Below are positions 1-64,000 of a DNA stretch of 64,000 bases, in pieces. Where the stretch lies: the NCBI GenBank assembly GCA_002709235.1, contig PAQI01000020.1:17079-81078 (forward strand), in the 5' to 3' direction. Below the pieces are notes generated by a model. It saw only the letters and a program-made list of their open reading frames with translations, ran no database searches and was not told where the DNA came from. The DNA comes from Hirschia sp. (GTDB lineage Bacteria > Pseudomonadota > Alphaproteobacteria > Caulobacterales > Hyphomonadaceae). The translations under genes were made by a program, and so were the position numbers. Each line of letters opens with the position of its first letter. Within the stretch, counting starts at the first letter, position 1.

Positions 1-1528
1 TGACACCTGCCACCATGACTTCGCCCGCATCCGCCTTGATGCGCAGATCTGATGCTCCACACACACAAGGCCGGCCCATGCCGCGCGCCACAACAGCAGC
101 GTGAGATGTCATCCCGCCGCGTGCCGTGACGATGGCCTTGGCCGCGTGCATGCCGTGAATGTCTTCCGGGCTCGTCTCGATACGAACGAGAATGACCGAC
201 TCGCCCTTTGTGGCCGCATCCGCTGCTTCATCGCTATCGAACACGATCTTTCCGACCGCTGCGCCGGGGCTGGCGGGCAATCCCTTCACGAAGAGCGCGC
301 CAGCCGCAGTGGCGGCTTCTTTCTTGGCGGGGTCGATCATCGGGTGCAAGAGCTGGTCTAGCTGCGAGGGCTCAACGCGCAGGACGGCTTCGTCTTCGGA
401 TAACAGCCCGTCGCGGCACATTTCCACAGCGATACGCAGCGCTGCTGCAGCCGTGCGCTTTCCATTGCGGGTTTGCAGCATGTAGAGCACACCGCGCTCG
501 ACCGTGAACTCGATATCCTGCATGTCGCGATAGTGTTTTTCGAGCGTCTCTGCGACATCTACCAACTGCTTGTAGACTTCAGGCATGGCAGTTTCGAGTG
601 GCGGATCATCCGATCCCATTTCCTCAGCGCGGGCCGTCGAGATCGGTGCAGGCGTGCGGATACCTGCCACCACATCCTCGCCCTGGGCGTTGATGAGATA
701 TTCGCCATAGAACTTGTTCTCGCCGGTCGACGGGTCACGCGTGAATGCCACACCGGTCGCGGAGGTTTCGCCCATATTCCCGAACACCATGGACTGCACA
801 TTCACCGCCGTTCCCCATTCGGCGGGGATGTCGTGGTGTTTGCGATAGAAGATTGCGCGGTCATTCATCCATGATCCGAACACGGCCCCGATGGCCCCCC
901 AGAGCTGATCGACAGGACTTTCGGGAAATGCCTCGCCCTTGTTCATCTTGGCGACGGCCTTCTTGAACTGAACGATGATCTCCTTCCACTCTTCGGCGGA
1001 AAGCTCGGTGTCCAGGATGTAGCCCTGCGTGTCCTTGTAGTTTTCAAGAATGTATTCGAACTCATCATGATCGAGGCCAAGCACGACATTGGAATACATC
1101 TGGATGAAGCGACGATAGCTGTCATAGGCGAAACGCTCATCACCGGAGAGTTTGGCCAGGCCAATCACCGTGTCATCATTCAGGCCGAGATTCAGCACCG
1201 TATCCATCATGCCCGGCATGGATGCGCGCGCACCGGAGCGCACCGATACCAGCAATGGGTTGTCACTTGATCCGAACTGCTTGCCGGTCTTGCCTTCCAG
1301 CATTTTCAGGCTGGCCTCGACCTGCGCGGACAGATCATCGGGATATTTGCGGTCGAGCTTGTAGAACGCGGTGCACAATTCGGTGGTGATGGTGAAGCCG
1401 GGAGGCACAGGCAAGCCGAGGCTGGCCATTTCAGCGAGGTTTGCACCCTTGCCGCCGAGCAGGTTCTTCATCGAGGCATCGCCATCCGAGGCACCACCGC
1501 CGAAATCATAGACCCATTTATTGCTCAT
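1..1528 (-). CDS. ppdK: Pyruvate, phosphate dikinase (N-terminal part, cut by window edge)
   Basis: PPDK interconverts pyruvate + ATP + Pi and phosphoenolpyruvate + AMP + PPi in the cytosol. About 509 of an expected ~880-900 residues are visible; the C-terminal TIM-barrel lies beyond the left edge. The start at 1528 gives the family-typical N-terminus MSNKWVYDFGGG, followed by the glycine-rich ATP-grasp start LLGGKGANLAEM and the PGFTITTE stretch. The swivelling domain shows the phosphohistidine motif GGMTSHAAVVARGMG with the catalytic His at about residue 476 (bases 101-103). The gene follows glyS on the same strand with a 36-base gap, so co-transcription is possible. Identification is firm; only the 3' end is missing. 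Confidence 0.96.
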   Translation of the reverse strand, partial: MSNKWVYDFGGGASDGDASMKNLLGGKGANLAEMASLGLPVPPGFTITTELCTAFYKLDRKYPDDLSAQVEASLKMLEGKTGKQFGSSDNPLLVSVRSGARASMPGMMDTVLNLGLNDDTVIGLAKLSGDERFAYDSYRRFIQMYSNVVLGLDHDEFEYILENYKDTQGYILDTELSAEEWKEIIVQFKKAVAKMNKGEAFPESPVDQLWGAIGAVFGSWMNDRAIFYRKHHDIPAEWGTAVNVQSMVFGNMGETSATGVAFTRDPSTGENKFYGEYLINAQGEDVVAGIRTPAPISTARAEEMGSDDPPLETAMPEVYKQLVDVAETLEKHYRDMQDIEFTVERGVLYMLQTRNGKRTAAAALRIAVEMCRDGLLSEDEAVLRVEPSQLDQLLHPMIDPAKKEAATAAGALFVKGLPASPGAAVGKIVFDSDEAADAATKGESVILVRIETSPEDIHGMHAAKAIVTARGGMTSHAAVVARGMGRPCVCGASDLRIKADAGEVMVAGV

Positions 1529-1564
1529 CCCGAATTCGTCCCATCCGTTTACTTGGTGTTGAAG

Positions 1565-3892
1565 TCAGCCTTCGATTTTTGAAAAATCCGCCACGCGTCC
1601 CATCACATCGCGGATCTGCGACAACAGCTTGAGCCGGTTGATACGCGTGTCCTTGTCGTCGTCATTCACCATGACGTCGTCAAAGAAGGAATCCACAGAT
1701 GTACGCAACTGGCTCAGCGCGGCCATGGCTTTTGCAAAATCCTCAGCTTTCAGGGCCTTGTCAGTGTCTTTGACAGCCTTCTGCAAGCTAGCGTGCAAGC
1801 TGCGTTCCGCATCGTCAACCAGAAGCTGCGCATCGACCTCGCCCGTATAGGTGGTCTTGTCCTTTTTTTCCTCAATGCTGAGAATATTCGTCGCGCGCTT
1901 GTAACCGGCAAGCAGATTGGTGCCGTCTTCGGTCGCAAGGAAATCCGACAGCGCATCGACGCGCTTGACGATCAAGACGAGGTCGTCCTCACCCAGCGCA
2001 AATACCGCGTCGATCAGATCGTGCCGCTTGCCCTGATCCTTGAGGTAGACTTTCAGACGGTCAGCGAAGAATGAGAGGAGGTTATTTATTTCTTCAGAAA
2101 TGAGTGGATGATCTCCAACAACATTTAGGGTTAGTGGTCCGTCGGAATTAAACTCTGCTGTAGGATATTTTGATTCTAGGTACTCAAGTGTAGAGAAGTT
2201 TAATCGGCCACGACTATTTAGCAGTTGCAACCAAGCTTTCGCAAACTCTGACTTTAACCTCAACCGCACCCCATTCTCCAGCACTAGCCGGATGTCTCCC
2301 AGCGCCGCGCGTCTGAGCGCGAACGGGTCTTTCGAGCCTGTTGGCTTTTCATCGATCGCCCAGAAGCCGACCAGCGTGTCGAGCTTATCGGCCAGCGCGA
2401 CGGCGACGGCTGTCGGCTCGGTCGGAATGTCATCCGACGGGCCCTTGGGTTTGTAATGGTCGCGGATGGCATCGGCGATTGCATTGGCGCGTGGCGCGTC
2501 CAGTCCGGCACACCATGACGCTGTCATCCCGGTTTCGGACATGTCCGAAGACCGGGACCCACCGGATTCAGCATTCTGGGTGGATTTGTGGGTCCCCGCT
2601 TTCGCGGGGATGACAGGAGAGGATGCGGGGATGACACCGGCAGCACGCGCTTCATCCAGCGCATAATAGCGGCCCATCACGCCCTCAAGCTCGGTGAACT
2701 CGAACACCATGTCGGAGACGAGATCACACTTGGCGAGCCTTGCCGCTGTGCGCGCATCATCTGCATTGGCACCCACGGCTTCAGCCAGCTCACCTGCCAG
2801 CGCGATCACGCGCTCGGCCTTGTCCTTCACGCTCCCCAGCTTCTCGTGGAATGTGACCGTGCCGAGCTTGTCGAAATTGTCTTCCAGTGGCGAAGATTTG
2901 TCGTTTTCCCAGAAGAATACACCATCCGACAGACGCGCAGACAGCACCTTGGAATTGCCCGCCGCGATGGTCTTGCCACCATCAGCTGCGCGCAGATTTG
3001 CCACCACCACGAATTTCGGCGCAAGCTCGCCAGTCGCCGGGTCGCGCACGGCGAAATATTTCTGGTGGGTGCGCATGGAGAGCTTGATCACTTCGGGCGG
3101 CAGCGACAGGAATTTGGGGTCCATGTCACCGATGATGACCACCGGATATTCTGCCAGTCCCGCCACTTCCTCCAGCAGGCCGATATCTTCCACCAGCTCG
3201 AGGTTTTGCGCTTCGCAGAGCGTCTTGGCATCGGCTGCGATGATTTCCTTGCGCTCATCGCGGTCCAGGATCACATGGCCCTTGTTCTTGAGCGCCTCTT
3301 CATAATCCTCGAAGCGGCGCACCTTGTAGGGACCGCGGCCCATGATCCGGTGGCCCTCGGTGATATTGCCAGAGGCAACCCCATCGATCTCGAATGGTAC
3401 GATCTCGCCATCGAATGTGCAGAGGATGCGTTGTAGCGGGCGCACCCAGCGCAGATCACCATCACCCCAGCGCATGCTCTTGGGCCAGTGAAAGCCGCGC
3501 ACGATATTGGGCACTAGTTCCGCCACCACATCCACTGTCTTGCGACCGGGCTTTTCGATGATGGCGACGTAGAATTCACCCTTCTTGTCGGAACGCGTTT
3601 CGGCCTGATCAATGCTGGAAAGTCCAGCACCGCGCATGAAGCCTTCAATGGCCTTGTCCGGCGCGCCGACCTTTGGCCCCTTGCGCTCTTCTTTCACGTC
3701 AGCAGATTTTTCCGGCAGGCCATCAACCGCCACGACCAGACGACGCGGACCGGATAACGCCTTGATACCTTCAGGCATCAGCCCGGCCGCCGTCAGCCCG
3801 TCCATGACGGCGCGCTCCAGATCGGCTTGCGCCTTGGCCTGCATGCGGGCCGGGATTTCCTCGGTCAGGAGTTCCAGAAGAAGCTGGGGCAT
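1565..3892 (-). CDS. glyS: Glycine--tRNA ligase beta subunit with internal insertions
   Basis: Beta subunit of the bacterial alpha2beta2 glycyl-tRNA synthetase; it binds tRNA-Gly. The N-terminus LLLELLTEEIPARM and the MRTHQKYFAV and GRVADFS blocks are typical. At 775 residues it is longer than the usual ~690. Two insertions explain most of this: residues ~426-458 are encoded by a palindromic element (2521-2616) that keeps the frame, and residues ~553-606 form a longer, AT-rich variable segment (about 2075-2235) with codon use unlike the rest of the gene. The C-terminal anticodon-binding-like region is intact, so the gene looks functional. It lies downstream of glyQ, separated by a small unknown gene. 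Confidence 0.95.
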   Translation of the reverse strand: MPQLLLELLTEEIPARMQAKAQADLERAVMDGLTAAGLMPEGIKALSGPRRLVVAVDGLPEKSADVKEERKGPKVGAPDKAIEGFMRGAGLSSIDQAETRSDKKGEFYVAIIEKPGRKTVDVVAELVPNIVRGFHWPKSMRWGDGDLRWVRPLQRILCTFDGEIVPFEIDGVASGNITEGHRIMGRGPYKVRRFEDYEEALKNKGHVILDRDERKEIIAADAKTLCEAQNLELVEDIGLLEEVAGLAEYPVVIIGDMDPKFLSLPPEVIKLSMRTHQKYFAVRDPATGELAPKFVVVANLRAADGGKTIAAGNSKVLSARLSDGVFFWENDKSSPLEDNFDKLGTVTFHEKLGSVKDKAERVIALAGELAEAVGANADDARTAARLAKCDLVSDMVFEFTELEGVMGRYYALDEARAAGVIPASSPVIPAKAGTHKSTQNAESGGSRSSDMSETGMTASWCAGLDAPRANAIADAIRDHYKPKGPSDDIPTEPTAVAVALADKLDTLVGFWAIDEKPTGSKDPFALRRAALGDIRLVLENGVRLRLKSEFAKAWLQLLNSRGRLNFSTLEYLESKYPTAEFNSDGPLTLNVVGDHPLISEEINNLLSFFADRLKVYLKDQGKRHDLIDAVFALGEDDLVLIVKRVDALSDFLATEDGTNLLAGYKRATNILSIEEKKDKTTYTGEVDAQLLVDDAERSLHASLQKAVKDTDKALKAEDFAKAMAALSQLRTSVDSFFDDVMVNDDDKDTRINRLKLLSQIRDVMGRVADFSKIEG
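2521..2616. repeat. Mobile palindromic (REP-like) element inside glyS
   Basis: The ends are a perfect 10-bp inverted repeat, CTGTCATCCC (2521-2530) and GGGATGACAG (2607-2616). Inside lie a hairpin built on CGGACATGTCCG and a second hairpin CCCCGC-TTTC-GCGGGG. The 96 bases equal exactly 32 codons, so glyS stays open. Read on the minus strand it gives the peptide start PVIPAKAGTH, which I recognise as a recurrent translated product of short dispersed repeats in alphaproteobacteria. No second copy is visible in this window. Confidence 0.85.
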
Positions 3893-3926
3893 TGAATGGT
3901 CGCCTTGTGGCTTTGATTATTCGTGT

Positions 3927-4415
3927 TTAGCGGCTGACGCTGACAGAAACCGTGCGCAGGCTGTAGAGGCTACCGCGCTTCTTGACCGGCATGCCAAGTT
4001 CCTCGGCGGCAATGTCAGACAGGCATTGTTCGATATCCGCCCTGAAGGCCAGTTCCACCCCCGGTCCGGAACGCAGCGTCTCCATCAGCCCCTGCATGGC
4101 AGATGGACGCACGTCGACATAGGCCAGGAAAAAGGGCTGCACCTCGACATCCGCGGGAAAGGAGAACCGTCCCACAGGTGAACCGTCACGTTCAGCGGCG
4201 TCAAATTCCACGCGACCTGAACAGATGCGGCGCATCCCGGATGCCTTGTTCTTGTCACGCTGGAACACTTCACCGAACAGAGACACACATGCGCGAGCCC
4301 CTTCGCCAAAGGCGACAGCCTCTGTCACCTGAAGGCTGCGGAAGATGAAGACGCGGTGATCGAACGTGGCATGGGGTTCGGCACCGGCGGGGATAATAGA
4401 GTTCTTGTCAGGCAT
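3927..4415 (-). CDS. Conserved hypothetical protein between glyQ and glyS
   Basis: I do not recognise a family. The start at 4415 ([15 protein letters not shown]) overlaps the end of glyQ by eight bases, which suggests translational coupling; the open frame extends further upstream inside glyQ but lacks support there. The 162-residue product has no signal peptide or membrane segment and looks like a compact alpha/beta protein ([18 protein letters not shown], then [18 protein letters not shown]). Its position between the two synthetase subunits, 34 bases before glyS, means it is probably expressed with them. Whether it affects the synthetase is unknown. Confidence 0.75.
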
Positions 4416-5340
4416 TTTCGCGTGCTTCGCTTTCTTCTTGTTTTGCCCAGGCTTGTGCTGCGCCCTTGGCCATGTCGCGCACACGGGCGATGAAACTCTG
4501 ACGCTCGGTTGGCGAGATCACGCCGCGCGCGTCCAGCAGGTTGAACAGATGTGATGCTTTCAATGCCTGCTCATAGGCTGGCAGTGGCAAGGGCGTTTCC
4601 AGCCCAAGCAGGTGCTGGCTCTGCGTCTCGCAAGCCTTGAACCCGTCCAGCATGATCTCGACATTGGCGTGCTCGAAATTGAAGGCTGATTGCTGACGCT
4701 CATTCTCGATGAACACATCGCTATAGGACAGCGGTGTGGGGCTGTCGGGGGCATTATAAGGCAGGTCATATACATTATCGACGCCAAACACATACATCGC
4801 CAGGCGCTCGAGACCATAGGTCAGTTCACCGGAGACCGGGCGCACATCCAGGCCGCCCACTTGCTGGAAATAGGTAAACTGCGAGACTTCCATGCCGTCG
4901 CACCAGACCTCCCAGCCGAGCCCCCATGCACCGACAGTCGGGTTCTCCCAGTCATCCTCTACGAAGCGGATGTCATGCAGGGTCGGATCAATGCCGATGG
5001 CGTAGAGGCTTTCCAGATACCAATCCTGGATCTGCGGCGGATTGGGCTTCAGGATCACCTGGAACTGATAATAATGCTGAAGGCGGTTGGGGTTTTCGCC
5101 ATAGCGACCATCGGTCGGGCGGCGCGATGGCTGGACATAGGCCACATTCCACGGCTTCGGCCCCAGCGCGCGCAGCGTTGTGGCGGGGTGCAATGTGCCT
5201 GCGCCGACCTCCATGTCATAGGGTTGAAGGATCGCGCAGCCCTTCTCACTCCAGAACATCTGGAGGCGCAAGATCAGCTCCTGAAAGCTTTTGGGTTTGC
5301 CAGCAGCTTTGGGTGCATCGGTAAAAGAAGTGGAGGCCAT
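4408..5340 (-). CDS. glyQ: Glycine--tRNA ligase alpha subunit
   Basis: Catalytic alpha subunit of the heterotetrameric glycyl-tRNA synthetase, which forms glycyl-adenylate and charges tRNA-Gly. The family signature is clear: [48 protein letters not shown], then [13 protein letters not shown]. Length (310 residues) matches the family, with a few extra N-terminal residues. It starts the minus-strand cluster glyQ - unknown gene - glyS - ppdK, and no gene overlaps its 5' end. Confidence 0.97.
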
Positions 5341-5392
5341 GAAAACGTCCCAATGAAAATCGCCGCGAAGCTAGTCTGCAAGTGGCTTGCGA

Positions 5393-5896
5393 TCAAGGCA
5401 GTGAAATCGCTTCCGTGACAGGAGACGGGTTCAAACGCATCAGATCGAAGGCCCAGATGAGGTCAAAACCGACCCACAGCAGATAAATCCCCAAAAGGAC
5501 ACAGGCCACGAGGTCTACGCGGATCGCCGCCCAGGCAGTCGAAATCAGGATCACCGCAAAGCCCGCACGCGCCCAGAAAGACAGCCCGGCATCTCCCATG
5601 CGGAACAGGAAGACATTCAACACCTCATTGACCAGCATGATCGCCACAACGCCCGCGATCAACATCCATGCATCCTCACGGTGGCGACGATAGAGCGCGC
5701 GCGCCAGCACGACTGCAATCATTGCATAATAAAGCGCCGCAACAATCGCGCGCACCAGATTGGATGGCGCGAACGCCGGTTGGGTCAGCGCGGGATAGGG
5801 ACTCGCCTCCGTGTCACCCACCACGACCACACCAAGAATGATGCAGGCCAGCATGATGCAGGCGGCGATGAACCAGTGTCTGGTCTGCGTCCTCAA
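5393..5896 (-). CDS. TspO/MBR-family membrane protein
   Basis: A 167-residue integral membrane protein with five hydrophobic segments. After the first helix it has YPALTQPAFAPSNLVR followed by ALYYAMIAVVLARAL, corresponding to the TspO 'PAFxPP...W..LY..M' block. The last helix, LLWVGFDLIWAFDLMRLN, matches the conserved 'yP...W..fA..LN' end. TspO proteins bind tetrapyrroles or sterols and act in stress or photosynthesis regulation. Several conserved tryptophans of classical TspO are replaced, so this is a divergent member and the ligand cannot be inferred. It lies 52 bases upstream of glyQ on the same strand. Confidence 0.75.
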   Translation of the reverse strand: MRTQTRHWFIAACIMLACIILGVVVVGDTEASPYPALTQPAFAPSNLVRAIVAALYYAMIAVVLARALYRRHREDAWMLIAGVVAIMLVNEVLNVFLFRMGDAGLSFWARAGFAVILISTAWAAIRVDLVACVLLGIYLLWVGFDLIWAFDLMRLNPSPVTEAISLP

Positions 5897-5918
5897 TCGG
5901 ATCTCCCTGTTGTTTCTT

Positions 5919-6473
5919 TCAAAGCGTCTTCATGAAAAGCGCAAATGCTGTCAGGCCTTCGGGCCACGGACCCTGCCCGCTCTCGACATTTATATGACCG
6001 GCATCGCCTGCATCGATCAGCTTCGCCCCCCAGTCGGCGGTGAGATCCAGCGATTTTGCGAAGTCGCAATAAGGGTCATTCCGGCTGGCCACGAGCTGAA
6101 CCGGAAACGGCAGGCGCTCACGCGGGATGGGGGCAAAATCATGGTCATCAAAACCGGGCACGATATCCTTTCGGTCCCAATCAGATGGGGCCACAAGAAA
6201 TGCACCTGCCACCTTGCCTTTGGGCAAGACGGGCGCGGCATGTGCAATGGCGATGCAGCCCAGTGAATGTCCCACCAGAACAACAGGTCGCTCAGCCGCC
6301 TCCACGGCCTTGACGATATCAGTCACCCAGTCTTCACGACGCGGATTCGTCATATCGTCATGCTGAATGGTCTGCGCGGTCGACATCTGGCGCGCCCAAC
6401 GTTGGCACCAATGATCGTCCTGGACCGCCCCGTAGCCCGGAGAGATCAAAATACTGGCTTGAGATATCTTCAT
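5919..6473 (-). CDS. RBBP9/YdeN-type alpha/beta hydrolase
   Basis: A small (184-residue) serine hydrolase of the RBBP9/YdeN group. The N-terminus ILISPGYGAVQDDHWCQRW matches the family's 'PG...S...HWQ..W' block. The catalytic triad is visible as Ser in GHSLGC, Asp in SRNDPYC and His in DAGHIN. I chose the ATG at 6473 (MKISQASILISPGY) because the upstream extension is not family-like. Substrate is unknown; members act on small esters. It ends 22 bases before the TspO-like gene. Confidence 0.85.
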   Translation of the reverse strand: MKISQASILISPGYGAVQDDHWCQRWARQMSTAQTIQHDDMTNPRREDWVTDIVKAVEAAERPVVLVGHSLGCIAIAHAAPVLPKGKVAGAFLVAPSDWDRKDIVPGFDDHDFAPIPRERLPFPVQLVASRNDPYCDFAKSLDLTADWGAKLIDAGDAGHINVESGQGPWPEGLTAFALFMKTL

Positions 6474-6598
6474 GGGGTCTAGATGGCAGAAACGCGCAGA
6501 ATGGCAAGAATGCACAATCAAAAACGGGCGCCGAAGGATGAACCTTTCAGCGCCCGCAAACTCTACAGACCACTCTACTAATTTTTACGCGTTCATAC

Positions 6599-6727
6599 TT
6601 AGATTTGGTCTTGCTTCGATTTCATACTCAACAGGTTCATTGGATCGAAGCGGTACGAGATCCACACCCCGGCGCCAAGCGCTGCCAGGATCAAGATCAG
6701 AGTTTGCATGCTCTGTTCCATACGCAT
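6599..6727 (-). CDS. Putative small membrane protein (42 aa)
   Basis: A short frame starting at 6727 encodes MRMEQSMQTLILILAALGAGVW and ends with a charged tail. It has one strongly hydrophobic helix of about 18 residues followed by a basic/polar end, the typical build of bacterial single-pass small proteins. A weak AGG lies four bases before the ATG. There is no homology I can name, and short frames arise by chance, so this is tentative. Confidence 0.4.
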   Translation of the reverse strand: MRMEQSMQTLILILAALGAGVWISYRFDPMNLLSMKSKQDQI

Positions 6728-6833
6728 GAGCCTATAAGATGAGTCGTAAAAAAGGTATTAAGTTTATGATTATCGTTCGTTCATGAAGCGACGCTAACAA
6801 ACTGAATTCTGTGTATAATTTAATGAAACAAAG

Positions 6834-6914
6834 CTAGTGTGATGACGGTGTCGCCATCAGCCCCAGCAATATCATGCTGCCGCACACGCTTAGTATCTGG
6901 ATTACCAACTGCAT
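6834..6914 (-). CDS. Putative hydrophobic micropeptide (26 aa)
   Basis: This frame encodes a peptide beginning MQLVIQILSVCGSMILLGLM, almost entirely a single hydrophobic helix. AGG lies eight bases upstream of the ATG. It shares strand and style with two other short hydrophobic frames nearby. Evidence is limited to composition and position. Confidence 0.25.
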   Translation of the reverse strand: MQLVIQILSVCGSMILLGLMATPSSH

Positions 6915-7008
6915 GTGACCAACCTATCAAACCAGCGTTACGGTCGATTTAATGTGATGGTTAAAATCAAACATTCAGAGTCGACACGGCATCTGCCCGC
7001 CCGCTTCA

Positions 7009-7170
7009 TCAATCGCGAGGATCGTCGCGATTTCTTTTTCTCTTCTCGCGCTCTGCCCTCTTGTCTTCAAGACTGACCGGCGGCGGTGGACGGTTGTTGC
7101 GATTGAGGAATCCCCAGATCAGTCCCGAAACTATCAGGAACAGTGCGAGCGCCAGTATGAAACGTCCCAT
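7009..7170 (-). CDS. Small single-pass membrane protein (53 aa), coupled to upstream methyltransferase
   Basis: The start ATG overlaps the stop of the preceding methyltransferase gene as ATGA, a common sign of translational coupling. The product has an N-terminal helix (MGRFILALALFLIVSGLIWG), then a proline stretch and a highly charged tail (EDKRAEREKRKRNRDD). This is the plan of a membrane-anchored small protein with a cytosolic basic tail. I do not recognise a family. Confidence 0.6.
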   Translation of the reverse strand: MGRFILALALFLIVSGLIWGFLNRNNRPPPPVSLEDKRAEREKRKRNRDDPRD

Positions 7171-7916
7171 CAGTTCAGATCCTCCTGATTCCAGCTGAGC
7201 GCACCACCGGCATAGATGGCTTCAGCACGCGCTGTCGGCTGATCCGGACCGTCAAACAGAACCAGCCCGTCATGCAACAGCACCTCGCCACGCCTCAATC
7301 CCTTGCGTCCGGTCACAATCACCCGCTTGGCAGGCATGCCGCGTCTCGAACGTATCGGCATTATCTCGATTTCGCCAAATCGGCTCTCCATGAAGCCAAG
7401 TATGCGCGCCAGTTCGCCAGCCCGGTGGATCAGCGTTATGCGTCCCCGAGGGCGCACTGTGTGCAGCATGAATTTCAACCAGTCTTCAAGCCCCACATCC
7501 GCCAGATAGGCTCCCTGACGTCCCGGATGGACCGCCTGAATCGCATCAGGCCGAAAATAAGGAGGATTGGAAAAGACGTGGTCAAAGCCGTTGAGCAAGT
7601 GCTGGCTTCGGTCAGCAACATCTCCCAGAACAACGGACACACGACCAGCAACATTATTGAGCGCAATATTGGACGCGGTCAGCTCCAGCATGGCGGAATC
7701 GCGTTCCAGCCCGGTAAAATGCGCTTCCGACAGCCTGCTCGCCGCGCAGAACAGTGCACCACCTGCCCCGCATCCAGCCTCCAGCAACCGCTCATCCGGC
7801 TTGTTCAACCTCAGTGCTGCAGCAAGCAGGACGGCATCCAGCCCGGCACGATAACCCTCTGAGGGTTGATCCAGCACCACGCGCTCTTTCAAAAGCCAGC
7901 TGCGTTTCAGCGACAT
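7170..7916 (-). CDS. TrmN6-like SAM-dependent N6-adenine methyltransferase
   Basis: A class I methyltransferase of 248 residues. SAM-binding motif I is LEAGCGAGGALFC (residues 45-57), and the catalytic motif NPPY is at 117-120 (SNPPYFRP), diagnostic for N6-adenine or glutamine targets. The N-terminal QPSEGYRAGLDAVLLAAAL block is that of the YfiC/TrmN6 group, which methylates A37 of tRNA1-Val. Rhizobial and caulobacterial homologues are generally annotated this way; the tRNA target is by family. It sits between the DUF2007 gene (6-base gap) and a coupled small membrane protein. Confidence 0.85.
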   Translation of the reverse strand: MSLKRSWLLKERVVLDQPSEGYRAGLDAVLLAAALRLNKPDERLLEAGCGAGGALFCAASRLSEAHFTGLERDSAMLELTASNIALNNVAGRVSVVLGDVADRSQHLLNGFDHVFSNPPYFRPDAIQAVHPGRQGAYLADVGLEDWLKFMLHTVRPRGRITLIHRAGELARILGFMESRFGEIEIMPIRSRRGMPAKRVIVTGRKGLRRGEVLLHDGLVLFDGPDQPTARAEAIYAGGALSWNQEDLN

Positions 7917-7922
7917 AAAGCC

Positions 7923-8129
7923 TCAGGCCTCATCCAGTTCCTGCACGATACGTTTGGCCCGCTCGGCATATTCCTCCGGCACCAGGATGCGCCGTGGAAT
8001 CGCACCGATAGAGCCTTCCACCGAAGCAGTGAACCTATCGGCTTCAAATGGCTCACAACCTGCATCCTGAAGCAGGCTTAATGCATAGCTAAGCTTGACG
8101 GGGTCGTTTGTGCGCAACACTTCAATCAT
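7923..8129 (-). CDS. DUF2007-family protein
   Basis: A 68-residue protein starting MIEVLRTNDPVKLSYALSLLQDAG, with an ACT/DUF2007-like beta-alpha-beta pattern and the ending RRILVPEEYAERAKRIVQEL. DUF2007 proteins are small domains of unknown function, sometimes labelled putative signal-transducing proteins. The start at 8129 fits the domain; a longer frame upstream is not supported. It is first in a three-gene minus-strand unit with the TrmN6-like gene. The divergent gap 8130-8247 must hold promoters for both directions. Confidence 0.85.
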   Translation of the reverse strand: MIEVLRTNDPVKLSYALSLLQDAGCEPFEADRFTASVEGSIGAIPRRILVPEEYAERAKRIVQELDEA

Positions 8130-8247
8130 AATACAAGAAATGCGCTTCAACCGGCCAGGACGCAAGGACACATTTTCTTGACCTATCAATTGTGGCAACG
8201 ATACCTTGATCAGCAGCGCATTAACGCGCATAGGAGCGTGAACTCAA

Positions 8248-9309
8248 TTGCACTCGCCACTCAATACCAGCGACAGGAGTGCGCTTTTGGCCTTTAACGC
8301 CGACATCTCCGGAAACAATGCCGTGCCTGAAACTCCGATGGAGCGTCTTTATTCGCTTATTTCCGAGGATATGGAAGCAGTAGAGCGCCTGCTCGTCGAA
8401 CGCGCAGCAAGCCCGGTATCAACCATTCCGGACATGTCGTCCTACATAATCAGTGCAGGCGGCAAGCGACTTCGTCCCATGATCACACTGGCTGCTGCAA
8501 AAGCAGCAGGCGGACGCATTGGCCAACCTGCACATTGCCTGGCCGCCGCTGTCGAGTTCATTCACACTGCCACGCTGCTGCATGATGATGTCGTGGATGA
8601 AAGCGAATTGCGCCGGGGCAAACTCGCGGCCAAGAAGGTGTGGGGCAATTCGGCCTCCATCCTCGTCGGAGACTTCCTGTTCGCGCGCGCTTTCACCCTT
8701 ATGGTTGAAACGCATTCCATGCGCATTCTCGATATCCTCTCCAACGCATCATGCGTGATCGCGGAGGGCGAAGTGCGCCAGCTGGCGGCACTCGGCCAGG
8801 CGGGACTGCCTCTTGATGAATATATGGCGATCGTCGAAGCCAAGACTGCGGCCCTCTTTGAAGCCGCCGCACGCGCAGGCTCACTCACCAACACGCCGGA
8901 AGGCGATGAGTCAGCCGCATTGGGCGAATATGGCCGCCGTCTCGGACGCGCATTCCAGCTGGTCGATGATGCTCTGGATTATGGCGGGCTGACGGACAAG
9001 CTCGGCAAATCGGTGGGCGATGATTTCCGCGAAGGCAAACTGACCCTGCCCGTCCTGTATGCACGTGAACGTGGTGGTCCCGAAGCGCAGAAATTCTGGG
9101 ATCGCGCCCTGAATGTCTCGACGCAAACCGAAGACGACCTGGACATTGCCATTGAGCAGATCCGCGTGACCGGTGCTGTAGAAGCCAGCCTCGATACAGC
9201 GCGTCGTGAAGCTGAAATGGCCAAAGACGCACTGGCCCGTTTGCCAAAGTCAGATTGCGCTGATGCGCTGGCAGACATTGCCGATTTCTGCGTGGACCGT
9301 GCGTATTGA
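8248..9309 (+). CDS. ispB: Polyprenyl diphosphate synthase (octa/decaprenyl type)
   Basis: A trans-isoprenyl diphosphate synthase that builds the ubiquinone side chain from IPP and an allylic primer. The first aspartate-rich motif is LLHDDVVDE, the second LVDDALDYGG, and GGKRLRPM and GKSVGDDFREGK are also present. The start is a TTG at 8248 with GGAG eleven bases upstream; the next ATG (8338) has no ribosome-binding site but would still leave the whole domain. Chain length cannot be read from sequence alone. ubiA lies further along the same strand at 15641. Confidence 0.93.
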   Translation: MHSPLNTSDRSALLAFNADISGNNAVPETPMERLYSLISEDMEAVERLLVERAASPVSTIPDMSSYIISAGGKRLRPMITLAAAKAAGGRIGQPAHCLAAAVEFIHTATLLHDDVVDESELRRGKLAAKKVWGNSASILVGDFLFARAFTLMVETHSMRILDILSNASCVIAEGEVRQLAALGQAGLPLDEYMAIVEAKTAALFEAAARAGSLTNTPEGDESAALGEYGRRLGRAFQLVDDALDYGGLTDKLGKSVGDDFREGKLTLPVLYARERGGPEAQKFWDRALNVSTQTEDDLDIAIEQIRVTGAVEASLDTARREAEMAKDALARLPKSDCADALADIADFCVDRAY

Positions 9310-9391
9310 AACGCAGCCCGCCTCCCTCAGGGCAATGTCGTCACAAAGCAAGTCAGATCGCCGCCAATAATTTGAAGCTGGAGCAAACCCA

Positions 9392-9769
9392 ATGAACATT
9401 CTCGGCAAGATGACCGGTGGCGGTGACGGCTCCGATATTCCAGCGATCGATGTGGCCACAGCCAATGATCAGTTGCGCAAGCAGGAAGTCACCCTCGTCG
9501 ATGTAAGGACCGAGGATGAGTGGCGTGATGGTATAGCAATAGGTGCGCACACCATCTCTCTTGGCGACCCCGCCCTTTCTGAGAAAGTGCTGAGCCTTGT
9601 GCAAAACGACAACCAGAAGCCCGTCGCACTGATCTGCCGTTCCGGCATGCGGTCCATGCAGGCAGCCAGCATCCTCCAACGCGCAGGATTCACAAGCCTG
9701 GCCAATGTCACCGGCGGCATGATGGCCTGGACGGCTCAGGGCCTGCCAACACAAGACTGGCAAGGCTGA
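9392..9769 (+). CDS. Rhodanese-like domain protein
   Basis: A single rhodanese domain of 125 residues. Hallmarks are LVDVRTEDEWRDGIAIGAHTI near the N-terminus and the active-site loop CRSGMRS, where the cysteine would carry the persulfide. The C-terminal GGMMAWTAQGLP block is standard. Such single-domain proteins move sulfane sulfur to acceptors such as cyanide or thioredoxin. A strong terminator lies 21 bases after the stop, so the gene ends its transcript. Confidence 0.92.
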   Translation: MNILGKMTGGGDGSDIPAIDVATANDQLRKQEVTLVDVRTEDEWRDGIAIGAHTISLGDPALSEKVLSLVQNDNQKPVALICRSGMRSMQAASILQRAGFTSLANVTGGMMAWTAQGLPTQDWQG

Positions 9770-9790
9770 GCAACCCACAACAACACACAA

Positions 9791-9820
9791 AAAAGGCGGC
9801 TCATTGAGAGCCGCCTTTTT
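9791..9820. terminator. Bidirectional rho-independent terminator
   Basis: A perfect 12-bp stem (AAAAGGCGGCTC paired with GAGCCGCCTTTT, short ATTGA loop) carries A-tract and T-tract flanks on both sides. It can end the rhodanese gene on the plus strand and the converging peptide transporter on the minus strand. Confidence 0.92.
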
Positions 9821-9852
9821 CATTGATACTGACCTGCGATCAGTTCCTGATC

Positions 9853-11661
9853 CTAGCCGATTGTCTTGTCGGACTTGCCCAGCTCACCAACAACATCGCC
9901 GCTGCCTGCACCTGCCAGATGAACATGTTCGTCGTCATTCTTCATCAGATATCGGATGAGAGGCGAGATCAGCAACATCACCACACCAATTCCCATCGCG
10001 ACATAGGCCACCTGCGTGTAGACCGCTGCGTAATTCGCCTTGGCAACCGCAACATTGGTGATCTGGCCGCCAATGGTTTCAGCACCCGTCGTGCGTGCGA
10101 TGACACCTGCGAGATAGTTGGACAGTCCCGAATAGAGGAACCAGGCCCCCATGGTCATTCCGACAACCCGTGCAGGGGCCATTTTTGTAACCGCTGAAAG
10201 CCCAACCGGCGACACCATCAATTCTCCCATAGTGTGAACCCAATAGATCAGGAAGATGAAGGATACAGCCGTCAGACCGGTCGCTCCGGAAGCCTTGATC
10301 CCTGCAACAAGTGACAAGAATCCCAACCCCGCCAGAAAGACACCAATCGCGAATTTCACCGGGGTGGAAGGCTCGATCTTGCGCTTGGCCATGGCCGACC
10401 ACATCCACGCAAATATCGGCGCAAAGATCACGATGTAACCTGCGTTCAATGACTGGAAGACAGGCGCTGGCACATTCATGCCGAATATTTCCGTATCGAC
10501 CAGACGGTCGGTAAAGAGATTCAACGAAGAACCCGCTTGTTCAAACAGTGCCCAGAACGGAATTTGCGCGAGCACGAAGTAGATTGCCGCGAACATGCGG
10601 TTTCTCTCGGTCCCGTGCAGGTTCAGCACCGAATAAATCACAAGACCGATGAAAATCACGATCCCCAAGGCACCGACAAACCAGTCAGGAACAATTTCGG
10701 CATTGGTGACGATCAACATGGAAACGGCAATGACGATCAATCCCGCCAGATAGCAGGCCAATTCCACATTGACTGGACCGAAGAACGATTTCTTCAACAG
10801 ATCTGCATCTGGTGGCTCGGCCTTGCCGTCGAGATATTTCTGGCCCCACACAAAAACGGCCAGTCCCAGCAACATGCCGATGCCTGCCAGGCCGAAACCA
10901 TATTTCCACCCATAGGCAATACCAATCCAGCCGATCGTCAGTGTTGCCAGTAGCGATCCCAGATTGATTCCCATGTAGAAAATGCTGAAAGCGGAATCCC
11001 GCCGAGGGTCATCGAATTTGTACAATGCCCCCACAATTGTGGAGATATTCGCCTTCAGATAGCCAACGCCCGCAATGATGAAGGCCAGGGATAGATAGAG
11101 AATATTCGTGTAAAGTGCCTGTTCCTCGACACGGGTTGAATAATCACCCTTGTCAAAAGAGCGATAGACATCCGAGGTCGGCTCCGCATCCCGCGCATCA
11201 TCGACAAGAATGTTCAATGCTGTTGTTTCGGAATCGAATACCACCCGACGCATCTGACCATCCAGATCGACAAACAATTGTCGATCATTCCCGCGACCTT
11301 CATGCTGAAGCTCGATTTCACTGGTACCGGTAACGACATATTCCTTGGAGCCTGTTCCCTCAAAAGCCATGCCCAGATGGCCCAGGCAAAGCAGGATGGC
11401 CCCGAATGTCACGGCCTTTCTTTGCCCCAGGAAACGGTCTGCCAAGGTTCCGCCAATGATCGTCATCACATAGACAAGCGCCGTATAGGCACCATACATG
11501 ATGGAGGATTTTTCGTCTGAAAACAGGAAATGCTGCGTCAGATAGAGGATCAGCAGCCCACGCATGCCGTAATAGGAAAACCGTTCCCACATCTCTGTGA
11601 GGAAAAGAATATAAAGGCCTCTGGGATGCCCCAGAAAGGTCTTTTCAGGACCGTCGTCCAT
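9853..11661 (-). CDS. POT-family proton-coupled oligopeptide transporter
   Basis: An MFS-type inner-membrane importer of di- and tripeptides, about 602 residues. The POT signature EMWERFSYYGMR (ExxERFxYYG, proton coupling) lies in helix 1. Between the early helices there is a long hydrophilic segment (GTSEIELQHEGRGNDRQLFVDL onwards, roughly 90 residues) that is a lineage-specific loop. The later block ELMVSPVGLSAVTKMAP matches the family's 'E...SP.gl....k.aP' motif. I placed the start at the ATG 11661; a TTG/GTG pair 48-51 bases upstream is possible. It converges on the rhodanese gene. Confidence 0.92.
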   Translation of the reverse strand: MDDGPEKTFLGHPRGLYILFLTEMWERFSYYGMRGLLILYLTQHFLFSDEKSSIMYGAYTALVYVMTIIGGTLADRFLGQRKAVTFGAILLCLGHLGMAFEGTGSKEYVVTGTSEIELQHEGRGNDRQLFVDLDGQMRRVVFDSETTALNILVDDARDAEPTSDVYRSFDKGDYSTRVEEQALYTNILYLSLAFIIAGVGYLKANISTIVGALYKFDDPRRDSAFSIFYMGINLGSLLATLTIGWIGIAYGWKYGFGLAGIGMLLGLAVFVWGQKYLDGKAEPPDADLLKKSFFGPVNVELACYLAGLIVIAVSMLIVTNAEIVPDWFVGALGIVIFIGLVIYSVLNLHGTERNRMFAAIYFVLAQIPFWALFEQAGSSLNLFTDRLVDTEIFGMNVPAPVFQSLNAGYIVIFAPIFAWMWSAMAKRKIEPSTPVKFAIGVFLAGLGFLSLVAGIKASGATGLTAVSFIFLIYWVHTMGELMVSPVGLSAVTKMAPARVVGMTMGAWFLYSGLSNYLAGVIARTTGAETIGGQITNVAVAKANYAAVYTQVAYVAMGIGVVMLLISPLIRYLMKNDDEHVHLAGAGSGDVVGELGKSDKTIG

Positions 11662-11992
11662 TGTTTCCGCCTGTGTCACCACGCCAGCAAACTCCCTGCT
11701 GTTGAACACCAAGTCAGACGCGTTCGCATCCGTGGTCGTGACTCAGATGCCAGCCTGAAATCCGCATGCAGCACATGCAGACGCATCGCACAAAATTGCG
11801 CGAAACCAGCCCGACAAATCCTTCAGCCCCGACGCGAAAGCGCGTCTCATTGCCGCGAAACAGACCACGACCTTGCAAAAGGCTCAAGTGGATTGTGACA
11901 GCCGAGACATCATTGATAGGGAAGGAAATTTCGTGTTTCGGTGAATTTGTGGCAATCTAAGCGTCAATCTTGCCACCAAAAGAGAGAGACCA

Positions 11993-12994
11993 ATGCTCCG
12001 AGGCGCGCGACGATCCATCTTCTGCATATTCATGCTCTTGTCATGTTTTGCATCTGCACATGCCAGCGATGCAGACCCGAACAGACATGTGATCGTCATG
12101 GATCAGACCGTCGACAGGCTGTGGGCTGTCAATGTCATGATCGACGGACAAGGCCCATTTCGCATGATCGTGGATACCGCTGCCGCCATATCAAGCGTTC
12201 GGGACACTGTACCGGCACAGTTGGGACATATGGCCCAGGCAGATCAATATATGGTCCACGGACTTCTGGGCGTCGAAGCAGCGCCCGCCTTTACTGCCAC
12301 CACACATGCAGGAGGACTGTCATCTAACGGGCCGCTTCTGGTCCTGAATGATCGTGATGCGATTCGTGATCCGTCAGTTGACGGCCTGATCGGCCTCGAC
12401 CTTCTGACATCGCAGGTTTCAGACAGGCGATATCTCATGCTGGATTTCAATCGCGGCCTGATCGAAACCTCGGATGATTTGCGCGACCTGAAACTGCCAC
12501 GAAACATGAAATGGACCCGGCAGACAAAGACCGGGCGCGATCTCGGTTTTCTGAGCATTCCCATCACGATTGAAGGCCGAAAGGCCATTGGCCTGATCGA
12601 TACCGGGATCAATTTTGCTGTCGCCAATGAAGCATTGGGCACAGCGTTGAAGAAGCGCGGCTCACAAATCAGCACGACCCCATTTGTTGATGTGAATGGC
12701 GAAGAGCGCATGCTGAAATCCGCCCGGGTCGGCACAATCCGGGGTGCCCGCATGGTGTGGGCAGGCTCGACCATCATGATTCATGACGCCCCGGCGGTCC
12801 GCAAACTGGTCGATGCTGACCAGCCTGTCCTGCTGATTGGTTTGCAGCATCTTCGCAAGATGGTGGTTGTCGTAGATCGTGCTCAACACAAGCTGGCGAT
12901 CGGGGCCGACAGGGAAATGTACACGCGTGAATCCTGCACAGGTTCACGCATCGCCTGTAACAGCGGCATGAAGTCAATCATTACCAAGAATTGA
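11993..12994 (+). CDS. Secreted tandem retropepsin-like aspartyl protease domain protein
   Basis: An N-terminal signal peptide (IFCIFMLLSCFASAHA) is followed by two retropepsin-like repeats. The first has MIVDTAAAISSV and the second IGLIDTGINFAV, each supplying the Asp-Thr of an aspartyl protease half-site, and each ends with an IGLDLL/IGLQHL block. Having two half-sites in one chain would allow an intramolecular active site, as in clan AA proteases. The first motif is VDTAA rather than DTG/DTGA, so activity is uncertain. The export location is periplasm or outside. The neighbouring genes give no substrate clue. Confidence 0.8.
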   Translation: MLRGARRSIFCIFMLLSCFASAHASDADPNRHVIVMDQTVDRLWAVNVMIDGQGPFRMIVDTAAAISSVRDTVPAQLGHMAQADQYMVHGLLGVEAAPAFTATTHAGGLSSNGPLLVLNDRDAIRDPSVDGLIGLDLLTSQVSDRRYLMLDFNRGLIETSDDLRDLKLPRNMKWTRQTKTGRDLGFLSIPITIEGRKAIGLIDTGINFAVANEALGTALKKRGSQISTTPFVDVNGEERMLKSARVGTIRGARMVWAGSTIMIHDAPAVRKLVDADQPVLLIGLQHLRKMVVVVDRAQHKLAIGADREMYTRESCTGSRIACNSGMKSIITKN

Positions 12995-12998
12995 CGCC

Positions 12999-14375
12999 CT
13001 AGTAAGCGTACTCCTTGAAGGCGTGCGACAGATCCCTGCCCCATTCCCCATGATATTTCTTCAGCATGAGCTGGGCGGAATTCATACCGCTCTCGGCAAC
13101 TTCATCCAGATCAGACAAGAACCCGGTTTCATCATCACCCGAGAAATTGAGCTTTGCCCTGCGCTTGAGACCCTCGCGGGCAATCTTCAGTGATTCCTTC
13201 GCGAGATCCTGCAGGGTAAGATCACGAATGGGTGACGCCAGCCCTTGAACCGATGCATTGCGGCGCATGCTTTCGCGTTCTGCGGCAGAATAGTCCTTCA
13301 CCAGATCCCATGCAGCATCCAGACAGGCATCATCATAGAGAATTCCGACCCAGAAGGCTGGCAATGCACAGATCTGGGCCCAGGGTCCGGAGTCTGCACC
13401 GCGCATTTCGAGGAACTGCTTCAGGCGCACTTCGGGAAACAGTGTCGAAAGATGGTCGTCCCAGTCATCAATAGCCGGGCGTGCGCCAGGCAGCACATCC
13501 AGCTTGCCAGCCATGAAGTCACGGAAAGACTTGCCAGAACAATCGACATAGCGCCCTTCTCGGCGCGCAAAATACATCGGCACATCCAGCGCATAATCGA
13601 CATATTGTTCGAAACCGAAACCGTCGTCGAATGCGAATGGCAGCATGCCGGTACGGTCCGGGTCGGTGTCCGTCCAGACATGGGCGCGATAGGACTGGAA
13701 GCCGTTTGTGCGACCTTCGGCAAAGGGGGAATTTGCAAAAAGTGCCGTCGCGACTGGCTGCAATGCCAGCGAAACGCGCATCTTCTTGACCATGTCGGCT
13801 TCGGAGGAAAAATCCAGATTGGTTTGCACAGTGCAGGATCTGAACATCATCTGATGTCCCAACCGACCGACCTTTTCCATATAGTCGCGCATGATCCGAT
13901 AGCGACCCTTGGGCATCATCGGCGTTTCTTTGAGCGACCATGTCGGAGAGAACCCAAGCCCCAGAAACGCCACGCCGATCTCATCGGCAATGGCACGCAC
14001 TTCACGCAGATGATCACCAACTTCAGCGCAAGTCTGATGGATGTGCTCCAATGGTGCGCCGGAAAGTTCAAACTGTCCGCCTGGCTCAAGACTGACTGAT
14101 GCGCCATCCTTCTTGAGACCGATCAGAACACCCTTTTCCTCGATCGGTGCCCAGCCAAACCGGTCGCGCAGACCTTCCAGCATGGCCCTGACCGAGCTTC
14201 CTCCCTCATATTCCAGAGGTCGCAGACCATCCTTGAGGAAGCCGAACTTTTCGTGTTCCGTGCCGATACGCCAATCGGTTTTGGGTTTGCACCCGGATTC
14301 GATGCGAGCAATCAGCTCGTCCTTCGATTCAATGCGAGGCGCGCCGTCGTCAATGTCTTGGGTAGGAGTCGTCAT
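12999..14375 (-). CDS. gshA: Glutamate--cysteine ligase (plant/proteobacterial type)
   Basis: This catalyses the first step of glutathione synthesis, joining Glu and Cys with ATP. The RIGTEHEKFGF motif, GGSSVRAMLEGL, VSLEPGGQFELSGAPL and MFRSCTVQTNLD are characteristic of the plant-like class found in alphaproteobacteria. The start at 14375 gives MTTPTQDID, as in homologues; the frame remains open to an ATG at 14432, which adds 19 unlikely residues. Length is 458 residues, matching the family. It converges with the protease-like gene with a 4-base gap and lies 208 bases upstream of nothing on its own strand except rsmE. Confidence 0.94.
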   Translation of the reverse strand: MTTPTQDIDDGAPRIESKDELIARIESGCKPKTDWRIGTEHEKFGFLKDGLRPLEYEGGSSVRAMLEGLRDRFGWAPIEEKGVLIGLKKDGASVSLEPGGQFELSGAPLEHIHQTCAEVGDHLREVRAIADEIGVAFLGLGFSPTWSLKETPMMPKGRYRIMRDYMEKVGRLGHQMMFRSCTVQTNLDFSSEADMVKKMRVSLALQPVATALFANSPFAEGRTNGFQSYRAHVWTDTDPDRTGMLPFAFDDGFGFEQYVDYALDVPMYFARREGRYVDCSGKSFRDFMAGKLDVLPGARPAIDDWDDHLSTLFPEVRLKQFLEMRGADSGPWAQICALPAFWVGILYDDACLDAAWDLVKDYSAAERESMRRNASVQGLASPIRDLTLQDLAKESLKIAREGLKRRAKLNFSGDDETGFLSDLDEVAESGMNSAQLMLKKYHGEWGRDLSHAFKEYAY

Positions 14376-14583
14376 GAGCTCAGCAAACTGAAACGTCCGC
14401 TGTGCGGACCAAAGGCATATGATGGGTTCCATTTAGGAACTTGAATCTGGTTCGCCAAGTCACACGTCTCAGCAAATCACCGTGAGTTGCACTAACCGCA
14501 CTTGGGATAACAGGCAAATCAGCACCGATTTGCCGATTTAGCGTCCGATGGGCGTGGGAGACAAGTCAAACTTTCCTACAGGA

Positions 14584-15366
14584 TCAATCCTTGCTTGTGT
14601 TGCGCCAGTCCCCGCATATTGCCTGCCAGACCGACAATGCCGCAATGGCGGCCGTTTCCGCACGCAACACTCTGGGCCCCAGTGACACGGGAATACAAAA
14701 TTCCAGGCTGCGAAGCCGATTGCGCTCGTCATCGGTAAACCCTCCCTCCGGTCCGATCAGAATTGCAGCAGGACCAGGCTCCAGCTTGGCAATGGCATCC
14801 GCCATGGATAAAGGCCGGGACGCCGTGTCGTCTCCTGAATCAGCCCGTGCCTGATCACCTTCCTCATCGCAGAATATCAACCGGCGCGTTCCGTCCCATT
14901 TTCCCAGGCGTTCCAGAAGATGTTCGACCTGCTCCACATGCGGCGTGTCCAGACGCTCCGTCTGTTCGGCTGCTTCCGCCGCGATCTTCTGCAGGCGATC
15001 AGTACGCACCACCTTGGTCTGAGTGCGCTGTGTCAGCACCGGGCGAATGATCGACACCCCCAATTCCGTCGCTTTTTCCACGACGAAATCCGTGCGCGTT
15101 TTCTTCAGCGGAGCAAACAACAGTTCCAGATCGGATACCTTTGCCTGCTCGCGGATCTGCTTTTCCACGGTCAGGAAACCCGCAGATCGCATGACCTCCG
15201 ATACCCGCGCAGCCCATTCACCGTGACGGCCATTGAACACACGAACACTGTCGCCAACCTCCACCCTGAGCACGCGAAACAGATAATTGGCCTGTTCGGA
15301 TGTCAGCGCCAAGGGTGCGCCTTTCACGAGATCTGACATGACAAATAATCGAGGAATTGTGCTCAT
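14584..15366 (-). CDS. rsmE: 16S rRNA m3U1498 methyltransferase
   Basis: An SPOUT-class enzyme that methylates N3 of U1498 in the decoding region of 16S rRNA. The N-terminal PUA-like part contains NYLFRVLRVEVGDSVRVFNG. The SPOUT knot is marked by ILIGPEGGFTDDE and SLGPRVLRAETAAIAALS. The start at 15366 (MSTIPRLFV) is supported by GGAG five bases upstream. Length (260 residues) is normal. It is divergent from ubiA. Confidence 0.94.
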   Translation of the reverse strand: MSTIPRLFVMSDLVKGAPLALTSEQANYLFRVLRVEVGDSVRVFNGRHGEWAARVSEVMRSAGFLTVEKQIREQAKVSDLELLFAPLKKTRTDFVVEKATELGVSIIRPVLTQRTQTKVVRTDRLQKIAAEAAEQTERLDTPHVEQVEHLLERLGKWDGTRRLIFCDEEGDQARADSGDDTASRPLSMADAIAKLEPGPAAILIGPEGGFTDDERNRLRSLEFCIPVSLGPRVLRAETAAIAALSVWQAICGDWRNTSKD

Positions 15367-15640
15367 GATCTCCAAATCCTTGTCTGGCAGTGTCGGGATG
15401 AGTGAGGCGCAGTTGTACGGCCCTTCATCCTTCCACCGTTCATTCGCCCCTTCATATCGAAATTCGCGCGCCAACCAATAGACCAACAACCAGCTCTGTG
15501 CGATCAGGCCGCGCTTGGCCGCGCGACACGAAGGCTTTATGTAGTATCAAGCCGCCCTTGCCGGTCCGACTGCACAGCGCTTGCGCGACCGCTCCGAATT
15601 CGAGGCGAAGCAAAGTCGCTATTTCCATGGAGTGCTACTC

Positions 15641-16603
15641 TTGAACGCCGCAGACCCAGCCGCTCACACAGACCGTGTCATTCCCAGTGATGCTGCCCCA
15701 AGCTCCTGGGTGGATTCAGCTCCACGCGGGCTGGAGCCCTTTTTGCGCCTTTCACGTTTTGACCGCCCAATCGGCTTCTGGCTACTGGCAGCGCCTTGCT
15801 GGGTCGGCATGGTGTTCGCCCGGATGGAGATGGGCTGGCCACAGGGAATAATCGATATCAGACATGATGCGATCTATGCGCTGTTGTTCGGGCTCGGTGC
15901 GGTAGCCATGCGTGGCGCTGGCTGCACCTGGAATGACATTCTGGACCGCAAGATCGATGCGCAGGTCTCGCGAACCGCCGGACGGCCTCTGCCAGCAGGC
16001 CGCGTGACGCTCAAGGCCGCGCTTGGCTGGCTCATGTTCCAATGCCTGGTCGGCCTGCTCGTACTGCTGACCTTACCGCGTTTTGCCCAGTATGTTGCGC
16101 TAGCCGCCATACCGATGGTCGCGCTCTATCCGCTGATGAAACGCATCACCTGGTGGCCACAGGTTTGGCTCGGCCTGACTTTCAACTGGGGTGTGCTGGT
16201 CGGTTTTGCCCTGCTGCACGGCACACTAACGTTGGTGGACATTCTACTCTTTGGCGCGCTGGCGCTCTGGACGCTTGGCTATGACACGATCTACGCCCTG
16301 CAGGACAAGGAAGATGATGCGCTGGTCGGCGTGAAGTCCACCGCTCGCCTGTTTGGAGACAAGGCGCAAGCTGCTGTTTTCATTATCTATGGACTGAGTA
16401 TTCTTGTCCTTGCGGTTTGCACGCTGATGTCGCATGAACCTGCTGGATTGCTGGGTGTTGTACTGTTTGGCGGGCACCTGGCGCTGCAGGCTACTCGTAC
16501 AGGCCCTGGCATCGGCGATGCTGCATTGGGTATTTTCAAATCCAATCGGGATGCGGTTTTGATCCTGATTGGCGGATGGTTGTTTGCAGCAATCTGGTTT
16601 TGA
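15641..16603 (+). CDS. ubiA: 4-hydroxybenzoate polyprenyltransferase
   Basis: A membrane prenyltransferase joining the polyprenyl chain to 4-hydroxybenzoate in ubiquinone synthesis. The two Mg-diphosphate motifs are NDILDRKID and DKEDDALVG, with the FDRPIGFWLL N-terminal signature and about eight membrane helices. I prefer the TTG at 15641 because GGAG (15629-15632) lies eight bases upstream; a TTG at 15581 would add 20 residues. The polyprenyl donor is presumably made by the synthase at 8248. Confidence 0.93.
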   Translation: MNAADPAAHTDRVIPSDAAPSSWVDSAPRGLEPFLRLSRFDRPIGFWLLAAPCWVGMVFARMEMGWPQGIIDIRHDAIYALLFGLGAVAMRGAGCTWNDILDRKIDAQVSRTAGRPLPAGRVTLKAALGWLMFQCLVGLLVLLTLPRFAQYVALAAIPMVALYPLMKRITWWPQVWLGLTFNWGVLVGFALLHGTLTLVDILLFGALALWTLGYDTIYALQDKEDDALVGVKSTARLFGDKAQAAVFIIYGLSILVLAVCTLMSHEPAGLLGVVLFGGHLALQATRTGPGIGDAALGIFKSNRDAVLILIGGWLFAAIWF

Positions 16604-16647
16604 GGAGCAGTCGGGGGGCTGAATCTCGGTTTCATCGGAGGGGTGAC

Positions 16648-17628
16648 ATGCGCACCAAGGACAAATCTGAAGCAGACACTGTCATGGCCATGACAATTGC
16701 CGTGGCGACAGGCCTGCTTACAACAGCATGCGTATTGATGGGCGCGGCCCCAGGAACGCTCGGTGAAACCATCGACACCGCAGCAATCGACACCCACGAG
16801 ACCGATGGTCCAGCTCCAGCGCATCCGACACCCGAACCAACATCGTCCAGCCATGCTGAAACGCCTGTCAGTCCCGCGACACCACAAACAAACAAGCCGC
16901 CTGAAAGCATTGTCTCCACCTCGTCTGTGAATTCCAACGGCTCGATCTTCGCTGACAACATGACCCTGGAAACGCCATCCTTGTCCTTCAAGGCGAGCTT
17001 TCCCAATGGTGCGCACAAACAGCCCGCCTATCAGTCCATCATGGCTGAAATGGATGCCTATCGCACATCACTGCGCGCCGATGCAGCCGCCGCTGCCAAC
17101 GCCGCGCGGCAGGAGGGCTTTGAATTCACCCCATGGACCATCGACATTGGATTTGAAGAAACCGCGCGCTCTGGCGATCTGATCAGCATTATTGGCCGCG
17201 AGCTGGCTGACAAGGGCGGTGCCCACCCAAATTCAGACTGGAAAGGCGTGATCGCTGATGTGAACACCGGCGAGGAACTGGCATTCACCGACATGTTCCT
17301 GCCACGCAAGGCAAACTCGCCTGCCTTTCAGATTGGCCTTTGCGAAGCGCTGAAATCCGAAAAGATCGACCGGATCGGAGAGGCCTCCATTGACGGTTTG
17401 ACGATGGATTGCGGTGACCCAGAAGTCTCTCGCCGTCTGGCACGCGCTGACATAGCTCTTACGCCATCCTCAACTGACGGAAAGTTTGGCGGCGCAACCG
17501 CTTACTTCCCGCCATATGCCGTGGGTGTCTATGCTGAAGGCCCCTATATGGCGACGGTTCCACAAATCGTGTTTGCAGATGATCTGCGCCCCGAATACAA
17601 GGCACTGTTTGACGGGGAGCCACGCTAG
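16648..17628 (+). CDS. Membrane-anchored/exported DUF4163-DUF3298 (RsiV/PdaC-like) protein
   Basis: The start at 16648 has a strong GGAGGGG ribosome-binding site. Domain order: a hydrophobic signal or anchor (residues ~13-33), a proline/threonine-rich linker of about 70 residues, then a globular part with WTIDIGFEETARSGDLISI, WKGVIADVNTGEELAFTDMF and FPPYAVGVYAEGPY. These match the DUF4163 + DUF3298 pair seen in the Bacillus lysozyme-sensing anti-sigma factor RsiV and in PdaC. No sigma-factor gene is adjacent. A role in sensing or binding lysozyme or peptidoglycan is inference from the family. Confidence 0.78.
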   Translation: MRTKDKSEADTVMAMTIAVATGLLTTACVLMGAAPGTLGETIDTAAIDTHETDGPAPAHPTPEPTSSSHAETPVSPATPQTNKPPESIVSTSSVNSNGSIFADNMTLETPSLSFKASFPNGAHKQPAYQSIMAEMDAYRTSLRADAAAAANAARQEGFEFTPWTIDIGFEETARSGDLISIIGRELADKGGAHPNSDWKGVIADVNTGEELAFTDMFLPRKANSPAFQIGLCEALKSEKIDRIGEASIDGLTMDCGDPEVSRRLARADIALTPSSTDGKFGGATAYFPPYAVGVYAEGPYMATVPQIVFADDLRPEYKALFDGEPR

Positions 17629-17720
17629 GCGAAGCCATCTGGCACGTTCGAGACATGACAGCACCTCCTGCAAGACATCTCAGGGCTTGCCCCAATCAGC
17701 ATGAAGGTCGATTATGGGGC

Positions 17721-18194
17721 ATGTCCACGAGTCACCTTTCCTGTTCGCCGATCAGCATTGCAACGGCATTAAAAGATGCCGAGCGTATCTGTGATCAGCA
17801 GGGCGCACGCATGACACCCATTCGTCGGCGTGTGCTTGAGCTGTTGCTGGCAACTGATGCACCTGCAAAGGCCTATGACCTGCTGGATCAACTGGGCGAT
17901 GAAGGCGCGGCAAAACCACCAACCATTTATCGTGCATTGGATTTCCTGCTCGAAATGGGACTGGCTCACAAGATCGAAAGCCTGAACGCCTATGTCGCCT
18001 GCGGCCATCGCGATCATCGGCACTCCGCCGTCTTCCTGATCTGCGATAGCTGCCACGCTGCACAGGAGCTTCACGCCGACGCAACCATCTCGGCCCTGGA
18101 AGCTGAATCTGCCGAGGTGGACTTTGCTTTGCGAAGCACGGTATTGGAAGTCAGAGGCATCTGCGCACAATGCCGCAAGGCACAGGCTGCCTGA
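17721..18194 (+). CDS. zur: Fur-family regulator, Zur-like
   Basis: A 157-residue metalloregulator. The winged helix contains GARMTPIRRRVLELLLA and PPTIYRALDFLLEMGLAHKIES. The metal region has ACGHRDHRHSAVFLICDSC, and the C-terminal pair CAQC completes the structural zinc site with CDSC. The spacing and the acidic-residue-poor metal region resemble Zur, the zinc-uptake repressor, rather than Fur. I chose ATG 17721 with GGGG upstream. No zinc transporter genes lie next to it in the window, so the target regulon is inferred. Confidence 0.82.
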   Translation: MSTSHLSCSPISIATALKDAERICDQQGARMTPIRRRVLELLLATDAPAKAYDLLDQLGDEGAAKPPTIYRALDFLLEMGLAHKIESLNAYVACGHRDHRHSAVFLICDSCHAAQELHADATISALEAESAEVDFALRSTVLEVRGICAQCRKAQAA

Positions 18195-18249
18195 CCACAC
18201 CATTCATCCAGATATATCAACACACACATCCTTCACAGAAAGCCCCGCC

Positions 18250-19179
18250 ATGCTGGAAGTCTACCGCGGATCAACGAACCAGTGGGAATGTGATGAGATG
18301 AACCACATGAATGTGCGCTTTTATTCGGCGCGCTTCATGGAGGGGCTGGGTGTGCTGGCCGCTCATTGCGGGATGCCCGATGCCTTCACCAGTCGCGCCC
18401 TGTCGACGCTTGCCCCTTCCCAGCTACATATTCGCTATCACAAGGAAGCACGCGCGGGAGCCGCCCTCTACATGATGGCGGGCCTGCTGGATGTGCGTGA
18501 AAGTAGCGCCCATGTCTATATGGAGCTGAGACATCTGAACGGTGATATCTGCGCCACCTTCAGGGCCATGATCGATCATGTAGACGTTCTCACACGTCAG
18601 GCCTTTGCCTGGTCTCCCACCAGTCTGGCTGCGTTCGAGAAAATCCGCACAACGGCCCCCGCTGAAACAGGTCCGCGAAGCATCGACATGACCAAAGCGC
18701 CGGCTCAGCAGATCACCCTGGAGGAAGCTGATGCCATCGGTGCCTTTCATGCCGGCATGTTCACCGTTTCACCGCAACATTGTGATGTGAATGGACTTAT
18801 GTCGCCAGACATTTTTATCGCGCGCACCTCCGATTCTGCAGGGGTGGTCATGGCGGGCTATGCACCTGTTCTGAAATCCGCCCTAGAGGCTCACAATCTG
18901 AACTATCGCCCCGGCCTGGCAGCACTGGAACACCGCGTCTGCTTTCGAGGCTGGCCGCGCGCCGGGCAACCGATAGCCGTTCGCGCAGGACTGGGACCAC
19001 GTCACGGCAAGGCATTCTCGATCCGATACTGGATGCTCGACCCATGCAATGGAACAGCATGGGCCAGCATCGAGGCCATCGTTTTGTGCTTTGATCTGGA
19101 TACCCGGCGCGCCTTCGCAATGCCTGAGGAAGCGCGCGAACAACTGGAAAAACTGGCCCCTAAGGGATTGGACGTCTGA
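18250..19179 (+). CDS. Double hot-dog acyl-CoA thioesterase-like protein
   Basis: Two hot-dog domains in one chain of 309 residues. The first begins VYRGSTNQWECDEMNHMNVRF, with the Asp/Asn-His motif 'E.DEMNHMNV' of 4HBT thioesterases; the second starts near FTVSPQHCDVNGLMSPDIF, a parallel motif. The ATG at 18250 follows an AGAAAG ribosome-binding site. Substrates are probably acyl-CoA thioesters. It follows zur by 55 bases but has no evident functional link with it. Confidence 0.8.
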   Translation: MLEVYRGSTNQWECDEMNHMNVRFYSARFMEGLGVLAAHCGMPDAFTSRALSTLAPSQLHIRYHKEARAGAALYMMAGLLDVRESSAHVYMELRHLNGDICATFRAMIDHVDVLTRQAFAWSPTSLAAFEKIRTTAPAETGPRSIDMTKAPAQQITLEEADAIGAFHAGMFTVSPQHCDVNGLMSPDIFIARTSDSAGVVMAGYAPVLKSALEAHNLNYRPGLAALEHRVCFRGWPRAGQPIAVRAGLGPRHGKAFSIRYWMLDPCNGTAWASIEAIVLCFDLDTRRAFAMPEEAREQLEKLAPKGLDV

Positions 19180-19190
19180 TCAGGAAGCGA

Positions 19191-20294
19191 TCAGCCCATC
19201 ACACCGATGGCATCATTGATCGTCCGCTTGACGGCACCGATATAATCATCCTCAAAATCGCCACGTCGTGTTCGGTATAGGATATCCAGTGCATCGCGCA
19301 CCACATAGGGGCGCTCCATCGGCAGGAAATGCGTTGTTCCTGGAATCCGCGTGACAGCGGCGTCAGGCAGGAATGCATGCACCCGTCGATCCATGTCTTC
19401 CACACAGGTGGAGTTTTTGTCCGCCTGCAGGATGATCATCGGAATATTCTTGGCCAGACGGCTCGACTTCACATTTCCAGCCTGGAGTTCGGCCTTGTAG
19501 TTTTCATCCGCTTCCTGGCGTTCATCCGGAGCCAATTGCGCCAGTTGACGCAGCCTTGCGATTTCTCGCTCCCGATATTTTCCCAACTGGCTGAACGCAC
19601 GCCACGGCCGATTGGCCTGCGCTGCGAACACTGCTGATTCCCATTCAGGTTGGCAGGATAATTCGAAATTCTGGTCCGCCACCCATGTCAGACCATCGAT
19701 CAGGAAATCATGCAGGAAAGGCGTGCGCCAGGTCTTGAAACCGCCGCGACTGGCATAATATTCCTGCGCTTCTTCTCTTGATGCAAAGCGGGTCTTGTTG
19801 CGATTGCGCGCGTCCTTGGCCAGCTTGCCGAATGTTGTCAGTCGCCCCAGAATGGGCATGTTCGCAAATTTGTAGAAAGTTGGCGACAAGACGACCGGAT
19901 CCACCAGGACTAGACCGTCAATCAGGTGCGGAGCCTTGGCCGCGACCATCAGCGCAACCGTTGCCCCCAGTGAATGACCACCAAGGATCAAACCACCCGG
20001 TGCAGCTTTTTCAATGGTGGTGATCATGTCATCACGCAACACGTCCCAGCTGCGCAATCGACCAGGCTCCACAGGCAGCATGGTCATGCCATGCCCCCTC
20101 ATGTCCACCGCCGCCACATGTGCCTGCGATGCAAGCGGTTGCAGAATGGATTGATAGGTCACGCCATTATAGCCATTGGCGTGCAGGAACATGATTTCCA
20201 CCGGTGTGGAGGGGTCGCCATAGGCAACCCCAGCGACTTCACCGGATCGAAAGCCGCCATCATCCAGCGTGACATGAAACTTACGCAGCTGCAC
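19191..20294 (-). CDS. Alpha/beta hydrolase
   Basis: A 367-residue hydrolase with FLHANGYNGVTYQSIL (oxyanion region), nucleophile Ser in GGHSLGATVAL, and catalytic His in PGTTHFLPMERP; the acid is probably Asp in LQADKNSTCVED. An inserted cap of about 120 residues carries many charged residues. The family covers esterases, lactonases and C-C hydrolases, so substrate is open. It ends six bases upstream of nothing but follows the DUF4197 lipoprotein gene by five bases on the same strand, suggesting one transcript. Confidence 0.83.
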   Translation of the reverse strand: MQLRKFHVTLDDGGFRSGEVAGVAYGDPSTPVEIMFLHANGYNGVTYQSILQPLASQAHVAAVDMRGHGMTMLPVEPGRLRSWDVLRDDMITTIEKAAPGGLILGGHSLGATVALMVAAKAPHLIDGLVLVDPVVLSPTFYKFANMPILGRLTTFGKLAKDARNRNKTRFASREEAQEYYASRGGFKTWRTPFLHDFLIDGLTWVADQNFELSCQPEWESAVFAAQANRPWRAFSQLGKYREREIARLRQLAQLAPDERQEADENYKAELQAGNVKSSRLAKNIPMIILQADKNSTCVEDMDRRVHAFLPDAAVTRIPGTTHFLPMERPYVVRDALDILYRTRRGDFEDDYIGAVKRTINDAIGVMG

Positions 20295-20299
20295 TTGTG

Positions 20300-21037
20300 C
20301 TAGCCTCCAAACACACGTCGAAGAAGTTCGGTCGTGCGTTTGACCGGATCTTCCCTGATCGCTTTTTCTTCCTGAGCGAGATAGTAGAACATGCCGTCGA
20401 GAGCACCGTTCACCGCATGGGTTTCCAGGTCAGTGCGCAATTGAGTGACCATTGCACTTGGCAGATATTTGCGGCCAACGGAATCCATGGCGGAAACAGC
20501 TCCTGATTCAGCCAATGCCGTATCCATATAGGGCCTGAAAGCCGATATCAGCTGGTCGGAGGTCTTGGCCTTGAGGAAATCTGTCGCAGCTGTGTTGCCT
20601 CCGTTGAGGATACCCAGTGCATCATCGATGGTCATGGAAGACACCGCATCGACCACCAGTTTCTTTGCGGTCGGTGCCGCAGATTCTGCAGCGCGGTTTA
20701 TCTTCAGATCCAGATCATCCAGCGGACCGGACAGGCCAACCTTGGCCAGGTTTTTCTGAATTTTTTGAAGGTCTTCAGGCAGCGGAATGCGGATTAGGTC
20801 ATCGCCGAAATAGCCATCCGTGGTCGCCAATTGCGTCACCACGCGATCTGAACCAACCGTCAAAGCCTCCTTCAGACCAGATGCGATTTCACCTTGTGTC
20901 AGCGAGGTTTCGCCATAGCCTGTCAGCACGTCATTGAGCACGCGGGAATAATCGGAATTTCCGTCTGTTGCGCAACCGCCAGTAAATATCGCCGCACTCA
21001 AAAAACCGGCAACGGATAACAGCTTGATCTTGTTCAT
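20300..21037 (-). CDS. DUF4197 lipoprotein
   Basis: The start at 21037 gives a lipoprotein signal, MNKIKLLSVAGFLSAAIFTGGC, with the lipobox cysteine at residue 22. The mature part matches DUF4197: EIASGLKEALTVGSDRVVTQL, IRIPLPEDLQKIQKNLAKVG, then MTIDDALGILNGGNTAATDFL. The function of the family is unknown; members are secreted or membrane-anchored in proteobacteria. The gene directly precedes the alpha/beta hydrolase. Confidence 0.85.
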   Translation of the reverse strand: MNKIKLLSVAGFLSAAIFTGGCATDGNSDYSRVLNDVLTGYGETSLTQGEIASGLKEALTVGSDRVVTQLATTDGYFGDDLIRIPLPEDLQKIQKNLAKVGLSGPLDDLDLKINRAAESAAPTAKKLVVDAVSSMTIDDALGILNGGNTAATDFLKAKTSDQLISAFRPYMDTALAESGAVSAMDSVGRKYLPSAMVTQLRTDLETHAVNGALDGMFYYLAQEEKAIREDPVKRTTELLRRVFGG

Positions 21038-21263
21038 GTTCGCCTCCCTCAGCACTTGCCCTTATACCAGCGACAACCGGATCAAACCTGCCTCTAATGA
21101 AGGGCAGTGTACACGTCAGGTCAAAGCTTAAGGCGTGAACCTTGTGTAACATTTGCGGTTAACGCGCAACGCTTTGAAACCGTCGAGCTGCATGCACTTG
21201 CTGTCTGGCCGAACACACCAGAAGCTTTTAGGCTTCCCGCTTCGATACTGAAAGGAAAACGTG

Positions 21264-22109
21264 ATGACGACCAGACAATCCGCCCTCGCACTTGAAATCG
21301 AAGCTGGCGTGGCGACCATCACGCTTTGCCGACCAGAAAAAATGAACGCGATGGGCCCTGATTTCTGGCGCGAGCTGCCCGAAATGATCAACGCGCTTTC
21401 CCAGGATGCCAGCGCGCGCGCTCTCATAATCTCTTCAGAGGGAAAGCACTTCACGGCTGGTATGGATCTGGAGACGCTCTCCAACCTGCCTGTGGGCAAG
21501 CCCGGCGATCCCCATCTGCAGTCCGAAGCCTTCACACATGCCATCCGGCGATATCAGGATGCCTTTACAGCCATAGAGCGTGCACGAATACCTGTGATCG
21601 CGGCCATACAGGGCGGATGTATAGGTGGTGGTGTCGACATGATCTCTGCCTGCGATATCCGGCTGTGCACCTCCGATGCCTGGTTCTGCATCGAAGAGAT
21701 CAATCTGGGCATGACGGCGGATGTCGGCACCTTTCCGCGCATGGCCCGCCTGCTGCCCGATGGCTGGATGCGCCAGCTCGCCTATACCGGCCAACGCCTT
21801 CAGGCAGATACCGCCTTGCGCCTGGGCTTTGTGAATGCCGTTTACGAAACCCAGGATGAACTGCTCACTCACGCCCTGTCCCTGGCGGCCGAAATTGCAT
21901 CACGCGATCCGCTGGCGATCACCGGCACAAAGGAAATGCTGAACTATTCCAAAGATCACAGCACGGACGATACACTGCGCCATGTCGGCCTGTGGAACGC
22001 CGCCATGTTGTCTCCCGCACGTCTACAGGAGAGCATGAAAGCACGTGCGGAAAAGCGCGCACCCACCTATCCCGATTTGCTCTCAGTTCGCGACACCTCA
22101 TCAGATTAG
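21264..22109 (+). CDS. Dienoyl-CoA isomerase-like crotonase (ECH1-type)
   Basis: A crotonase-fold protein of 281 residues. The stretch GGCIGGGVDMISACDIRLC followed by FCIEEINLGMTADVGTFPRM closely follows the delta3,5-delta2,4-dienoyl-CoA isomerase ECH1, including the three acidic residues (GVD, IEEI, ADVGT) that set that enzyme apart from ordinary hydratases. It would shift double bonds during oxidation of unsaturated fatty acids. I chose ATG 21264 over the GTG just before it; AAGGA lies upstream. It is a monocistronic gene. Confidence 0.85.
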   Translation: MTTRQSALALEIEAGVATITLCRPEKMNAMGPDFWRELPEMINALSQDASARALIISSEGKHFTAGMDLETLSNLPVGKPGDPHLQSEAFTHAIRRYQDAFTAIERARIPVIAAIQGGCIGGGVDMISACDIRLCTSDAWFCIEEINLGMTADVGTFPRMARLLPDGWMRQLAYTGQRLQADTALRLGFVNAVYETQDELLTHALSLAAEIASRDPLAITGTKEMLNYSKDHSTDDTLRHVGLWNAAMLSPARLQESMKARAEKRAPTYPDLLSVRDTSSD

Positions 22110-22168
22110 GCAGGGAATACCCATAGCCCATCATTGTGTTAGCACCTCATTTACCGCATCAGGCGAGC

Positions 22169-23026
22169 ATGGGCTTCATGATGATCAGGATGCCAGACAT
22201 TCTCTGCGCGGCCATTGCTGCGGCGATATTGGGCCAATCGGGCGCATTGGCGCAAACCATGCCTGCGCAACCCATGCAGGTGCATGGCGATCAGCCTGCG
22301 CAGATCCGTGATATTCGCGTATCTGCTAGCGGCCATGATTTTTCAGCCATCATCATGTTCGATGCACAGCCCACGGGTGCAAAGGTCGAACAGACAGCCA
22401 ACGGACTGACGCTGACCGTCACGGGCATATCGCTTGAGCCCTTCGATCTGGACCCGACTGATCCGACACTGATACAGGCTGCCAATGGATCCGGCGTGAA
22501 TGGACGAAGCGAAATCGCAATCAGAACGACCCATCTCAAAAACATCACTGCCACACTCTACAAGCGCTCTATCCTCATCGAGGGACAACTCCTGAATGCG
22601 GTGGCAACGCAACCAACCCCTCCTTCCGCTATAGTGAATTCCCCGGAACCAGACCCTGCACCTGCCCCCGCCATTCCGGCAGCGACTGGCAAGATGTCTC
22701 TTCTTTCAGCAACTGGTCTTGATGCAGCAGCATGCGCCCGGGCCGACAAGGCCATGATTGACGATCCCTGGGATCTGACACATCTGGGCGACCATGGTTT
22801 GTGCCGCTTCGCTTCAGGCGATCAACCGACGGCTACAACCGCAGCCGAACAATTGGAGTCGTTCAGCCCAAATGACTGGCGCACCAGCCTCTTGCGCGGG
22901 GAGCTGCACTTTCAGGCGCAGGAGATCAGCGAAGGCATTATCGCCTATCACACCGCCATTGCGCTTTGCGATGACAGCGCCACGCGCGCTCGCCTGCAGG
23001 CGCGCCTGTCGCAGATCAGCGGCTGA
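22169..23026 (+). CDS. Secreted protein, AMIN-like N-terminal and TPR-like C-terminal part
   Basis: A signal peptide (IRMPDILCAAIAAAILGQSGALA) is followed by a beta-rich segment (IRDIRVSASGHDFSAIIMF... VEQTANGLTLTVTG) that resembles AMIN-type periplasmic domains. After a proline-rich linker comes a cysteine-containing helical part with a short TPR-like repeat (AEQLESFSPNDWRTSLLRGELHF onwards). I do not recognise an exact family; the domain reading is tentative. The start at 22169 has AGG six bases upstream; a GTG at 22136 is an alternative. Confidence 0.6.
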   Translation: MGFMMIRMPDILCAAIAAAILGQSGALAQTMPAQPMQVHGDQPAQIRDIRVSASGHDFSAIIMFDAQPTGAKVEQTANGLTLTVTGISLEPFDLDPTDPTLIQAANGSGVNGRSEIAIRTTHLKNITATLYKRSILIEGQLLNAVATQPTPPSAIVNSPEPDPAPAPAIPAATGKMSLLSATGLDAAACARADKAMIDDPWDLTHLGDHGLCRFASGDQPTATTAAEQLESFSPNDWRTSLLRGELHFQAQEISEGIIAYHTAIALCDDSATRARLQARLSQISG

Positions 23027-23458
23027 TTTCACAAATATAGGACATAAAGGTGCCTTCCCGGCGGGGGCGCTGACGTCGAGGGGGGGACGCCAATGCGCGA
23101 CCGAACCGCCGGAAAGGACTTTTCCATCGCTGCGAGCTGGGGCTTGGGGGGACAGGTTAGCAAGCAGCGTTGGACAGCTGAGATAGGTAGTCTTCAGCCA
23201 TCTGCAAAGCGGTTTTCACATCAAACAGATGCGATCAGAGATCACAGAAACGAGAGCGGACGCATGACCGGAACCAACCGGTCATGCGTACACTTCTGAA
23301 GATACGTCCTGCGGTGGCCGGATAAGCGGATCGAAAAGGCCTTCACGCGACATGATCGCAGCCTGATCGACATTTCATGCATTCTTCCGGAGAACCATCT
23401 ATTGACGCACTTCGCCATCACCCCACGCCACCGGCGGGGGAACTGAACAAGGCGGAAT
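23027..23458. other. Gene-free stretch with strong RNA-like secondary structure
   Basis: No convincing gene on either strand. The left half (23041-23180) is G-rich and can fold: 23053-23064 pairs with 23106-23117 over 12 bp with one mismatch, and CGCTGC (23128-23133) pairs with GCAGCG (23164-23169). Further right a perfect 12-bp inverted repeat spans 23260-23289 with an AACCAA loop but no T-run. I could not match it to tmRNA, SRP RNA or RNase P. Confidence 0.45.
23260..23289. repeat. Perfect 12-bp inverted repeat
   Basis: ACGCATGACCGG and CCGGTCATGCGT flank a 6-base loop AACCAA. There is no T-tract on either side, so a classical terminator is unlikely; a protein-binding site or the end of a structured transcript are alternatives. 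Confidence 0.6.
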
Positions 23459-23875
23459 TCAGGCAGCGTCCACTGCTTCAAGCGCTTCAGAAGCGCAAAG
23501 AAAGTCGCCCAGGTGGCCCTCAGACGCAAAGCCGAGATTGGCTTTGGCAAATCCCGCTACAGACGGGAGAAGGGCCGAAATTTCGGTGTGTCCCAGACCC
23601 GCGCACTGAAGGTCACGTATCATCTGGAATGCCACTTCGGAGCGACCGCCAGGTGTGCGTTCGATCATCCGGGCAATGAGACCTGTCGCAGCGCCTGTGG
23701 TCGCACCTGAACGTGCAGCCATCGTACGTGCGCCGGGAACCTTCGTGAAGATCAGCTCAGCGATTGGAGCGCCCTGACGGTCAGTTGCGTTCAGGACAAT
23801 TCCCAGCGCCACCTTCGTCTTGTTGTTGGACAATCCTGTGTCGTTGGCCACATGCTTCACCAAGTCTTTCATCAT
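23459..23875 (-). CDS. Hypothetical protein (138 aa)
   Basis: I do not recognise a family with confidence. The start is supported by GGGAG about eight bases before a double ATG. The N-terminus (KDLVKHVANDTGLSNNKTKVAL) looks like a short helical module with the 'la..tGls...a..al' pattern seen in several small helical proteins, followed by alanine/glycine-rich helices and an acidic end. It has no signal peptide. It is flanked by the structured gap and by a promoter-like AT-rich gap (23876-24078). Confidence 0.6.
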   Translation of the reverse strand: MMKDLVKHVANDTGLSNNKTKVALGIVLNATDRQGAPIAELIFTKVPGARTMAARSGATTGAATGLIARMIERTPGGRSEVAFQMIRDLQCAGLGHTEISALLPSVAGFAKANLGFASEGHLGDFLCASEALEAVDAA

Positions 23876-24078
23876 CAGATGAGCTCCCGCTTAAAGGTCT
23901 TGCGGAGCGCCGTTCAGCCCCGCTCGTTGAAAGCGAGTTTTGCCTCAGATGATTATCAATTCCTTTTCATCGGCCTCGATTAGTGCACTTTGCACGAATA
24001 TTTACGTTAAAATCGAACACCAAATAGAAACGTCCTGTTAACTTAAACTTTTGGCTAATAATTACTGGAACATTTTGC

Positions 24079-24861
24079 CTAGTCGATCGGTGAGCAGGCC
24101 GGATAGATGGCCATTTCCTTGTCCATGAGACGTGCCCACATCTGGTCGCCAAATGAATAGTGCCACCACTCTGTCGGATTGTTGGCAAAGCCTGCTTCAT
24201 GCATGACCCAGTATAAAAGGCGTCTGTTATTCTGCGCCTCCTTGTCCGACATCGAATGAATGTCCGACCGTTCAAACCAGTCACTATGTGCATTCTCTGT
24301 CAGGTCGTCGAAAATACCGCCCATATAAAGAGGTTGCGCAATCGACTTGAATCTCAGGGTTAAGTCCACCGCACCGCCAGTGGCATGCGGTGATGGAGAC
24401 TGCTTGCCACCACTCGGCGCCGCCCAATAGCGTTCGACTTCTTCAAAACGTTCGCCGTCCGAGAGTTCCGGGCGGTTTCTGCGAAGCCAGTCCGGAAACC
24501 ATGCGTCGTGAAAATGCTTCTGAATGGATTGAGGACGCCACGCATCGAACAGGAACAGTTCCATGTCATGGCAAGCCAGCGCCGCATTGATATCCACCAG
24601 CCTGCTGGCCACACTCTCTCGCAGCCACAGATTTTCAATGGCACCTGGAACAGCATGGAAATAGGGCGGATTAGACGGCGTAAAATAGTGATTACACCCC
24701 GCCACTCCCAGATCACGAACATCGACACATGCTTCTGACGCCATGTCTGAAGCGTGATCTATCGGCGTATTGTGGCGATATCCTTCCTTGCGGGCATTTA
24801 CCGGTCCGAAAGGAGGGATGGGGAGGTTTCTGAAACCGTTCAGGTCAAGGCTCAATGTCAT
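24079..24861 (-). CDS. D-alanyl-D-alanine dipeptidase (VanX/DdpX, M15D)
   Basis: A zinc dipeptidase of peptidoglycan fragments. Zinc ligands are visible in SPHATGGAVDL (His and Asp) and NPTEWWHYSFG (catalytic Glu and third ligand His). FLFDAWRPQSIQKHF is the family's substrate-binding block. I chose the ATG at 24861 (MTLSLDLNGF); the longer open frame overlaps the neighbouring glyoxalase gene. No van regulatory genes are near, so cell-wall recycling or D-Ala-D-Ala salvage is more likely than resistance. It lies 56 bases after the VOC gene. Confidence 0.9.
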   Translation of the reverse strand: MTLSLDLNGFRNLPIPPFGPVNARKEGYRHNTPIDHASDMASEACVDVRDLGVAGCNHYFTPSNPPYFHAVPGAIENLWLRESVASRLVDINAALACHDMELFLFDAWRPQSIQKHFHDAWFPDWLRRNRPELSDGERFEEVERYWAAPSGGKQSPSPHATGGAVDLTLRFKSIAQPLYMGGIFDDLTENAHSDWFERSDIHSMSDKEAQNNRRLLYWVMHEAGFANNPTEWWHYSFGDQMWARLMDKEMAIYPACSPID

Positions 24862-24916
24862 GCCCGCAGACCTAACCCAGAACCACGTTCGACAATAGCC
24901 GGAAACCGCACCCGAC

Positions 24917-25309
24917 CTAGAGCAAAGGTTCCAAAGGTTCCCACAATTCCACTTTTCGACCATCAGGGTCCATAAACCATGCAAACCGGCCATACTCGAA
25001 GGTCTGGCGCGGTTGAACCTGTTGGGCACCGGCTCTCTCTGCGCGTTTGACCACGCCATCTATGTCTTCGACGATCAACGACACCATGACTTCGGACAGC
25101 GATGGCGCAAAGGGAGAGTCATTCTTGTCGAATGTGGCCCATATGGTCCGCCCCGTCTTGGGGTATTGCCGGGCGACATCTGTGTGAAAGAATTCAGCGC
25201 CGCCATTCTTGCTCAAATCGAAACCCAGAACACTCTTATACCACTCTCGCGTGGCATTAACGCTTAGGCATGAAAGGAAGACGCCGCCTACCCCGAGTAC
25301 TTTCGCCAT
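24917..25309 (-). CDS. VOC-superfamily (glyoxalase/bleomycin resistance-like) protein
   Basis: A 130-residue single VOC module: VFLSCLSVNATREWYKSVLGFDL, then VSLIVEDIDGVVKRAERAG and FMDPDGRKVELWEP, the final Glu being a likely metal ligand. Members include glyoxalases, dioxygenases and antibiotic-binding proteins, so function stays open. It may be co-transcribed with the dipeptidase downstream. Confidence 0.85.
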   Translation of the reverse strand: MAKVLGVGGVFLSCLSVNATREWYKSVLGFDLSKNGGAEFFHTDVARQYPKTGRTIWATFDKNDSPFAPSLSEVMVSLIVEDIDGVVKRAERAGAQQVQPRQTFEYGRFAWFMDPDGRKVELWEPLEPLL

Positions 25310-25655
25310 TTAAATCTCCAGGCCGGGGCCGAACCCCAGTGTCAATACGATCTTCCCCGAACCCAGAACTTGAAATCCCCCGCAATTCTTCAAGTCTTAC
25401 AGTAAAAACCATATAATATTTTGTTAATCACAAATCCAAAGGCCAGGATTCCCACTCTGGGTTGCGCTATATTCACGCCGGACTGTAACAGGCGTATAAA
25501 ATTCGCTCAATCTGCACATTCACAAGGCACCGATGCCCCAATGAGGAGACATCGGAAAATGAGACAGATCAACAGACACACTTGCGCCTCACCCGTGCCG
25601 CCTTCATCTTTATACCGTGCGCAGAAACATTTCGCCAAACCCAGGGACAGGTCTC
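25310..25655. other. Intergenic region without recognised gene
   Basis: This gap lies between two divergent genes and is AT-rich near 25390-25440. It probably holds promoters for the VOC gene (minus) and the membrane protein (plus). I see no RNA gene, repeat or clear operator. Confidence 0.5.
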
Positions 25656-26066
25656 ATGAAATTCATCGCGTTTTTCTTCAGAGAAGGGTCTTCCGTTCTC
25701 TATTCCATCTATCTTGCGCTGTTCGCCCTGACGGATATCTGCTTTTTCTGCCTGAATGGCGGGGCCTATTCCATGTTCATCGTCGCCTTGATTGGCCTGG
25801 GATATCTTTGCCTGCAAAACGCAATGGCAGCGTTTTCGCTTGTCGGCAATGACCGTCCGCTGTTCGACTTCTTCTTCTCATTGCTACCGCTTTTCACCCT
25901 CGCCATGATCGCGGTGCTGTCTGTGGTGGGGTCCATTCATCTCAGCAGTTTTGAAACCCTGTCGCTCTGGCTGGCCGCAATTGTCTGCCTGATAGATGTC
26001 GTGTTCAACACGCAAGTGATCTTCAAGATGAACCGTTTGGCCACTGACATGGTTCAGATGAAATAA
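25656..26066 (+). CDS. Hypothetical four-helix membrane protein
   Basis: A 136-residue hydrophobic protein with four predicted membrane helices (around YSIYLALFALTDICFF, MFIVALIGLGYLCL, LFDFFFSLLPLFTLAMIAVL and LSLWLAAIVCLIDVVF). The start MKFIAFFFREGS is at 25656, preceded by AGG. No family recognised. It is 45 bases upstream of the TlpA-like gene on the same strand and may share its transcript. Confidence 0.7.
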   Translation: MKFIAFFFREGSSVLYSIYLALFALTDICFFCLNGGAYSMFIVALIGLGYLCLQNAMAAFSLVGNDRPLFDFFFSLLPLFTLAMIAVLSVVGSIHLSSFETLSLWLAAIVCLIDVVFNTQVIFKMNRLATDMVQMK

Positions 26067-26111
26067 AATGCCCGTCTACCAGCCCGCCTCTGTCAGGAAA
26101 GTCAGCGCCAC

Positions 26112-26882
26112 ATGACCAGATCCCTTCTGCTTGCCTTCAGCTTGTCGGCCCTGGTGTTCAGCGCCTGCTCTGAAAAGACACCGACGCCAACCACAGAAGC
26201 ATCTGAAACTGCGAACGGTTCTGCCGCCGCTCATATTTCGGAAAAGAAGCCGGTAACAGCACCCGCCCGCTTCCTGACCTATTCCGATGTCATCACCATC
26301 AACCCGGAATATGCGCCAGGCACCGCAGAACTGCCCACAGATGATGATGGTCGCCCCCTCGCCTATGCCATGCTGGGCAAATCCATTCCCGAATTCACGC
26401 TGACTATGCGCAATGGCGAGACAGTCACACACGCAGATCTTGAAGGATTGTGGACAGTCATAGACTTCTGGGGCCTGTGGTGCGGCGACTGTGTTGTAGA
26501 TGCGCCCTATGCATCGGCCTTGAGAACGGCACTGGCGCAGGATCCGGATGTCCAGTTCCTGGGGATCCACATGCCACCCAGCGCAGCGCGCGCTGATGAG
26601 GCCTTTGGAAAATGGGGCTCTCTCAACGCCTATTTCTCAGACAAGGGTGGCGACTACAATACTGGCATCGATGCTGATGCCGCAGTGCGCGATGCCTTTG
26701 ATATCTACTGGGCACCAACCTATCTGCTCATCACACCAGATCTGAAGATACTGGCCTTCCGCACGGACCTGCATGTTGACGACTCTGATGGCATAAAACC
26801 CATCGTGCAGCAGATTGCAGAGCTTCGCAGAGGCTATCAGGCCGCAGCGGTAGACACCGGCGTTCTGCCGTCAGACGAATAA
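26112..26882 (+). CDS. TlpA-like thioredoxin-fold lipoprotein
   Basis: The N-terminus MTRSLLLAFSLSALVFSAC carries a lipobox ending at Cys19. A threonine/alanine-rich linker leads to a thioredoxin fold with WGLWCGDCVVDAP, the active site being WCGDC, and the cis-proline region WAPTYLLITPDLK. Such proteins act as periplasmic thiol-disulfide oxidoreductases. The CGDC dipeptide differs from the CPxC of cytochrome-maturation TlpA, so the redox role is uncertain. Confidence 0.85.
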   Translation: MTRSLLLAFSLSALVFSACSEKTPTPTTEASETANGSAAAHISEKKPVTAPARFLTYSDVITINPEYAPGTAELPTDDDGRPLAYAMLGKSIPEFTLTMRNGETVTHADLEGLWTVIDFWGLWCGDCVVDAPYASALRTALAQDPDVQFLGIHMPPSAARADEAFGKWGSLNAYFSDKGGDYNTGIDADAAVRDAFDIYWAPTYLLITPDLKILAFRTDLHVDDSDGIKPIVQQIAELRRGYQAAAVDTGVLPSDE

Positions 26883-26884
26883 CG

Positions 26885-27682
26885 TCAGGCGTCTGTCTGA
26901 TCCCTACCAAATGGCTGCACCAGCAAGCGGTCCACACGTTGATCCTTGCCACAGCGCCACCGGTCCTGACCGATCGGTGCAAGCGGCCCCCTGGAGAAGG
27001 CATTGGTATAAAGCCCAAACAACCTGTCCCAGACCGACAGGCAGAAACCAAAATTGGTATCACTCTCCGAACGGTCGACAGAATGGTGGATACGATGCAT
27101 GGCGGGCGTCACCAAGATCCAGCGCAGAGACCGGTCCAATCCGGCGGGTAGCTTCATATTGGAATGGTTGAATTGCGCACATGCGTTCAGCACCACTTCG
27201 AACCAGAACGCAGCCAGCACCGGAATTCCAAACATCGCCACCACCACAGCTTTCCAGACCACCGATACCGCGATCTCGACCGGATGGAATCGAAACGCAG
27301 TCGTCACATCCACTTCCGGGTCCGCATGATGTACGCGGTGGAACCGCCACAGAAGGGGGATCTTGTGCGTTGCCACATGCTGCGCCCAGACGGCGAGGTC
27401 CAGCAACAGCATAGCCAGTACAATTTCCAGCCATATCGGCAAGTCCACCTGATGAAACAGCCCCACATGATGAGCCTGCGCCCATAGTGCGACACCCGCC
27501 AACCCGACAGGCAGGATCAGACGCGCGCCGACTGCCGACACGAACATCAGCAACCATGCACCGGGCCAGCGCTGCTGGCGCGTCAGCACGCGCGCCCTGT
27601 CCGGCAAAAGCGATTCCAGAATGGCAAACAGGAAGAATGCGCCGAGCAGTCCGCCAAGCCTGATGATCAGTTCATGGGTCAT
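26885..27682 (-). CDS. Sterol desaturase/fatty-acid hydroxylase family protein
   Basis: An integral membrane di-iron oxygenase family member. The histidine clusters HVATH, HRVHHAD and HRIHHS form the expected 8-His pattern, between hydrophobic helices. Bacterial members hydroxylate carotenoids, fatty acids or lipid A chains, or cleave ether lipids; the substrate here is unknown. I chose ATG 27682. The gene converges with the TlpA-like gene, two bases apart. Confidence 0.88.
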   Translation of the reverse strand: MTHELIIRLGGLLGAFFLFAILESLLPDRARVLTRQQRWPGAWLLMFVSAVGARLILPVGLAGVALWAQAHHVGLFHQVDLPIWLEIVLAMLLLDLAVWAQHVATHKIPLLWRFHRVHHADPEVDVTTAFRFHPVEIAVSVVWKAVVVAMFGIPVLAAFWFEVVLNACAQFNHSNMKLPAGLDRSLRWILVTPAMHRIHHSVDRSESDTNFGFCLSVWDRLFGLYTNAFSRGPLAPIGQDRWRCGKDQRVDRLLVQPFGRDQTDA

Positions 27683-27761
27683 AAGGCGCATATAGCGTGA
27701 TTGCAGATCCACAACGCCCCCGGAATGGAAATATCATGCGCCCCCCTTGAACTAAAACTAT

Positions 27762-27775
27762 CAAGATATATCTTG
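27762..27775. promoter_or_regulatory. 14-bp palindromic operator upstream of PadR-family gene
   Basis: CAAGATATATCTTG is a perfect palindrome with an AT-rich centre, 29 bases before the regulator's start codon and between two divergent genes. PadR-family repressors bind such AT-centred inverted repeats and often control themselves, so this is a good operator candidate for the downstream regulator. Confidence 0.7.
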
Positions 27776-27804
27776 TAAGCATCATAATGATAAAAGGAAG
27801 ACTT

Positions 27805-28395
27805 ATGAGACACGACAGACACAATGGCTCCTGCGGGGGCCGATCACATGAAATGGCAAGTGGTGGCCGACGCTTCAAAGGTCATTTCCGAGGTGATGGC
27901 GACAAGGGTTTCGGGCGCGGACGAGGTCGAGGACGCCGCGGCATGTTTGATGGCGCTGAGCTACGATTGGTCCTCCTGAAACTGATCGCGGATGAACCGC
28001 GCCACGGATACGACCTGATCAAGGCAGTCGAGGATATGGCAGGTGGTGAATACGCTCCCAGCCCTGGCATCATCTATCCTGCGCTTTCATTTCTGGAAGA
28101 TGCCGGCCAGATCGAGCCGCTCGCCGCAGAAGGCTCCCGCAAGGCATTTCAGGCCACTGAGTCTGGAAAATCCGAACTTGCCCAGAATGATGAGCAGATC
28201 ACGGCACTGATCGCCCGCCTCGCGATCCTTGCCGAAAAAGGCGAACGCATGGACGCCGCGCCCGTCAAACGTGCGATGGAAAATCTGAGAAATGTTCTGC
28301 GCGCCCGATTGCACCACCCGGAGTCGAGCAAGGAGACAGCCCTCGACATCGCCGAATTGCTGAACGATGCCGCACAGAAGATCGAACGGCTCTGA
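27805..28395 (+). CDS. PadR-family regulator, NfeR/YqjI-like
   Basis: A 196-residue PadR protein. The first ~45 residues are rich in Gly, Arg and His (HDRHNGSCGG, GFGRGRGRGRRG), followed by the winged helix with LRLVLLKLIADEPRHGYDLIKAV and PSPGIIYPALSFLED, and a C-terminal helical part. This layout resembles E. coli YqjI/NfeR, whose histidine-rich extension senses nickel or iron. GGAAG precedes the ATG at 27805. The next gene encodes a DUF2218 protein, a usual neighbour of siderophore-interacting reductases, supporting a metal link. Here the extension has fewer histidines than in NfeR. Confidence 0.85.
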   Translation: MRHDRHNGSCGGRSHEMASGGRRFKGHFRGDGDKGFGRGRGRGRRGMFDGAELRLVLLKLIADEPRHGYDLIKAVEDMAGGEYAPSPGIIYPALSFLEDAGQIEPLAAEGSRKAFQATESGKSELAQNDEQITALIARLAILAEKGERMDAAPVKRAMENLRNVLRARLHHPESSKETALDIAELLNDAAQKIERL

Positions 28396-28396
28396 C

Positions 28397-28717
28397 ATGT
28401 GCACATCAATCGCAAGAGTACCAACCAACAGTGCGCCCAGATATCTCCAGCAACTCTGCAAACATTGGAGCCATAATCTTGATGTCGAGTTCACGGGTGA
28501 GACAGGTCGCATCACCTTCCCCAAAACCTTGCCCGGCAGCGAATGGGCCAGTGAAGGATATCTGACACTCCAGGCGCATGACGAGTTATTGGAATGTCGC
28601 TTGTCAGCGGGCGTCGCGGAGCAGATTGAACTCCTCAAGAAGATCGTCGAGTCCCATCTTGACCGGTTCGCGTTTCGGGAAGCGCCGCTCACATTCGATT
28701 GGCAGGATCAAACCTGA
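28397..28717 (+). CDS. DUF2218-family protein
   Basis: A 106-residue protein starting one base after the PadR stop codon, so the two are probably translated together. The sequence TNSAPRYLQQLCKHWSHNLDVEF, then GRITFP, LECRLSA and VESHLDRFAFRE matches DUF2218. This domain is often found beside or fused to siderophore-interacting FAD proteins; its own function is unknown. Here no such reductase lies alongside. Confidence 0.85.
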   Translation: MCTSIARVPTNSAPRYLQQLCKHWSHNLDVEFTGETGRITFPKTLPGSEWASEGYLTLQAHDELLECRLSAGVAEQIELLKKIVESHLDRFAFREAPLTFDWQDQT

Positions 28718-28763
28718 GCACCAGGCACTTTGACTGGGGAACGAAACACGCAATGCTGGCCAA

Positions 28764-29918
28764 ATGACCACGCATGATTCGCACCCCATTTTCCTTGAAT
28801 TCTTTGCTGGCGGCGGCCTTGCCCGTCTTGGGCTGGACGGATTGTTTGACTGTCGCTTCGCCAATGATTTCGATCCGCTGAAAGCAAGAGTTTACCGGGA
28901 CAATTTCGGTGACGATCATTTTTCCGCCGCTGATGTCTGGACACTCAATGCTAATGAGCTGCCAGACGCCGATCTGGCATGGGCGAGTTTTCCCTGTCAG
29001 GATCTGTCTCTGGCTGGTGCCCGCAAGGGCTTGAATGCGCCTCGATCCGGTGCCTTCTGGGGCTTCTGGCGACTGATGGAGCAATTGGGTGCGCAGGACC
29101 GGATGCCGTCGACGCTGGCGCTGGAAAACGTGACAGGCCTGATTTCATCGCGTGGCGGGCGCGATCTGATCGCACTCACAGAAACCCTTGCAGATGCAGG
29201 TTATCGCGTTGGAGCAATGGTCATCGATGCAGCGCTGTTCTCACCACAATCACGTCCACGCCTGTTCATCATCGCCCATCGCGGCAAGATTCCTCCAGCG
29301 CTCGAAGGCGGGCCGGACCCGATCTTTCATCCACCCGCCCTGCAAAAAATGGCTGCCCGGCTGGATCCTCAGACACGATTGGCCTGGACCTGGTGGAAAC
29401 TGCCCTGCCCGGCTTTGCGTGACAAAGATCTCAAAGATGTGCTGGAGCGCAATCCTCCTGATACTATCTGGCGTTCACAAGACGACCTTGAAAAACTGAT
29501 CGCTCAAATGGCACCATTGCACCGCGCAAGATATGAGGCTGCGCGTGCAGACCCTGAATGGTCGGCCGGTGCTGTCTACAGGCGTATCCGTGTCGAAAAC
29601 GGCGTCAGGGTTCAGCGCGCAGAAATACGCTATGACGGCCTTGCCGGTTGCCTGCGTGCGCCGGGCGGTGGCTCATCGAAACAATTCCTCGTCATAACCG
29701 AAAATGGCACAGCACGCATGCGTCCCCTTTTGGCTCAGGAAGCTGCACGCCTGATGGGAGCACCTGACAACTACCGTCTTCCAATGCGAGAAACCCCCGC
29801 ACTGAAGGTCATTGGCGAAGCCGTTTCAGCGCCTGCCGTACGATGGCTGGGAGCCCATCTTTTGTCCCCGCTCACACACTCGGCCCACATGTCGAAACCC
29901 GCTGCGGTATCAGGCTGA
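28764..29918 (+). CDS. DNA (cytosine-5-)-methyltransferase, orphan
   Basis: A C5-cytosine methylase of 384 residues. Motif I is FLEFFAGGGLARLGL, motif IV ASFPCQDLSLAG with the catalytic Cys, motif VI LALENVTGL, motif VIII near QSRPRLFIIA, and motifs IX-X near the C-terminus (EAARLMGAPDNY, KVIGEAVSAPAVRWL). No restriction endonuclease, Vsr or specificity gene is adjacent. This may be a regulatory or remnant methylase; the recognition sequence cannot be predicted by eye. Confidence 0.9.
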   Translation: MTTHDSHPIFLEFFAGGGLARLGLDGLFDCRFANDFDPLKARVYRDNFGDDHFSAADVWTLNANELPDADLAWASFPCQDLSLAGARKGLNAPRSGAFWGFWRLMEQLGAQDRMPSTLALENVTGLISSRGGRDLIALTETLADAGYRVGAMVIDAALFSPQSRPRLFIIAHRGKIPPALEGGPDPIFHPPALQKMAARLDPQTRLAWTWWKLPCPALRDKDLKDVLERNPPDTIWRSQDDLEKLIAQMAPLHRARYEAARADPEWSAGAVYRRIRVENGVRVQRAEIRYDGLAGCLRAPGGGSSKQFLVITENGTARMRPLLAQEAARLMGAPDNYRLPMRETPALKVIGEAVSAPAVRWLGAHLLSPLTHSAHMSKPAAVSG

Positions 29919-30298
29919 GAACACTCCTATGCGTCTTGATTCACCTTACGTCAGCAGCGGCCGCTACCTGCACCTTAAATTGGCGCTGTTTATGCATATC
30001 TGTTTCCAGAATGAACCTGTCTGAAGGCGATGGAACCGGAAAGATGACGGTAGTTAAAGCCAGATGTCGGTCCAGAGCTGAGCTTAACGCTAATATGGGC
30101 AGGTGAATTATAAGACAGTAGGGTCGCCTGTTTGGTGTTTTTCCGGGGGTCTGGAGTATATAAATCGTGTTTCCGGGCAACTATATGAAAGTTTGTCCAC
30201 GCTTCAGACTGAAATAGGTTAACAAGACCTTTTAATACGCGCACAGCTTGTATAGTTGTGTAATTGTGGGGCTCTGAATAGAGAATAATGGACGAGCA
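29919..30298. other. AT-rich intergenic region
   Basis: The 380 bases are more AT-rich than their surroundings and contain no gene I can support. TATAGT at about 30251 could be part of a promoter for the acidic protein. No repeat or tRNA is seen. Confidence 0.45.
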
Positions 30299-31690
30299 AT
30301 GCTTCATTCGTCGACACAAAAACTGCTTCTGAAACTCCATGAGATGACCATGGATGGCGCAATCGCCTGGAAAGAAGCAGAAAACGATTCAGTCAGGCTT
30401 GAGACCGAAGGCTATTGCGTCCTCGTTTCGCCCAAACCTGTGAGCATGGAACTGACGACCGTCCAGGGCCGCGTCCTTGAACGTGCCGACGAAGAAACCC
30501 TCAATGCCACTCCGTTCGATGACGAGCGCAAATTCACCTTCATCATCGAGGAAATTGCCCGCGAAGGACACCGCTATGCACGCGGTACCGAACAGGCGAT
30601 CAATGCAATTCTCGGAGCCGCTGAAACTGGTGCCCTGTCTGAAGGTCTGGATTTTCCGTTCTTTGATTCCGGCAAGGAATCTGAAGACGATATGATCTCT
30701 CCGGAAACCGCAGCGGTCGCTGCAGCTGTTGGCAATCTCGCAGAGCGATTGAATTCCGAAGAACAACAATCAGAAGCAGCCGCGCAAACAGTCTCAAATC
30801 CTGCTCCCGAGATCCTACCAGAATCAGTAGAAACAGACGTCATGGCCGAGCCTGATGACGCGCTTACGACTGAAGCCACACCGGACGAATCCAATATCGA
30901 CTTTCACGCCGAAGCCCCTCCCGTTGAAGAGCATGTCGAGATCGAGGCTGAGCCAACGCCTGAGCCGGAAGCCAGCCACCTGGAAGCGCCCACTCCAGAA
31001 CTCAACCATTCGATGACACCTGCAAATGATTTTGAGGCCGTGCAGGAAGCTGAATCACATGGCGATGATACACCGGATGACTCCGATGAATCCGCAGAAC
31101 TATCTGCGCAACCAGCGACCGATGAGCCCGAACCAACAACATCAGAGTCAGATACCATCTACGGTGAAGACCTTGCACCCGATGAACTGCCGCCGCCGCC
31201 TAATGATTTTCTACTGAGCGCTGAAGCGGCTGAACGCAATATGCATCCCCCCGCACCAAAGGAAGCTGCTGCCGAACCAGACCTTCCTGAAGCGCCCGCA
31301 GCTCCCAATGCGCCCATACATTCCGCCAAAGAAGCAGTACCTTCAGCAGCGCCAGCTGAGATGCGGCCCGCCAATGCCGCATCAACTGTACCGACTCCGC
31401 CTGCTATGCCGGTCAGACCTGCGGAACCCAATTCACCGAGTCCTGTCGGATTTCAGCAACCAGTATTCGAGCCGAAAGAGGCTCCCAAGGCATCAATTCA
31501 ATCGGGGCAAGGCTTGAAGAAAGTCACTGCACTGGGGTTCGCATTGGGCCGCAATTCCGGCGCGACCGTGCATGGTGTGCCCAATGATGTCGAACAGCGC
31601 ACAGCCAGCCGTTCTACAAATGGCCACAGCGAAATCGGGGAAACACTCCCCCCCAATTCACCAAACGGCACTTATAAGCCTTGGGGATGA
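30299..31690 (+). CDS. Large acidic, proline-rich low-complexity protein
   Basis: A 463-residue protein in two parts. Residues 1-~110 are compact (KLLLKLHEMTMDGAIAWKEA, FIIEEIAREGHRYARGTEQAI) and look conserved; the rest is an unstructured Glu/Pro/Ala/Ser-rich region with tandem-like PEPE/PTPE segments and a basic end. It lacks a signal peptide. The folded head plus long disordered acidic tail suggests a scaffold or binding partner, but no function can be assigned. Confidence 0.7.
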   Translation: MLHSSTQKLLLKLHEMTMDGAIAWKEAENDSVRLETEGYCVLVSPKPVSMELTTVQGRVLERADEETLNATPFDDERKFTFIIEEIAREGHRYARGTEQAINAILGAAETGALSEGLDFPFFDSGKESEDDMISPETAAVAAAVGNLAERLNSEEQQSEAAAQTVSNPAPEILPESVETDVMAEPDDALTTEATPDESNIDFHAEAPPVEEHVEIEAEPTPEPEASHLEAPTPELNHSMTPANDFEAVQEAESHGDDTPDDSDESAELSAQPATDEPEPTTSESDTIYGEDLAPDELPPPPNDFLLSAEAAERNMHPPAPKEAAAEPDLPEAPAAPNAPIHSAKEAVPSAAPAEMRPANAASTVPTPPAMPVRPAEPNSPSPVGFQQPVFEPKEAPKASIQSGQGLKKVTALGFALGRNSGATVHGVPNDVEQRTASRSTNGHSEIGETLPPNSPNGTYKPWG

Positions 31691-31746
31691 CGCGCAGAAC
31701 AAAGACGTCATCCTCACGGTGTGAGCTGTTTGGTTGAAACAGAAGA

Positions 31747-32637
31747 TCAGACAAAACCCACAGCTTTGGATGCAAAATAGTCCTGTGTTCCTCTGGACCA
31801 GACCATGTCTCCGGGGATGATCGCTTCGGGGACGACATCACCCATACCTTCCAGCTTGTCATAAAGACTGTCAAAATCCTGATAGCAGGCAGCCAGCAAG
31901 TCCTCGAAACTCTCGATGATGAAGTAGGTGCGCTGGAAATCGTCGATAATGTAACGTGTGCGCATGATGCGCTCCAGATCGAAGCCCACACGATGGGGAG
32001 ACGCATCATCCAATGCAAACTGACACTCAGTTGGTGACGAGAGGATGCCCGCGCCGTAAATGCGCTCGCCTTCTTTGGTGCGGATGATCCCGAACTCAAC
32101 TGTGTACCAGTAGAGCCGCGCCAGAAAATGCAGGTTGCCACGCTTCATTGCCCGCAGACCGCCCCGTCCATAGGCTTGCATGAAATCCGAGAAGACCGGG
32201 TCCGACAACAAGGGAGCATGGCCGAATATATCGTGGAACACGTCAGGTTCCTGAAGATAATCGAGCTGATCCTCTGACCGAATGAATGCCGCTGCGGGAA
32301 ATCTCTTGTTTGCCAAATGCTCGAAAAACACCTCATCAGGGACGAGGTCTGCGACCGGCACAATACGCCAATCTGTTCGCTTTTCGAGACGGTCAGACAA
32401 TCGGTCCATGTCTGGGATGCCGCCATCTGACAATCTCAACCCATCCAGGGACTTCAGAAAGGTGTCACATGTACGTCCGGGGAGTAATTCGCTTTGTCGT
32501 TTGAACAACCGATCCCATCGATCATGTTCCTCTGCGCTATAGCTCTCCCAGCGCTGATCGATTGTATAGTCAGCAGCGCGTTTTGCGTTCGCATATCGGT
32601 GTTTTGACATCTCGTCGCCCGGTGCCTTGTTGGGCAT
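31747..32637 (-). CDS. phhA: Phenylalanine 4-monooxygenase
   Basis: A tetrahydrobiopterin-dependent iron enzyme converting phenylalanine to tyrosine. Iron ligands appear in EPDVFHDIFGHAPLL (two His) and LYWYTVEFGII (Glu). GAGILSSPTECQFAL is also typical. Length (296 residues) fits bacterial single-domain enzymes without the regulatory ACT domain. SD AGAGGAAACGGG precedes the ATG. The 450-base AT-rich region upstream carries an inverted repeat that may be an operator. Confidence 0.96.
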   Translation of the reverse strand: MPNKAPGDEMSKHRYANAKRAADYTIDQRWESYSAEEHDRWDRLFKRQSELLPGRTCDTFLKSLDGLRLSDGGIPDMDRLSDRLEKRTDWRIVPVADLVPDEVFFEHLANKRFPAAAFIRSEDQLDYLQEPDVFHDIFGHAPLLSDPVFSDFMQAYGRGGLRAMKRGNLHFLARLYWYTVEFGIIRTKEGERIYGAGILSSPTECQFALDDASPHRVGFDLERIMRTRYIIDDFQRTYFIIESFEDLLAACYQDFDSLYDKLEGMGDVVPEAIIPGDMVWSRGTQDYFASKAVGFV

Positions 32638-32911
32638 GTCCCGTTTCCTCTCATTCCTCCCGTCATCTCAAAGAACTATTCTTTTGTTTTATGAAGACAA
32701 GCCTGGATCCAGACGCTCATTCAATCTGGCGATCATAGCGCCTTCTGGAATGTCGCATCCTCAAGCCTTGTCCTTAGCTCTTGAATGACAAGATCAGCAT
32801 ACATCAATAAAAAAGCACTGCAAATTCGCAAATTTCCGGCACGCACGATCATTGCGCCACTTTACTATACGAAACATGATGCAACCAAATTAATAGAATT
32901 TTGGGCACATC

Positions 32912-32929
32912 TGCGTCAGCGATGACGCA
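32912..32929. promoter_or_regulatory. Inverted repeat, candidate operator of phhA
   Basis: TGCGTCA and TGACGCA are perfect 7-bp inverted arms separated by GCGA, about 275-290 bases upstream of the phhA start. The distance is long for a repressor site and suits an activator; it could also serve an unrelated plus-strand promoter. Confidence 0.4.
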
Positions 32930-33032
32930 AAACATCGTAAATGAGATACAATCCATTCAACACTTATTGAGCATTAAGCGCGGATAAGCACGCGATAACA
33001 AAGCAGCGGATGAAACGAAGGTGGAATCAAGA

Positions 33033-33064
33033 AGCCCCGAAAACATCTCTGTTCTCGGGGCTTG
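33033..33064 (-). terminator. Hairpin downstream of thiolase operon
   Basis: AAGCCCCGAGAACA and TGTTTTCGGGGCTT pair over 14 positions with one G-T wobble around a GAGA loop. It lies 30 bases past the thiolase stop codon on its transcript. The following bases are only weakly T-rich, so it may be a weak or rho-assisted terminator. Confidence 0.7.
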
Positions 33065-33093
33065 CATCGAACTGCCTTAGGCTCGGCCGCTAC

Positions 33094-34266
33094 TTAAAGA
33101 ACCTCGAACAGGCCGGCAGCCCCCATGCCACCGCCGACACACATTGTGACAACCACATATCTGGCACCACGCCGCTTGCCTTCAATCAAGGCATGCCCAA
33201 CCATGCGCGCACCTGACATGCCATATGGGTGCCCCACTGAAATGGCCCCACCACTCACATTCAGCTTCTCATCAGGGATTCCCAACTGGTCCTGACAATA
33301 CAGAACCTGCACGGCAAAAGCTTCGTTCAGTTCCCACAACCCAATATCATCAATACCAAGGCCGAAACGCTTCAGCAGTTTCGGGATTGCGAACACCGGG
33401 CCGATTCCCATCTCATCGGGCTCTGTGCCTGCCACTGCCATGCCGACATAACGACCAAGTGGTGCCAGACCGGCGCGCGCCGCATGTTCGGCTTCCATCA
33501 CCACACATGCCGATGCGCCGTCAGAGAGTTGCGAGGCATTACCAGCGGTGATCACCCCGCCCTCAATCACAGGCTTCAACGAGGCAAGGCCTTCGGCAGT
33601 CGTCTCCGGTCGGTTCCCCTCATCCTTGCTCAGGGTGATGTCTTTTTGTGATGTCTCCCCCGTTGCCTTGTCGGTGACTGACATCGTGGTTGTGACAGGA
33701 ATGATCTCCGCATCAAATGCACCGGCAGCCTGAGCTGCAGCCGTGCGCTGTTGCGAGCGCAGACCATATGCATCCTGCCGCTCACGGGAGATATTGTAGC
33801 GTTTTGCCACCACTTCGGCAGTCTGCAACATCGGCATGTAGATATCAGGCACCATGGCCACGAGTTCAGGGTCGGGATCCGCTCTCATCTGTTTGGTCTG
33901 AACCAGCGAAATGGATTCGACACCACCAGCCACGACCACATCCATCCGGTCGACGATGACCTGCTTGGCGGCAGTGGCGATTGCCATAAGACCGGAGGCA
34001 CATTGCCGGTCCACAGTCATACCAGCAACGGTAACGGGCAAACCTGCCCGCAACGCGGCTGTGCGACCTATCGTGTGCTGTCCTCCCTGCGGCAACGCTG
34101 AACCGAACACGACGTCGTCAACTTCAGCACCCTCAATGCCAGCGCGCTCGACCGCCGCCCTGATCGCGTGTGCTGCAAGTGTGGGTGGCATGGTCATATT
34201 GAACGCACCACGATAGGCACGGCCAATCGGTGTACGGGCAGTTGAAACGATTACGGCATCACGCAT
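33094..34266 (-). CDS. Acetyl-CoA acyltransferase (thiolase)
   Basis: Last step of beta-oxidation: cleavage of 3-oxoacyl-CoA by CoA. The nucleophilic Cys89 is in [11 protein letters not shown], the His is in [13 protein letters not shown] and the second Cys in [15 protein letters not shown]. Length is 390 residues. AGGAG precedes the ATG at 34266. It is the last gene of the minus-strand operon starting with the FadB-like gene at 40804. Confidence 0.95.
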
Positions 34267-34341
34267 GATGAACTCCTGAGTTTTGAAGAACAGTCAGATT
34301 GCCATCCGACTGATATGGATTCCGGTAGTTGCAGGCTGACA

Positions 34342-35445
34342 TCACGCCATACTCAAGGCAGTGAACCGCGCCAGATGGTGATCCTCGTCACCAAACTGAT
34401 GCCCGATCATGGTCAATCGTTTTGCGTAGTGAGACAAAGGCAGCTCCCAGGTCATGCCGATCCCGCCATGCAGCTGTATTGCCTCTTCAACAACGAGCGT
34501 GCCGACACGCCCGATCGTATATTTGGCTGCCGATATCGCGCGCTCCCGTTTGATACGAGGATCATCCAGAGAAACGGAGGCATTGATTGCCGCTGATCGC
34601 GCCTGTTCGATCTCGAGCGCGACTGTTGCCATGCGGTGCTGAAGCGCCTGGAACTTGCCGATCGGAACACCAAATTGCTTGCGAGTTCTCAAGTAATCAA
34701 GGGTGTCAGCCTTCATTCGGTCCATGATACCGACGGCTTCCCAGCTGAGCGCGACCACGCCAGCAGCCACTGCATCTTCAACCAGCGAAAATCCATCCTC
34801 GGCCAGCAAGGTAGCAGGTGTATTCGACAAGGTGAGCTCGCCGCCGCGTCCGCCATCAATCATCGGATAGCCGCGAATTGCCAGACCCGGTGCACCTGCT
34901 TCAACCAGGAACAGGCCAATGCCGGTTTCTTGGCCGGGCGATCCGGCCACACGTGCCGAGACGACGATATGGCTCGCCGCCTCCACCTGATAAACGACCG
35001 ACTTTGTACCGGTGAGTGTCGCCCCCTCAGCGGTGGCCTGCATCGCGATCTCGGCAAGATCGTAATGACTCTCGGCTTCCTCATGAGCGAATGCCAGCAC
35101 AGAGCCGCCAGCCATCACCTTTTCCATCAGCGCGTGTTGCCCGCCTGATCTTGCCAGCACACGGCCCGCCATCATCGTTCCCAGGAATGGTTCTACAGCC
35201 AACGCCTTGCCGAGTTGCTCGAACACAACTGCAATGTCAAAGCCCGTTCCACCGAAACCACCGACATCTTCATCAAACAAGGCCCCGATAACGCCCAAAT
35301 CTGCCAGCGCTGACCAATGCTCACTGGACCAACCCGCTTGAGAATTGCTGATCGCGTGTCGCGTATCTATGGCGTAGCGTTCCTGCAGATAACGACCGAG
35401 CATATCGGCAAGCATGCGACGATCATCACTATGATTGAAATCCAT
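34342..35445 (-). CDS. Acyl-CoA dehydrogenase, small-subunit type
   Basis: A 367-residue acyl-CoA dehydrogenase fold: DLGVIGALFDEDVGGFGGTG, then RKQFGVPIGKFQALQHRMA and EEAIQLHGGIGMTWELPLSHY. Compared with one-subunit enzymes it is short and degenerate in the flavin-binding block. Such proteins form alpha2beta2 heterotetramers with a partner, as in FadE28-FadE29 or PimC-PimD. The partner is directly upstream (35448), separated by two bases, with GGAG before this ATG. Confidence 0.9.
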   Translation of the reverse strand: MDFNHSDDRRMLADMLGRYLQERYAIDTRHAISNSQAGWSSEHWSALADLGVIGALFDEDVGGFGGTGFDIAVVFEQLGKALAVEPFLGTMMAGRVLARSGGQHALMEKVMAGGSVLAFAHEEAESHYDLAEIAMQATAEGATLTGTKSVVYQVEAASHIVVSARVAGSPGQETGIGLFLVEAGAPGLAIRGYPMIDGGRGGELTLSNTPATLLAEDGFSLVEDAVAAGVVALSWEAVGIMDRMKADTLDYLRTRKQFGVPIGKFQALQHRMATVALEIEQARSAAINASVSLDDPRIKRERAISAAKYTIGRVGTLVVEEAIQLHGGIGMTWELPLSHYAKRLTMIGHQFGDEDHHLARFTALSMA

Positions 35446-35447
35446 GG

Positions 35448-36644
35448 TTATAGCTCCAACAAAGCTTTGGTGATGATCTCGCGCTGGATCTCGTTGGACC
35501 CGCCAAAGATCGAAAGCTTGCGATTGTTAAGGTAATCAACCGCGACCGGTGCTGCATAATCAGGCCCGACAGGATCACCATTGTAACCTTCGTCGAGTGC
35601 TTCAGAGACAAATGGCTGCGCATAGGGGCCCAGCGCCCTACGGGTCAGGCTCGTTATTTCCTGCTGGATCTCGGTGCCACGAATCTTCAGCATCGCGCCC
35701 AGTTCAAGCGATGCCGGTCCGCCTTCGGAAGCGGCCAACACGCGCAGATTTGTCGTTTTCATGTTCTCAAGGTCAATCTCGACACGCGCCATGCGCGCGG
35801 CAAACAGAGGGTCCTGCGCCAATGGCTTGCCGTTCTTGCGCTGTGTCCGGGCGATCTGTCGCAAATGGTCAAAAGCCGCCATCGCCTTTCCGACGCCCGC
35901 AATGTTCATCCTTTCATAGGTCAGAAGATATTTGGCATAGGTCCAGCCCTTGTTCTCTTCTCCGACCAGATTCTCGACAGGCACACGCACATTGGTAAAG
36001 AAAACCTCGTTCACCTCATGCTCGCCATCGAGGAGAATGATCGGGCGGACTTCGACGCCCGGTGTCTTCATATCAATCAGCAGAAAGGAAATACCCTCCT
36101 GCTTCTTTCCATCGCTTGCGGTTCTGACCAGACAGAAGACCATGTCGGCATGCTGGCCAAGCGTGGTCCAGGTTTTTTGACCATTCACAACATAATGGTC
36201 GCCATCGCGCACTGCCCGCGTCTTGAGACTTGCGAGGTCAGAACCTGCACCCGGCTCCGAATATCCCTGACACCACCAATCGCTGCCATCGAGAATTCGC
36301 GGCAACCAATAGGATTTCTGCTCCTCGGAGCCATACTTGATCAGAACCGGTCCCAGCATTGAAAGGCCGAATGGTACAATCCGCGGCGCATGCGCCAGCG
36401 CGGTCTCCAGATCAAAGATATAAGCTTGGGCAACGCTCCAGCCCGTCCCCCCATATTGTTTGGGCCAGTGCGTCGCAAGCCAGCCCCGTTCGTTGAGAAT
36501 TGCGTGCCATTCCTCGTAGTCAGCCTTGGTCAGCCTCTGGCCGGTACGCACCTTCTCCGAAATTCTCTTGGGTAGTTTTTCCTTCAGGAAGTCGCGCACC
36601 TCAGCGCGGAAGTCTTCCTCTGCCTTGGTAAAGTCGAGATTCAT
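35448..36644 (-). CDS. Acyl-CoA dehydrogenase, large-subunit type
   Basis: 398 residues. It has the FAD-binding block QGYSEPGAGSDLASLKTRAV, and later LTYERMNIAGVGKAMAAFD and SNEIQREIITKALLEL, where the sequence SIFGGSNEIQREI is conserved in these families. Features match FadE29/PimC-type subunits acting on branched or cyclic acyl-CoAs. The ATG overlaps the preceding thioesterase stop as TGATG, so the genes are translated together. Confidence 0.92.
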   Translation of the reverse strand: MNLDFTKAEEDFRAEVRDFLKEKLPKRISEKVRTGQRLTKADYEEWHAILNERGWLATHWPKQYGGTGWSVAQAYIFDLETALAHAPRIVPFGLSMLGPVLIKYGSEEQKSYWLPRILDGSDWWCQGYSEPGAGSDLASLKTRAVRDGDHYVVNGQKTWTTLGQHADMVFCLVRTASDGKKQEGISFLLIDMKTPGVEVRPIILLDGEHEVNEVFFTNVRVPVENLVGEENKGWTYAKYLLTYERMNIAGVGKAMAAFDHLRQIARTQRKNGKPLAQDPLFAARMARVEIDLENMKTTNLRVLAASEGGPASLELGAMLKIRGTEIQQEITSLTRRALGPYAQPFVSEALDEGYNGDPVGPDYAAPVAVDYLNNRKLSIFGGSNEIQREIITKALLEL

Positions 36645-37075
36645 CAGATCAGCCTTTCCATAAAGTCACGCCATTCAGGCGGTAATGGGACCGGTCGGCG
36701 GCTATCGCGACCGACATAAACATGGGTAAAATGGCCTTCAGCGGCCGCGCTTTGCGCACCGACAGCGAATGCGCCCAGATGGTAAGTCACGCTCGAAGTT
36801 CCGAGCTTGGCGACAGCCAGCCCGATCTCCACAGACTGCGGAAACGCAAGCGAAGCCGCATAGCGACACCCCGTTTCGACGACGAGCCCAATCGGATCTC
36901 CTTGAGCGACATCAAGCAGACCTTCGTCGATAAGGCAGATATTCACTGCCGTATCGAACCATCCGTAATAGGTGACATTGTTCACATGGCCGTAAGCATC
37001 ATTGTCATGCCATCGCGTGGAAACGGTCGTCCATTTGCGATAAGCGCTGCGCGGCCGAAAGGCTGAACGCGTCAT
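36644..37075 (-). CDS. Acyl-CoA thioesterase (hot-dog fold, 4HBT)
   Basis: A 143-residue hot-dog protein. VSTRWHDNDAYGHVNNVTYYGWFDTAV holds the 'D.D..GHVNN..Y' active-site motif with the catalytic Asp. It would release CoA from stalled acyl-CoA intermediates. Its start overlaps the ligase stop as ATGA, and its stop overlaps the next gene, giving tight coupling in the operon. Confidence 0.93.
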   Translation of the reverse strand: MTRSAFRPRSAYRKWTTVSTRWHDNDAYGHVNNVTYYGWFDTAVNICLIDEGLLDVAQGDPIGLVVETGCRYAASLAFPQSVEIGLAVAKLGTSSVTYHLGAFAVGAQSAAAEGHFTHVYVGRDSRRPVPLPPEWRDFMERLI

Positions 37076-38733
37076 GACGGAGCTCCGGCACCTGAAATCT
37101 CGGCGAAACGGGCGCGCAGAAGCTTCTTGTCAATCTTGCCCACACTGGTGCGGGGCAGTTCATCCACGATCTTGAACAGGTCTAGCTTTGCGTAACGGGT
37201 GATGGCTCCGTTCTCGATAGCCGACATGACGGGCACATTCAACATGTCGAGGGTCAGTGTGACACCAGGTTGCGCCACGACGACAGCAAGCGGACGTTCT
37301 CCCCATCGATCATCGGGTACGGCGACAACGGAAGCCTCGGCAACGCCCTGGGCAGTTGCCACAAGCTCTTCAAGCTGGATGGAATCAATCCATTCTCCAC
37401 CTGTCTTGATGACATCCTTCAGGCGGTCACGGATCCGGATTTCACCACGCGGATCAATTGTCGCGATATCCTGGGTGTGCATCCAGCCACCCCGCCACAA
37501 CTCCTGGGACGCCTTCTCATCGCCCGTATAACAAGGCGTCAGCCAGGGCGCGCGCAGCACCAGTTCCCCACTTGATTTGCCGTCATGTGGAACGTCATTC
37601 ATGCTTTCGTCCACAATCCGCGCACTCACCAGAGGTGCCGTGACCCCTGATGACGTCAGGGTGGTCAGGATCGCATCATCTTCCAGCTGATCATCAAAGC
37701 GCCGAACGGCTCTGGATATCATGGGACCGGTTTCCGACATGCCATAACCAGACGCCAGATCAATGCCGAGCCGCCTGCCCTCCGCGCACAGAGCCTTGGT
37801 CAATGCGCTGCCGCCAATGGTCATCTTCCAGCCCGACAGATCGGCGCCTGTCTGCTTTGCAACTGCGATCACCATTTCAAGTATGGTCGGCACACAGTGC
37901 GAATAGGTCACGCGGTGCTCGCAGCGCAGCTTGCAGATCAGCTCTGGTTCATATCTGCCCGGATAGACCTGCTTCACGCCGAGCATTGTGGCAGCATAAG
38001 GTGCACCCCATGCATGAACATGAAACATGGGCGTGAGCGGCATGTAGACGCCATCAACGCCCAGTCCCGGCCCCGCCGAAGACGCGCCAAATGTCGCCGC
38101 GGACGCGATTGCATGAAGAACCAGTTGCCTGTGTGTAAAGCAGACGCCCTTGGGGTTTCCGGTCGTCCCGCTGGTGTAGAAGGTCGAAGCGATCGCGTTC
38201 TCGTCAAAATCCTGAAACGGATAATCCGGTGATGCAGCGGCTGAAAGCGCTTCATATTCCCCGCTGGCCCATGAGGGAAGATTATCATCCGCCCAATCCA
38301 TGATCGCGATAACCTTCTTCACTCCGGGAAGTGATGGCAGTATGGCGTCAATGATGGGAAAGAAGTCCCTGTGCACAAGCAGGATCTCGGCCCTGGCATG
38401 ATTGAGCGTATAGGCTATCTGCGCAGCGGGTAGCCGCACATTTACAGTCTGGATGACAGCTCCCATCATCGGCACTGCGAAATAGGCTTCAAGATAGCGG
38501 TGACTATCCCAATCCAACACGGCAATCGTCTCACCCTGCTCAGCACCTGCCGTACGGAGAAGATTGGCCAGGCGACCGACACGCCCCAGAAACTCCCGAT
38601 AGCTGTAGCTACCCTGATCACGATAGATGATCTGCTGGTCAGCGGCTTTTGTCAGGACACCGTCAAGCAGGTGCCGGATGGTAAGTGGTGCCTGATAAGC
38701 CTCGGCTGCATGATCTGCGAAACGTAATGGCAT
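37072..38733 (-). CDS. Medium/long-chain fatty-acid-CoA ligase
   Basis: An adenylate-forming ligase of 553 residues. Motifs: STFYTSGTTGNPKGVCFTHR (ATP loop), GYGMSETGPM, then TGDIATIDPRGEIRIRDR-like region (DIATIDPRGEIRIRDRLKD) and IKTGGEWIDS. It activates a carboxylic acid for the beta-oxidation enzymes alongside. The ATG at 38733 follows GGGAGGACAGG; a longer frame to 38778 overlaps the FadB-like gene and is not preferred. The gap to the FadB stop is 25 bases. Confidence 0.94.
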   Translation of the reverse strand: MPLRFADHAAEAYQAPLTIRHLLDGVLTKAADQQIIYRDQGSYSYREFLGRVGRLANLLRTAGAEQGETIAVLDWDSHRYLEAYFAVPMMGAVIQTVNVRLPAAQIAYTLNHARAEILLVHRDFFPIIDAILPSLPGVKKVIAIMDWADDNLPSWASGEYEALSAAASPDYPFQDFDENAIASTFYTSGTTGNPKGVCFTHRQLVLHAIASAATFGASSAGPGLGVDGVYMPLTPMFHVHAWGAPYAATMLGVKQVYPGRYEPELICKLRCEHRVTYSHCVPTILEMVIAVAKQTGADLSGWKMTIGGSALTKALCAEGRRLGIDLASGYGMSETGPMISRAVRRFDDQLEDDAILTTLTSSGVTAPLVSARIVDESMNDVPHDGKSSGELVLRAPWLTPCYTGDEKASQELWRGGWMHTQDIATIDPRGEIRIRDRLKDVIKTGGEWIDSIQLEELVATAQGVAEASVVAVPDDRWGERPLAVVVAQPGVTLTLDMLNVPVMSAIENGAITRYAKLDLFKIVDELPRTSVGKIDKKLLRARFAEISGAGAPS

Positions 38734-38758
38734 GGTCCTGTCCTCCCTGTTTATTGTG

Positions 38759-40804
38759 TTATTGTCTTGCGCCTTCATCGAACGAAATGCCCTCGGCGGC
38801 GCATCGCTTCAGCAAGGGGGACAGCGTGAACGCTTCGCCCAGCTGCGCCCGCGACTGCTCCAGCGCGTCCACGATATGCGCGAGGCCGACCAGCTCAGCC
38901 CAGAACATCGGCCCACCCTTGTGGCGAGGCCAGCCATAGCCATAGTTCCAGATCACATCGATATCCGACGCACGCTGGGCAATTGCCTCATCCAGGATCT
39001 TCGCGCCTTCATTCACCATGGTGTAAAGCGTCCGGGTGATGATCTCCTCGTCAGATATCGTGCGCGGCACGATGCCTTCCTTTTGACGGAAATCTTCGAT
39101 GATCTCAGCAACCACTGGCGAAGAGGACGGTTTGCGCCGCTCGTCATAATCATAAAAGCCCGCCCCGGTTTTCTGGCCCCAGCGCTTTTGTGCGCAAAGC
39201 GCATCACGCAGGCTTTCGATCCTTTCAGGGTCGCGGTGCCAGCCAATATCGACCCCAGCGAGATCTGCCATCTGGAAAGGCCCCATCGGCATGCCAAATT
39301 CGGTGTGAACGCGGTCGACATCTTCCGGCGTGGCACCTTCAAGCACCAGCGCGGTGGCTTGTTCCTGACGCGGGATCAGCATCCGATTTCCGATGAAACC
39401 ATAACATACGCCAGACACCACCGGCACTTTTCCGATCTTGCGGGCAAGCGCCATGCCTGTCGCGAGCACATCCGGCGCAGTCTTCTCACCTCTCACCACC
39501 TCGACCAATTTCATGACATTGGCAGGAGAGAAAAAATGCAGGCCGAGAACATCCTGTGGCCTGCGCGTCACCGCAGCAATCTCATCAATGGAGAGATAGG
39601 ATGTGTTTGAGGCCAGCATGGCCCCGGGCTTGGCAATCGTGTCGAGACGCGAAAAAATGTCCTTCTTGACGTCCATGTTCTCATAGACCGCCTCGATCAC
39701 GAGGTCACAGTCTGCAAGCGCGTCGAAATCAAGTGTCGGGTCAAGCAACCCCAGCGCCTGTTCGACCTGTTCACCTGTCAGACGTCCCTTGGCAGCTGTA
39801 GCATCATAGTTCTTGCGCATTGTCGCCACGCCGCGATCAAGCGCATCCTGTTGCATCTCCACGATTGTTACCGGGATACCCGCCGACAGAAAATTCATCG
39901 AAATGCCGCCGCCCATCGTGCCAGCACCGATCACCCCGACCCTACCAATCGGGCGAAGCTGGATATCCTTCGGCAGGCCATCGATCTTTGCAGCTGCACG
40001 CTCGGCGAAGAATACGTGACGAAGCGCCTTTGACTGGTCACCACCCAGCAGCTTGACGAAAAGGTCGCGTTCCTTGGCCAGCCCCTCTTTTATGGGCAGC
40101 TCGGTTGCCGCCTTCACAGCCTCGATGCAGGCCCTGGGTGCATCCAGCTTCCCGATTTTCCGGGCATTGGTCGCTTGAAACTGTTCAAAGACTCCGGCAG
40201 GCGCAGACGCGCTGAGTTCGCTGGTGCGGCGGGGACCATTGAGGGTTCGAGCAAAATCAATCGCATCTGATGCGAGCGAGGACTGGTTTTCGGAAAGCCG
40301 ATCGACAAGACCTGTTTCCAGCGCACGCGTTGCGGAAACGGGATTGCCCAGAACGATCATTTCAAGCGCAGCTTCTACCCCGATCAGCCGCGGCAGGCGT
40401 TGGGTGCCGCCGGCTCCGGGAAGAATCCCCAATGTCACCTCTGGTAGCCCCAACCTGGCATCGGCTGTTGCGATCCGATAATGGCAGCCCAGCGCGATTT
40501 CCAAACCACCGCCAAGCGCAGTGCCATGAATTGCGGCAACAACAGGCTTGGCGCTGGCCTCGATCGTGTCCACAAGTTCTGGAAGCCCCTGTTCCGCCTG
40601 CAGTTTGCCGAACTCCTTGATATCGGCACCACCCGAGAACAGTTTGCCCGCCCCCCTCAAAACAATCGCCTTCACATCGGGGTTGGTCTGCGCAGCTGCG
40701 ATTACGCCAAACAATGCGCCCCGAAGGTCTGAACCAAGTGCATTCACCGGCGGGTTTTGCAGCACGATTTCAAGAATGTCGGTGTGAAGATGAGTTTCAA
40801 TCAT
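38759..40804 (-). CDS. Fused enoyl-CoA hydratase/3-hydroxyacyl-CoA dehydrogenase (FadB/FadJ type)
   Basis: A 681-residue bifunctional enzyme. The N-terminal crotonase part has [16 protein letters not shown] and [13 protein letters not shown]; the dehydrogenase part starts at [15 protein letters not shown] (Rossmann fold) and contains [28 protein letters not shown] and GFIGNRM. It performs the hydration and oxidation steps between dehydrogenase and thiolase. It is first in the operon unless the small unknown frame upstream is translated. Confidence 0.95.
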
Positions 40805-41253
40805 TGTGTCTGTCTCTTGTCAGGAAATCGCTTCGCCCAATGCACGGGCCTGGAGAAAGGAAGAGAAGAAAAAAGTCCGGCATTTACGGCTAGGGCCCGG
40901 TGGACAAGCCAGCCTTTGCCGCCGAAGGAACGGCATACTGTTGCGTCGACAAATTCATCAAAAGCGTCTACCCGCGTCAGCATACCCATGTATCGGTTTT
41001 CAGTTGTAGCGAGCATATCCCCCCAAATATTGTACGCACCCAATTCGGAGTCAGTCAGGGTATTATCGCCCCTGGCCCTTCTCGACGAACCGGCATTTAT
41101 CGAGATAGCATCAGCCATTTCAAGAGCAGCGCCTTCGGCACGCACCTGAACTTGCATTGCACTCCGGCGCATATCAACACGCTTGAAGACGGCTCCCATG
41201 CGGTGAGAACCTCTCCAAGGTGAGACCGTTTCAGACTCACTAACTTTGAACAC
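40801..41253 (-). CDS. Doubtful hypothetical frame upstream of the FadB-like gene
   Basis: A 150-codon open frame whose stop overlaps the FadB start as ATGA. The product has no recognisable domain, no membrane segment and an odd mixture of residues ([15 protein letters not shown], then [15 protein letters not shown]). The overlap could be coincidental. It may be a leader gene, a decayed gene or a chance frame. Confidence 0.3.
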
Positions 41254-41404
41254 GCGTTTCCATACCCCTTATTCGAATTATTTTTTTGCATCATCCACCA
41301 TTTTCAAATGCGTGTCCATATTTGAGTTATTGTTGACAAAACTTGCGCCATTTCTGACCTTTCGCCTTCAGACCCTCAAAGAGAGCCAAGAACGCATTTT
41401 CAAA

Positions 41405-41417
41405 TTCAAAACTTGAA
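41405..41417. promoter_or_regulatory. Inverted repeat before tandem-TetR gene
   Basis: TTCAA-AAC-TTGAA is a short perfect inverted repeat 41 bases before the regulator's ATG. The 11-mer CATTTTCAAAT occurs twice in the same divergent gap (41299-41309 and 41395-41405), so several related half-sites are present. A binding site for the adjacent regulator is inferred. Confidence 0.4.
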
Positions 41418-41457
41418 ACCCATTTCAGCAACAACCAGAAACAGGGACAGCAAGAAT

Positions 41458-42702
41458 ATGGGATCAATCCCAACACCAGCGCCCCCAGCTCATGCCGCAG
41501 ACAGCAATCGTCCGAAGACATCCCGTTATGAGCGTCAGCGCATGCGAATTGTTGAAGCCGCCACTTCGCTGATAAATGAAAAGGGCGTCGGAGCGATGAC
41601 ATTGCAGGAAGTCGCCCAGGCTCTCGGCCTCACAACTTCCAGCGTGACATACTACTATCGCTATAAGGAGGATCTTGCGGCTTCCGTTTTTGAGGACACC
41701 CTCTCCCGATTGCACAACATGGCAAGACAGGCCGCAGGTGCAGCAACTTCCCGCGAACGCGTCGCGCGCTATGTAGAGAACTATTTCGAGCAGTTCGCGC
41801 ACGCCCTGCGCGGCACAGCACCGAGGCTGGCCGTTCTCTCGGAACTGCGCACCCTGGAAGACAGCGCCAGACTCCCGCTACTTGAAAAATATCAAGTGAT
41901 CTTTCGTGAGGTGCGGGGCTTTTTTGGCGACGTGGATACAGAGGATCGCAAACGTCTTTACACGGCACGCGCGCAAATGCTGCAGGAAGCGCTTTTCTGG
42001 ACCAACGCCTGGCTGCCCAGTTATCCCTTGCGCGACTTTCCCAATATTCGTCGCCGCATGATGGATATCTTCGAAAACGGCATTGCATCACCCCAGTCGG
42101 ATTGGACCAGCATCATTGTCGACCCGGATGCCGGAATTCCTGAAAATCCCAAGCGTGATTTCCTGCGCGTGGCCGCCCGCCTGATTAACGACATCGGATA
42201 TAAGGGGGCCTCCGTTGAGCGGATTGTCAGCGAACTGAAAATCACCAAGGGAAGTTTCTACCATTACCTGGACACCAAGGATGATCTGATCCTCGAGTGT
42301 TACAAGCACGATTATCGCCGGATGCTTTTGATCCAGGAAGCGATCGATGCGCAAACGCAAGATACGCTGCCCCGACTTGTAAGCGGAATCGAATCGACAT
42401 TCATGCTGCAGCTTGATGGCCACCACCCACTCTTGAGAACAACCGCCCTGCACGCCATGCCTGTCGGTTTGAGACGACAGGCCATTCAGCGATTTGACCG
42501 ACTTGCGCGATTGCTCGCTGGCGTGGTTGTCGATGGCATGAGCGAAGGATCAATCCGCATTATTGATCCAATGATTGCCGCGAACAGTATCATCTCCACC
42601 GTCAACTCGGCATTCGACCTTCGCGGCTGGGCCCGACCACAGCAGCGCAAGGACGCGATCGACATCTGTTCCCGCGTTTTGATGAGAGGCCTGTTCGATT
42701 GA
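41458..42702 (+). CDS. Tandem double-TetR transcriptional regulator (copy 1)
   Basis: One chain of 414 residues with two complete TetR repressors in series. HTH 1 (residues ~24-75) contains EAATSLINEKGVGAMTLQEVA and SSVTYYYRYKEDL; HTH 2 (~231-282) contains RVAARLINDIGYKGASVERIV and KGSFYHYLDTKDDLI. Each is followed by a ligand-domain-like helical part. It is divergent from the beta-oxidation operon and is followed by a terminator, suggesting it controls that operon in response to an acyl-CoA or lipid. The ATG 41458 is preferred over a TTG at 41413. A paralogue lies at 45535. Confidence 0.88.
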   Translation: MGSIPTPAPPAHAADSNRPKTSRYERQRMRIVEAATSLINEKGVGAMTLQEVAQALGLTTSSVTYYYRYKEDLAASVFEDTLSRLHNMARQAAGAATSRERVARYVENYFEQFAHALRGTAPRLAVLSELRTLEDSARLPLLEKYQVIFREVRGFFGDVDTEDRKRLYTARAQMLQEALFWTNAWLPSYPLRDFPNIRRRMMDIFENGIASPQSDWTSIIVDPDAGIPENPKRDFLRVAARLINDIGYKGASVERIVSELKITKGSFYHYLDTKDDLILECYKHDYRRMLLIQEAIDAQTQDTLPRLVSGIESTFMLQLDGHHPLLRTTALHAMPVGLRRQAIQRFDRLARLLAGVVVDGMSEGSIRIIDPMIAANSIISTVNSAFDLRGWARPQQRKDAIDICSRVLMRGLFD

Positions 42703-42717
42703 TCTAGCGAACAAAAA

Positions 42718-42753
42718 AAAGCCCCGCCTTGTCGCATGACAAGCCGGGGCTTT
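42718..42753. terminator. Bidirectional terminator between TetR and TonB receptor genes
   Basis: AAAGCCCCG and CTTGTC pair with GACAAG and CGGGGCTTT around a GCAT loop, with a single C-C mismatch. An A-run precedes and a T-rich stretch follows, so it can stop transcription of the converging regulator and receptor genes. Confidence 0.9.
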
Positions 42754-42774
42754 CTTATTCATACAAGCAACCGA

Positions 42775-44997
42775 TCAGAAGCTGACGCGAAGCTCAGCAC
42801 CCACGACCCGCCCTTTGTTGAGTGGCGAGAGTGTCGGCAGCGGACGCGGCCCGGTTGGACCATCGCCACCGAACAACCCAGCATCTGGCAGGATTGTGTC
42901 CCCACCATAGGTCGTCTCGTCAGTCAGGTTGGTGCCATAGATCGAGAAGGAATAGTTCTCGCCGGCCGGCGTGAAGGTGAAGTTGGCGTCAACGATTTCA
43001 ACAGCCTCGAAATATCCAAGATTGGTGTCGGTGTAATAGGTCTTGTCACGGTGGTTGATGGAAATCCGTGAAGACAGGTCACCATATTTGCCGATGCTGG
43101 TGTCATGAATAATGCTGGCACCATAGGACCAGGGTGCAAGACGCGGCAATTTGAGCGACAGATCATTCGGGTCGTCGACCTCGGGCCCACCATTATTACC
43201 AATATCGGTGAGTGTCGTGTCGTATTCGCCATCCGTGTAACCGACATTGACAGACAGAAGCAGGCTGTCAGTCAAAGAGAACTGTCCCTCGAATTCAGCA
43301 CCCTGGATGATTGCATCACCAGCGTTCACGATCTCCTGGTTAACACCAAAGCCAATGCTCGGCGTGTTGAGTTCTCGCTGCATGCCCTCGATCGTGTTGT
43401 GGAACAGCGCCAGGTTTACACGACCCCGCCCATTGGCTAGGTCCTGCTTGAGACCGATTTCAAAGGCGTTCTGGGTTTCCGCATCGAACGGTCCAGGCAA
43501 TGCCTGGGAAAGCGGAACGGTCTGACGGAAATTGTATCCACCGCTGCGGAAGCCCTTGGCCCAATATCCATAGACCTGAGTGGCATCGCTAGGCCGCCAC
43601 TGAATACCCAGACGCGGCGAGGTATCATCCCAGGTCTGTGAACTATCATAGTCATTCTCGAGAATGCGCGCATCGAACCGCACTGCACCAGGGTCGCTGC
43701 TGACAATATCGACCTGCGCATCCTTCTCCTCGTGAGAATATCGCACACCGGCATTGATGGTGATCGCATCCGTGATGTGCCAGTCAGCCGCAACGAAAGC
43801 ACCCTGCGTGGAGAAATCGCCGATACCACCGCCAGAACCATTCAACAATCCGCCAACGATCTGACGGTTTTCATTATAGTGGAGGTCCTGCTGGAAGTAA
43901 TAGAGTCCGGTTGTTATATCAACCGGCCCGAACGTCCCCGCATAGCGCAGTTCCTCACTGATCTGATCCTGCTCGGTGAAAGAACCAGAGTGGAAGATGA
44001 AGTTCGGCGTGCCATCAATATCTTCTTTAGTATTGGATTCATATTCACGCCAGCCAGTAATGCTGGTGATCGTTCCGTCACCGAATCCGACCTTCCAGTT
44101 GCCCTCAAGGAACGCCTGGTTCCATTTGTTGTCATAAAAGCCCGGCTCATCAATGGCAAAATCAAAGGAATCGCGCGACCAAAGAGCGTGGTTTTGAGAG
44201 ACTGGACCATCGCCTGTTGCAACACCATGCTCAAGGCGCAAGGTGACATCAATGTCGCTACCAATGTCAAAGCCGAAGGCAGTCCGAATTATGGTCTGCT
44301 CGCCCTGGCCGAGCTTGCGTCCACCAGCCTTGTTATCAAACCAGCCATTGTCATTGTTGTGATAGAACGCAAACTTGCTACGCAAACCCGGCAGGATCGC
44401 GCCGCGCACAACGCCGTCGACAGTCGAACTCAATCCGGTTTCGACACCAGCATGCAGGTCCGCACTGAACTCTTCGCTGGGGTCTGTCGTGCGCAGAAGC
44501 ACTGCACCACCGGTAACATTGCGCCCGAACAGAACCCCTTGTGGTCCACGCAGCACCTCAAGACCTGCAATGTCGAAATTGTCGAACACCATGCCGCTGT
44601 TTATGCCCATATAAACACCGTCGACAAAAATACCGACCGTCGGGTCAATGGATGGAATGGAGCTGTTCACTCCGATGCCGCGGATGGAGAAGTTTGCATA
44701 CCCCTTCGTCGTACCCACAGCCTCTAGCTGCACATTCGGCATCGTATAGCTGAGACTCTGGATATCCTGGAAATTCAACGCTTCGAGCTGTTTCTCACCA
44801 AAGGCAGTCACAGCGATCGGGACATCCTGAACATCCTGAGGCCCACGCTTGGTGGCCGTCACGATCACAGTGTCGAGCATTTTTTGCTGAGCAGTTTCTG
44901 CGTTTTCTTCCTGTGCAATCGCTACAGGAGAATAAAGGGCACCGCTGGCGACAGACAGCAAGAGTGCAGCGCGCATGGCAACTTCAAATCGTATCAT
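42775..44997 (-). CDS. TonB-dependent outer membrane receptor
   Basis: 740 residues. The signal peptide (AMRAALLLSVASGALYSPVAIA) precedes a TonB-box-like segment (LDTVIVTATKR), a plug domain (VPIAVTAFGEKQLEALNFQDIQ, VDGVYMG, LEVLRGPQGVLFGRNVTGGAV) and a beta-barrel ending in aromatic LRVSF. GGAGAG precedes the ATG. The placement between two lipid-type TetR regulators and next to a beta-oxidation operon suggests import of a hydrophobic acid or sterol; the ligand is unproven. Confidence 0.93.
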   Translation of the reverse strand: MIRFEVAMRAALLLSVASGALYSPVAIAQEENAETAQQKMLDTVIVTATKRGPQDVQDVPIAVTAFGEKQLEALNFQDIQSLSYTMPNVQLEAVGTTKGYANFSIRGIGVNSSIPSIDPTVGIFVDGVYMGINSGMVFDNFDIAGLEVLRGPQGVLFGRNVTGGAVLLRTTDPSEEFSADLHAGVETGLSSTVDGVVRGAILPGLRSKFAFYHNNDNGWFDNKAGGRKLGQGEQTIIRTAFGFDIGSDIDVTLRLEHGVATGDGPVSQNHALWSRDSFDFAIDEPGFYDNKWNQAFLEGNWKVGFGDGTITSITGWREYESNTKEDIDGTPNFIFHSGSFTEQDQISEELRYAGTFGPVDITTGLYYFQQDLHYNENRQIVGGLLNGSGGGIGDFSTQGAFVAADWHITDAITINAGVRYSHEEKDAQVDIVSSDPGAVRFDARILENDYDSSQTWDDTSPRLGIQWRPSDATQVYGYWAKGFRSGGYNFRQTVPLSQALPGPFDAETQNAFEIGLKQDLANGRGRVNLALFHNTIEGMQRELNTPSIGFGVNQEIVNAGDAIIQGAEFEGQFSLTDSLLLSVNVGYTDGEYDTTLTDIGNNGGPEVDDPNDLSLKLPRLAPWSYGASIIHDTSIGKYGDLSSRISINHRDKTYYTDTNLGYFEAVEIVDANFTFTPAGENYSFSIYGTNLTDETTYGGDTILPDAGLFGGDGPTGPRPLPTLSPLNKGRVVGAELRVSF

Positions 44998-45534
44998 TGT
45001 TCTCTCCCCGAATGGCCGGTGCGTTTGTTCGCTCCGTGCCTTTTGATTTTATCTCTGAGTTCTTCCCGGGCTATTCAAATAATCGCTTCGCTTCCGGTAA
45101 GACCAGCATGAGCGATAAGCGATGCATGACTTACCAAGCCGCCCATCAAAACATACTCATACCACGAATAAAGAACTCAGCGGTACAGTCAAGTCGATTC
45201 TTCATGGGGCCAACCCCTACAATGCCCGCTAGCAAGCACGGATTACTCCAATCCATGGTAGAATATAGCCCAATTTGGTTAACAATTCATGTCCGTTTCG
45301 AAACCATTTCCACGTCAACACGGGGAGACTTGTCAGCCCTTTTAGATGAAAACGCATACCAGTCGCATGGGAAGGCCCTCCTTCCAGATCATACGCAGAC
45401 CACTAATAATACATACTCCAAGCACGCATCATAACTCAAATGACGCAGAACACATTGACGAGCTGTTGTTCCAGCCGCTATTCACATTTTCTAAAAAGAC
45501 GTCGGGCAATGTCTGGCGAAGAGGGGTTGCCAGA
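44998..45534. other. Divergent regulatory gap
   Basis: A 537-base gap between the receptor start (minus) and the second tandem regulator (plus). It is AT-rich and contains the palindrome GTTTCGAAAC (45295-45304). An open frame runs from 45346 into the regulator, but the supported ATG is at 45535. No RNA gene seen. Confidence 0.5.
45295..45304. promoter_or_regulatory. 10-bp palindrome, candidate operator
   Basis: GTTTCGAAAC is perfectly palindromic and lies between the receptor and the regulator, a usual spot for a TetR operator. It is short, so chance occurrence cannot be excluded. Confidence 0.35.
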
Positions 45535-46764
45535 ATGGACGCTGATATCCGGTCGGACACTAAGACGCGGCGTTTCAAACGAAAGCGCGAAGCTATCCTT
45601 GGTGCGGCAGCTGCCCTTATCAATCATCAGGGCCTTCGCGAAACATCAATGCAGGATGTCGCCCGAAAGGTCGGACTTAGCGCATCCAGCGTGACATATT
45701 ATTATCGTCGCAAGGAAGATCTCGCTGCGGCATGCTTTCAGGAGACGATTAATTCTCTGCGCGAAACCGCGACCCGGGCGGCCCTCGGTACCAATGCCGA
45801 GGCACGCATTACATCTTTCCTGTCATCGGTTCTGGAGACCATCGCCCGCATAGAAAAGGGCGAGCAGGAAGCATTGGTCAATTTTCACGACCTTCGCGCC
45901 TATAACGGCCCCACCGGGGAGGATCTTCGCGAACAATATTCGGATATTTTCCGACTCGTTCGCAACCTGCTGCACACCCCGGATATGAGCCAGCTGCCGC
46001 GGGCCGAACTCAATGCGCGCGCGCACCTTTATTTTTCGATCACTCTTTGGGCGAGCAGTTGGATTCTATATTATGATACAGATGATTACGAGCGTGTCTC
46101 ATCACGTCTTGCGGACCTTATTCTCAACGGAATCTGCGTCAAACAAGGCGCATGGGCACCTGTCGCCCTGACTGGCCGGATTGACACGCCCTCGCCGGAA
46201 CACGGTTTTCCCGAATCCTATTTGCGCGCAGCAACCCGATTGTTCAACGAATTTGGCTACCAGGGCACTTCAGTCGATCAGATATCTGCCGAGCTCAACC
46301 TTACCAAGGGCTCGTTCTATCATCATATCGACACGAAAGAGGATCTGATTGCCGCGTGCTGTGAGCGTAGCTTCAGTGTTGTTCGTCGTATTCAGGACGC
46401 TGCGATGGAGCTACCCGCTGATGGGTGGACACGCCTGACGTCTGCAGCCGCATCCCTGATGCGCTATCAGTTTTCCGAGGATGGTCGTCTACTGCGCTAT
46501 ACAGCGCTGGTTTCCGTGCGCGAAGACCGGCGTATTGGCCTGCAAATGAAAATGGATCGGCTGATTGAACGATTTGCCAGCATGATCGTCGACGGTATTG
46601 CTGACGGCTCCATCCGAGCAGTCGACCCGACCATCGCTGCAAACGCAATCAATGCAGCTATCAACGCTGCTGCAGAGCTGCACTCCTGGTCTGCAGGCAT
46701 AAGTGCGGACGAAGCCGTGGACAGTTATGCCCGAATAGCCTTTGAAGGCATATTTGCCCCCTGA
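45535..46764 (+). CDS. Tandem double-TetR transcriptional regulator (copy 2)
   Basis: 409 residues built like the protein at 41458. HTH 1 (~12-65) has GAAAALINHQGLRETSMQDVA and SSVTYYYRRKEDL; HTH 2 (~227-277) has RAATRLFNEFGYQGTSVDQIS and KGSFYHHIDTKEDLI. The two proteins align along their whole length including the linker, so the fusion predates the duplication. GAGGGG eight bases before the ATG at 45535 fixes the start. It likely regulates the divergent TonB receptor. It is the last gene before the integration site. Confidence 0.88.
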   Translation: MDADIRSDTKTRRFKRKREAILGAAAALINHQGLRETSMQDVARKVGLSASSVTYYYRRKEDLAAACFQETINSLRETATRAALGTNAEARITSFLSSVLETIARIEKGEQEALVNFHDLRAYNGPTGEDLREQYSDIFRLVRNLLHTPDMSQLPRAELNARAHLYFSITLWASSWILYYDTDDYERVSSRLADLILNGICVKQGAWAPVALTGRIDTPSPEHGFPESYLRAATRLFNEFGYQGTSVDQISAELNLTKGSFYHHIDTKEDLIAACCERSFSVVRRIQDAAMELPADGWTRLTSAAASLMRYQFSEDGRLLRYTALVSVREDRRIGLQMKMDRLIERFASMIVDGIADGSIRAVDPTIAANAINAAINAAAELHSWSAGISADEAVDSYARIAFEGIFAP

Positions 46765-46895
46765 CCCAGGCATCATCAGGATCCCGAGCATCAGCCATCA
46801 GGCAAACTGAGCCCAGCCCCAGCCCGCTCATCCAGCAGGCTTCAAAAGGCTGTGCTCAAGGGAAGGCTTATGAGAAACCTCCCCCATAACGCAAT

Positions 46896-46925
46896 CTGGC
46901 CGCCCTGCTCTCACAGGACGGCCAG
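46896..46925 (-). terminator. Hairpin downstream of tRNA fragment
   Basis: CTGGCCGCCCTG and CAGGACGGCCAG form a 12-bp stem with one mismatch around a 6-base loop, 13 bases past the CCA end of the tRNA fragment on the minus strand. It is probably the original terminator of the tRNA gene, left in place after integration. Confidence 0.65.
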
Positions 46926-46938
46926 AAAACTTGTAGAT

Positions 46939-46983
46939 TGGGTGCGGGAGTAGGATTTGAACCTACGACCTTCAGGTTATGAG
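46939..46983 (-). pseudogene. 3' half of initiator-type tRNA-Met (CAT), integration site remnant
   Basis: Read on the minus strand the 45 bases are exactly: anticodon loop CTCATAA, stem CCTGA, variable AGGTC, T-arm GTAGG-TTCAAAT-CCTAC, acceptor TCCCGCA, one base, CCA. The 5' half is missing: upstream bases (GCGCT) do not pair with CCTGA. The A at the end of the acceptor strand fits an initiator tRNA with its C1-A72 mismatch. The discriminator is C where A is usual, which fits decay of a non-functional copy. The break lies at the edge of the anticodon loop, a classic crossover position for tyrosine recombinases. Confidence 0.82.
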
Positions 46984-47244
46984 AGCGCATATTCTGATTT
47001 CCCACCCGCTCTCAGCATTTCTCGGAACCTCCCATACCAATATGTTATTATTGACTTTTTTGATCCACCCCTAACGAATGCTCTCTGAGCAGTTCCTAGT
47101 GAGGTGTAACCCATGTGTAACCCAGAGCGACCTTCAGGTTGTGACATGGCTTTTGTAACCCTGGACCTTCAGGTTATCGCGTCTCCGCCTCGGGAACTGC
47201 AGCATTCATTGACCCGCCGACCTTCAGGTTTGCCTGAAGGTCGG
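46966..47244. repeat. Iterated tRNA-core motif cluster (ACCTTCAGGTT)
   Basis: The tRNA-derived sequence CGACCTTCAGGTTAT at the fragment (46966-46980) recurs as CGACCTTCAGGTT (47128-47140), GACCTTCAGGTTAT (47164-47177) and CGACCTTCAGGTTT (47218-47231). An inverted fifth copy CCTGAAGGTCGG (47233-47244) forms a perfect 12-bp palindrome with the fourth (47217-47228, loop TTTG). All lie between the attachment site and the recombinase start. Confidence 0.88.
47105..47162. repeat. TGTAACCC direct repeats
   Basis: TGTAACCCA occurs at 47105-47113 and 47116-47124, eleven bases apart (one helical turn), and TGTAACCCT at 47154-47162. Such helically phased repeats near an integrase gene resemble recombinase arm-type binding sites; this is inference. 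Confidence 0.5.
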
Positions 47245-47274
47245 CTCGAATTTGCATAGCGCAGGAGCCTGGCC

Positions 47275-48432
47275 ATGAAACTTACCAAACGTGCCGTGGA
47301 CATCATTTACCCGGAAGATCGTGATCGAGACTACTATGATGACGCGCTGAAAAGCTTTGGCGTGCGCGTGCGAAAGTCCGGCCGGAAAACCTATTTTGTC
47401 ATGTCACGCGAGCGTGGCCGAATGCGCCGGATCACCATCGGCAAGCACGGCGTTCTGACAACCGAAGAGGCCCGTAAGCAGGCGATGAAAATCCTTCACG
47501 ACCTGTCCGTCGGGATCGACCCGACAGCGGAGAAAAAGAAGATCAAGGAGACCGGCACGGTTAGGTCCCTATCGACACGCTTTTTGAAGGAATATGTCCC
47601 TGTCCATTTGAAGCCGAGCACGCAACGTGAATACCGGCGCTCCATTGAACTCTTCATCAATCCGAAGCTGGGCTCCTATCTGATCTCAGACATAACCCGA
47701 ACAGACATTGCGTCTCTCCATCACGGTCTTCGGAAGAAGCCCTATCAAGCCAATCGCACACTCGGAGTGCTCTCGGTCATGTTCAACCAGGCAGAGCTTT
47801 GGGGCATGCGCGCAGAACTCTCCAATCCCTGCCGGGGTGTGAAGAAATACAAGGAGACCAAACGCGAGCGATTTCTCTCGGTCGAGGAACTCGGCCGGCT
47901 CGGCGAGGCTCTGAAGGATGAGGACAGTTTCGCGCCATCTGCTGTCGCATGTGTGAAGCTTCTAGTCCTGACCGGCTGCCGTCTGAGTGAGATTCAGAAG
48001 CTGAAGTGGGAGCACGTAGACTTCACACGAAACATGTTGCGGCTTCCCGACTCCAAGACCGGCCGAAAGACCGTCTATCTTGGCGATGCTGCGATTACGG
48101 TTCTCAAGGCTATCCCTCGCCTTACCAAGAATGCTTATGTGATCACGGGGCAGATCGAAGGACAGTATCTCACCGACATGCAGAAACCCTGGCGACGCAT
48201 CAGGGCGGCAGCCAAACTGGATGATGTACGTCTGCACGATCTCAGACACACATTCGCATCAAGCGCGGTCTCACTGGGAGAGAACCTTCCAATGGTCGGT
48301 AAACTACTTGGCCATTCTCAACCGCAGACGACAGCACGCTACGCACATCTTGCAGACTTCCAGGCCATTAGCGCAGCCGATAAAATCTCTTCGGAGTTGG
48401 CCGGGGCGATTGGTGTCACAAATCCCGAGTGA
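47275..48432 (+). CDS. Tyrosine recombinase/integrase
   Basis: A 385-residue phage-type integrase. An N-terminal DUF4102-like arm-binding part (SFGVRVRKSGRKTYFVM) is followed by the core-binding domain and the catalytic domain with Arg in TGCRLSEIQKL, His-x-x-Arg in HDLRHTFASS, His in LLGHSQPQTTARYAHL and the Tyr nucleophile in ARYAHL. GGAG lies eleven bases before the ATG. It is the only plus-strand gene of the island and sits next to the tRNA fragment, as usual for tRNA-targeting elements. Confidence 0.95.
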   Translation: MKLTKRAVDIIYPEDRDRDYYDDALKSFGVRVRKSGRKTYFVMSRERGRMRRITIGKHGVLTTEEARKQAMKILHDLSVGIDPTAEKKKIKETGTVRSLSTRFLKEYVPVHLKPSTQREYRRSIELFINPKLGSYLISDITRTDIASLHHGLRKKPYQANRTLGVLSVMFNQAELWGMRAELSNPCRGVKKYKETKRERFLSVEELGRLGEALKDEDSFAPSAVACVKLLVLTGCRLSEIQKLKWEHVDFTRNMLRLPDSKTGRKTVYLGDAAITVLKAIPRLTKNAYVITGQIEGQYLTDMQKPWRRIRAAAKLDDVRLHDLRHTFASSAVSLGENLPMVGKLLGHSQPQTTARYAHLADFQAISAADKISSELAGAIGVTNPE

Positions 48433-48560
48433 CGTGTGCAATAGCTGGCCATTAAATTACCAATTTGCAGTGATCCAAGCAAGCGAGCACCGCCCGTCTT
48501 TGCAGACGGATGTCTGTTGTCTTGTCTTGGGCCTGAGAAATAAAATAAATTGAACCGTCT

Positions 48561-49598
48561 TCATACCCGTTTGAGAAATTCAACGAGAAGATCATTAACT
48601 TGCTCAGGACATTCCTGCTGCACCCAATGTCCGCACTCTGGAAGGATGTGAGATCCTATATAATTGGTCGCGTAGACGCCTACATTCTGGATGGCCTCAA
48701 GTCCCCAGCCTGTTGTCACATCCTGTTCGCCGCCGATGAACATCGAAGCTGAAGTCAGCTTGATATCCTTGTGGGCAGATAACTGTGACCAACTCTTCAA
48801 AATGGAACGATAAAATGACAACGGCCCGGCGAGTCCAGACCCCTCGAATTCGTTGACGTAAAATTGAAGATCTTCTTCGCTTAACCATTTGGGAAGAGCG
48901 TCAGGAGCCTCTATTCGGTCACGCATTTTTGCGCCGCGGGGAATACACAATGGACTTTGCCGGATAACGTCAACTTGTGGCAGCTTTAGCAGATCCCTCA
49001 ATCCGGCGCCGATCATTGCTTCGGCGCAAAAGCCCCAATACACGTCGAGAAGCCACCCCCTAGCATCTGCTTCGAATTCTGTAATGGCCGGCGTGAGCGC
49101 GCCGAAATAATCCTGATAGAAATCCTGGCCCGGACCCGCAATATCCTTGTGAAGTCGGTCTGGAGGCACTTCGCCAAAGGGTGAGCCGGGCAATGCGATC
49201 AACCCTTGCCCGGAAAAAGGAATGGCCAAGCCAACTACACCATGAAAGACGTCCGGATGCAGCCAGGCACAGGTCCAAGCGACGACAGCCCCCCAATCAT
49301 GCCCAACAACGACCGCGCGTTCCTCGCCAAGTGCACTCACCACTCCCTTCACGTCGGAAACAAGCGACTTGATTTGATAATCATCATCAGCAGGAAACTT
49401 GGATGAGCGTCCGTAACCACGGTGGTCTATCGCAACCGCTCTATACCCGGCACGTGCCAGAGCGGTCAGCTGATGCCGCCAAGAATACCACGACTCGGGA
49501 AAGCCATGGAGCAGAACAACCAGTGGACCTTCGCCTTCACTCACAGCATGAATACGGGCCCCTTCAAGCTGCAACATCAAGTTTTTACGTTTGGACAT
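48561..49598 (-). CDS. Epoxide-hydrolase-type alpha/beta hydrolase
   Basis: 345 residues. HGFPESWYSWRHQL is the HGxP oxyanion motif of epoxide hydrolases, the nucleophile is Asp in VVGHDWGAVVAW, and the His is in PECGHWVQQECP. A lid tyrosine is likely in FYVNEFEGSG or LSFYRS. An Asp nucleophile (GHDWG) indicates an epoxide hydrolase or haloalkane-dehalogenase-like reaction rather than a serine esterase. The ATG at 49598 is preferred. A terminator separates it from the gene upstream, so it may have its own promoter. Confidence 0.85.
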   Translation of the reverse strand: MSKRKNLMLQLEGARIHAVSEGEGPLVVLLHGFPESWYSWRHQLTALARAGYRAVAIDHRGYGRSSKFPADDDYQIKSLVSDVKGVVSALGEERAVVVGHDWGAVVAWTCAWLHPDVFHGVVGLAIPFSGQGLIALPGSPFGEVPPDRLHKDIAGPGQDFYQDYFGALTPAITEFEADARGWLLDVYWGFCAEAMIGAGLRDLLKLPQVDVIRQSPLCIPRGAKMRDRIEAPDALPKWLSEEDLQFYVNEFEGSGLAGPLSFYRSILKSWSQLSAHKDIKLTSASMFIGGEQDVTTGWGLEAIQNVGVYATNYIGSHILPECGHWVQQECPEQVNDLLVEFLKRV

Positions 49599-49654
49599 AC
49601 TTTCAACCTTTCGCTTAAGGTTTTGTTGAGGGGATATTCTTGTCGCCAACGAAA

Positions 49655-49702
49655 TAAAAAAGCGGGGTACTGAGCACTTCCACTGAGCGCACTCAGCACC
49701 CC
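49655..49702 (-). terminator. Rho-independent terminator after meta-cleavage hydrolase
   Basis: On the minus strand GGGGTGCTGAG pairs with CTCAGTACCCC over 11 bp with one wobble, followed by GCTTTTTTATTT. It would end the dioxygenase-hydrolase transcript before the epoxide-hydrolase-like gene. Confidence 0.85.
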
Positions 49703-49841
49703 ATGCAACACCCGCTACTGTGGGAGGAATACATTAGGCGAGCGCTGAAACTGAATGTCGACATTCTCCGGGAATTGAACCCCTCCTATCTTTTGGTCCG
49801 ACCAAGCCAAAAACCCGATCTAATTCCCACGCTGAATAATT

Positions 49842-50699
49842 TTACGAGTTGCCCTTCTCCATTATGAAATCGATGACCAGCTTTTCGAACCGGGCAGCAT
49901 GCTCGATTTGGGCCCAATGGCCGCATTGCCCGAAAACGTGAAGCTGGGATCGTTGAATCAATTCAGCCAGACGGTAGCCATTTTCCAGCGGCACAACCAA
50001 GTCTTCTCGCCCATGTATAACCAGCGTCTCATGAGGTATCTCTCTGAGAAGCCCTTCTTCGCTGGCAAGTTCTGTCAGCCAGCGCCCCCTGGGTGCCGGA
50101 AACATTTCTGAGAACGATTCCTGAAACCCCGGACGAATACTCGCCTGGTAGCGCAGTTCGGCAAGTTCGTCGGTGACCAGAGCCCGATCATATGCGAATA
50201 TATCAAGCAATCTGCGCATATTATCTAGCGAAGGTGTGTACCCCCACACCTGGTCCAGAGCATCGCTCAATCCAAGATCCAGTCCAGCACTCCCCATCAA
50301 AACGATACGTCGGACCCGGTCAGGGTATCGAATGGCCATCGCCAATGAGATTCCGCCTCCAAAAGAATTCCCAACAAGGTCGGTACGCTCAATTTCCAAA
50401 GCATCCATCAGCGACAACAATTGATTGAGCCACTGGTCTTTATTGTAATATTCCTTGCCTGGACGATCTGAGTAACCAAACCCCAACATGTCTGGCGCAA
50501 TTACTCTGGCAACCTTTGAAAGGCCTGGCATGGCCAACCGCCAATTCGCCCAGGCCGATACTCCCGGACCAGAGCCATGTATCAGCATGACAGGGAAGCC
50601 TGCGCCCAGATCGTGATAATTAGTACGAATACCATTCAGATTGACTACTTTCGCAACCTCTGGATTGGTTTGTTTAATGTCAGTATCAGTTTCGGACAT
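49842..50699 (-). CDS. Meta-cleavage product hydrolase (DmpD/XylF/TodF type)
   Basis: A C-C bond hydrolase of 285 residues that splits ring-fission products into 2-hydroxypenta-2,4-dienoate and an acid. HGSGPGVSAWANWRLAMPGL, PDMLGFGYSDRP and the nucleophile VGNSFGGGISLAM are hallmarks, with Asp in VIHGREDLVVPL and His in QCGHWAQIEHA. The HGSGPGVSAWANW form is that of hydrolases acting on monocyclic alkyl substrates rather than biphenyl-specific BphD (HGGGPG). It follows the extradiol dioxygenase gene, matching pathway order. Confidence 0.9.
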   Translation of the reverse strand: MSETDTDIKQTNPEVAKVVNLNGIRTNYHDLGAGFPVMLIHGSGPGVSAWANWRLAMPGLSKVARVIAPDMLGFGYSDRPGKEYYNKDQWLNQLLSLMDALEIERTDLVGNSFGGGISLAMAIRYPDRVRRIVLMGSAGLDLGLSDALDQVWGYTPSLDNMRRLLDIFAYDRALVTDELAELRYQASIRPGFQESFSEMFPAPRGRWLTELASEEGLLREIPHETLVIHGREDLVVPLENGYRLAELIQRSQLHVFGQCGHWAQIEHAARFEKLVIDFIMEKGNS

Positions 50700-50768
50700 A
50701 CCTCACCTGTAAATTCAAATTTGTCACACTCTGACAATACTGCCGTTGCTCAGAAGTCTGCCGATCGT

Positions 50769-51650
50769 CTAAGCGGCCCCCATCCCCATAAACTTGTGCC
50801 CCCACATGCTGATGCTATCGTATCGAACCACCGACCAATCGGCCTCGATCGTCCGCGCTCCCCAGCCATATTCTACGGCAAACCCTGAAGGAGTTGCTCC
50901 GTAAAAGGAATACATGTGATCATTGGTGTGGCGCCCCATTGTCATCACGACCTGATTTTGATCGATAACCCGATCATATGCCCTGCCAACATCGTCAAAC
51001 GAGGACACTTCCAGCATGAAATGGTGCAGCCGTTTCGGGGCCGGCGCCTGTATCAAGGCCAGCGTATGATGCCGCCTGTTGCAATGCAGAAAATTGACTT
51101 GAAGCTTCACCTCTGGGTTCATCTGCCAGTCGATGATGTCGGAAAGTTCCATACCGAGCCCCCGGATATAGAAATCCAGAGACTGCTCAAGATCGTCAAC
51201 ACTCAGGACGTAATGGCCCAGTCCTTGATCCTCGGTAATGAAACCGGACACCCCGGCAGGAGAAACAAACGGCACCTCATAGAGTTCGCTTGCCCCGTAA
51301 TAGATCTCGATCGTAACACCTGACGGGTCCTTACACTTCACGAAGTCGATGACGGCACGTTCCGCCAGCTCCTCCGGATTGGCCCGCTGGATTGGGACAC
51401 CGCACTGCTCAAGCGTTTGAGCGACACGTTCCATGTCGGCTTTGTTCTCAACTTCAAATCCGGCGTAGAGGATGTCATCCTTGGGACTCGGATGGACTCC
51501 GATCCGCCATCCGCGCGAGTCCAGCCGTAACAACAAAGCATCGCGCTTCGATCCCGCATCCATCAAGCCCAGTGTCTTCGTCGCGTAGGACCGCCATGCT
51601 TCAATATCCGAAGCGCCGAATCCGAGGTATCCAAGTTTCTTTACAGCCAT
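50769..51650 (-). CDS. bphC: Extradiol catechol dioxygenase, BphC type
   Basis: A two-domain type I extradiol dioxygenase of 293 residues. Fe(II) ligands are in QGLGHYVLSV (His), KRLHHFMLEVSS (His) and GFAVEYGWGART (Glu). RHTNDHMYSFY and the ending SMWGHKFMG are typical of 2,3-dihydroxybiphenyl and 3-substituted catechol enzymes. It opens the ring beside the two hydroxyls to give the substrate of the adjacent hydrolase. GGGAG precedes the ATG. Confidence 0.93.
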   Translation of the reverse strand: MAVKKLGYLGFGASDIEAWRSYATKTLGLMDAGSKRDALLLRLDSRGWRIGVHPSPKDDILYAGFEVENKADMERVAQTLEQCGVPIQRANPEELAERAVIDFVKCKDPSGVTIEIYYGASELYEVPFVSPAGVSGFITEDQGLGHYVLSVDDLEQSLDFYIRGLGMELSDIIDWQMNPEVKLQVNFLHCNRRHHTLALIQAPAPKRLHHFMLEVSSFDDVGRAYDRVIDQNQVVMTMGRHTNDHMYSFYGATPSGFAVEYGWGARTIEADWSVVRYDSISMWGHKFMGMGAA

Positions 51651-51687
51651 TGTTTTCTCCCTTCGATATTTTGATTTGTTTGTTCAC

Positions 51688-52923
51688 TCAGCATTTTACG
51701 TCCGCACGGGATGCAGCCTTGAAAACATCCCGCATGCCTGTCGTCCCATCCGCGAGCATGTTCGAATCGACCTCAAATTCCCGCTCAATGAGCTTCGTCA
51801 CAAAAGCAAAATCCTTCGCCCTATCGATGGAAATCGCAGCCTGAATTACGCCATTATGCAGGCGCAGATACATGTTCGCGTCCCCCTCTGGGCTCTTTCG
51901 CTCAACGATTGCACCCGGCCCTTCGACGTCTCCCATCATCTGAATGTGAGAACCTGCAATCTCCGTCCAGGATATCGGAATTTGGGGCACCGGCTTCGCC
52001 CGCCCCACTATAGAGCATGCGGCGCATATGGCCTGGCTCTGAGAGTTCAGATAGGTCTCAAGGCTGCGCTGCCCTCCATCGCGCAAAGGCCAGCTGGCAG
52101 CATCGCCAATTGCGAACACGGCCGGATTGTCCGTTCGCCCGCAGGCGTCAACCAGAACCCCTCTATTGCAAGCAAGCCCAGCATCCCGGGCAAGCTCGAC
52201 CGAAGGCTCCGCGCCAACGCAGACTATGGCGACATCACCAGTAAACCGGCGCCCCGATGAGCAACGGACATCCCGCACGCCAGCATCTGTGGAGATGCTC
52301 GTGACAGACACGCCCAAATGAATTTCCACGCCAAGTCCGGTTAGCCGATCACGGCACCATGCCCCCATCTTCCTGCCCAGAACCCGCAGCAGTAGTTCGT
52401 CTGACGACTCCAGGAGGACAACTTCGCACCCCATGGTTCTGACAGTTGTCGCCAGCTCGCAACCAATAAGACCACCGCCAATGATGATCACTCGCCGACC
52501 CGCACCAAGTTCCTCTCGCAAGGCGGCACTGTCTGCCAACGTCCGCAAAACATGAACGGTGCCCGGTGGAGCAGATCTTGCAGCCGCCAAACTCCTTGCA
52601 CGCGCCCCTACGGCTAGGACAAGCTTGTCAAAGGTCACGCTCCGCTGCCGGTCAAGAACAAGGGACCTTGCATGAAAATCGACCGAAATGACGCGCTCAC
52701 CAAGCCGCATCTCCACATCGAATTCCTGTTCCCAACCCGGCTTGGCCAGAGGCGGTGGAGGCCCCCCCGTCTTGAGGGTAGATTTTGACAGGGAAGGCCG
52801 GTCATAAGGCTCTTGCGCCTCATCGCCGAATAGAATGATGCTCCCCGAAAATCCGCTTTCTCTCAAAGAGCGACAGGCCGTAACACCCGCTATCCCCGCT
52901 CCAACAATTGCGACGGTCTGCAT
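51688..52923 (-). CDS. bphA4: Dioxygenase ferredoxin reductase (BphA4 type)
   Basis: A 411-residue FAD/NADH oxidoreductase passing electrons to the Rieske ferredoxin. FAD motif VAIVGAGIAGVTACRSL, DRPSLSK, NAD motif IIIGGGLIGCELAT and the second FAD contact VFAIGDAASW are present. The ATG at 52923 overlaps the ferredoxin stop as TGATG, showing translational coupling. It sits directly upstream of the extradiol dioxygenase gene. Confidence 0.93.
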   Translation of the reverse strand: MQTVAIVGAGIAGVTACRSLRESGFSGSIILFGDEAQEPYDRPSLSKSTLKTGGPPPPLAKPGWEQEFDVEMRLGERVISVDFHARSLVLDRQRSVTFDKLVLAVGARARSLAAARSAPPGTVHVLRTLADSAALREELGAGRRVIIIGGGLIGCELATTVRTMGCEVVLLESSDELLLRVLGRKMGAWCRDRLTGLGVEIHLGVSVTSISTDAGVRDVRCSSGRRFTGDVAIVCVGAEPSVELARDAGLACNRGVLVDACGRTDNPAVFAIGDAASWPLRDGGQRSLETYLNSQSQAICAACSIVGRAKPVPQIPISWTEIAGSHIQMMGDVEGPGAIVERKSPEGDANMYLRLHNGVIQAAISIDRAKDFAFVTKLIEREFEVDSNMLADGTTGMRDVFKAASRADVKC

Positions 52924-53249
52924 CACTCACCAACCTTTCCCGCCTCGTAGTCAACGAAGATTTCACCTCCACGAACTTCTACGGGATAAATTGTCAGTGG
53001 ATCACAGGCTGGTGGCGCCTTTACCTTACCAGTTCGTACACAGAATTTTCCCCAATGGAGGGTGCACTCGATAACGCCATCTTCAAGAAAGCCGTCTGCG
53101 AGTGACCAGTCCCCATGTGTGCATCGATCCTGAGTCGCGAATATCTGCCCACCTACATTATAGACGGCTATCGCTTCCTCGAATGTCTCGATCTGCAGCG
53201 CCTCTCCTTCGGACACATCCTCTAGATTGCAGACTTTCTCGAATGCCAT
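52923..53249 (-). CDS. bphA3: Rieske ferredoxin of ring-hydroxylating dioxygenase (BphA3 type)
   Basis: A soluble 108-residue [2Fe-2S] electron carrier. Rieske ligands are in RCTHGDWSLADG (Cys, His) and ECTLHWGKFC (Cys, His). The tail GKVKAPPACDPLTIYPV is typical of biphenyl/toluene-type ferredoxins. It lies between the beta subunit and reductase genes in the classical order. Confidence 0.95.
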   Translation of the reverse strand: MAFEKVCNLEDVSEGEALQIETFEEAIAVYNVGGQIFATQDRCTHGDWSLADGFLEDGVIECTLHWGKFCVRTGKVKAPPACDPLTIYPVEVRGGEIFVDYEAGKVGE

Positions 53250-53258
53250 GACAGCCTC

Positions 53259-53825
53259 TCAAAAAAACAGGCTGAGATTGTTCGACAGAATAGTACTCTG
53301 ATCGATATGAATCGTACGTTTTGCAATCTTGAACCCGAGTTCATTCTCGGCCCGACGCAAAACATCCAGTCTCTCCCCCGCAAATATGTCGACCTGGCGT
53401 TCCAGGCGGTTGCGGTACACGATAAAGGATGAGACGACGCTCAGCTCTGAGGCAGATAACTCTTCCTCTATCAGAACATTTCCGACAATATGCCGAGTCC
53501 TTGACGCAGGATTTTCAGACCACCCCACATCCGACATGAGCTTTCTCTGACGTCCACGCATCATGGTGAGGTCATCGTCGAAATGCGCGAACTCGTTATC
53601 TTTGGTGTACTCTAGCTTCTTTTGCTCGCGACGGGTCCTATTCGTCCGTATAGGCATGAAGTAGCGAATATCCTCATCGAGCAAGTCGAACCAATCGTTA
53701 AACTCATGTCTATCAAGAAGAAGGGCTTCTCGATAATAAAACTGCTCTACCTCATGTTGCAGCGAGAGCGCTTCAAGGCTTATGTCTCCCTGCCGGGTTG
53801 CCGCTCGCATCTTTTCGTCAATCAT
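53259..53825 (-). CDS. bphA2: Ring-hydroxylating dioxygenase beta subunit (BphA2 type)
   Basis: A 188-residue structural subunit, NTF2-like fold: [21 protein letters not shown], then [20 protein letters not shown] and [12 protein letters not shown]. It forms the alpha3beta3 oxygenase with the large subunit at 53959. GGAGGAAGCG precedes the ATG. The gap to the alpha stop is 133 bases, wider than the other gaps in the cluster. Confidence 0.94.
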
Positions 53826-53958
53826 CGCTTCCTCCTGTCAGCCGCATGCCCCGATCCCATCAGCGGCCAGGCACTCCTTTGTGCGTGGTGCTTCAGTGAT
53901 TTCTTCTCGGAACTTAGCTTATGCGGCCAGTTTCTGTTTTCCTCTTGCCTGGCTGCCG

Positions 53959-55341
<1,383 letters not shown>

Positions 55342-55391
55342 TCAACCTTTTCCAAGCAACAAAATTGCCCACTTAATCTTGATCGGGCTAT

Positions 55392-56144
55392 TTACTCCGC
55401 ACCCGGACCTTTCACTAACAGGCCACTTTTTTCCATGAACTCGAATGAGGCCCAAATATGAGTCGAAAGCGCTTCAACGGCGCCCTCCGCATCACGTCCC
55501 ATGGCCAGCTCGTAGATTTGCCGATGTTCCTCATGAACGGTAATGCCGGGATTAGCTCGCTTAGATGTCGTAACGCGCCGATATCGCTCTGCTTGCTTAT
55601 AAAGGACACCCCGAAAGCGTTGGACCCATCGGGAGTCTGCGGCAGAAACTAAGGCATCGTGGAATTCCTGATTTCTCAGTTCCCAGAAATCAAAATTGGT
55701 GACAGGATCCGCTTGCAGCCCTTTCTCTGCGAGGGATAGCTGATGGTATGCTTGGACAACCCGCCCCTCCCAGTCGTCCTTGCCAAGCAGAATACTATCC
55801 CGCAACGAGGAGGACTCCAGCAGAACCCGGGCCTTTGTAAGATCCTGAAAATCGCCAATCGACATTGGCGCTACGCGGAAGCCCCGTTGAGCTTGCGTAA
55901 GGACCAAACCGTCGGATACGAGCAAGGATAGCGACTCTCGGACCGTCCCTACGCTGACGCTGTAATTGTCACTCAAAGACTGCAGTTTCAGCTTCTCACC
56001 AGGTGAGTATTTGCCATGAATTATGTCGGAGCTCAGCAGACCATAAGTCGACTCAATCAAGCTGCCGGCGCCATCGGCATCCACCGCAGCAGAACTACGA
56101 GAGAATTCTTGTTCAGCCATTTGATTGAATGTTTCCTCGACCAT
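55392..56144 (-). CDS. GntR-family regulator with FCD domain
   Basis: A 250-residue regulator. The winged HTH contains GKYSPGEKLKLQSLSDNYSV and GTVRESLSLLVSDGLV; the C-terminal FCD helical domain has EFHDALVSAADS and HEEHRQIYELAMG with the metal-ligand histidines. It lies just upstream of the dioxygenase alpha gene on the same strand, making it the likely controller of the cluster. The start is uncertain: 56144 has a weak ribosome-binding site, and an ATG at 56120 with GAGGAA upstream is an alternative. Confidence 0.88.
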   Translation of the reverse strand: MVEETFNQMAEQEFSRSSAAVDADGAGSLIESTYGLLSSDIIHGKYSPGEKLKLQSLSDNYSVSVGTVRESLSLLVSDGLVLTQAQRGFRVAPMSIGDFQDLTKARVLLESSSLRDSILLGKDDWEGRVVQAYHQLSLAEKGLQADPVTNFDFWELRNQEFHDALVSAADSRWVQRFRGVLYKQAERYRRVTTSKRANPGITVHEEHRQIYELAMGRDAEGAVEALSTHIWASFEFMEKSGLLVKGPGAE

Positions 56145-56456
56145 ATTGTTCTTTTTTTCAAATAAAATTATTTTTTTCGCCTGTCAACAAATTTCGACCT
56201 TGAAAATAAGCCAATCATCGAAAAGCTTGCAGAATCTCAGCCGCACTTGCGTCCAGGTCCCCGGCCTAGCAAGGGGCACCAGACTGAATGCAGCATACCT
56301 CCTCCGCCAAAGGAGACTGTATGGCTCGAACAAGGCCCACAGGCGCAGACCATCTTCGCAGTTCTCCAAAGAGTGTGCATCCAATCACGAAACGGGGCGC
56401 AAACACCTCTTAAGCTCCCAATACTCTAAACGAACGCCGTCACTGCGTCGCGCGAC
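56145..56456. other. Intergenic promoter region
   Basis: A 312-base gap between two minus-strand genes, AT-rich near 56145-56190. No gene supported. It probably holds the promoter of the regulator and dioxygenase genes. No clear FadR/GntR palindrome could be found by eye. Confidence 0.45.
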
Positions 56457-57440
56457 CTAGTTAACTTCCAACACAATGTTGCCCGCCACCTGCCCGCTTT
56501 CGACCAACTGATGTGCCTTGACAATGTCGTCTAACTTCAACTTCAAAGCGATATTGTGGATCATCTTCTCGCTCTGGAGCATCGAGTACAGAAGTTTCTG
56601 TGCTTCGCGCCGAGCTGTGTCCGAAAGCTTGTAAGCGATAAAGAAGCAGTATGTGATGTTTCTCGCAATGGACGCAGAAAATGGTACGACCACCTCCTTA
56701 CTGCTGCTTCCGTAAGCGAGCACCACCCCTCCCTCGCACAAGAGAGAGACATCAGTTGCAACATTTTTTGCGACATCAACTTCAATTATGCGATCCACAC
56801 CTCGACCGCCGGTCACTTCATTAATCGCCGCAACCAGATCATCCGTGCGATAATTTAAGACAATATCCGCACCCGCTTCTTCTGCGAGCTTCGCCTTCTC
56901 CGGCGCGCTGACAGTCGCAATGACTGTCTGCGCGCCTGCGTATTTGGCTGCCTGAATGGCATAATGACCGACTGCTCCAGCCCCTCCTGCGACCAAAACT
57001 GTTTGCCCGGAAACGCCACCATTCGAGACCACCGTATGACATGCCGTCATAGCCGGAATCCCAAGACAGGCACCCACTTCCAATGGGCAATTATCAGGCA
57101 AGGGTTGAGCTTGTGCTTGCGGAAGAATCACAAACTCAGCAGCCGTCCCAAGGCTTCGCCCCCATGCAGCATTCCACACCCAGACCCTATCGCCCGGTTT
57201 GAAATTACTTACCCCGGTTCCAACCGACTCGATGTATCCAGACCCGTCACTATGCGGAACTCTTGGAAAAGGTATCGCCGACGGAATATGTCCGCTTCTG
57301 GTCTTAACATCTGACGGGTTCACACCGGTCCACTGCATCCGGACGCATATCTCTCCCGGGCCAGGTTCCGGCAGGTGAACTTCCTGAATTTGAAATACTT
57401 CTTCGGCTGGACCCGTCTTGGAGTAAGCATAAGCCTTCAT
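56457..57440 (-). CDS. Quinone-oxidoreductase-like MDR family protein
   Basis: A 327-residue medium-chain dehydrogenase/reductase without the structural zinc cysteines: AYSKTGPAEEVFQIQEVHLPEP at the start, NPSDVKTRSG, the Rossmann motif VAGGAGAVGHYAIQAAKYAG, and GGRGVDRIIEVD. Such zeta-crystallin-like enzymes reduce quinones or enones with NADPH. ATG 57440 follows GAGGTG. In this cluster it could reduce an enone or enoyl-CoA, but this is guesswork. Confidence 0.88.
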   Translation of the reverse strand: MKAYAYSKTGPAEEVFQIQEVHLPEPGPGEICVRMQWTGVNPSDVKTRSGHIPSAIPFPRVPHSDGSGYIESVGTGVSNFKPGDRVWVWNAAWGRSLGTAAEFVILPQAQAQPLPDNCPLEVGACLGIPAMTACHTVVSNGGVSGQTVLVAGGAGAVGHYAIQAAKYAGAQTVIATVSAPEKAKLAEEAGADIVLNYRTDDLVAAINEVTGGRGVDRIIEVDVAKNVATDVSLLCEGGVVLAYGSSSKEVVVPFSASIARNITYCFFIAYKLSDTARREAQKLLYSMLQSEKMIHNIALKLKLDDIVKAHQLVESGQVAGNIVLEVN

Positions 57441-57509
57441 AATTGCACCTCTATTCAGTTCCATATTGATCACTATTCAAACTAAAACGATCCCAGATTG
57501 TCCGAATGT

Positions 57510-59405
57510 TCATTCACTATTCTTCAGCGTAATCTCGATATCCTGAAGTACGCCCGGGTTATCAATGGTCGCGGGCATGCTATATTCCTTGCCATCGGCT
57601 AGAGACTTAAGCGTTCTGCGCAAAATCTTTCCGGAGCGAGTTTTGGGCAACTGAGCCACAACAATGGCTTTGCGAAATGCTGTGACTGCGCCTATCTCTG
57701 CACGGACTAAATTTATTACCTCCGAAACAATTTCGCCTTCGGAACGCTGCACACCATCATTGAGGACAAGCATCCCGAATGGGACTTCCCCTTTGAGTTC
57801 GTCTGCTAAGCCGATAATTGCGCACTCTGCGACATCAGGATGGCTCGCAACGACCTGCTCAATAGCACCGGTCGAAAGCCTGTGCCCGGCGACATTGATA
57901 ATATCATCGACACGACTCATGATGTGAAGATATCCCTGATCGTCGATGTATCCGGCATCACCCGTCTTGTAGTATCCCGGAAATTCCGAAAAATAAGAGT
58001 CTACGAAGCCTTCCTCATTGTGCCACAAAGTAACCAGACACCCAGGTGGCAGGGGCAACTTCACCACAACTGATCCCTGAAGCCCCTTGGCCAGTTCAGA
58101 CCCACCATCATTGACAATCCGTACGTCGAAGCCAGGCATGGGGACACAACTCGATCCATAGACAATTGGTAATTGTTCAAGACCGAGCGGATTTGCGGCA
58201 ATGGGCCAACCCGTTTCCGTCTGCCACCAATGGTCAATTACTGGCACGTTTAGAATTTTTTCAGCCCACTGAATTGTATCGGGATCGGCCCTCTCACCGG
58301 CAAGAAACAGCTGGTTGAACACACTCAAATCGTACTCTGCCAATAACGTGCCCTGCGGATCAGCCTTTTTTATCGCGCGTATCGCGGTAGGAGCCGCAAA
58401 CAGCGTACTGACACCGTGCTCCTCGATGACCCTCCAGAAGGTTCCGGCATCCGGTGTTCCAACGGGTTTTCCTTCAAAAAGAAGGGTCGTGCTTCCATTC
58501 AGAAGCGGACCGTAGACAATATACGAATGGCCCACGACCCAGCCCACATCCGATGCCGCCCAGAACACATCTGTTTGCTTGACATTGTATATGTTGGTCA
58601 TCGACCATTTGAGCGCCACCATATACCCGCCATGGTCGCGCACGATGCCTTTTGGCACACCGGTGGTTCCCGAAGTGTGGAGGATGTAGAGCGGATGGTT
58701 CGAACCGACCCACTCGCACGAAGTATGCCCGGGTTCCAACTTCGCTTTTTGCACCAGCGAATACCATTCGTGTTCTGATTGCCCTGCTAATTCACACTCA
58801 TGAGAAGGTCTCTGCAGTATTACTGTATGATCGGGAGAAAAAAGGCCGAGCCTGATCGCCTCGTCGAGGAGAGGCTTGTATTCGACGATTCGACCAGGCT
58901 CGAGTCCACAGGATGCCGACAAAATCACTTTTGGTTTGGCGTCCTGAATCCGGGTTGCCAACTCCTTTGCCGCAAACCCCCCAAATACCACGACATGAAT
59001 TGCACCGATACGCGCTGTGGCGAGCATGGCGATTACCGCCTCGGGCACCATGGGCATGTAGATGAGAACCCTGTCACCCTTCTCCACGCCGAGATCCCTG
59101 AGAACTACAGCCATGGCGCAGACCTCTTCAAGCAACTCAGAATAAGTGTAGCGCGCCTGCGCCCCAGTCATTGCGCTGTCATAGACAAGGGCAACGTAGT
59201 CTCCTCTGCCTTCTGCGATATGACGGTCGAGCGCATTCCAGCAAATATTGCATTCAGCGCCAGCAAACCATCGCGTGGATCCATTGCCGACATCGCTTCG
59301 TACGCTGTCGAATGGCCGGTGCCAGTCCAGATCGCCCGCCGCCTCTTCCCAGAAGTTATCCGGGTCAGATTGCCAATGTTCGTAAACTTCTTTGTACCTA
59401 CTCAT
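57510..59405 (-). CDS. Propionate/acetate--CoA ligase (PrpE-like)
   Basis: A 631-residue adenylate-forming ligase of the AcsA/PrpE group. NICWNALDRHIAEGRGD, YILHTSGTTGVPKGIVRDHGGY, DHWWQTETGWPIAANP, TGDAGYIDDQGYLHIMSRVDD and the lysine region PKTRSGKILRRTLK are diagnostic. It makes acyl-CoA from a short acid with ATP. PrpE is more likely than Acs from the sequence pattern. Its place in the aromatic cluster suggests it activates the short acid released by the meta-cleavage hydrolase. Confidence 0.92.
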   Translation of the reverse strand: MSRYKEVYEHWQSDPDNFWEEAAGDLDWHRPFDSVRSDVGNGSTRWFAGAECNICWNALDRHIAEGRGDYVALVYDSAMTGAQARYTYSELLEEVCAMAVVLRDLGVEKGDRVLIYMPMVPEAVIAMLATARIGAIHVVVFGGFAAKELATRIQDAKPKVILSASCGLEPGRIVEYKPLLDEAIRLGLFSPDHTVILQRPSHECELAGQSEHEWYSLVQKAKLEPGHTSCEWVGSNHPLYILHTSGTTGVPKGIVRDHGGYMVALKWSMTNIYNVKQTDVFWAASDVGWVVGHSYIVYGPLLNGSTTLLFEGKPVGTPDAGTFWRVIEEHGVSTLFAAPTAIRAIKKADPQGTLLAEYDLSVFNQLFLAGERADPDTIQWAEKILNVPVIDHWWQTETGWPIAANPLGLEQLPIVYGSSCVPMPGFDVRIVNDGGSELAKGLQGSVVVKLPLPPGCLVTLWHNEEGFVDSYFSEFPGYYKTGDAGYIDDQGYLHIMSRVDDIINVAGHRLSTGAIEQVVASHPDVAECAIIGLADELKGEVPFGMLVLNDGVQRSEGEIVSEVINLVRAEIGAVTAFRKAIVVAQLPKTRSGKILRRTLKSLADGKEYSMPATIDNPGVLQDIEITLKNSE

Positions 59406-59523
59406 GTGACTTCTCCGGAAAGCGGCGCCCCGGCACCGTCATATCTAAACATCCGGGGGACTTGGCGCGGGGTGGGAACGGGCGGCCGACGAGCGAAATC
59501 GGCGCCGCATCAAATGGCAAGAT

Positions 59524-59564
59524 GCCGTGTCGGCTCTTGTGTGAATATGAAGCACCGACACGGC
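59524..59564. repeat. 10-bp inverted repeat between ligase and DUF1329 genes
   Basis: GCCGTGTCGG (59524-59533) and CCGACACGGC (59555-59564) are perfect inverted arms with a 21-base loop, just past the DUF1329 stop. It lacks a T-run, so it may be an mRNA-stabilising hairpin or a weak attenuator. Confidence 0.5.
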
Positions 59565-59576
59565 GAACTGGCGAGA

Positions 59577-60992
59577 CTAGCGTTTGTCTCTAAGCTTATC
59601 GATATCGAATAGGGCATTATCCATTTCATCAACACCTTCCCAGTCCGAAGTCTGGCTCATTATCGTATGACGTTTCGAGATGACATTCGGAATGATAACA
59701 GTGCGCCACATGGCTTTGCCCGTGGTTGGCTGCCACCAACGTGAATCGCCCCATGCCCGCCACAGATTCCCGCGACGGTCGAACATCTCCATCCACTGGG
59801 TATAGTAGAGTTCCTTGTCTACCCAGACGCGCTTCTTGGAGTACTGGTAGCTGTTTGTCAGGTCATCGATATCGTAGACCCACACAGGCCGCAGCTCCAT
59901 GTCCACGATCCCTGTCAGCCCGCAGCGAGCATCATCGGAACGGTAAGGGTCATAGGCTGCACCAACCTCGGGCGCGGCAAGCACGAAGCCTTCCTTGACC
60001 ATCGTATACTTGAACTTTCGCTTGTCGGTCTTAGCCCACTGGCTGCGCCACTCATCCCAGGTCAGCTCAAGAGACGGCGCGATCGGATCCTGACCGTTGG
60101 TCCCCGTAAGGGTGCGTGTTCGGCGCAAGGTCGGGATGAAGAGCTTAAAATTGTCGTCTTTGTCGGCGTCAGCAAAGCGCCCCCGCACACCTGCCAGTCC
60201 GCGGACATCTCGAGGAGATGTCAGAAGAAGAGCCCCAGCCTCTGCCACACCTTCAAACCCAGGGACATTCCCGAGAGGCGCCTTGCCTACCCTGCCTGCC
60301 ATCTTTCGCCACCACATGTTTGCGGTGTAAGTGCGCTCGACCTTATTCTTCGCGCTGCAGCCGGTCATGACAACCGGGTTGAACCAAAGATCCTCCGTGC
60401 CCACACCGTGGGAATTGAACAGCCAGTTCAATTCGTCGCCATTTTTAGGATTTAGGAAGGGAAGGCCAGCCTTCGTCAGAAGCCCATTTTGTCCGTTCTT
60501 GTCGATCAGCTCTCCCTTTTCGTTGATCGAGAATGGATCAGGACCCAAATTCTTTGTGGCGTCGAGTAAAGGCTTCTGCATGTAGTAGTGGGTCGTCGGT
60601 ACGATCCTGATGCCTTCAATCCCCATCCATTCACTGCTCAGGCGGTCCATCCAGAACTGCGGCAGATAATCCGCCAACCATGGCATGGACGCCAGGTTAT
60701 CCTTCGTGATGATCAGGCCCGGTTTCAGATCATCAGGAAGATCAGCCGCTTCGATCAGTGACGTCGCAGTATAGCCGCGATAGTCGCTCCACGCCTTTTC
60801 CAGGGCTCTCGTTTCATCATTGTCGAGCATATCTGCCCAGGCCTGATGTTCGGGCAGCCCCGTTTCAGCGGCAAACTCCTTCCACTTGGCGATATAGTCT
60901 TCTTGAGCCTGGGCGGCAGGGGTGCTTGCCACCGCCAAGGCGACAAACCCAGCCGCTCCGGCTAGTATATTCTTCAGTTTCGCACTGCGCAT
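59577..60992 (-). CDS. DUF1329 periplasmic protein (LolA-like fold)
   Basis: A 471-residue exported protein with signal AGAAGFVALAVASTPAAQA. Features include RIVPTTHYYMQKPLLDAT, WGDSRWWQPTTGKAMWR and WRKMAGRVGKAPLG. DUF1329 proteins occur with DUF1302 barrels and RND transporters in aromatic and sterol degraders, where transport or sensing of hydrophobic compounds is suspected. GGAGAG sits four to five bases before ATG 60992. Structural similarity to LolA/VioE-type folds is by family. Confidence 0.9.
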   Translation of the reverse strand: MRSAKLKNILAGAAGFVALAVASTPAAQAQEDYIAKWKEFAAETGLPEHQAWADMLDNDETRALEKAWSDYRGYTATSLIEAADLPDDLKPGLIITKDNLASMPWLADYLPQFWMDRLSSEWMGIEGIRIVPTTHYYMQKPLLDATKNLGPDPFSINEKGELIDKNGQNGLLTKAGLPFLNPKNGDELNWLFNSHGVGTEDLWFNPVVMTGCSAKNKVERTYTANMWWRKMAGRVGKAPLGNVPGFEGVAEAGALLLTSPRDVRGLAGVRGRFADADKDDNFKLFIPTLRRTRTLTGTNGQDPIAPSLELTWDEWRSQWAKTDKRKFKYTMVKEGFVLAAPEVGAAYDPYRSDDARCGLTGIVDMELRPVWVYDIDDLTNSYQYSKKRVWVDKELYYTQWMEMFDRRGNLWRAWGDSRWWQPTTGKAMWRTVIIPNVISKRHTIMSQTSDWEGVDEMDNALFDIDKLRDKR

Positions 60993-61047
60993 TTCACTCT
61001 CCATTTTGTTTGTTCAGACTGGCGTGGCCATACCTTCATCCTGACTT

Positions 61048-62973
61048 TCAGAATTGGTATGTCAGTGAAAACTCCACGTAGTCTGAGTTTTTATAGAGGC
61101 CCAAAAGGCCCTGCTCTTCCTTCCCGCCAAAATAGCCAAGTTCAATTCTCGGCTTCCAGCTTCCTCCGCCTACGGCAAAGTCGATCCTCTGCCTAAAGGC
61201 GACGCCGCCTTTATCCATGTCCCAGATTGCCAAGCCATCCAGGATCACCTTGTCGTTGAACAGACCTTTAGAATATGTCTGTGTAAGGAATTCTTGATGT
61301 TCTTCCACATTTGTAAGCGCATACGGCGCCTGAAAGAGCAGGCCGTCAGCGTCTTCGGTATAGATCTCGAAGAACTGGGTGGTCATGAAAATCGAGCTGC
61401 GCTGAGACTCCCAGCCAGGAACCCAGAGATTGAAGTCGACTCCGATCAACAGAGACACCTGATCCCTTTCCGCAACAGTGTCCTCTCGGGTTGTAATCAG
61501 AGCCGGTGTACCGACGATGACTTGCCCCGGGATGAACGGATCATCGATCGTACCTTTGTTGAAAGGCTTATCGAACTCATAGGCCGCCTCAAGACGCAGA
61601 ACCGGAGAGACACCTTTTCCTCCAAGACGAATTTCAGTCATGTCACGGGTAAAGGAAAAGCCTACAGTCTTTTGCCGGTAAGTATAATCCATGTCGAAAT
61701 CAGCAGTTATGGAACACGGGACCCCACCGCCAGCGGGATCCAGAATGTCCAAGCAGCCAGACGGAATAAGCGGAAAGTCACCCGGTGCCGCGGTTCCCGC
61801 AGCAAGAGACTGAATAAAATCCACATATTGCCCAGGCCCATTCATGGCCCCGATCGTCGTCGCAAGATCAATCGGAACATTCACGACACCTATTGCATTC
61901 TCGTCTCCGAGAAAAGTGCCGATGTGAACTGTGGCACCCGTGTTGACTAATATGGGAAGATCTTGGAAGCCATAAAATCCATTGATCGTCGCCTGCCCTC
62001 CTAGGGTGTCGAACTTCAGTCGAAGTCCGACCTCCGAATCCTCCCACGCCTCGGTCTCCTTGTCTGTCAGCTTCGCTCCCAGCAAGGGCATCCCGAAGCC
62101 CGATTGTCCCTCGACCATGCGAGGGAATGGCAGGCCAAAAGGCCCCCCTGAAGTGCTCGAATTTGGGGTTGGATTGTTCACGACAAACTCGCTATGCCGC
62201 ACAATGGGAGTGTAGACGACTTCCAACGAGGAGTTTTTCATGCCCAATCCAGTGAAGGGTGCGCCTATACCAAGCGCATTCACATCAAGTGCCAGAGCCG
62301 CACTCCATTGCGAAATCCTGAGATCCTCGGTATCGGTAAAAATGGACCTCTGCCGCAGGTCCTGGGGATTGAGGATATCCAGCAGCCGGAGGCCGTCCGC
62401 TTGGCCCCACCCACGCTGAAATTTTCCAAGTTTCAGATTGGCCCGCCCTTCGGAATCCGCGAGAGCAATTGAAAATTCCCGGATGATGTCTTCTTCGAAA
62501 TCATCGAGAAATCGACTCTCCTTGCCATCATTGCCGAACGGCTGCGGCATTACGAGAGAGCCGTTGTCAGTAAGCTGGAAATCGAAGCGATCTCGAAATG
62601 GAGGCCCTTGGGAAAAATCCGGCGTGCCCGGTCCAACAGCCTCGCCGTCATCCAGATCGTAATACCAGTCCCCTCTCAGCCAAAAATCCGACACAACTGT
62701 TACATTGTTGTTCGGTGTCCATTCTGCCTGAATTTGCGCAACGAACTGCGAAGGACCAATGCCAACCTTGTCGTCGCCATAGCGATCAAAATAGACACCG
62801 GTTCCCTGTGTGAGTCTTCCTCCGACCCAGACATTATCAGGAAGCCCGAGAGCATCCGAAAGCGACTGAGCACTTGCTGTTGACGACAAGCCGATCAGAG
62901 CAAGCAACGCGGTCGCTCCAGGTATCCAATGAGACACACTCATGCATTTATACTTTTGTGCACTTTTAGTCAT
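61048..62973 (-). CDS. DUF1302 outer-membrane protein
   Basis: A 641-residue exported beta-barrel-like protein; the signal peptide ends near ALLALIGLSSTASA. It contains WVGGRLTQGTGVYFDRYG, and many aromatic-residue-ending strands, with the C-terminus SDYVEFSLTYQF typical of barrels. DUF1302 proteins pair with DUF1329 and MMPL/RND transporters. GGGAG precedes the ATG at 62973; a start 15 bases earlier overlaps the RND stop. Confidence 0.9.
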   Translation of the reverse strand: MTKSAQKYKCMSVSHWIPGATALLALIGLSSTASAQSLSDALGLPDNVWVGGRLTQGTGVYFDRYGDDKVGIGPSQFVAQIQAEWTPNNNVTVVSDFWLRGDWYYDLDDGEAVGPGTPDFSQGPPFRDRFDFQLTDNGSLVMPQPFGNDGKESRFLDDFEEDIIREFSIALADSEGRANLKLGKFQRGWGQADGLRLLDILNPQDLRQRSIFTDTEDLRISQWSAALALDVNALGIGAPFTGLGMKNSSLEVVYTPIVRHSEFVVNNPTPNSSTSGGPFGLPFPRMVEGQSGFGMPLLGAKLTDKETEAWEDSEVGLRLKFDTLGGQATINGFYGFQDLPILVNTGATVHIGTFLGDENAIGVVNVPIDLATTIGAMNGPGQYVDFIQSLAAGTAAPGDFPLIPSGCLDILDPAGGGVPCSITADFDMDYTYRQKTVGFSFTRDMTEIRLGGKGVSPVLRLEAAYEFDKPFNKGTIDDPFIPGQVIVGTPALITTREDTVAERDQVSLLIGVDFNLWVPGWESQRSSIFMTTQFFEIYTEDADGLLFQAPYALTNVEEHQEFLTQTYSKGLFNDKVILDGLAIWDMDKGGVAFRQRIDFAVGGGSWKPRIELGYFGGKEEQGLLGLYKNSDYVEFSLTYQF

Positions 62974-62984
62974 CCTATTCTCCC

Positions 62985-64000
62985 TCATATTGATTGGAAT
63001 TTTGTGCGGTTTCCTACCGGATTTTCATCCTCAGTAGATTGAAATTCTGGTTCGAATTCCGACCGGAAAAATGGAAACCCACGTGGCTTCAGAATGCCAA
63101 TCAAAGCAGGAACTACCGTCAGCGCCCCAACCATGTTGAAGAGAAGAATGATCGCCAGAAGCACGCCCATTTCGGCCTGAAACCTTATTGGTGACAGGAA
63201 GTACCAAGGCAACAGGGGCAGAATCATCGTCAATGCTGTTACAATGACAGCGACACCGGACGTATTGAATGCTCGCTTTGCGGCTTCTTTGAAATCAAAC
63301 CCGTGGAGCATCTCGTCCCGAATCCGATCAGCGAGGTAGATGCTGTAATCCACCCCCCTTCCAAGGCCCAAAGCAGCCAGCGGCAGCGTATTGAGGTTCA
63401 TGCCTACATCCATAAGCGTCATGACGCTCATGGTAATATAATGGGATGTCGTCAGCACAAGGATGATCGTTGCCGCAATGGCCGGAGACCGGTAGAGCCA
63501 GAGCAGATTGAACGCAATCACGATTATGATCGCAACCAGGAGCAGATTCTCCTTGTGTTCAACCTCATCATTGGCGGCCTTGATGAGACCGACTTGGCCA
63601 CCGGCATATTGGACTCGTGGCTCATCTTCCTCGAAAGCGTATTCATCTGAAAACTGGTCGCCCGCCGCCTGCAGGGCATTCACCGTGTCCGCACTGTGTT
63701 CACTCGTATAGATCGCGAGCTTGCCGATGCTCCATTCGGAATTCGTGTATGCGGCAAAGTCTCCCGGCTCGCCGCCGGAACGAAACATGTAGATGTTCAG
63801 ACCGATCTCGTCCTCGGTATCCGGAACGATCTGATAGGAGGGGTCGCCCTCCCAGAGCACCATGTTGATATTCTTGACAATTGGGACCAGGCTTTGCGCC
63901 CGGGTTGCGACAGGGACACGCTCGTAGACGTAGCGATCGAAAGCCTCGATCTGATGATATACTCTCGGATCCAGCATGATTTCCCCGTCTCCGGAAAAGT
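62985..64000 (-). CDS. RND/MMPL-family transporter, C-terminal part (cut by window edge)
   Basis: The frame runs to the right edge without a start; upstream residues FSGDGEI are in frame before MLDPRVYHQIEAF. The visible ~338 residues include the last periplasmic loop and five or six membrane helices (LLLVAIIIVIAFNLLWLY, ATIILVLTTSHYITMSV, and GLGRGVDYSIYLADRIRDE, the MMPL-typical 'G.GVDY.i' motif). Such transporters move lipids, sterols or aromatics across the envelope. It heads the visible part of the DUF1302-DUF1329 operon. Confidence 0.92.
   Translation of the reverse strand, partial: FSGDGEIMLDPRVYHQIEAFDRYVYERVPVATRAQSLVPIVKNINMVLWEGDPSYQIVPDTEDEIGLNIYMFRSGGEPGDFAAYTNSEWSIGKLAIYTSEHSADTVNALQAAGDQFSDEYAFEEDEPRVQYAGGQVGLIKAANDEVEHKENLLLVAIIIVIAFNLLWLYRSPAIAATIILVLTTSHYITMSVMTLMDVGMNLNTLPLAALGLGRGVDYSIYLADRIRDEMLHGFDFKEAAKRAFNTSGVAVIVTALTMILPLLPWYFLSPIRFQAEMGVLLAIILLFNMVGALTVVPALIGILKPRGFPFFRSEFEPEFQSTEDENPVGNRTKFQSI

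Follow-up and report, generated by a model that had tools for sequence, protein, structure and literature searches.

Integrase end of a putative ICE in an initiator tRNA gene of Hirschia, next to a probable relic of a serine-recombinase element

What does half of a tRNA gene beside a recombinase gene mark, and what lies on its outer side? The question is raised by a 64-kb stretch of a Hirschia sp. genome (the window; positions 17079-81078 of contig C20 of genome G000), in which a 3' half of the initiator tRNA gene, tRNA-fMet, stands before a gene for a tyrosine recombinase (Table 1). The first-pass annotation had placed the left end of an island here, with the tRNA half still followed by its terminator hairpin and the intact tRNA to be expected at the other end, beyond the window. 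According to our analysis, the site is very probably the integrase end of an ICE (E1) in tRNA-fMet, and abuts the relic of a second element type found at the same tRNA gene, which carries a large serine recombinase (E2). Positions without a contig or genome label refer to the window; C32 and C18 are other contigs of G000. Two relatives are used throughout: G062, a closed one-contig genome from another genus of the window's family, and G001, a congener of the window genome.

Table 1. Features at the junction and in the adjoining part of E1 (window coordinates)
Feature	Position	Strand	Evidence
3'-end relic of large serine recombinase gene, RNLAALLSQDGQKTCRLGAGVGFEPTTFRL-stop, TAA just before; includes hairpin	46890..46982	+	
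Displaced tRNA-fMet 3' half, anticodon loop to 3' end (junction with older DNA)	46938..46983	-	46/46 identity to C32:738-783
Direct repeats TGTAACCCA, 11 bp apart, probable arm sites	47104..47124	+	Also at both element ends in G062 and G001
tRNA anticodon-arm motif CGACCTTCAGG(TT), three direct copies and one inverted, in the junction-to-integrase interval	47128..47245	+	
Tyrosine integrase of the ICE, 385 aa	47275..48432	+	Pfam; 96% identical in G062, 69% in G001
Alpha/beta hydrolase	48561..49649	-	Pfam
Alpha/beta hydrolase	49842..50699	-	Pfam Abhydrolase_1
Extradiol dioxygenase, BphC type	50769..51650	-	PDB 1han (2,3-dihydroxybiphenyl dioxygenase), E 2.8e-102; Pfam BphC_D1
Ferredoxin reductase	51688..52926	-	Pfam Pyr_redox_2, Reductase_C
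Rieske ferredoxin	52923..53249	-	Pfam Rieske
Ring-hydroxylating dioxygenase beta subunit	53259..53825	-	Pfam Ring_hydroxyl_B
Ring-hydroxylating dioxygenase alpha subunit, biphenyl/benzene/cumene type	53959..55335	-	PDB 1uli, E 2.1e-232; 3en1, E 1e-226
GntR-family regulator	55392..56144	-	Pfam GntR, FCD
Zinc-type alcohol dehydrogenase family protein	56457..57473	-	Pfam
Acyl-CoA synthetase family protein	57510..59405	-	Pfam AMP-binding, ACAS_N
DUF1329 protein, common to the G062 ICE	59577..61004	-	Pfam; 75% identical in G062
Protein with no Pfam match, beside DUF1329, common to the G062 ICE	61048..62988	-	73% identical in G062
MMPL-type transporter, runs past the window, common to the G062 ICE	62985..63998	-	Pfam MMPL; 73% identical in G062

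The tRNA half, the integrase and the conjugation genes

The fragment in the window begins at the anticodon loop (CTCATAACC...), and 45 of the 46 bases that it shares with C32 lie inside the tRNA (E 3.4e-17). A search of the whole assembly returned these two copies of the 3' half only. The annotated exact 45-base 3' half beside a tyrosine recombinase is borne out by this match and by the open integrase reading frame. On C32 the half belongs to an intact tRNA-Met(cat) (C32:706-782), which lies about 200 bases 3' of a 5S rRNA gene (C32:383-497); in the 64-kb window itself ARAGORN detected no complete tRNA. We regard the C32 tRNA as the probable initiator on the basis of its position at the end of an rRNA operon and its orthology to tRNAs of relatives whose first base is C. 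In the rRNA operons of G001, G062 and G022, Ile and Ala tRNAs precede the tRNA-Met. A C1-A72 mismatch is typical of bacterial initiator tRNAs; the first base seems to be T, pairing with A72, in the genus of the window and C in sister genera.

The integrase contains the Pfam domains Phage_integrase, Arm-DNA-bind_3 and SAM-like. Phage_integrase covers the catalytic domain, where R236, H321, R324, H347 and Y356 are present and kept in G001; these would be the catalytic residues of a tyrosine integrase. Between junction and integrase lie direct repeats of TGTAACCCA, an inverted pair of which is found behind the intact tRNA (C32 851-870). These repeats look like arm sites of the integrase. The three direct copies of the anticodon-arm motif CGACCTTCAGG recur at equal spacing in G062 and are missing in G001. 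We considered whether such copies are a general trait of these integrases and rejected it: in a scan of 25 loci, three direct copies occurred in the window and G062 only, with one direct copy at L054 and one reverse near-match each at L091 and L059. At three sites in another genome, G002, the tRNA-fMet is immediately preceded by a 21-base copy of its anticodon arm.

One base pair of the T-arm may allow the crossover to be narrowed down. In G062 this pair is C-G in the intact tRNA versus T-A at the same position in the fragment. If the intact tRNA carries the half brought in by the element, the crossover would fall within CTCATAACCTGAAGGTCG, after identity begins and before the T-arm. On the same condition, the working initiator tRNA of G062 would have an element-derived T-arm.

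Rightward from C32:783, the intact tRNA is followed by genes for an AAA-type ATPase, a protein with no Pfam match and a DUF736 protein, and then by conjugation genes in the order trbI, trbG/cagX, trbF/virB8, trbL, a gene for a protein in the TrbJ position, trbE, trbC, a gene for an ATPase in the trbB position and traG/virD4. The coupling protein TraG/VirD4 was recognized by its T4SS-DNA_transf domain (E 3.2e-105). It is this trb-type conjugation locus behind the intact tRNA that marks the island as a putative ICE. The contig ends inside traG, which is cut, and C32 and C20 are unjoined in the assembly. The mating-pair formation (T4SS) genes present on C32 are on the same contig as the integrase end in both G062 and G001; on C20, no T4SS protein was among the matches to the element proteins of these two genomes. 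Between the gene for the trbB-position ATPase and traG, at C32 13614-17062, PADLOC detected an OloA/OloB defence pair (E 2e-73 and 4e-186), presumably of the Olokun type.

A relaxase gene adjoins traG in G062 (DUF3363 type). With the G001 relaxase as single query, no relaxase of E1 itself was found in the G000 assembly; the one match lay on C18, beside another traG. The relaxase of E1 may therefore lie in an assembly gap, be absent, or be too different from the query. The C18 locus (17156-21571) holds a second traG, 68% identical, and the only DUF3363-type relaxase found in the assembly; a distant match to a tyrosine integrase (43088-43894) and a tRNA (44164-44247) lie about 22 kb away.

On the other side of the junction, the genes at 1568-14432, among them ones with GlyS-beta and glutamate-cysteine-ligase domains, appear to belong to the core genome. 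The gene nearest to the junction encodes a double TetR regulator, which was detected in 15 of the 105 family genomes (E ≤ 1e-40, G000 included) and, at the same threshold, in neither of two congeners. Proteins with two tandem TetR N-terminal domains are encoded at 45346-46764 and 41413-42702, with a TonB receptor gene and fatty-acid-type genes nearby. The GC content was 0.557 left of the junction, 0.534 in the C20 part of E1 and 0.590 in its C32 part. E1 does not stand out evenly in base composition, which was counted against the ICE reading.

E1 and its cargo in related genomes

The two ends of E1 lie on one contig in G062, 60.3 kb apart, with the intact tRNA-fMet at 2541194-2541270 and the 3' half at 2601547-2601591. 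C32 703-13168 (12.5 kb) matches G062 2541191-2553652 at 89.7% identity, C32 17195-19376 (2.2 kb) matches 2563025-2565206 at 95.4%, and the integrase end in the window matches 2600097-2601642 at 90.7%. Since both G000 ends match G062, they correspond to the two ends of the one 60.3-kb element there, and C32 and C20 probably hold parts of a single element. The distance between intact tRNA (697245-697321) and fragment (769796-769848) is 72.5 kb in G001, where nine proteins of the T4SS region are 57-80% identical and conserved in order. The terminator hairpin behind this fragment recurs behind the unoccupied copy of the tRNA (2332629), which supports a displacement of the old 3' half together with its own flank. 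This tRNA is present as a single intact copy in both G062 and G022.

Displaced fragment and restored tRNA at opposite ends, with the integrase inside, are contiguous in G062 and G001 and on separate contigs in G000. The intact tRNA that the first-pass annotation had predicted beyond the window was accordingly found, on a contig whose link to the window we infer and in contiguous form in the two relatives. The two results that it had named as speaking against an island, the lack of a full tRNA-Met at a right boundary and the same fragment in relatives without the integrase and cargo, did not turn up.

In the family, 11 of 105 genomes, G000 included, encode a close relative of the integrase (E ≤ 1e-100). 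The fMet 3' half adjoins the integrase gene at 9 of these loci; none was detected in G065 or G071, though in G071 a 30-base partial match lies next to the gene. Among GTDB genomes, 32 integrase relatives were detected. The 3' half preceded the integrase by 169-241 bases in 16 of the 30 loci tested (L079 and L082, where a contig end cuts the integrase start, are excluded). By the pattern used, the fragment was absent from the remaining 14, which was counted against the ICE reading; eight of these are Rhodobacteraceae-type loci with integrases 45-47% identical, and one, L064, has a piece of the fMet 3' half running into the contig end. A broken copy of the E1 integrase lies beside an fMet 3' half in G002 (C1, locus L049, 3950-5334), where an E1-type element seems to have decayed. 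Intact tRNA-fMet and 3' half are only about 5-16 kb apart in G022 (C1 2025227-2034111), G055, G075 and G076. The integrase at the G022 locus is 54% identical, and the short intervals suggest small elements at the same tRNA.

Behind the integrase, the part of E1 in the window carries genes for aromatic degradation of the biphenyl type (Table 1); the hydrolase at 49842..50699 we take to be perhaps of the meta-cleavage type. The block from the DUF1329 protein to the MMPL transporter is shared with the G062 ICE at 73-75% identity, and the next gene beyond matches more weakly (38%). At the same place, the G062 element encodes a protein resembling styrene monooxygenase, together with proteins of kinds known from phenylacetate breakdown, probably a styrene/phenylacetate-type pathway. 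The cargo of G001, judged from sequence starts only, looks like metal-efflux genes. E1 may thus be regarded as a travelling backbone with exchangeable cargo: biphenyl-type in the window, styrene/phenylacetate-type in G062 and, from the sequence starts, metal-efflux-like in G001.

The outer flank and the serine-recombinase elements

The hairpin on the outer side of the tRNA half (GGCCGTCCTG, about 46896-46937) is a real inverted repeat, with no T-run behind it. The same bases are part of a reading frame that continues through the antisense of the tRNA 3' half. In G062, the open reading frame beyond the displaced fragment encodes a 528-aa large serine recombinase with Resolvase, Recombinase and zinc-ribbon domains; it ends in GDLAALISQDGQTTLMMGAGVGFEPTTFRL-stop, the last part being antisense of the tRNA 3' half. 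A tblastn search with this protein gave a match over window positions 46893-46979 (E 3.6e-9), partly in tRNA antisense. Since the tRNA portion alone produces a match, the flank was also scored separately. Without the tRNA it scored 44 against the serine element of G062 and 49 against that of G020, and neither value was reached by any of 2000 random contig stretches. Against the flanks of the unoccupied sites in G047, G075 and G001 the score was 14, which 905, 807 and 562 of 2000 random stretches reached. The hairpin was therefore rejected as the tRNA's own terminator; the annotated terminator lacks a T-run and finds its match in the 3'-terminal part of a serine recombinase gene.

The relic extends only about 17 codons beyond the tRNA, which was counted against the reading as stacked elements. 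At E ≤ 1e-20, no serine recombinase of the E2 family was found among the contigs of G000. Only the 3'-terminal relic of the gene is left in the window, which we accordingly treat as carrying a relic and not as a member of the family. A search of C20 for the core of the E2 far end, with at most one mismatch in 12, found nothing besides the fragment itself.

Complete E2 elements are present in relatives. The recombinase had matches at E ≤ 1e-20 in 25 of the 105 family genomes, 12 of them 73-100% identical; among these 12, the gene of G017 is broken by a stop. Ten of the 12 have an intact tRNA-Met at the 3' end of the recombinase gene. G062 has only the 3' half of the tRNA at this position, since E1 is inserted in the tRNA, and the contig of G052 breaks off here. 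At nine loci of the group with 97-100% identity the T-arm varies by host and the DNA after CCC is nearly identical, indicating that E2 begins at the tip of the tRNA. The far end was sought in four genomes and located in two, G062 (2667011) and G009 (1261085). In both, the element closes with the same 45 bases, after which come CTCCCGCACCCA and a host-type terminator. CTCCCGCACCCA, a 12-base copy of the tRNA tip, is the core at both ends of E2 in these genomes. The element measures 65.4 kb in G062, compared with 63.7 kb in G009, and has its own trb genes, so that a serine ICE is seen with both of its ends in two relatives. The far end was not found in the 99 kb read in G053, and the contig of G013 ends first. 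The native flank of G047 was tried as a marker for the far end in G062 and discarded: the matching gene starts at 2674439 and is preceded by an unrelated gene. A hairpin scan placed the end just before 2667028, from where it was fixed at 2667011.

Joining the two E2 ends in silico gives the circular form, in which the recombinase is predicted to have 535 aa and another tail (...MMGAGGRTQQKSKLVIPFISEG), versus 528 aa in the integrated form, whose tail (...MMGAGVGFEPTTFRL) is antisense to the host tRNA. Similar arrangements are found outside the family in plasmid records, with four examples among the 15 matches listed, of 407 records with any match. The Novosphingobium resinovorum plasmid pSA1 and a plasmid of Loktanella salsilacus have an intact tRNA-Met into which the recombinase tail reads, and in a Bradyrhizobium barranii plasmid the tail lies on a partial tRNA. 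In a replicon of Paracoccus denitrificans, a tyrosine integrase (57%), the 3' half and a serine recombinase (44%) stand in a row, as in G062. More distant recombinase relatives were seen next to tRNA genes as well: a 42% relative in G058 (contig C73, L159) has a tRNA-Gln just past its 3' end, and 40% relatives at loci L162 and L172 have a tRNA-Met past theirs. The habit of integrating at a tRNA tip may extend beyond fMet.

Origin of the junction and known systems

In the proposed history, an E2-type element would have entered the tRNA first, E1 would have followed into the anticodon arm, and E2 would then have decayed to its last codons. The E1 integrase would recombine an attP carrying a tRNA-fMet 3' half with the anticodon-arm region of the chromosomal tRNA-fMet. 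Thereby the tRNA would be made whole at the far end, from the 5' half of the host and the 3' half of the element with its terminator, and the old 3' half would be pushed to the window junction. The outer side of this displaced half would be joined to what remains of E2, which uses the last 12 bases of the tRNA gene. A full E2 would accordingly have been present at the window site at one time. In G062, the stacked state of E1 and E2 is intact.

Other histories were weighed. The junction might be a simple island boundary, at which the displaced half lies beside the chromosomal terminator of the tRNA and a second element was never involved. The strong inverted repeat directly after the tRNA end would fit this, as would the native-like terminators behind the displaced halves of G001 and G022. 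However, the hairpin has no T-run, the reading frame of the recombinase is kept into the tRNA, and the flank scored 44-49 against serine-element ends and at chance level (14) against the unoccupied sites of G047, G075 and G001, so that we consider a simple boundary quite improbable. It also appears unlikely that E1 is a decayed, immobile relic. With a single query no relaxase of its own was found in the assembly, but the integrase is open and 96% identical to the copy in another genus, and the trb and traG proteins are 86-98% identical to those of G062. To judge from these genes, E1 may still be able to excise and transfer.

A further possibility is that the conjugation locus on C32 belongs to an element whose integrase end is unassembled, and the integrase in the window to another, possibly non-conjugative island. 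C32 and C20 are indeed unjoined, a second, related traG with a relaxase is present on C18, and the intervals of about 5-16 kb between tRNA and half in G022, G055, G075 and G076 are too short for such an ICE. Yet the assembly contains a single displaced 3' half, the TGTAACCCA repeats are found at both ends, and both ends match one contiguous 60.3-kb element of G062 at about 90-95% DNA identity. Two separate elements are therefore very improbable, and the integrase end of one ICE, abutting an E2 relic, is the reading that we prefer.

We lean towards the view that the initiator tRNA, which occurs once in closed genomes of the family, is a shared dock. Tyrosine ICEs would use its anticodon arm and serine ICEs its last 12 bases, so that the two could stack with no harm to the tRNA. 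The serine attP would lie inside the recombinase's own gene, whose tail would be swapped on integration. If this is true, the tail swap could itself switch the activity of the serine recombinase; E2 offers a pair of recombinase and site for testing whether the integration-swapped tail controls direction. Island finders restricted to tyrosine integrases or to long tRNA fragments would miss E2-like elements or misplace their ends.

In itself, a tyrosine ICE located in tRNA-fMet is nothing out of the ordinary. The initiator tRNA had been called an unusual target, which is overstated in view of the close integrase relatives in 11 of 105 family genomes and of published sites: PMC9973854 describes met-tRNA genes as ICE sites in Mesorhizobium (ICEMsp CA8 and the IntM sites of tripartite ICEs), and PMC11476347 links phage-related sequences to fMet tRNA genes in Sinorhizobium. 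The novelty lies in a family of serine-recombinase ICEs at a tRNA gene, found in several genera. In 2014 the Islander work (PMC4383910) stated that no serine integrases were known at tRNA genes, and a partial literature search found no published report of a serine recombinase at such a gene.

Like E1, the Mesorhizobium elements of PMC9973854 are trb-type ICEs adjoining a met-tRNA gene in an alphaproteobacterium. E1 is not tripartite as far as seen, and carries aromatic degradation in place of symbiosis genes. With the Islander class A islands, those with an anticodon-centred attP (PMC4383910), E1 shares the 3' fragment, the restored tRNA opposite, the onboard integrase and a crossover in the anticodon region; unlike them, it lies directly against what is left of an element with a serine recombinase at that gene. 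A parallel to E2 is offered by the integration-dependent repressors of mycobacterial prophages (PMC8092301), where integration likewise alters the C-terminus of an element gene. In E2, by contrast, the altered gene is that of the serine recombinase itself, and the new tail is the antisense of a host tRNA.
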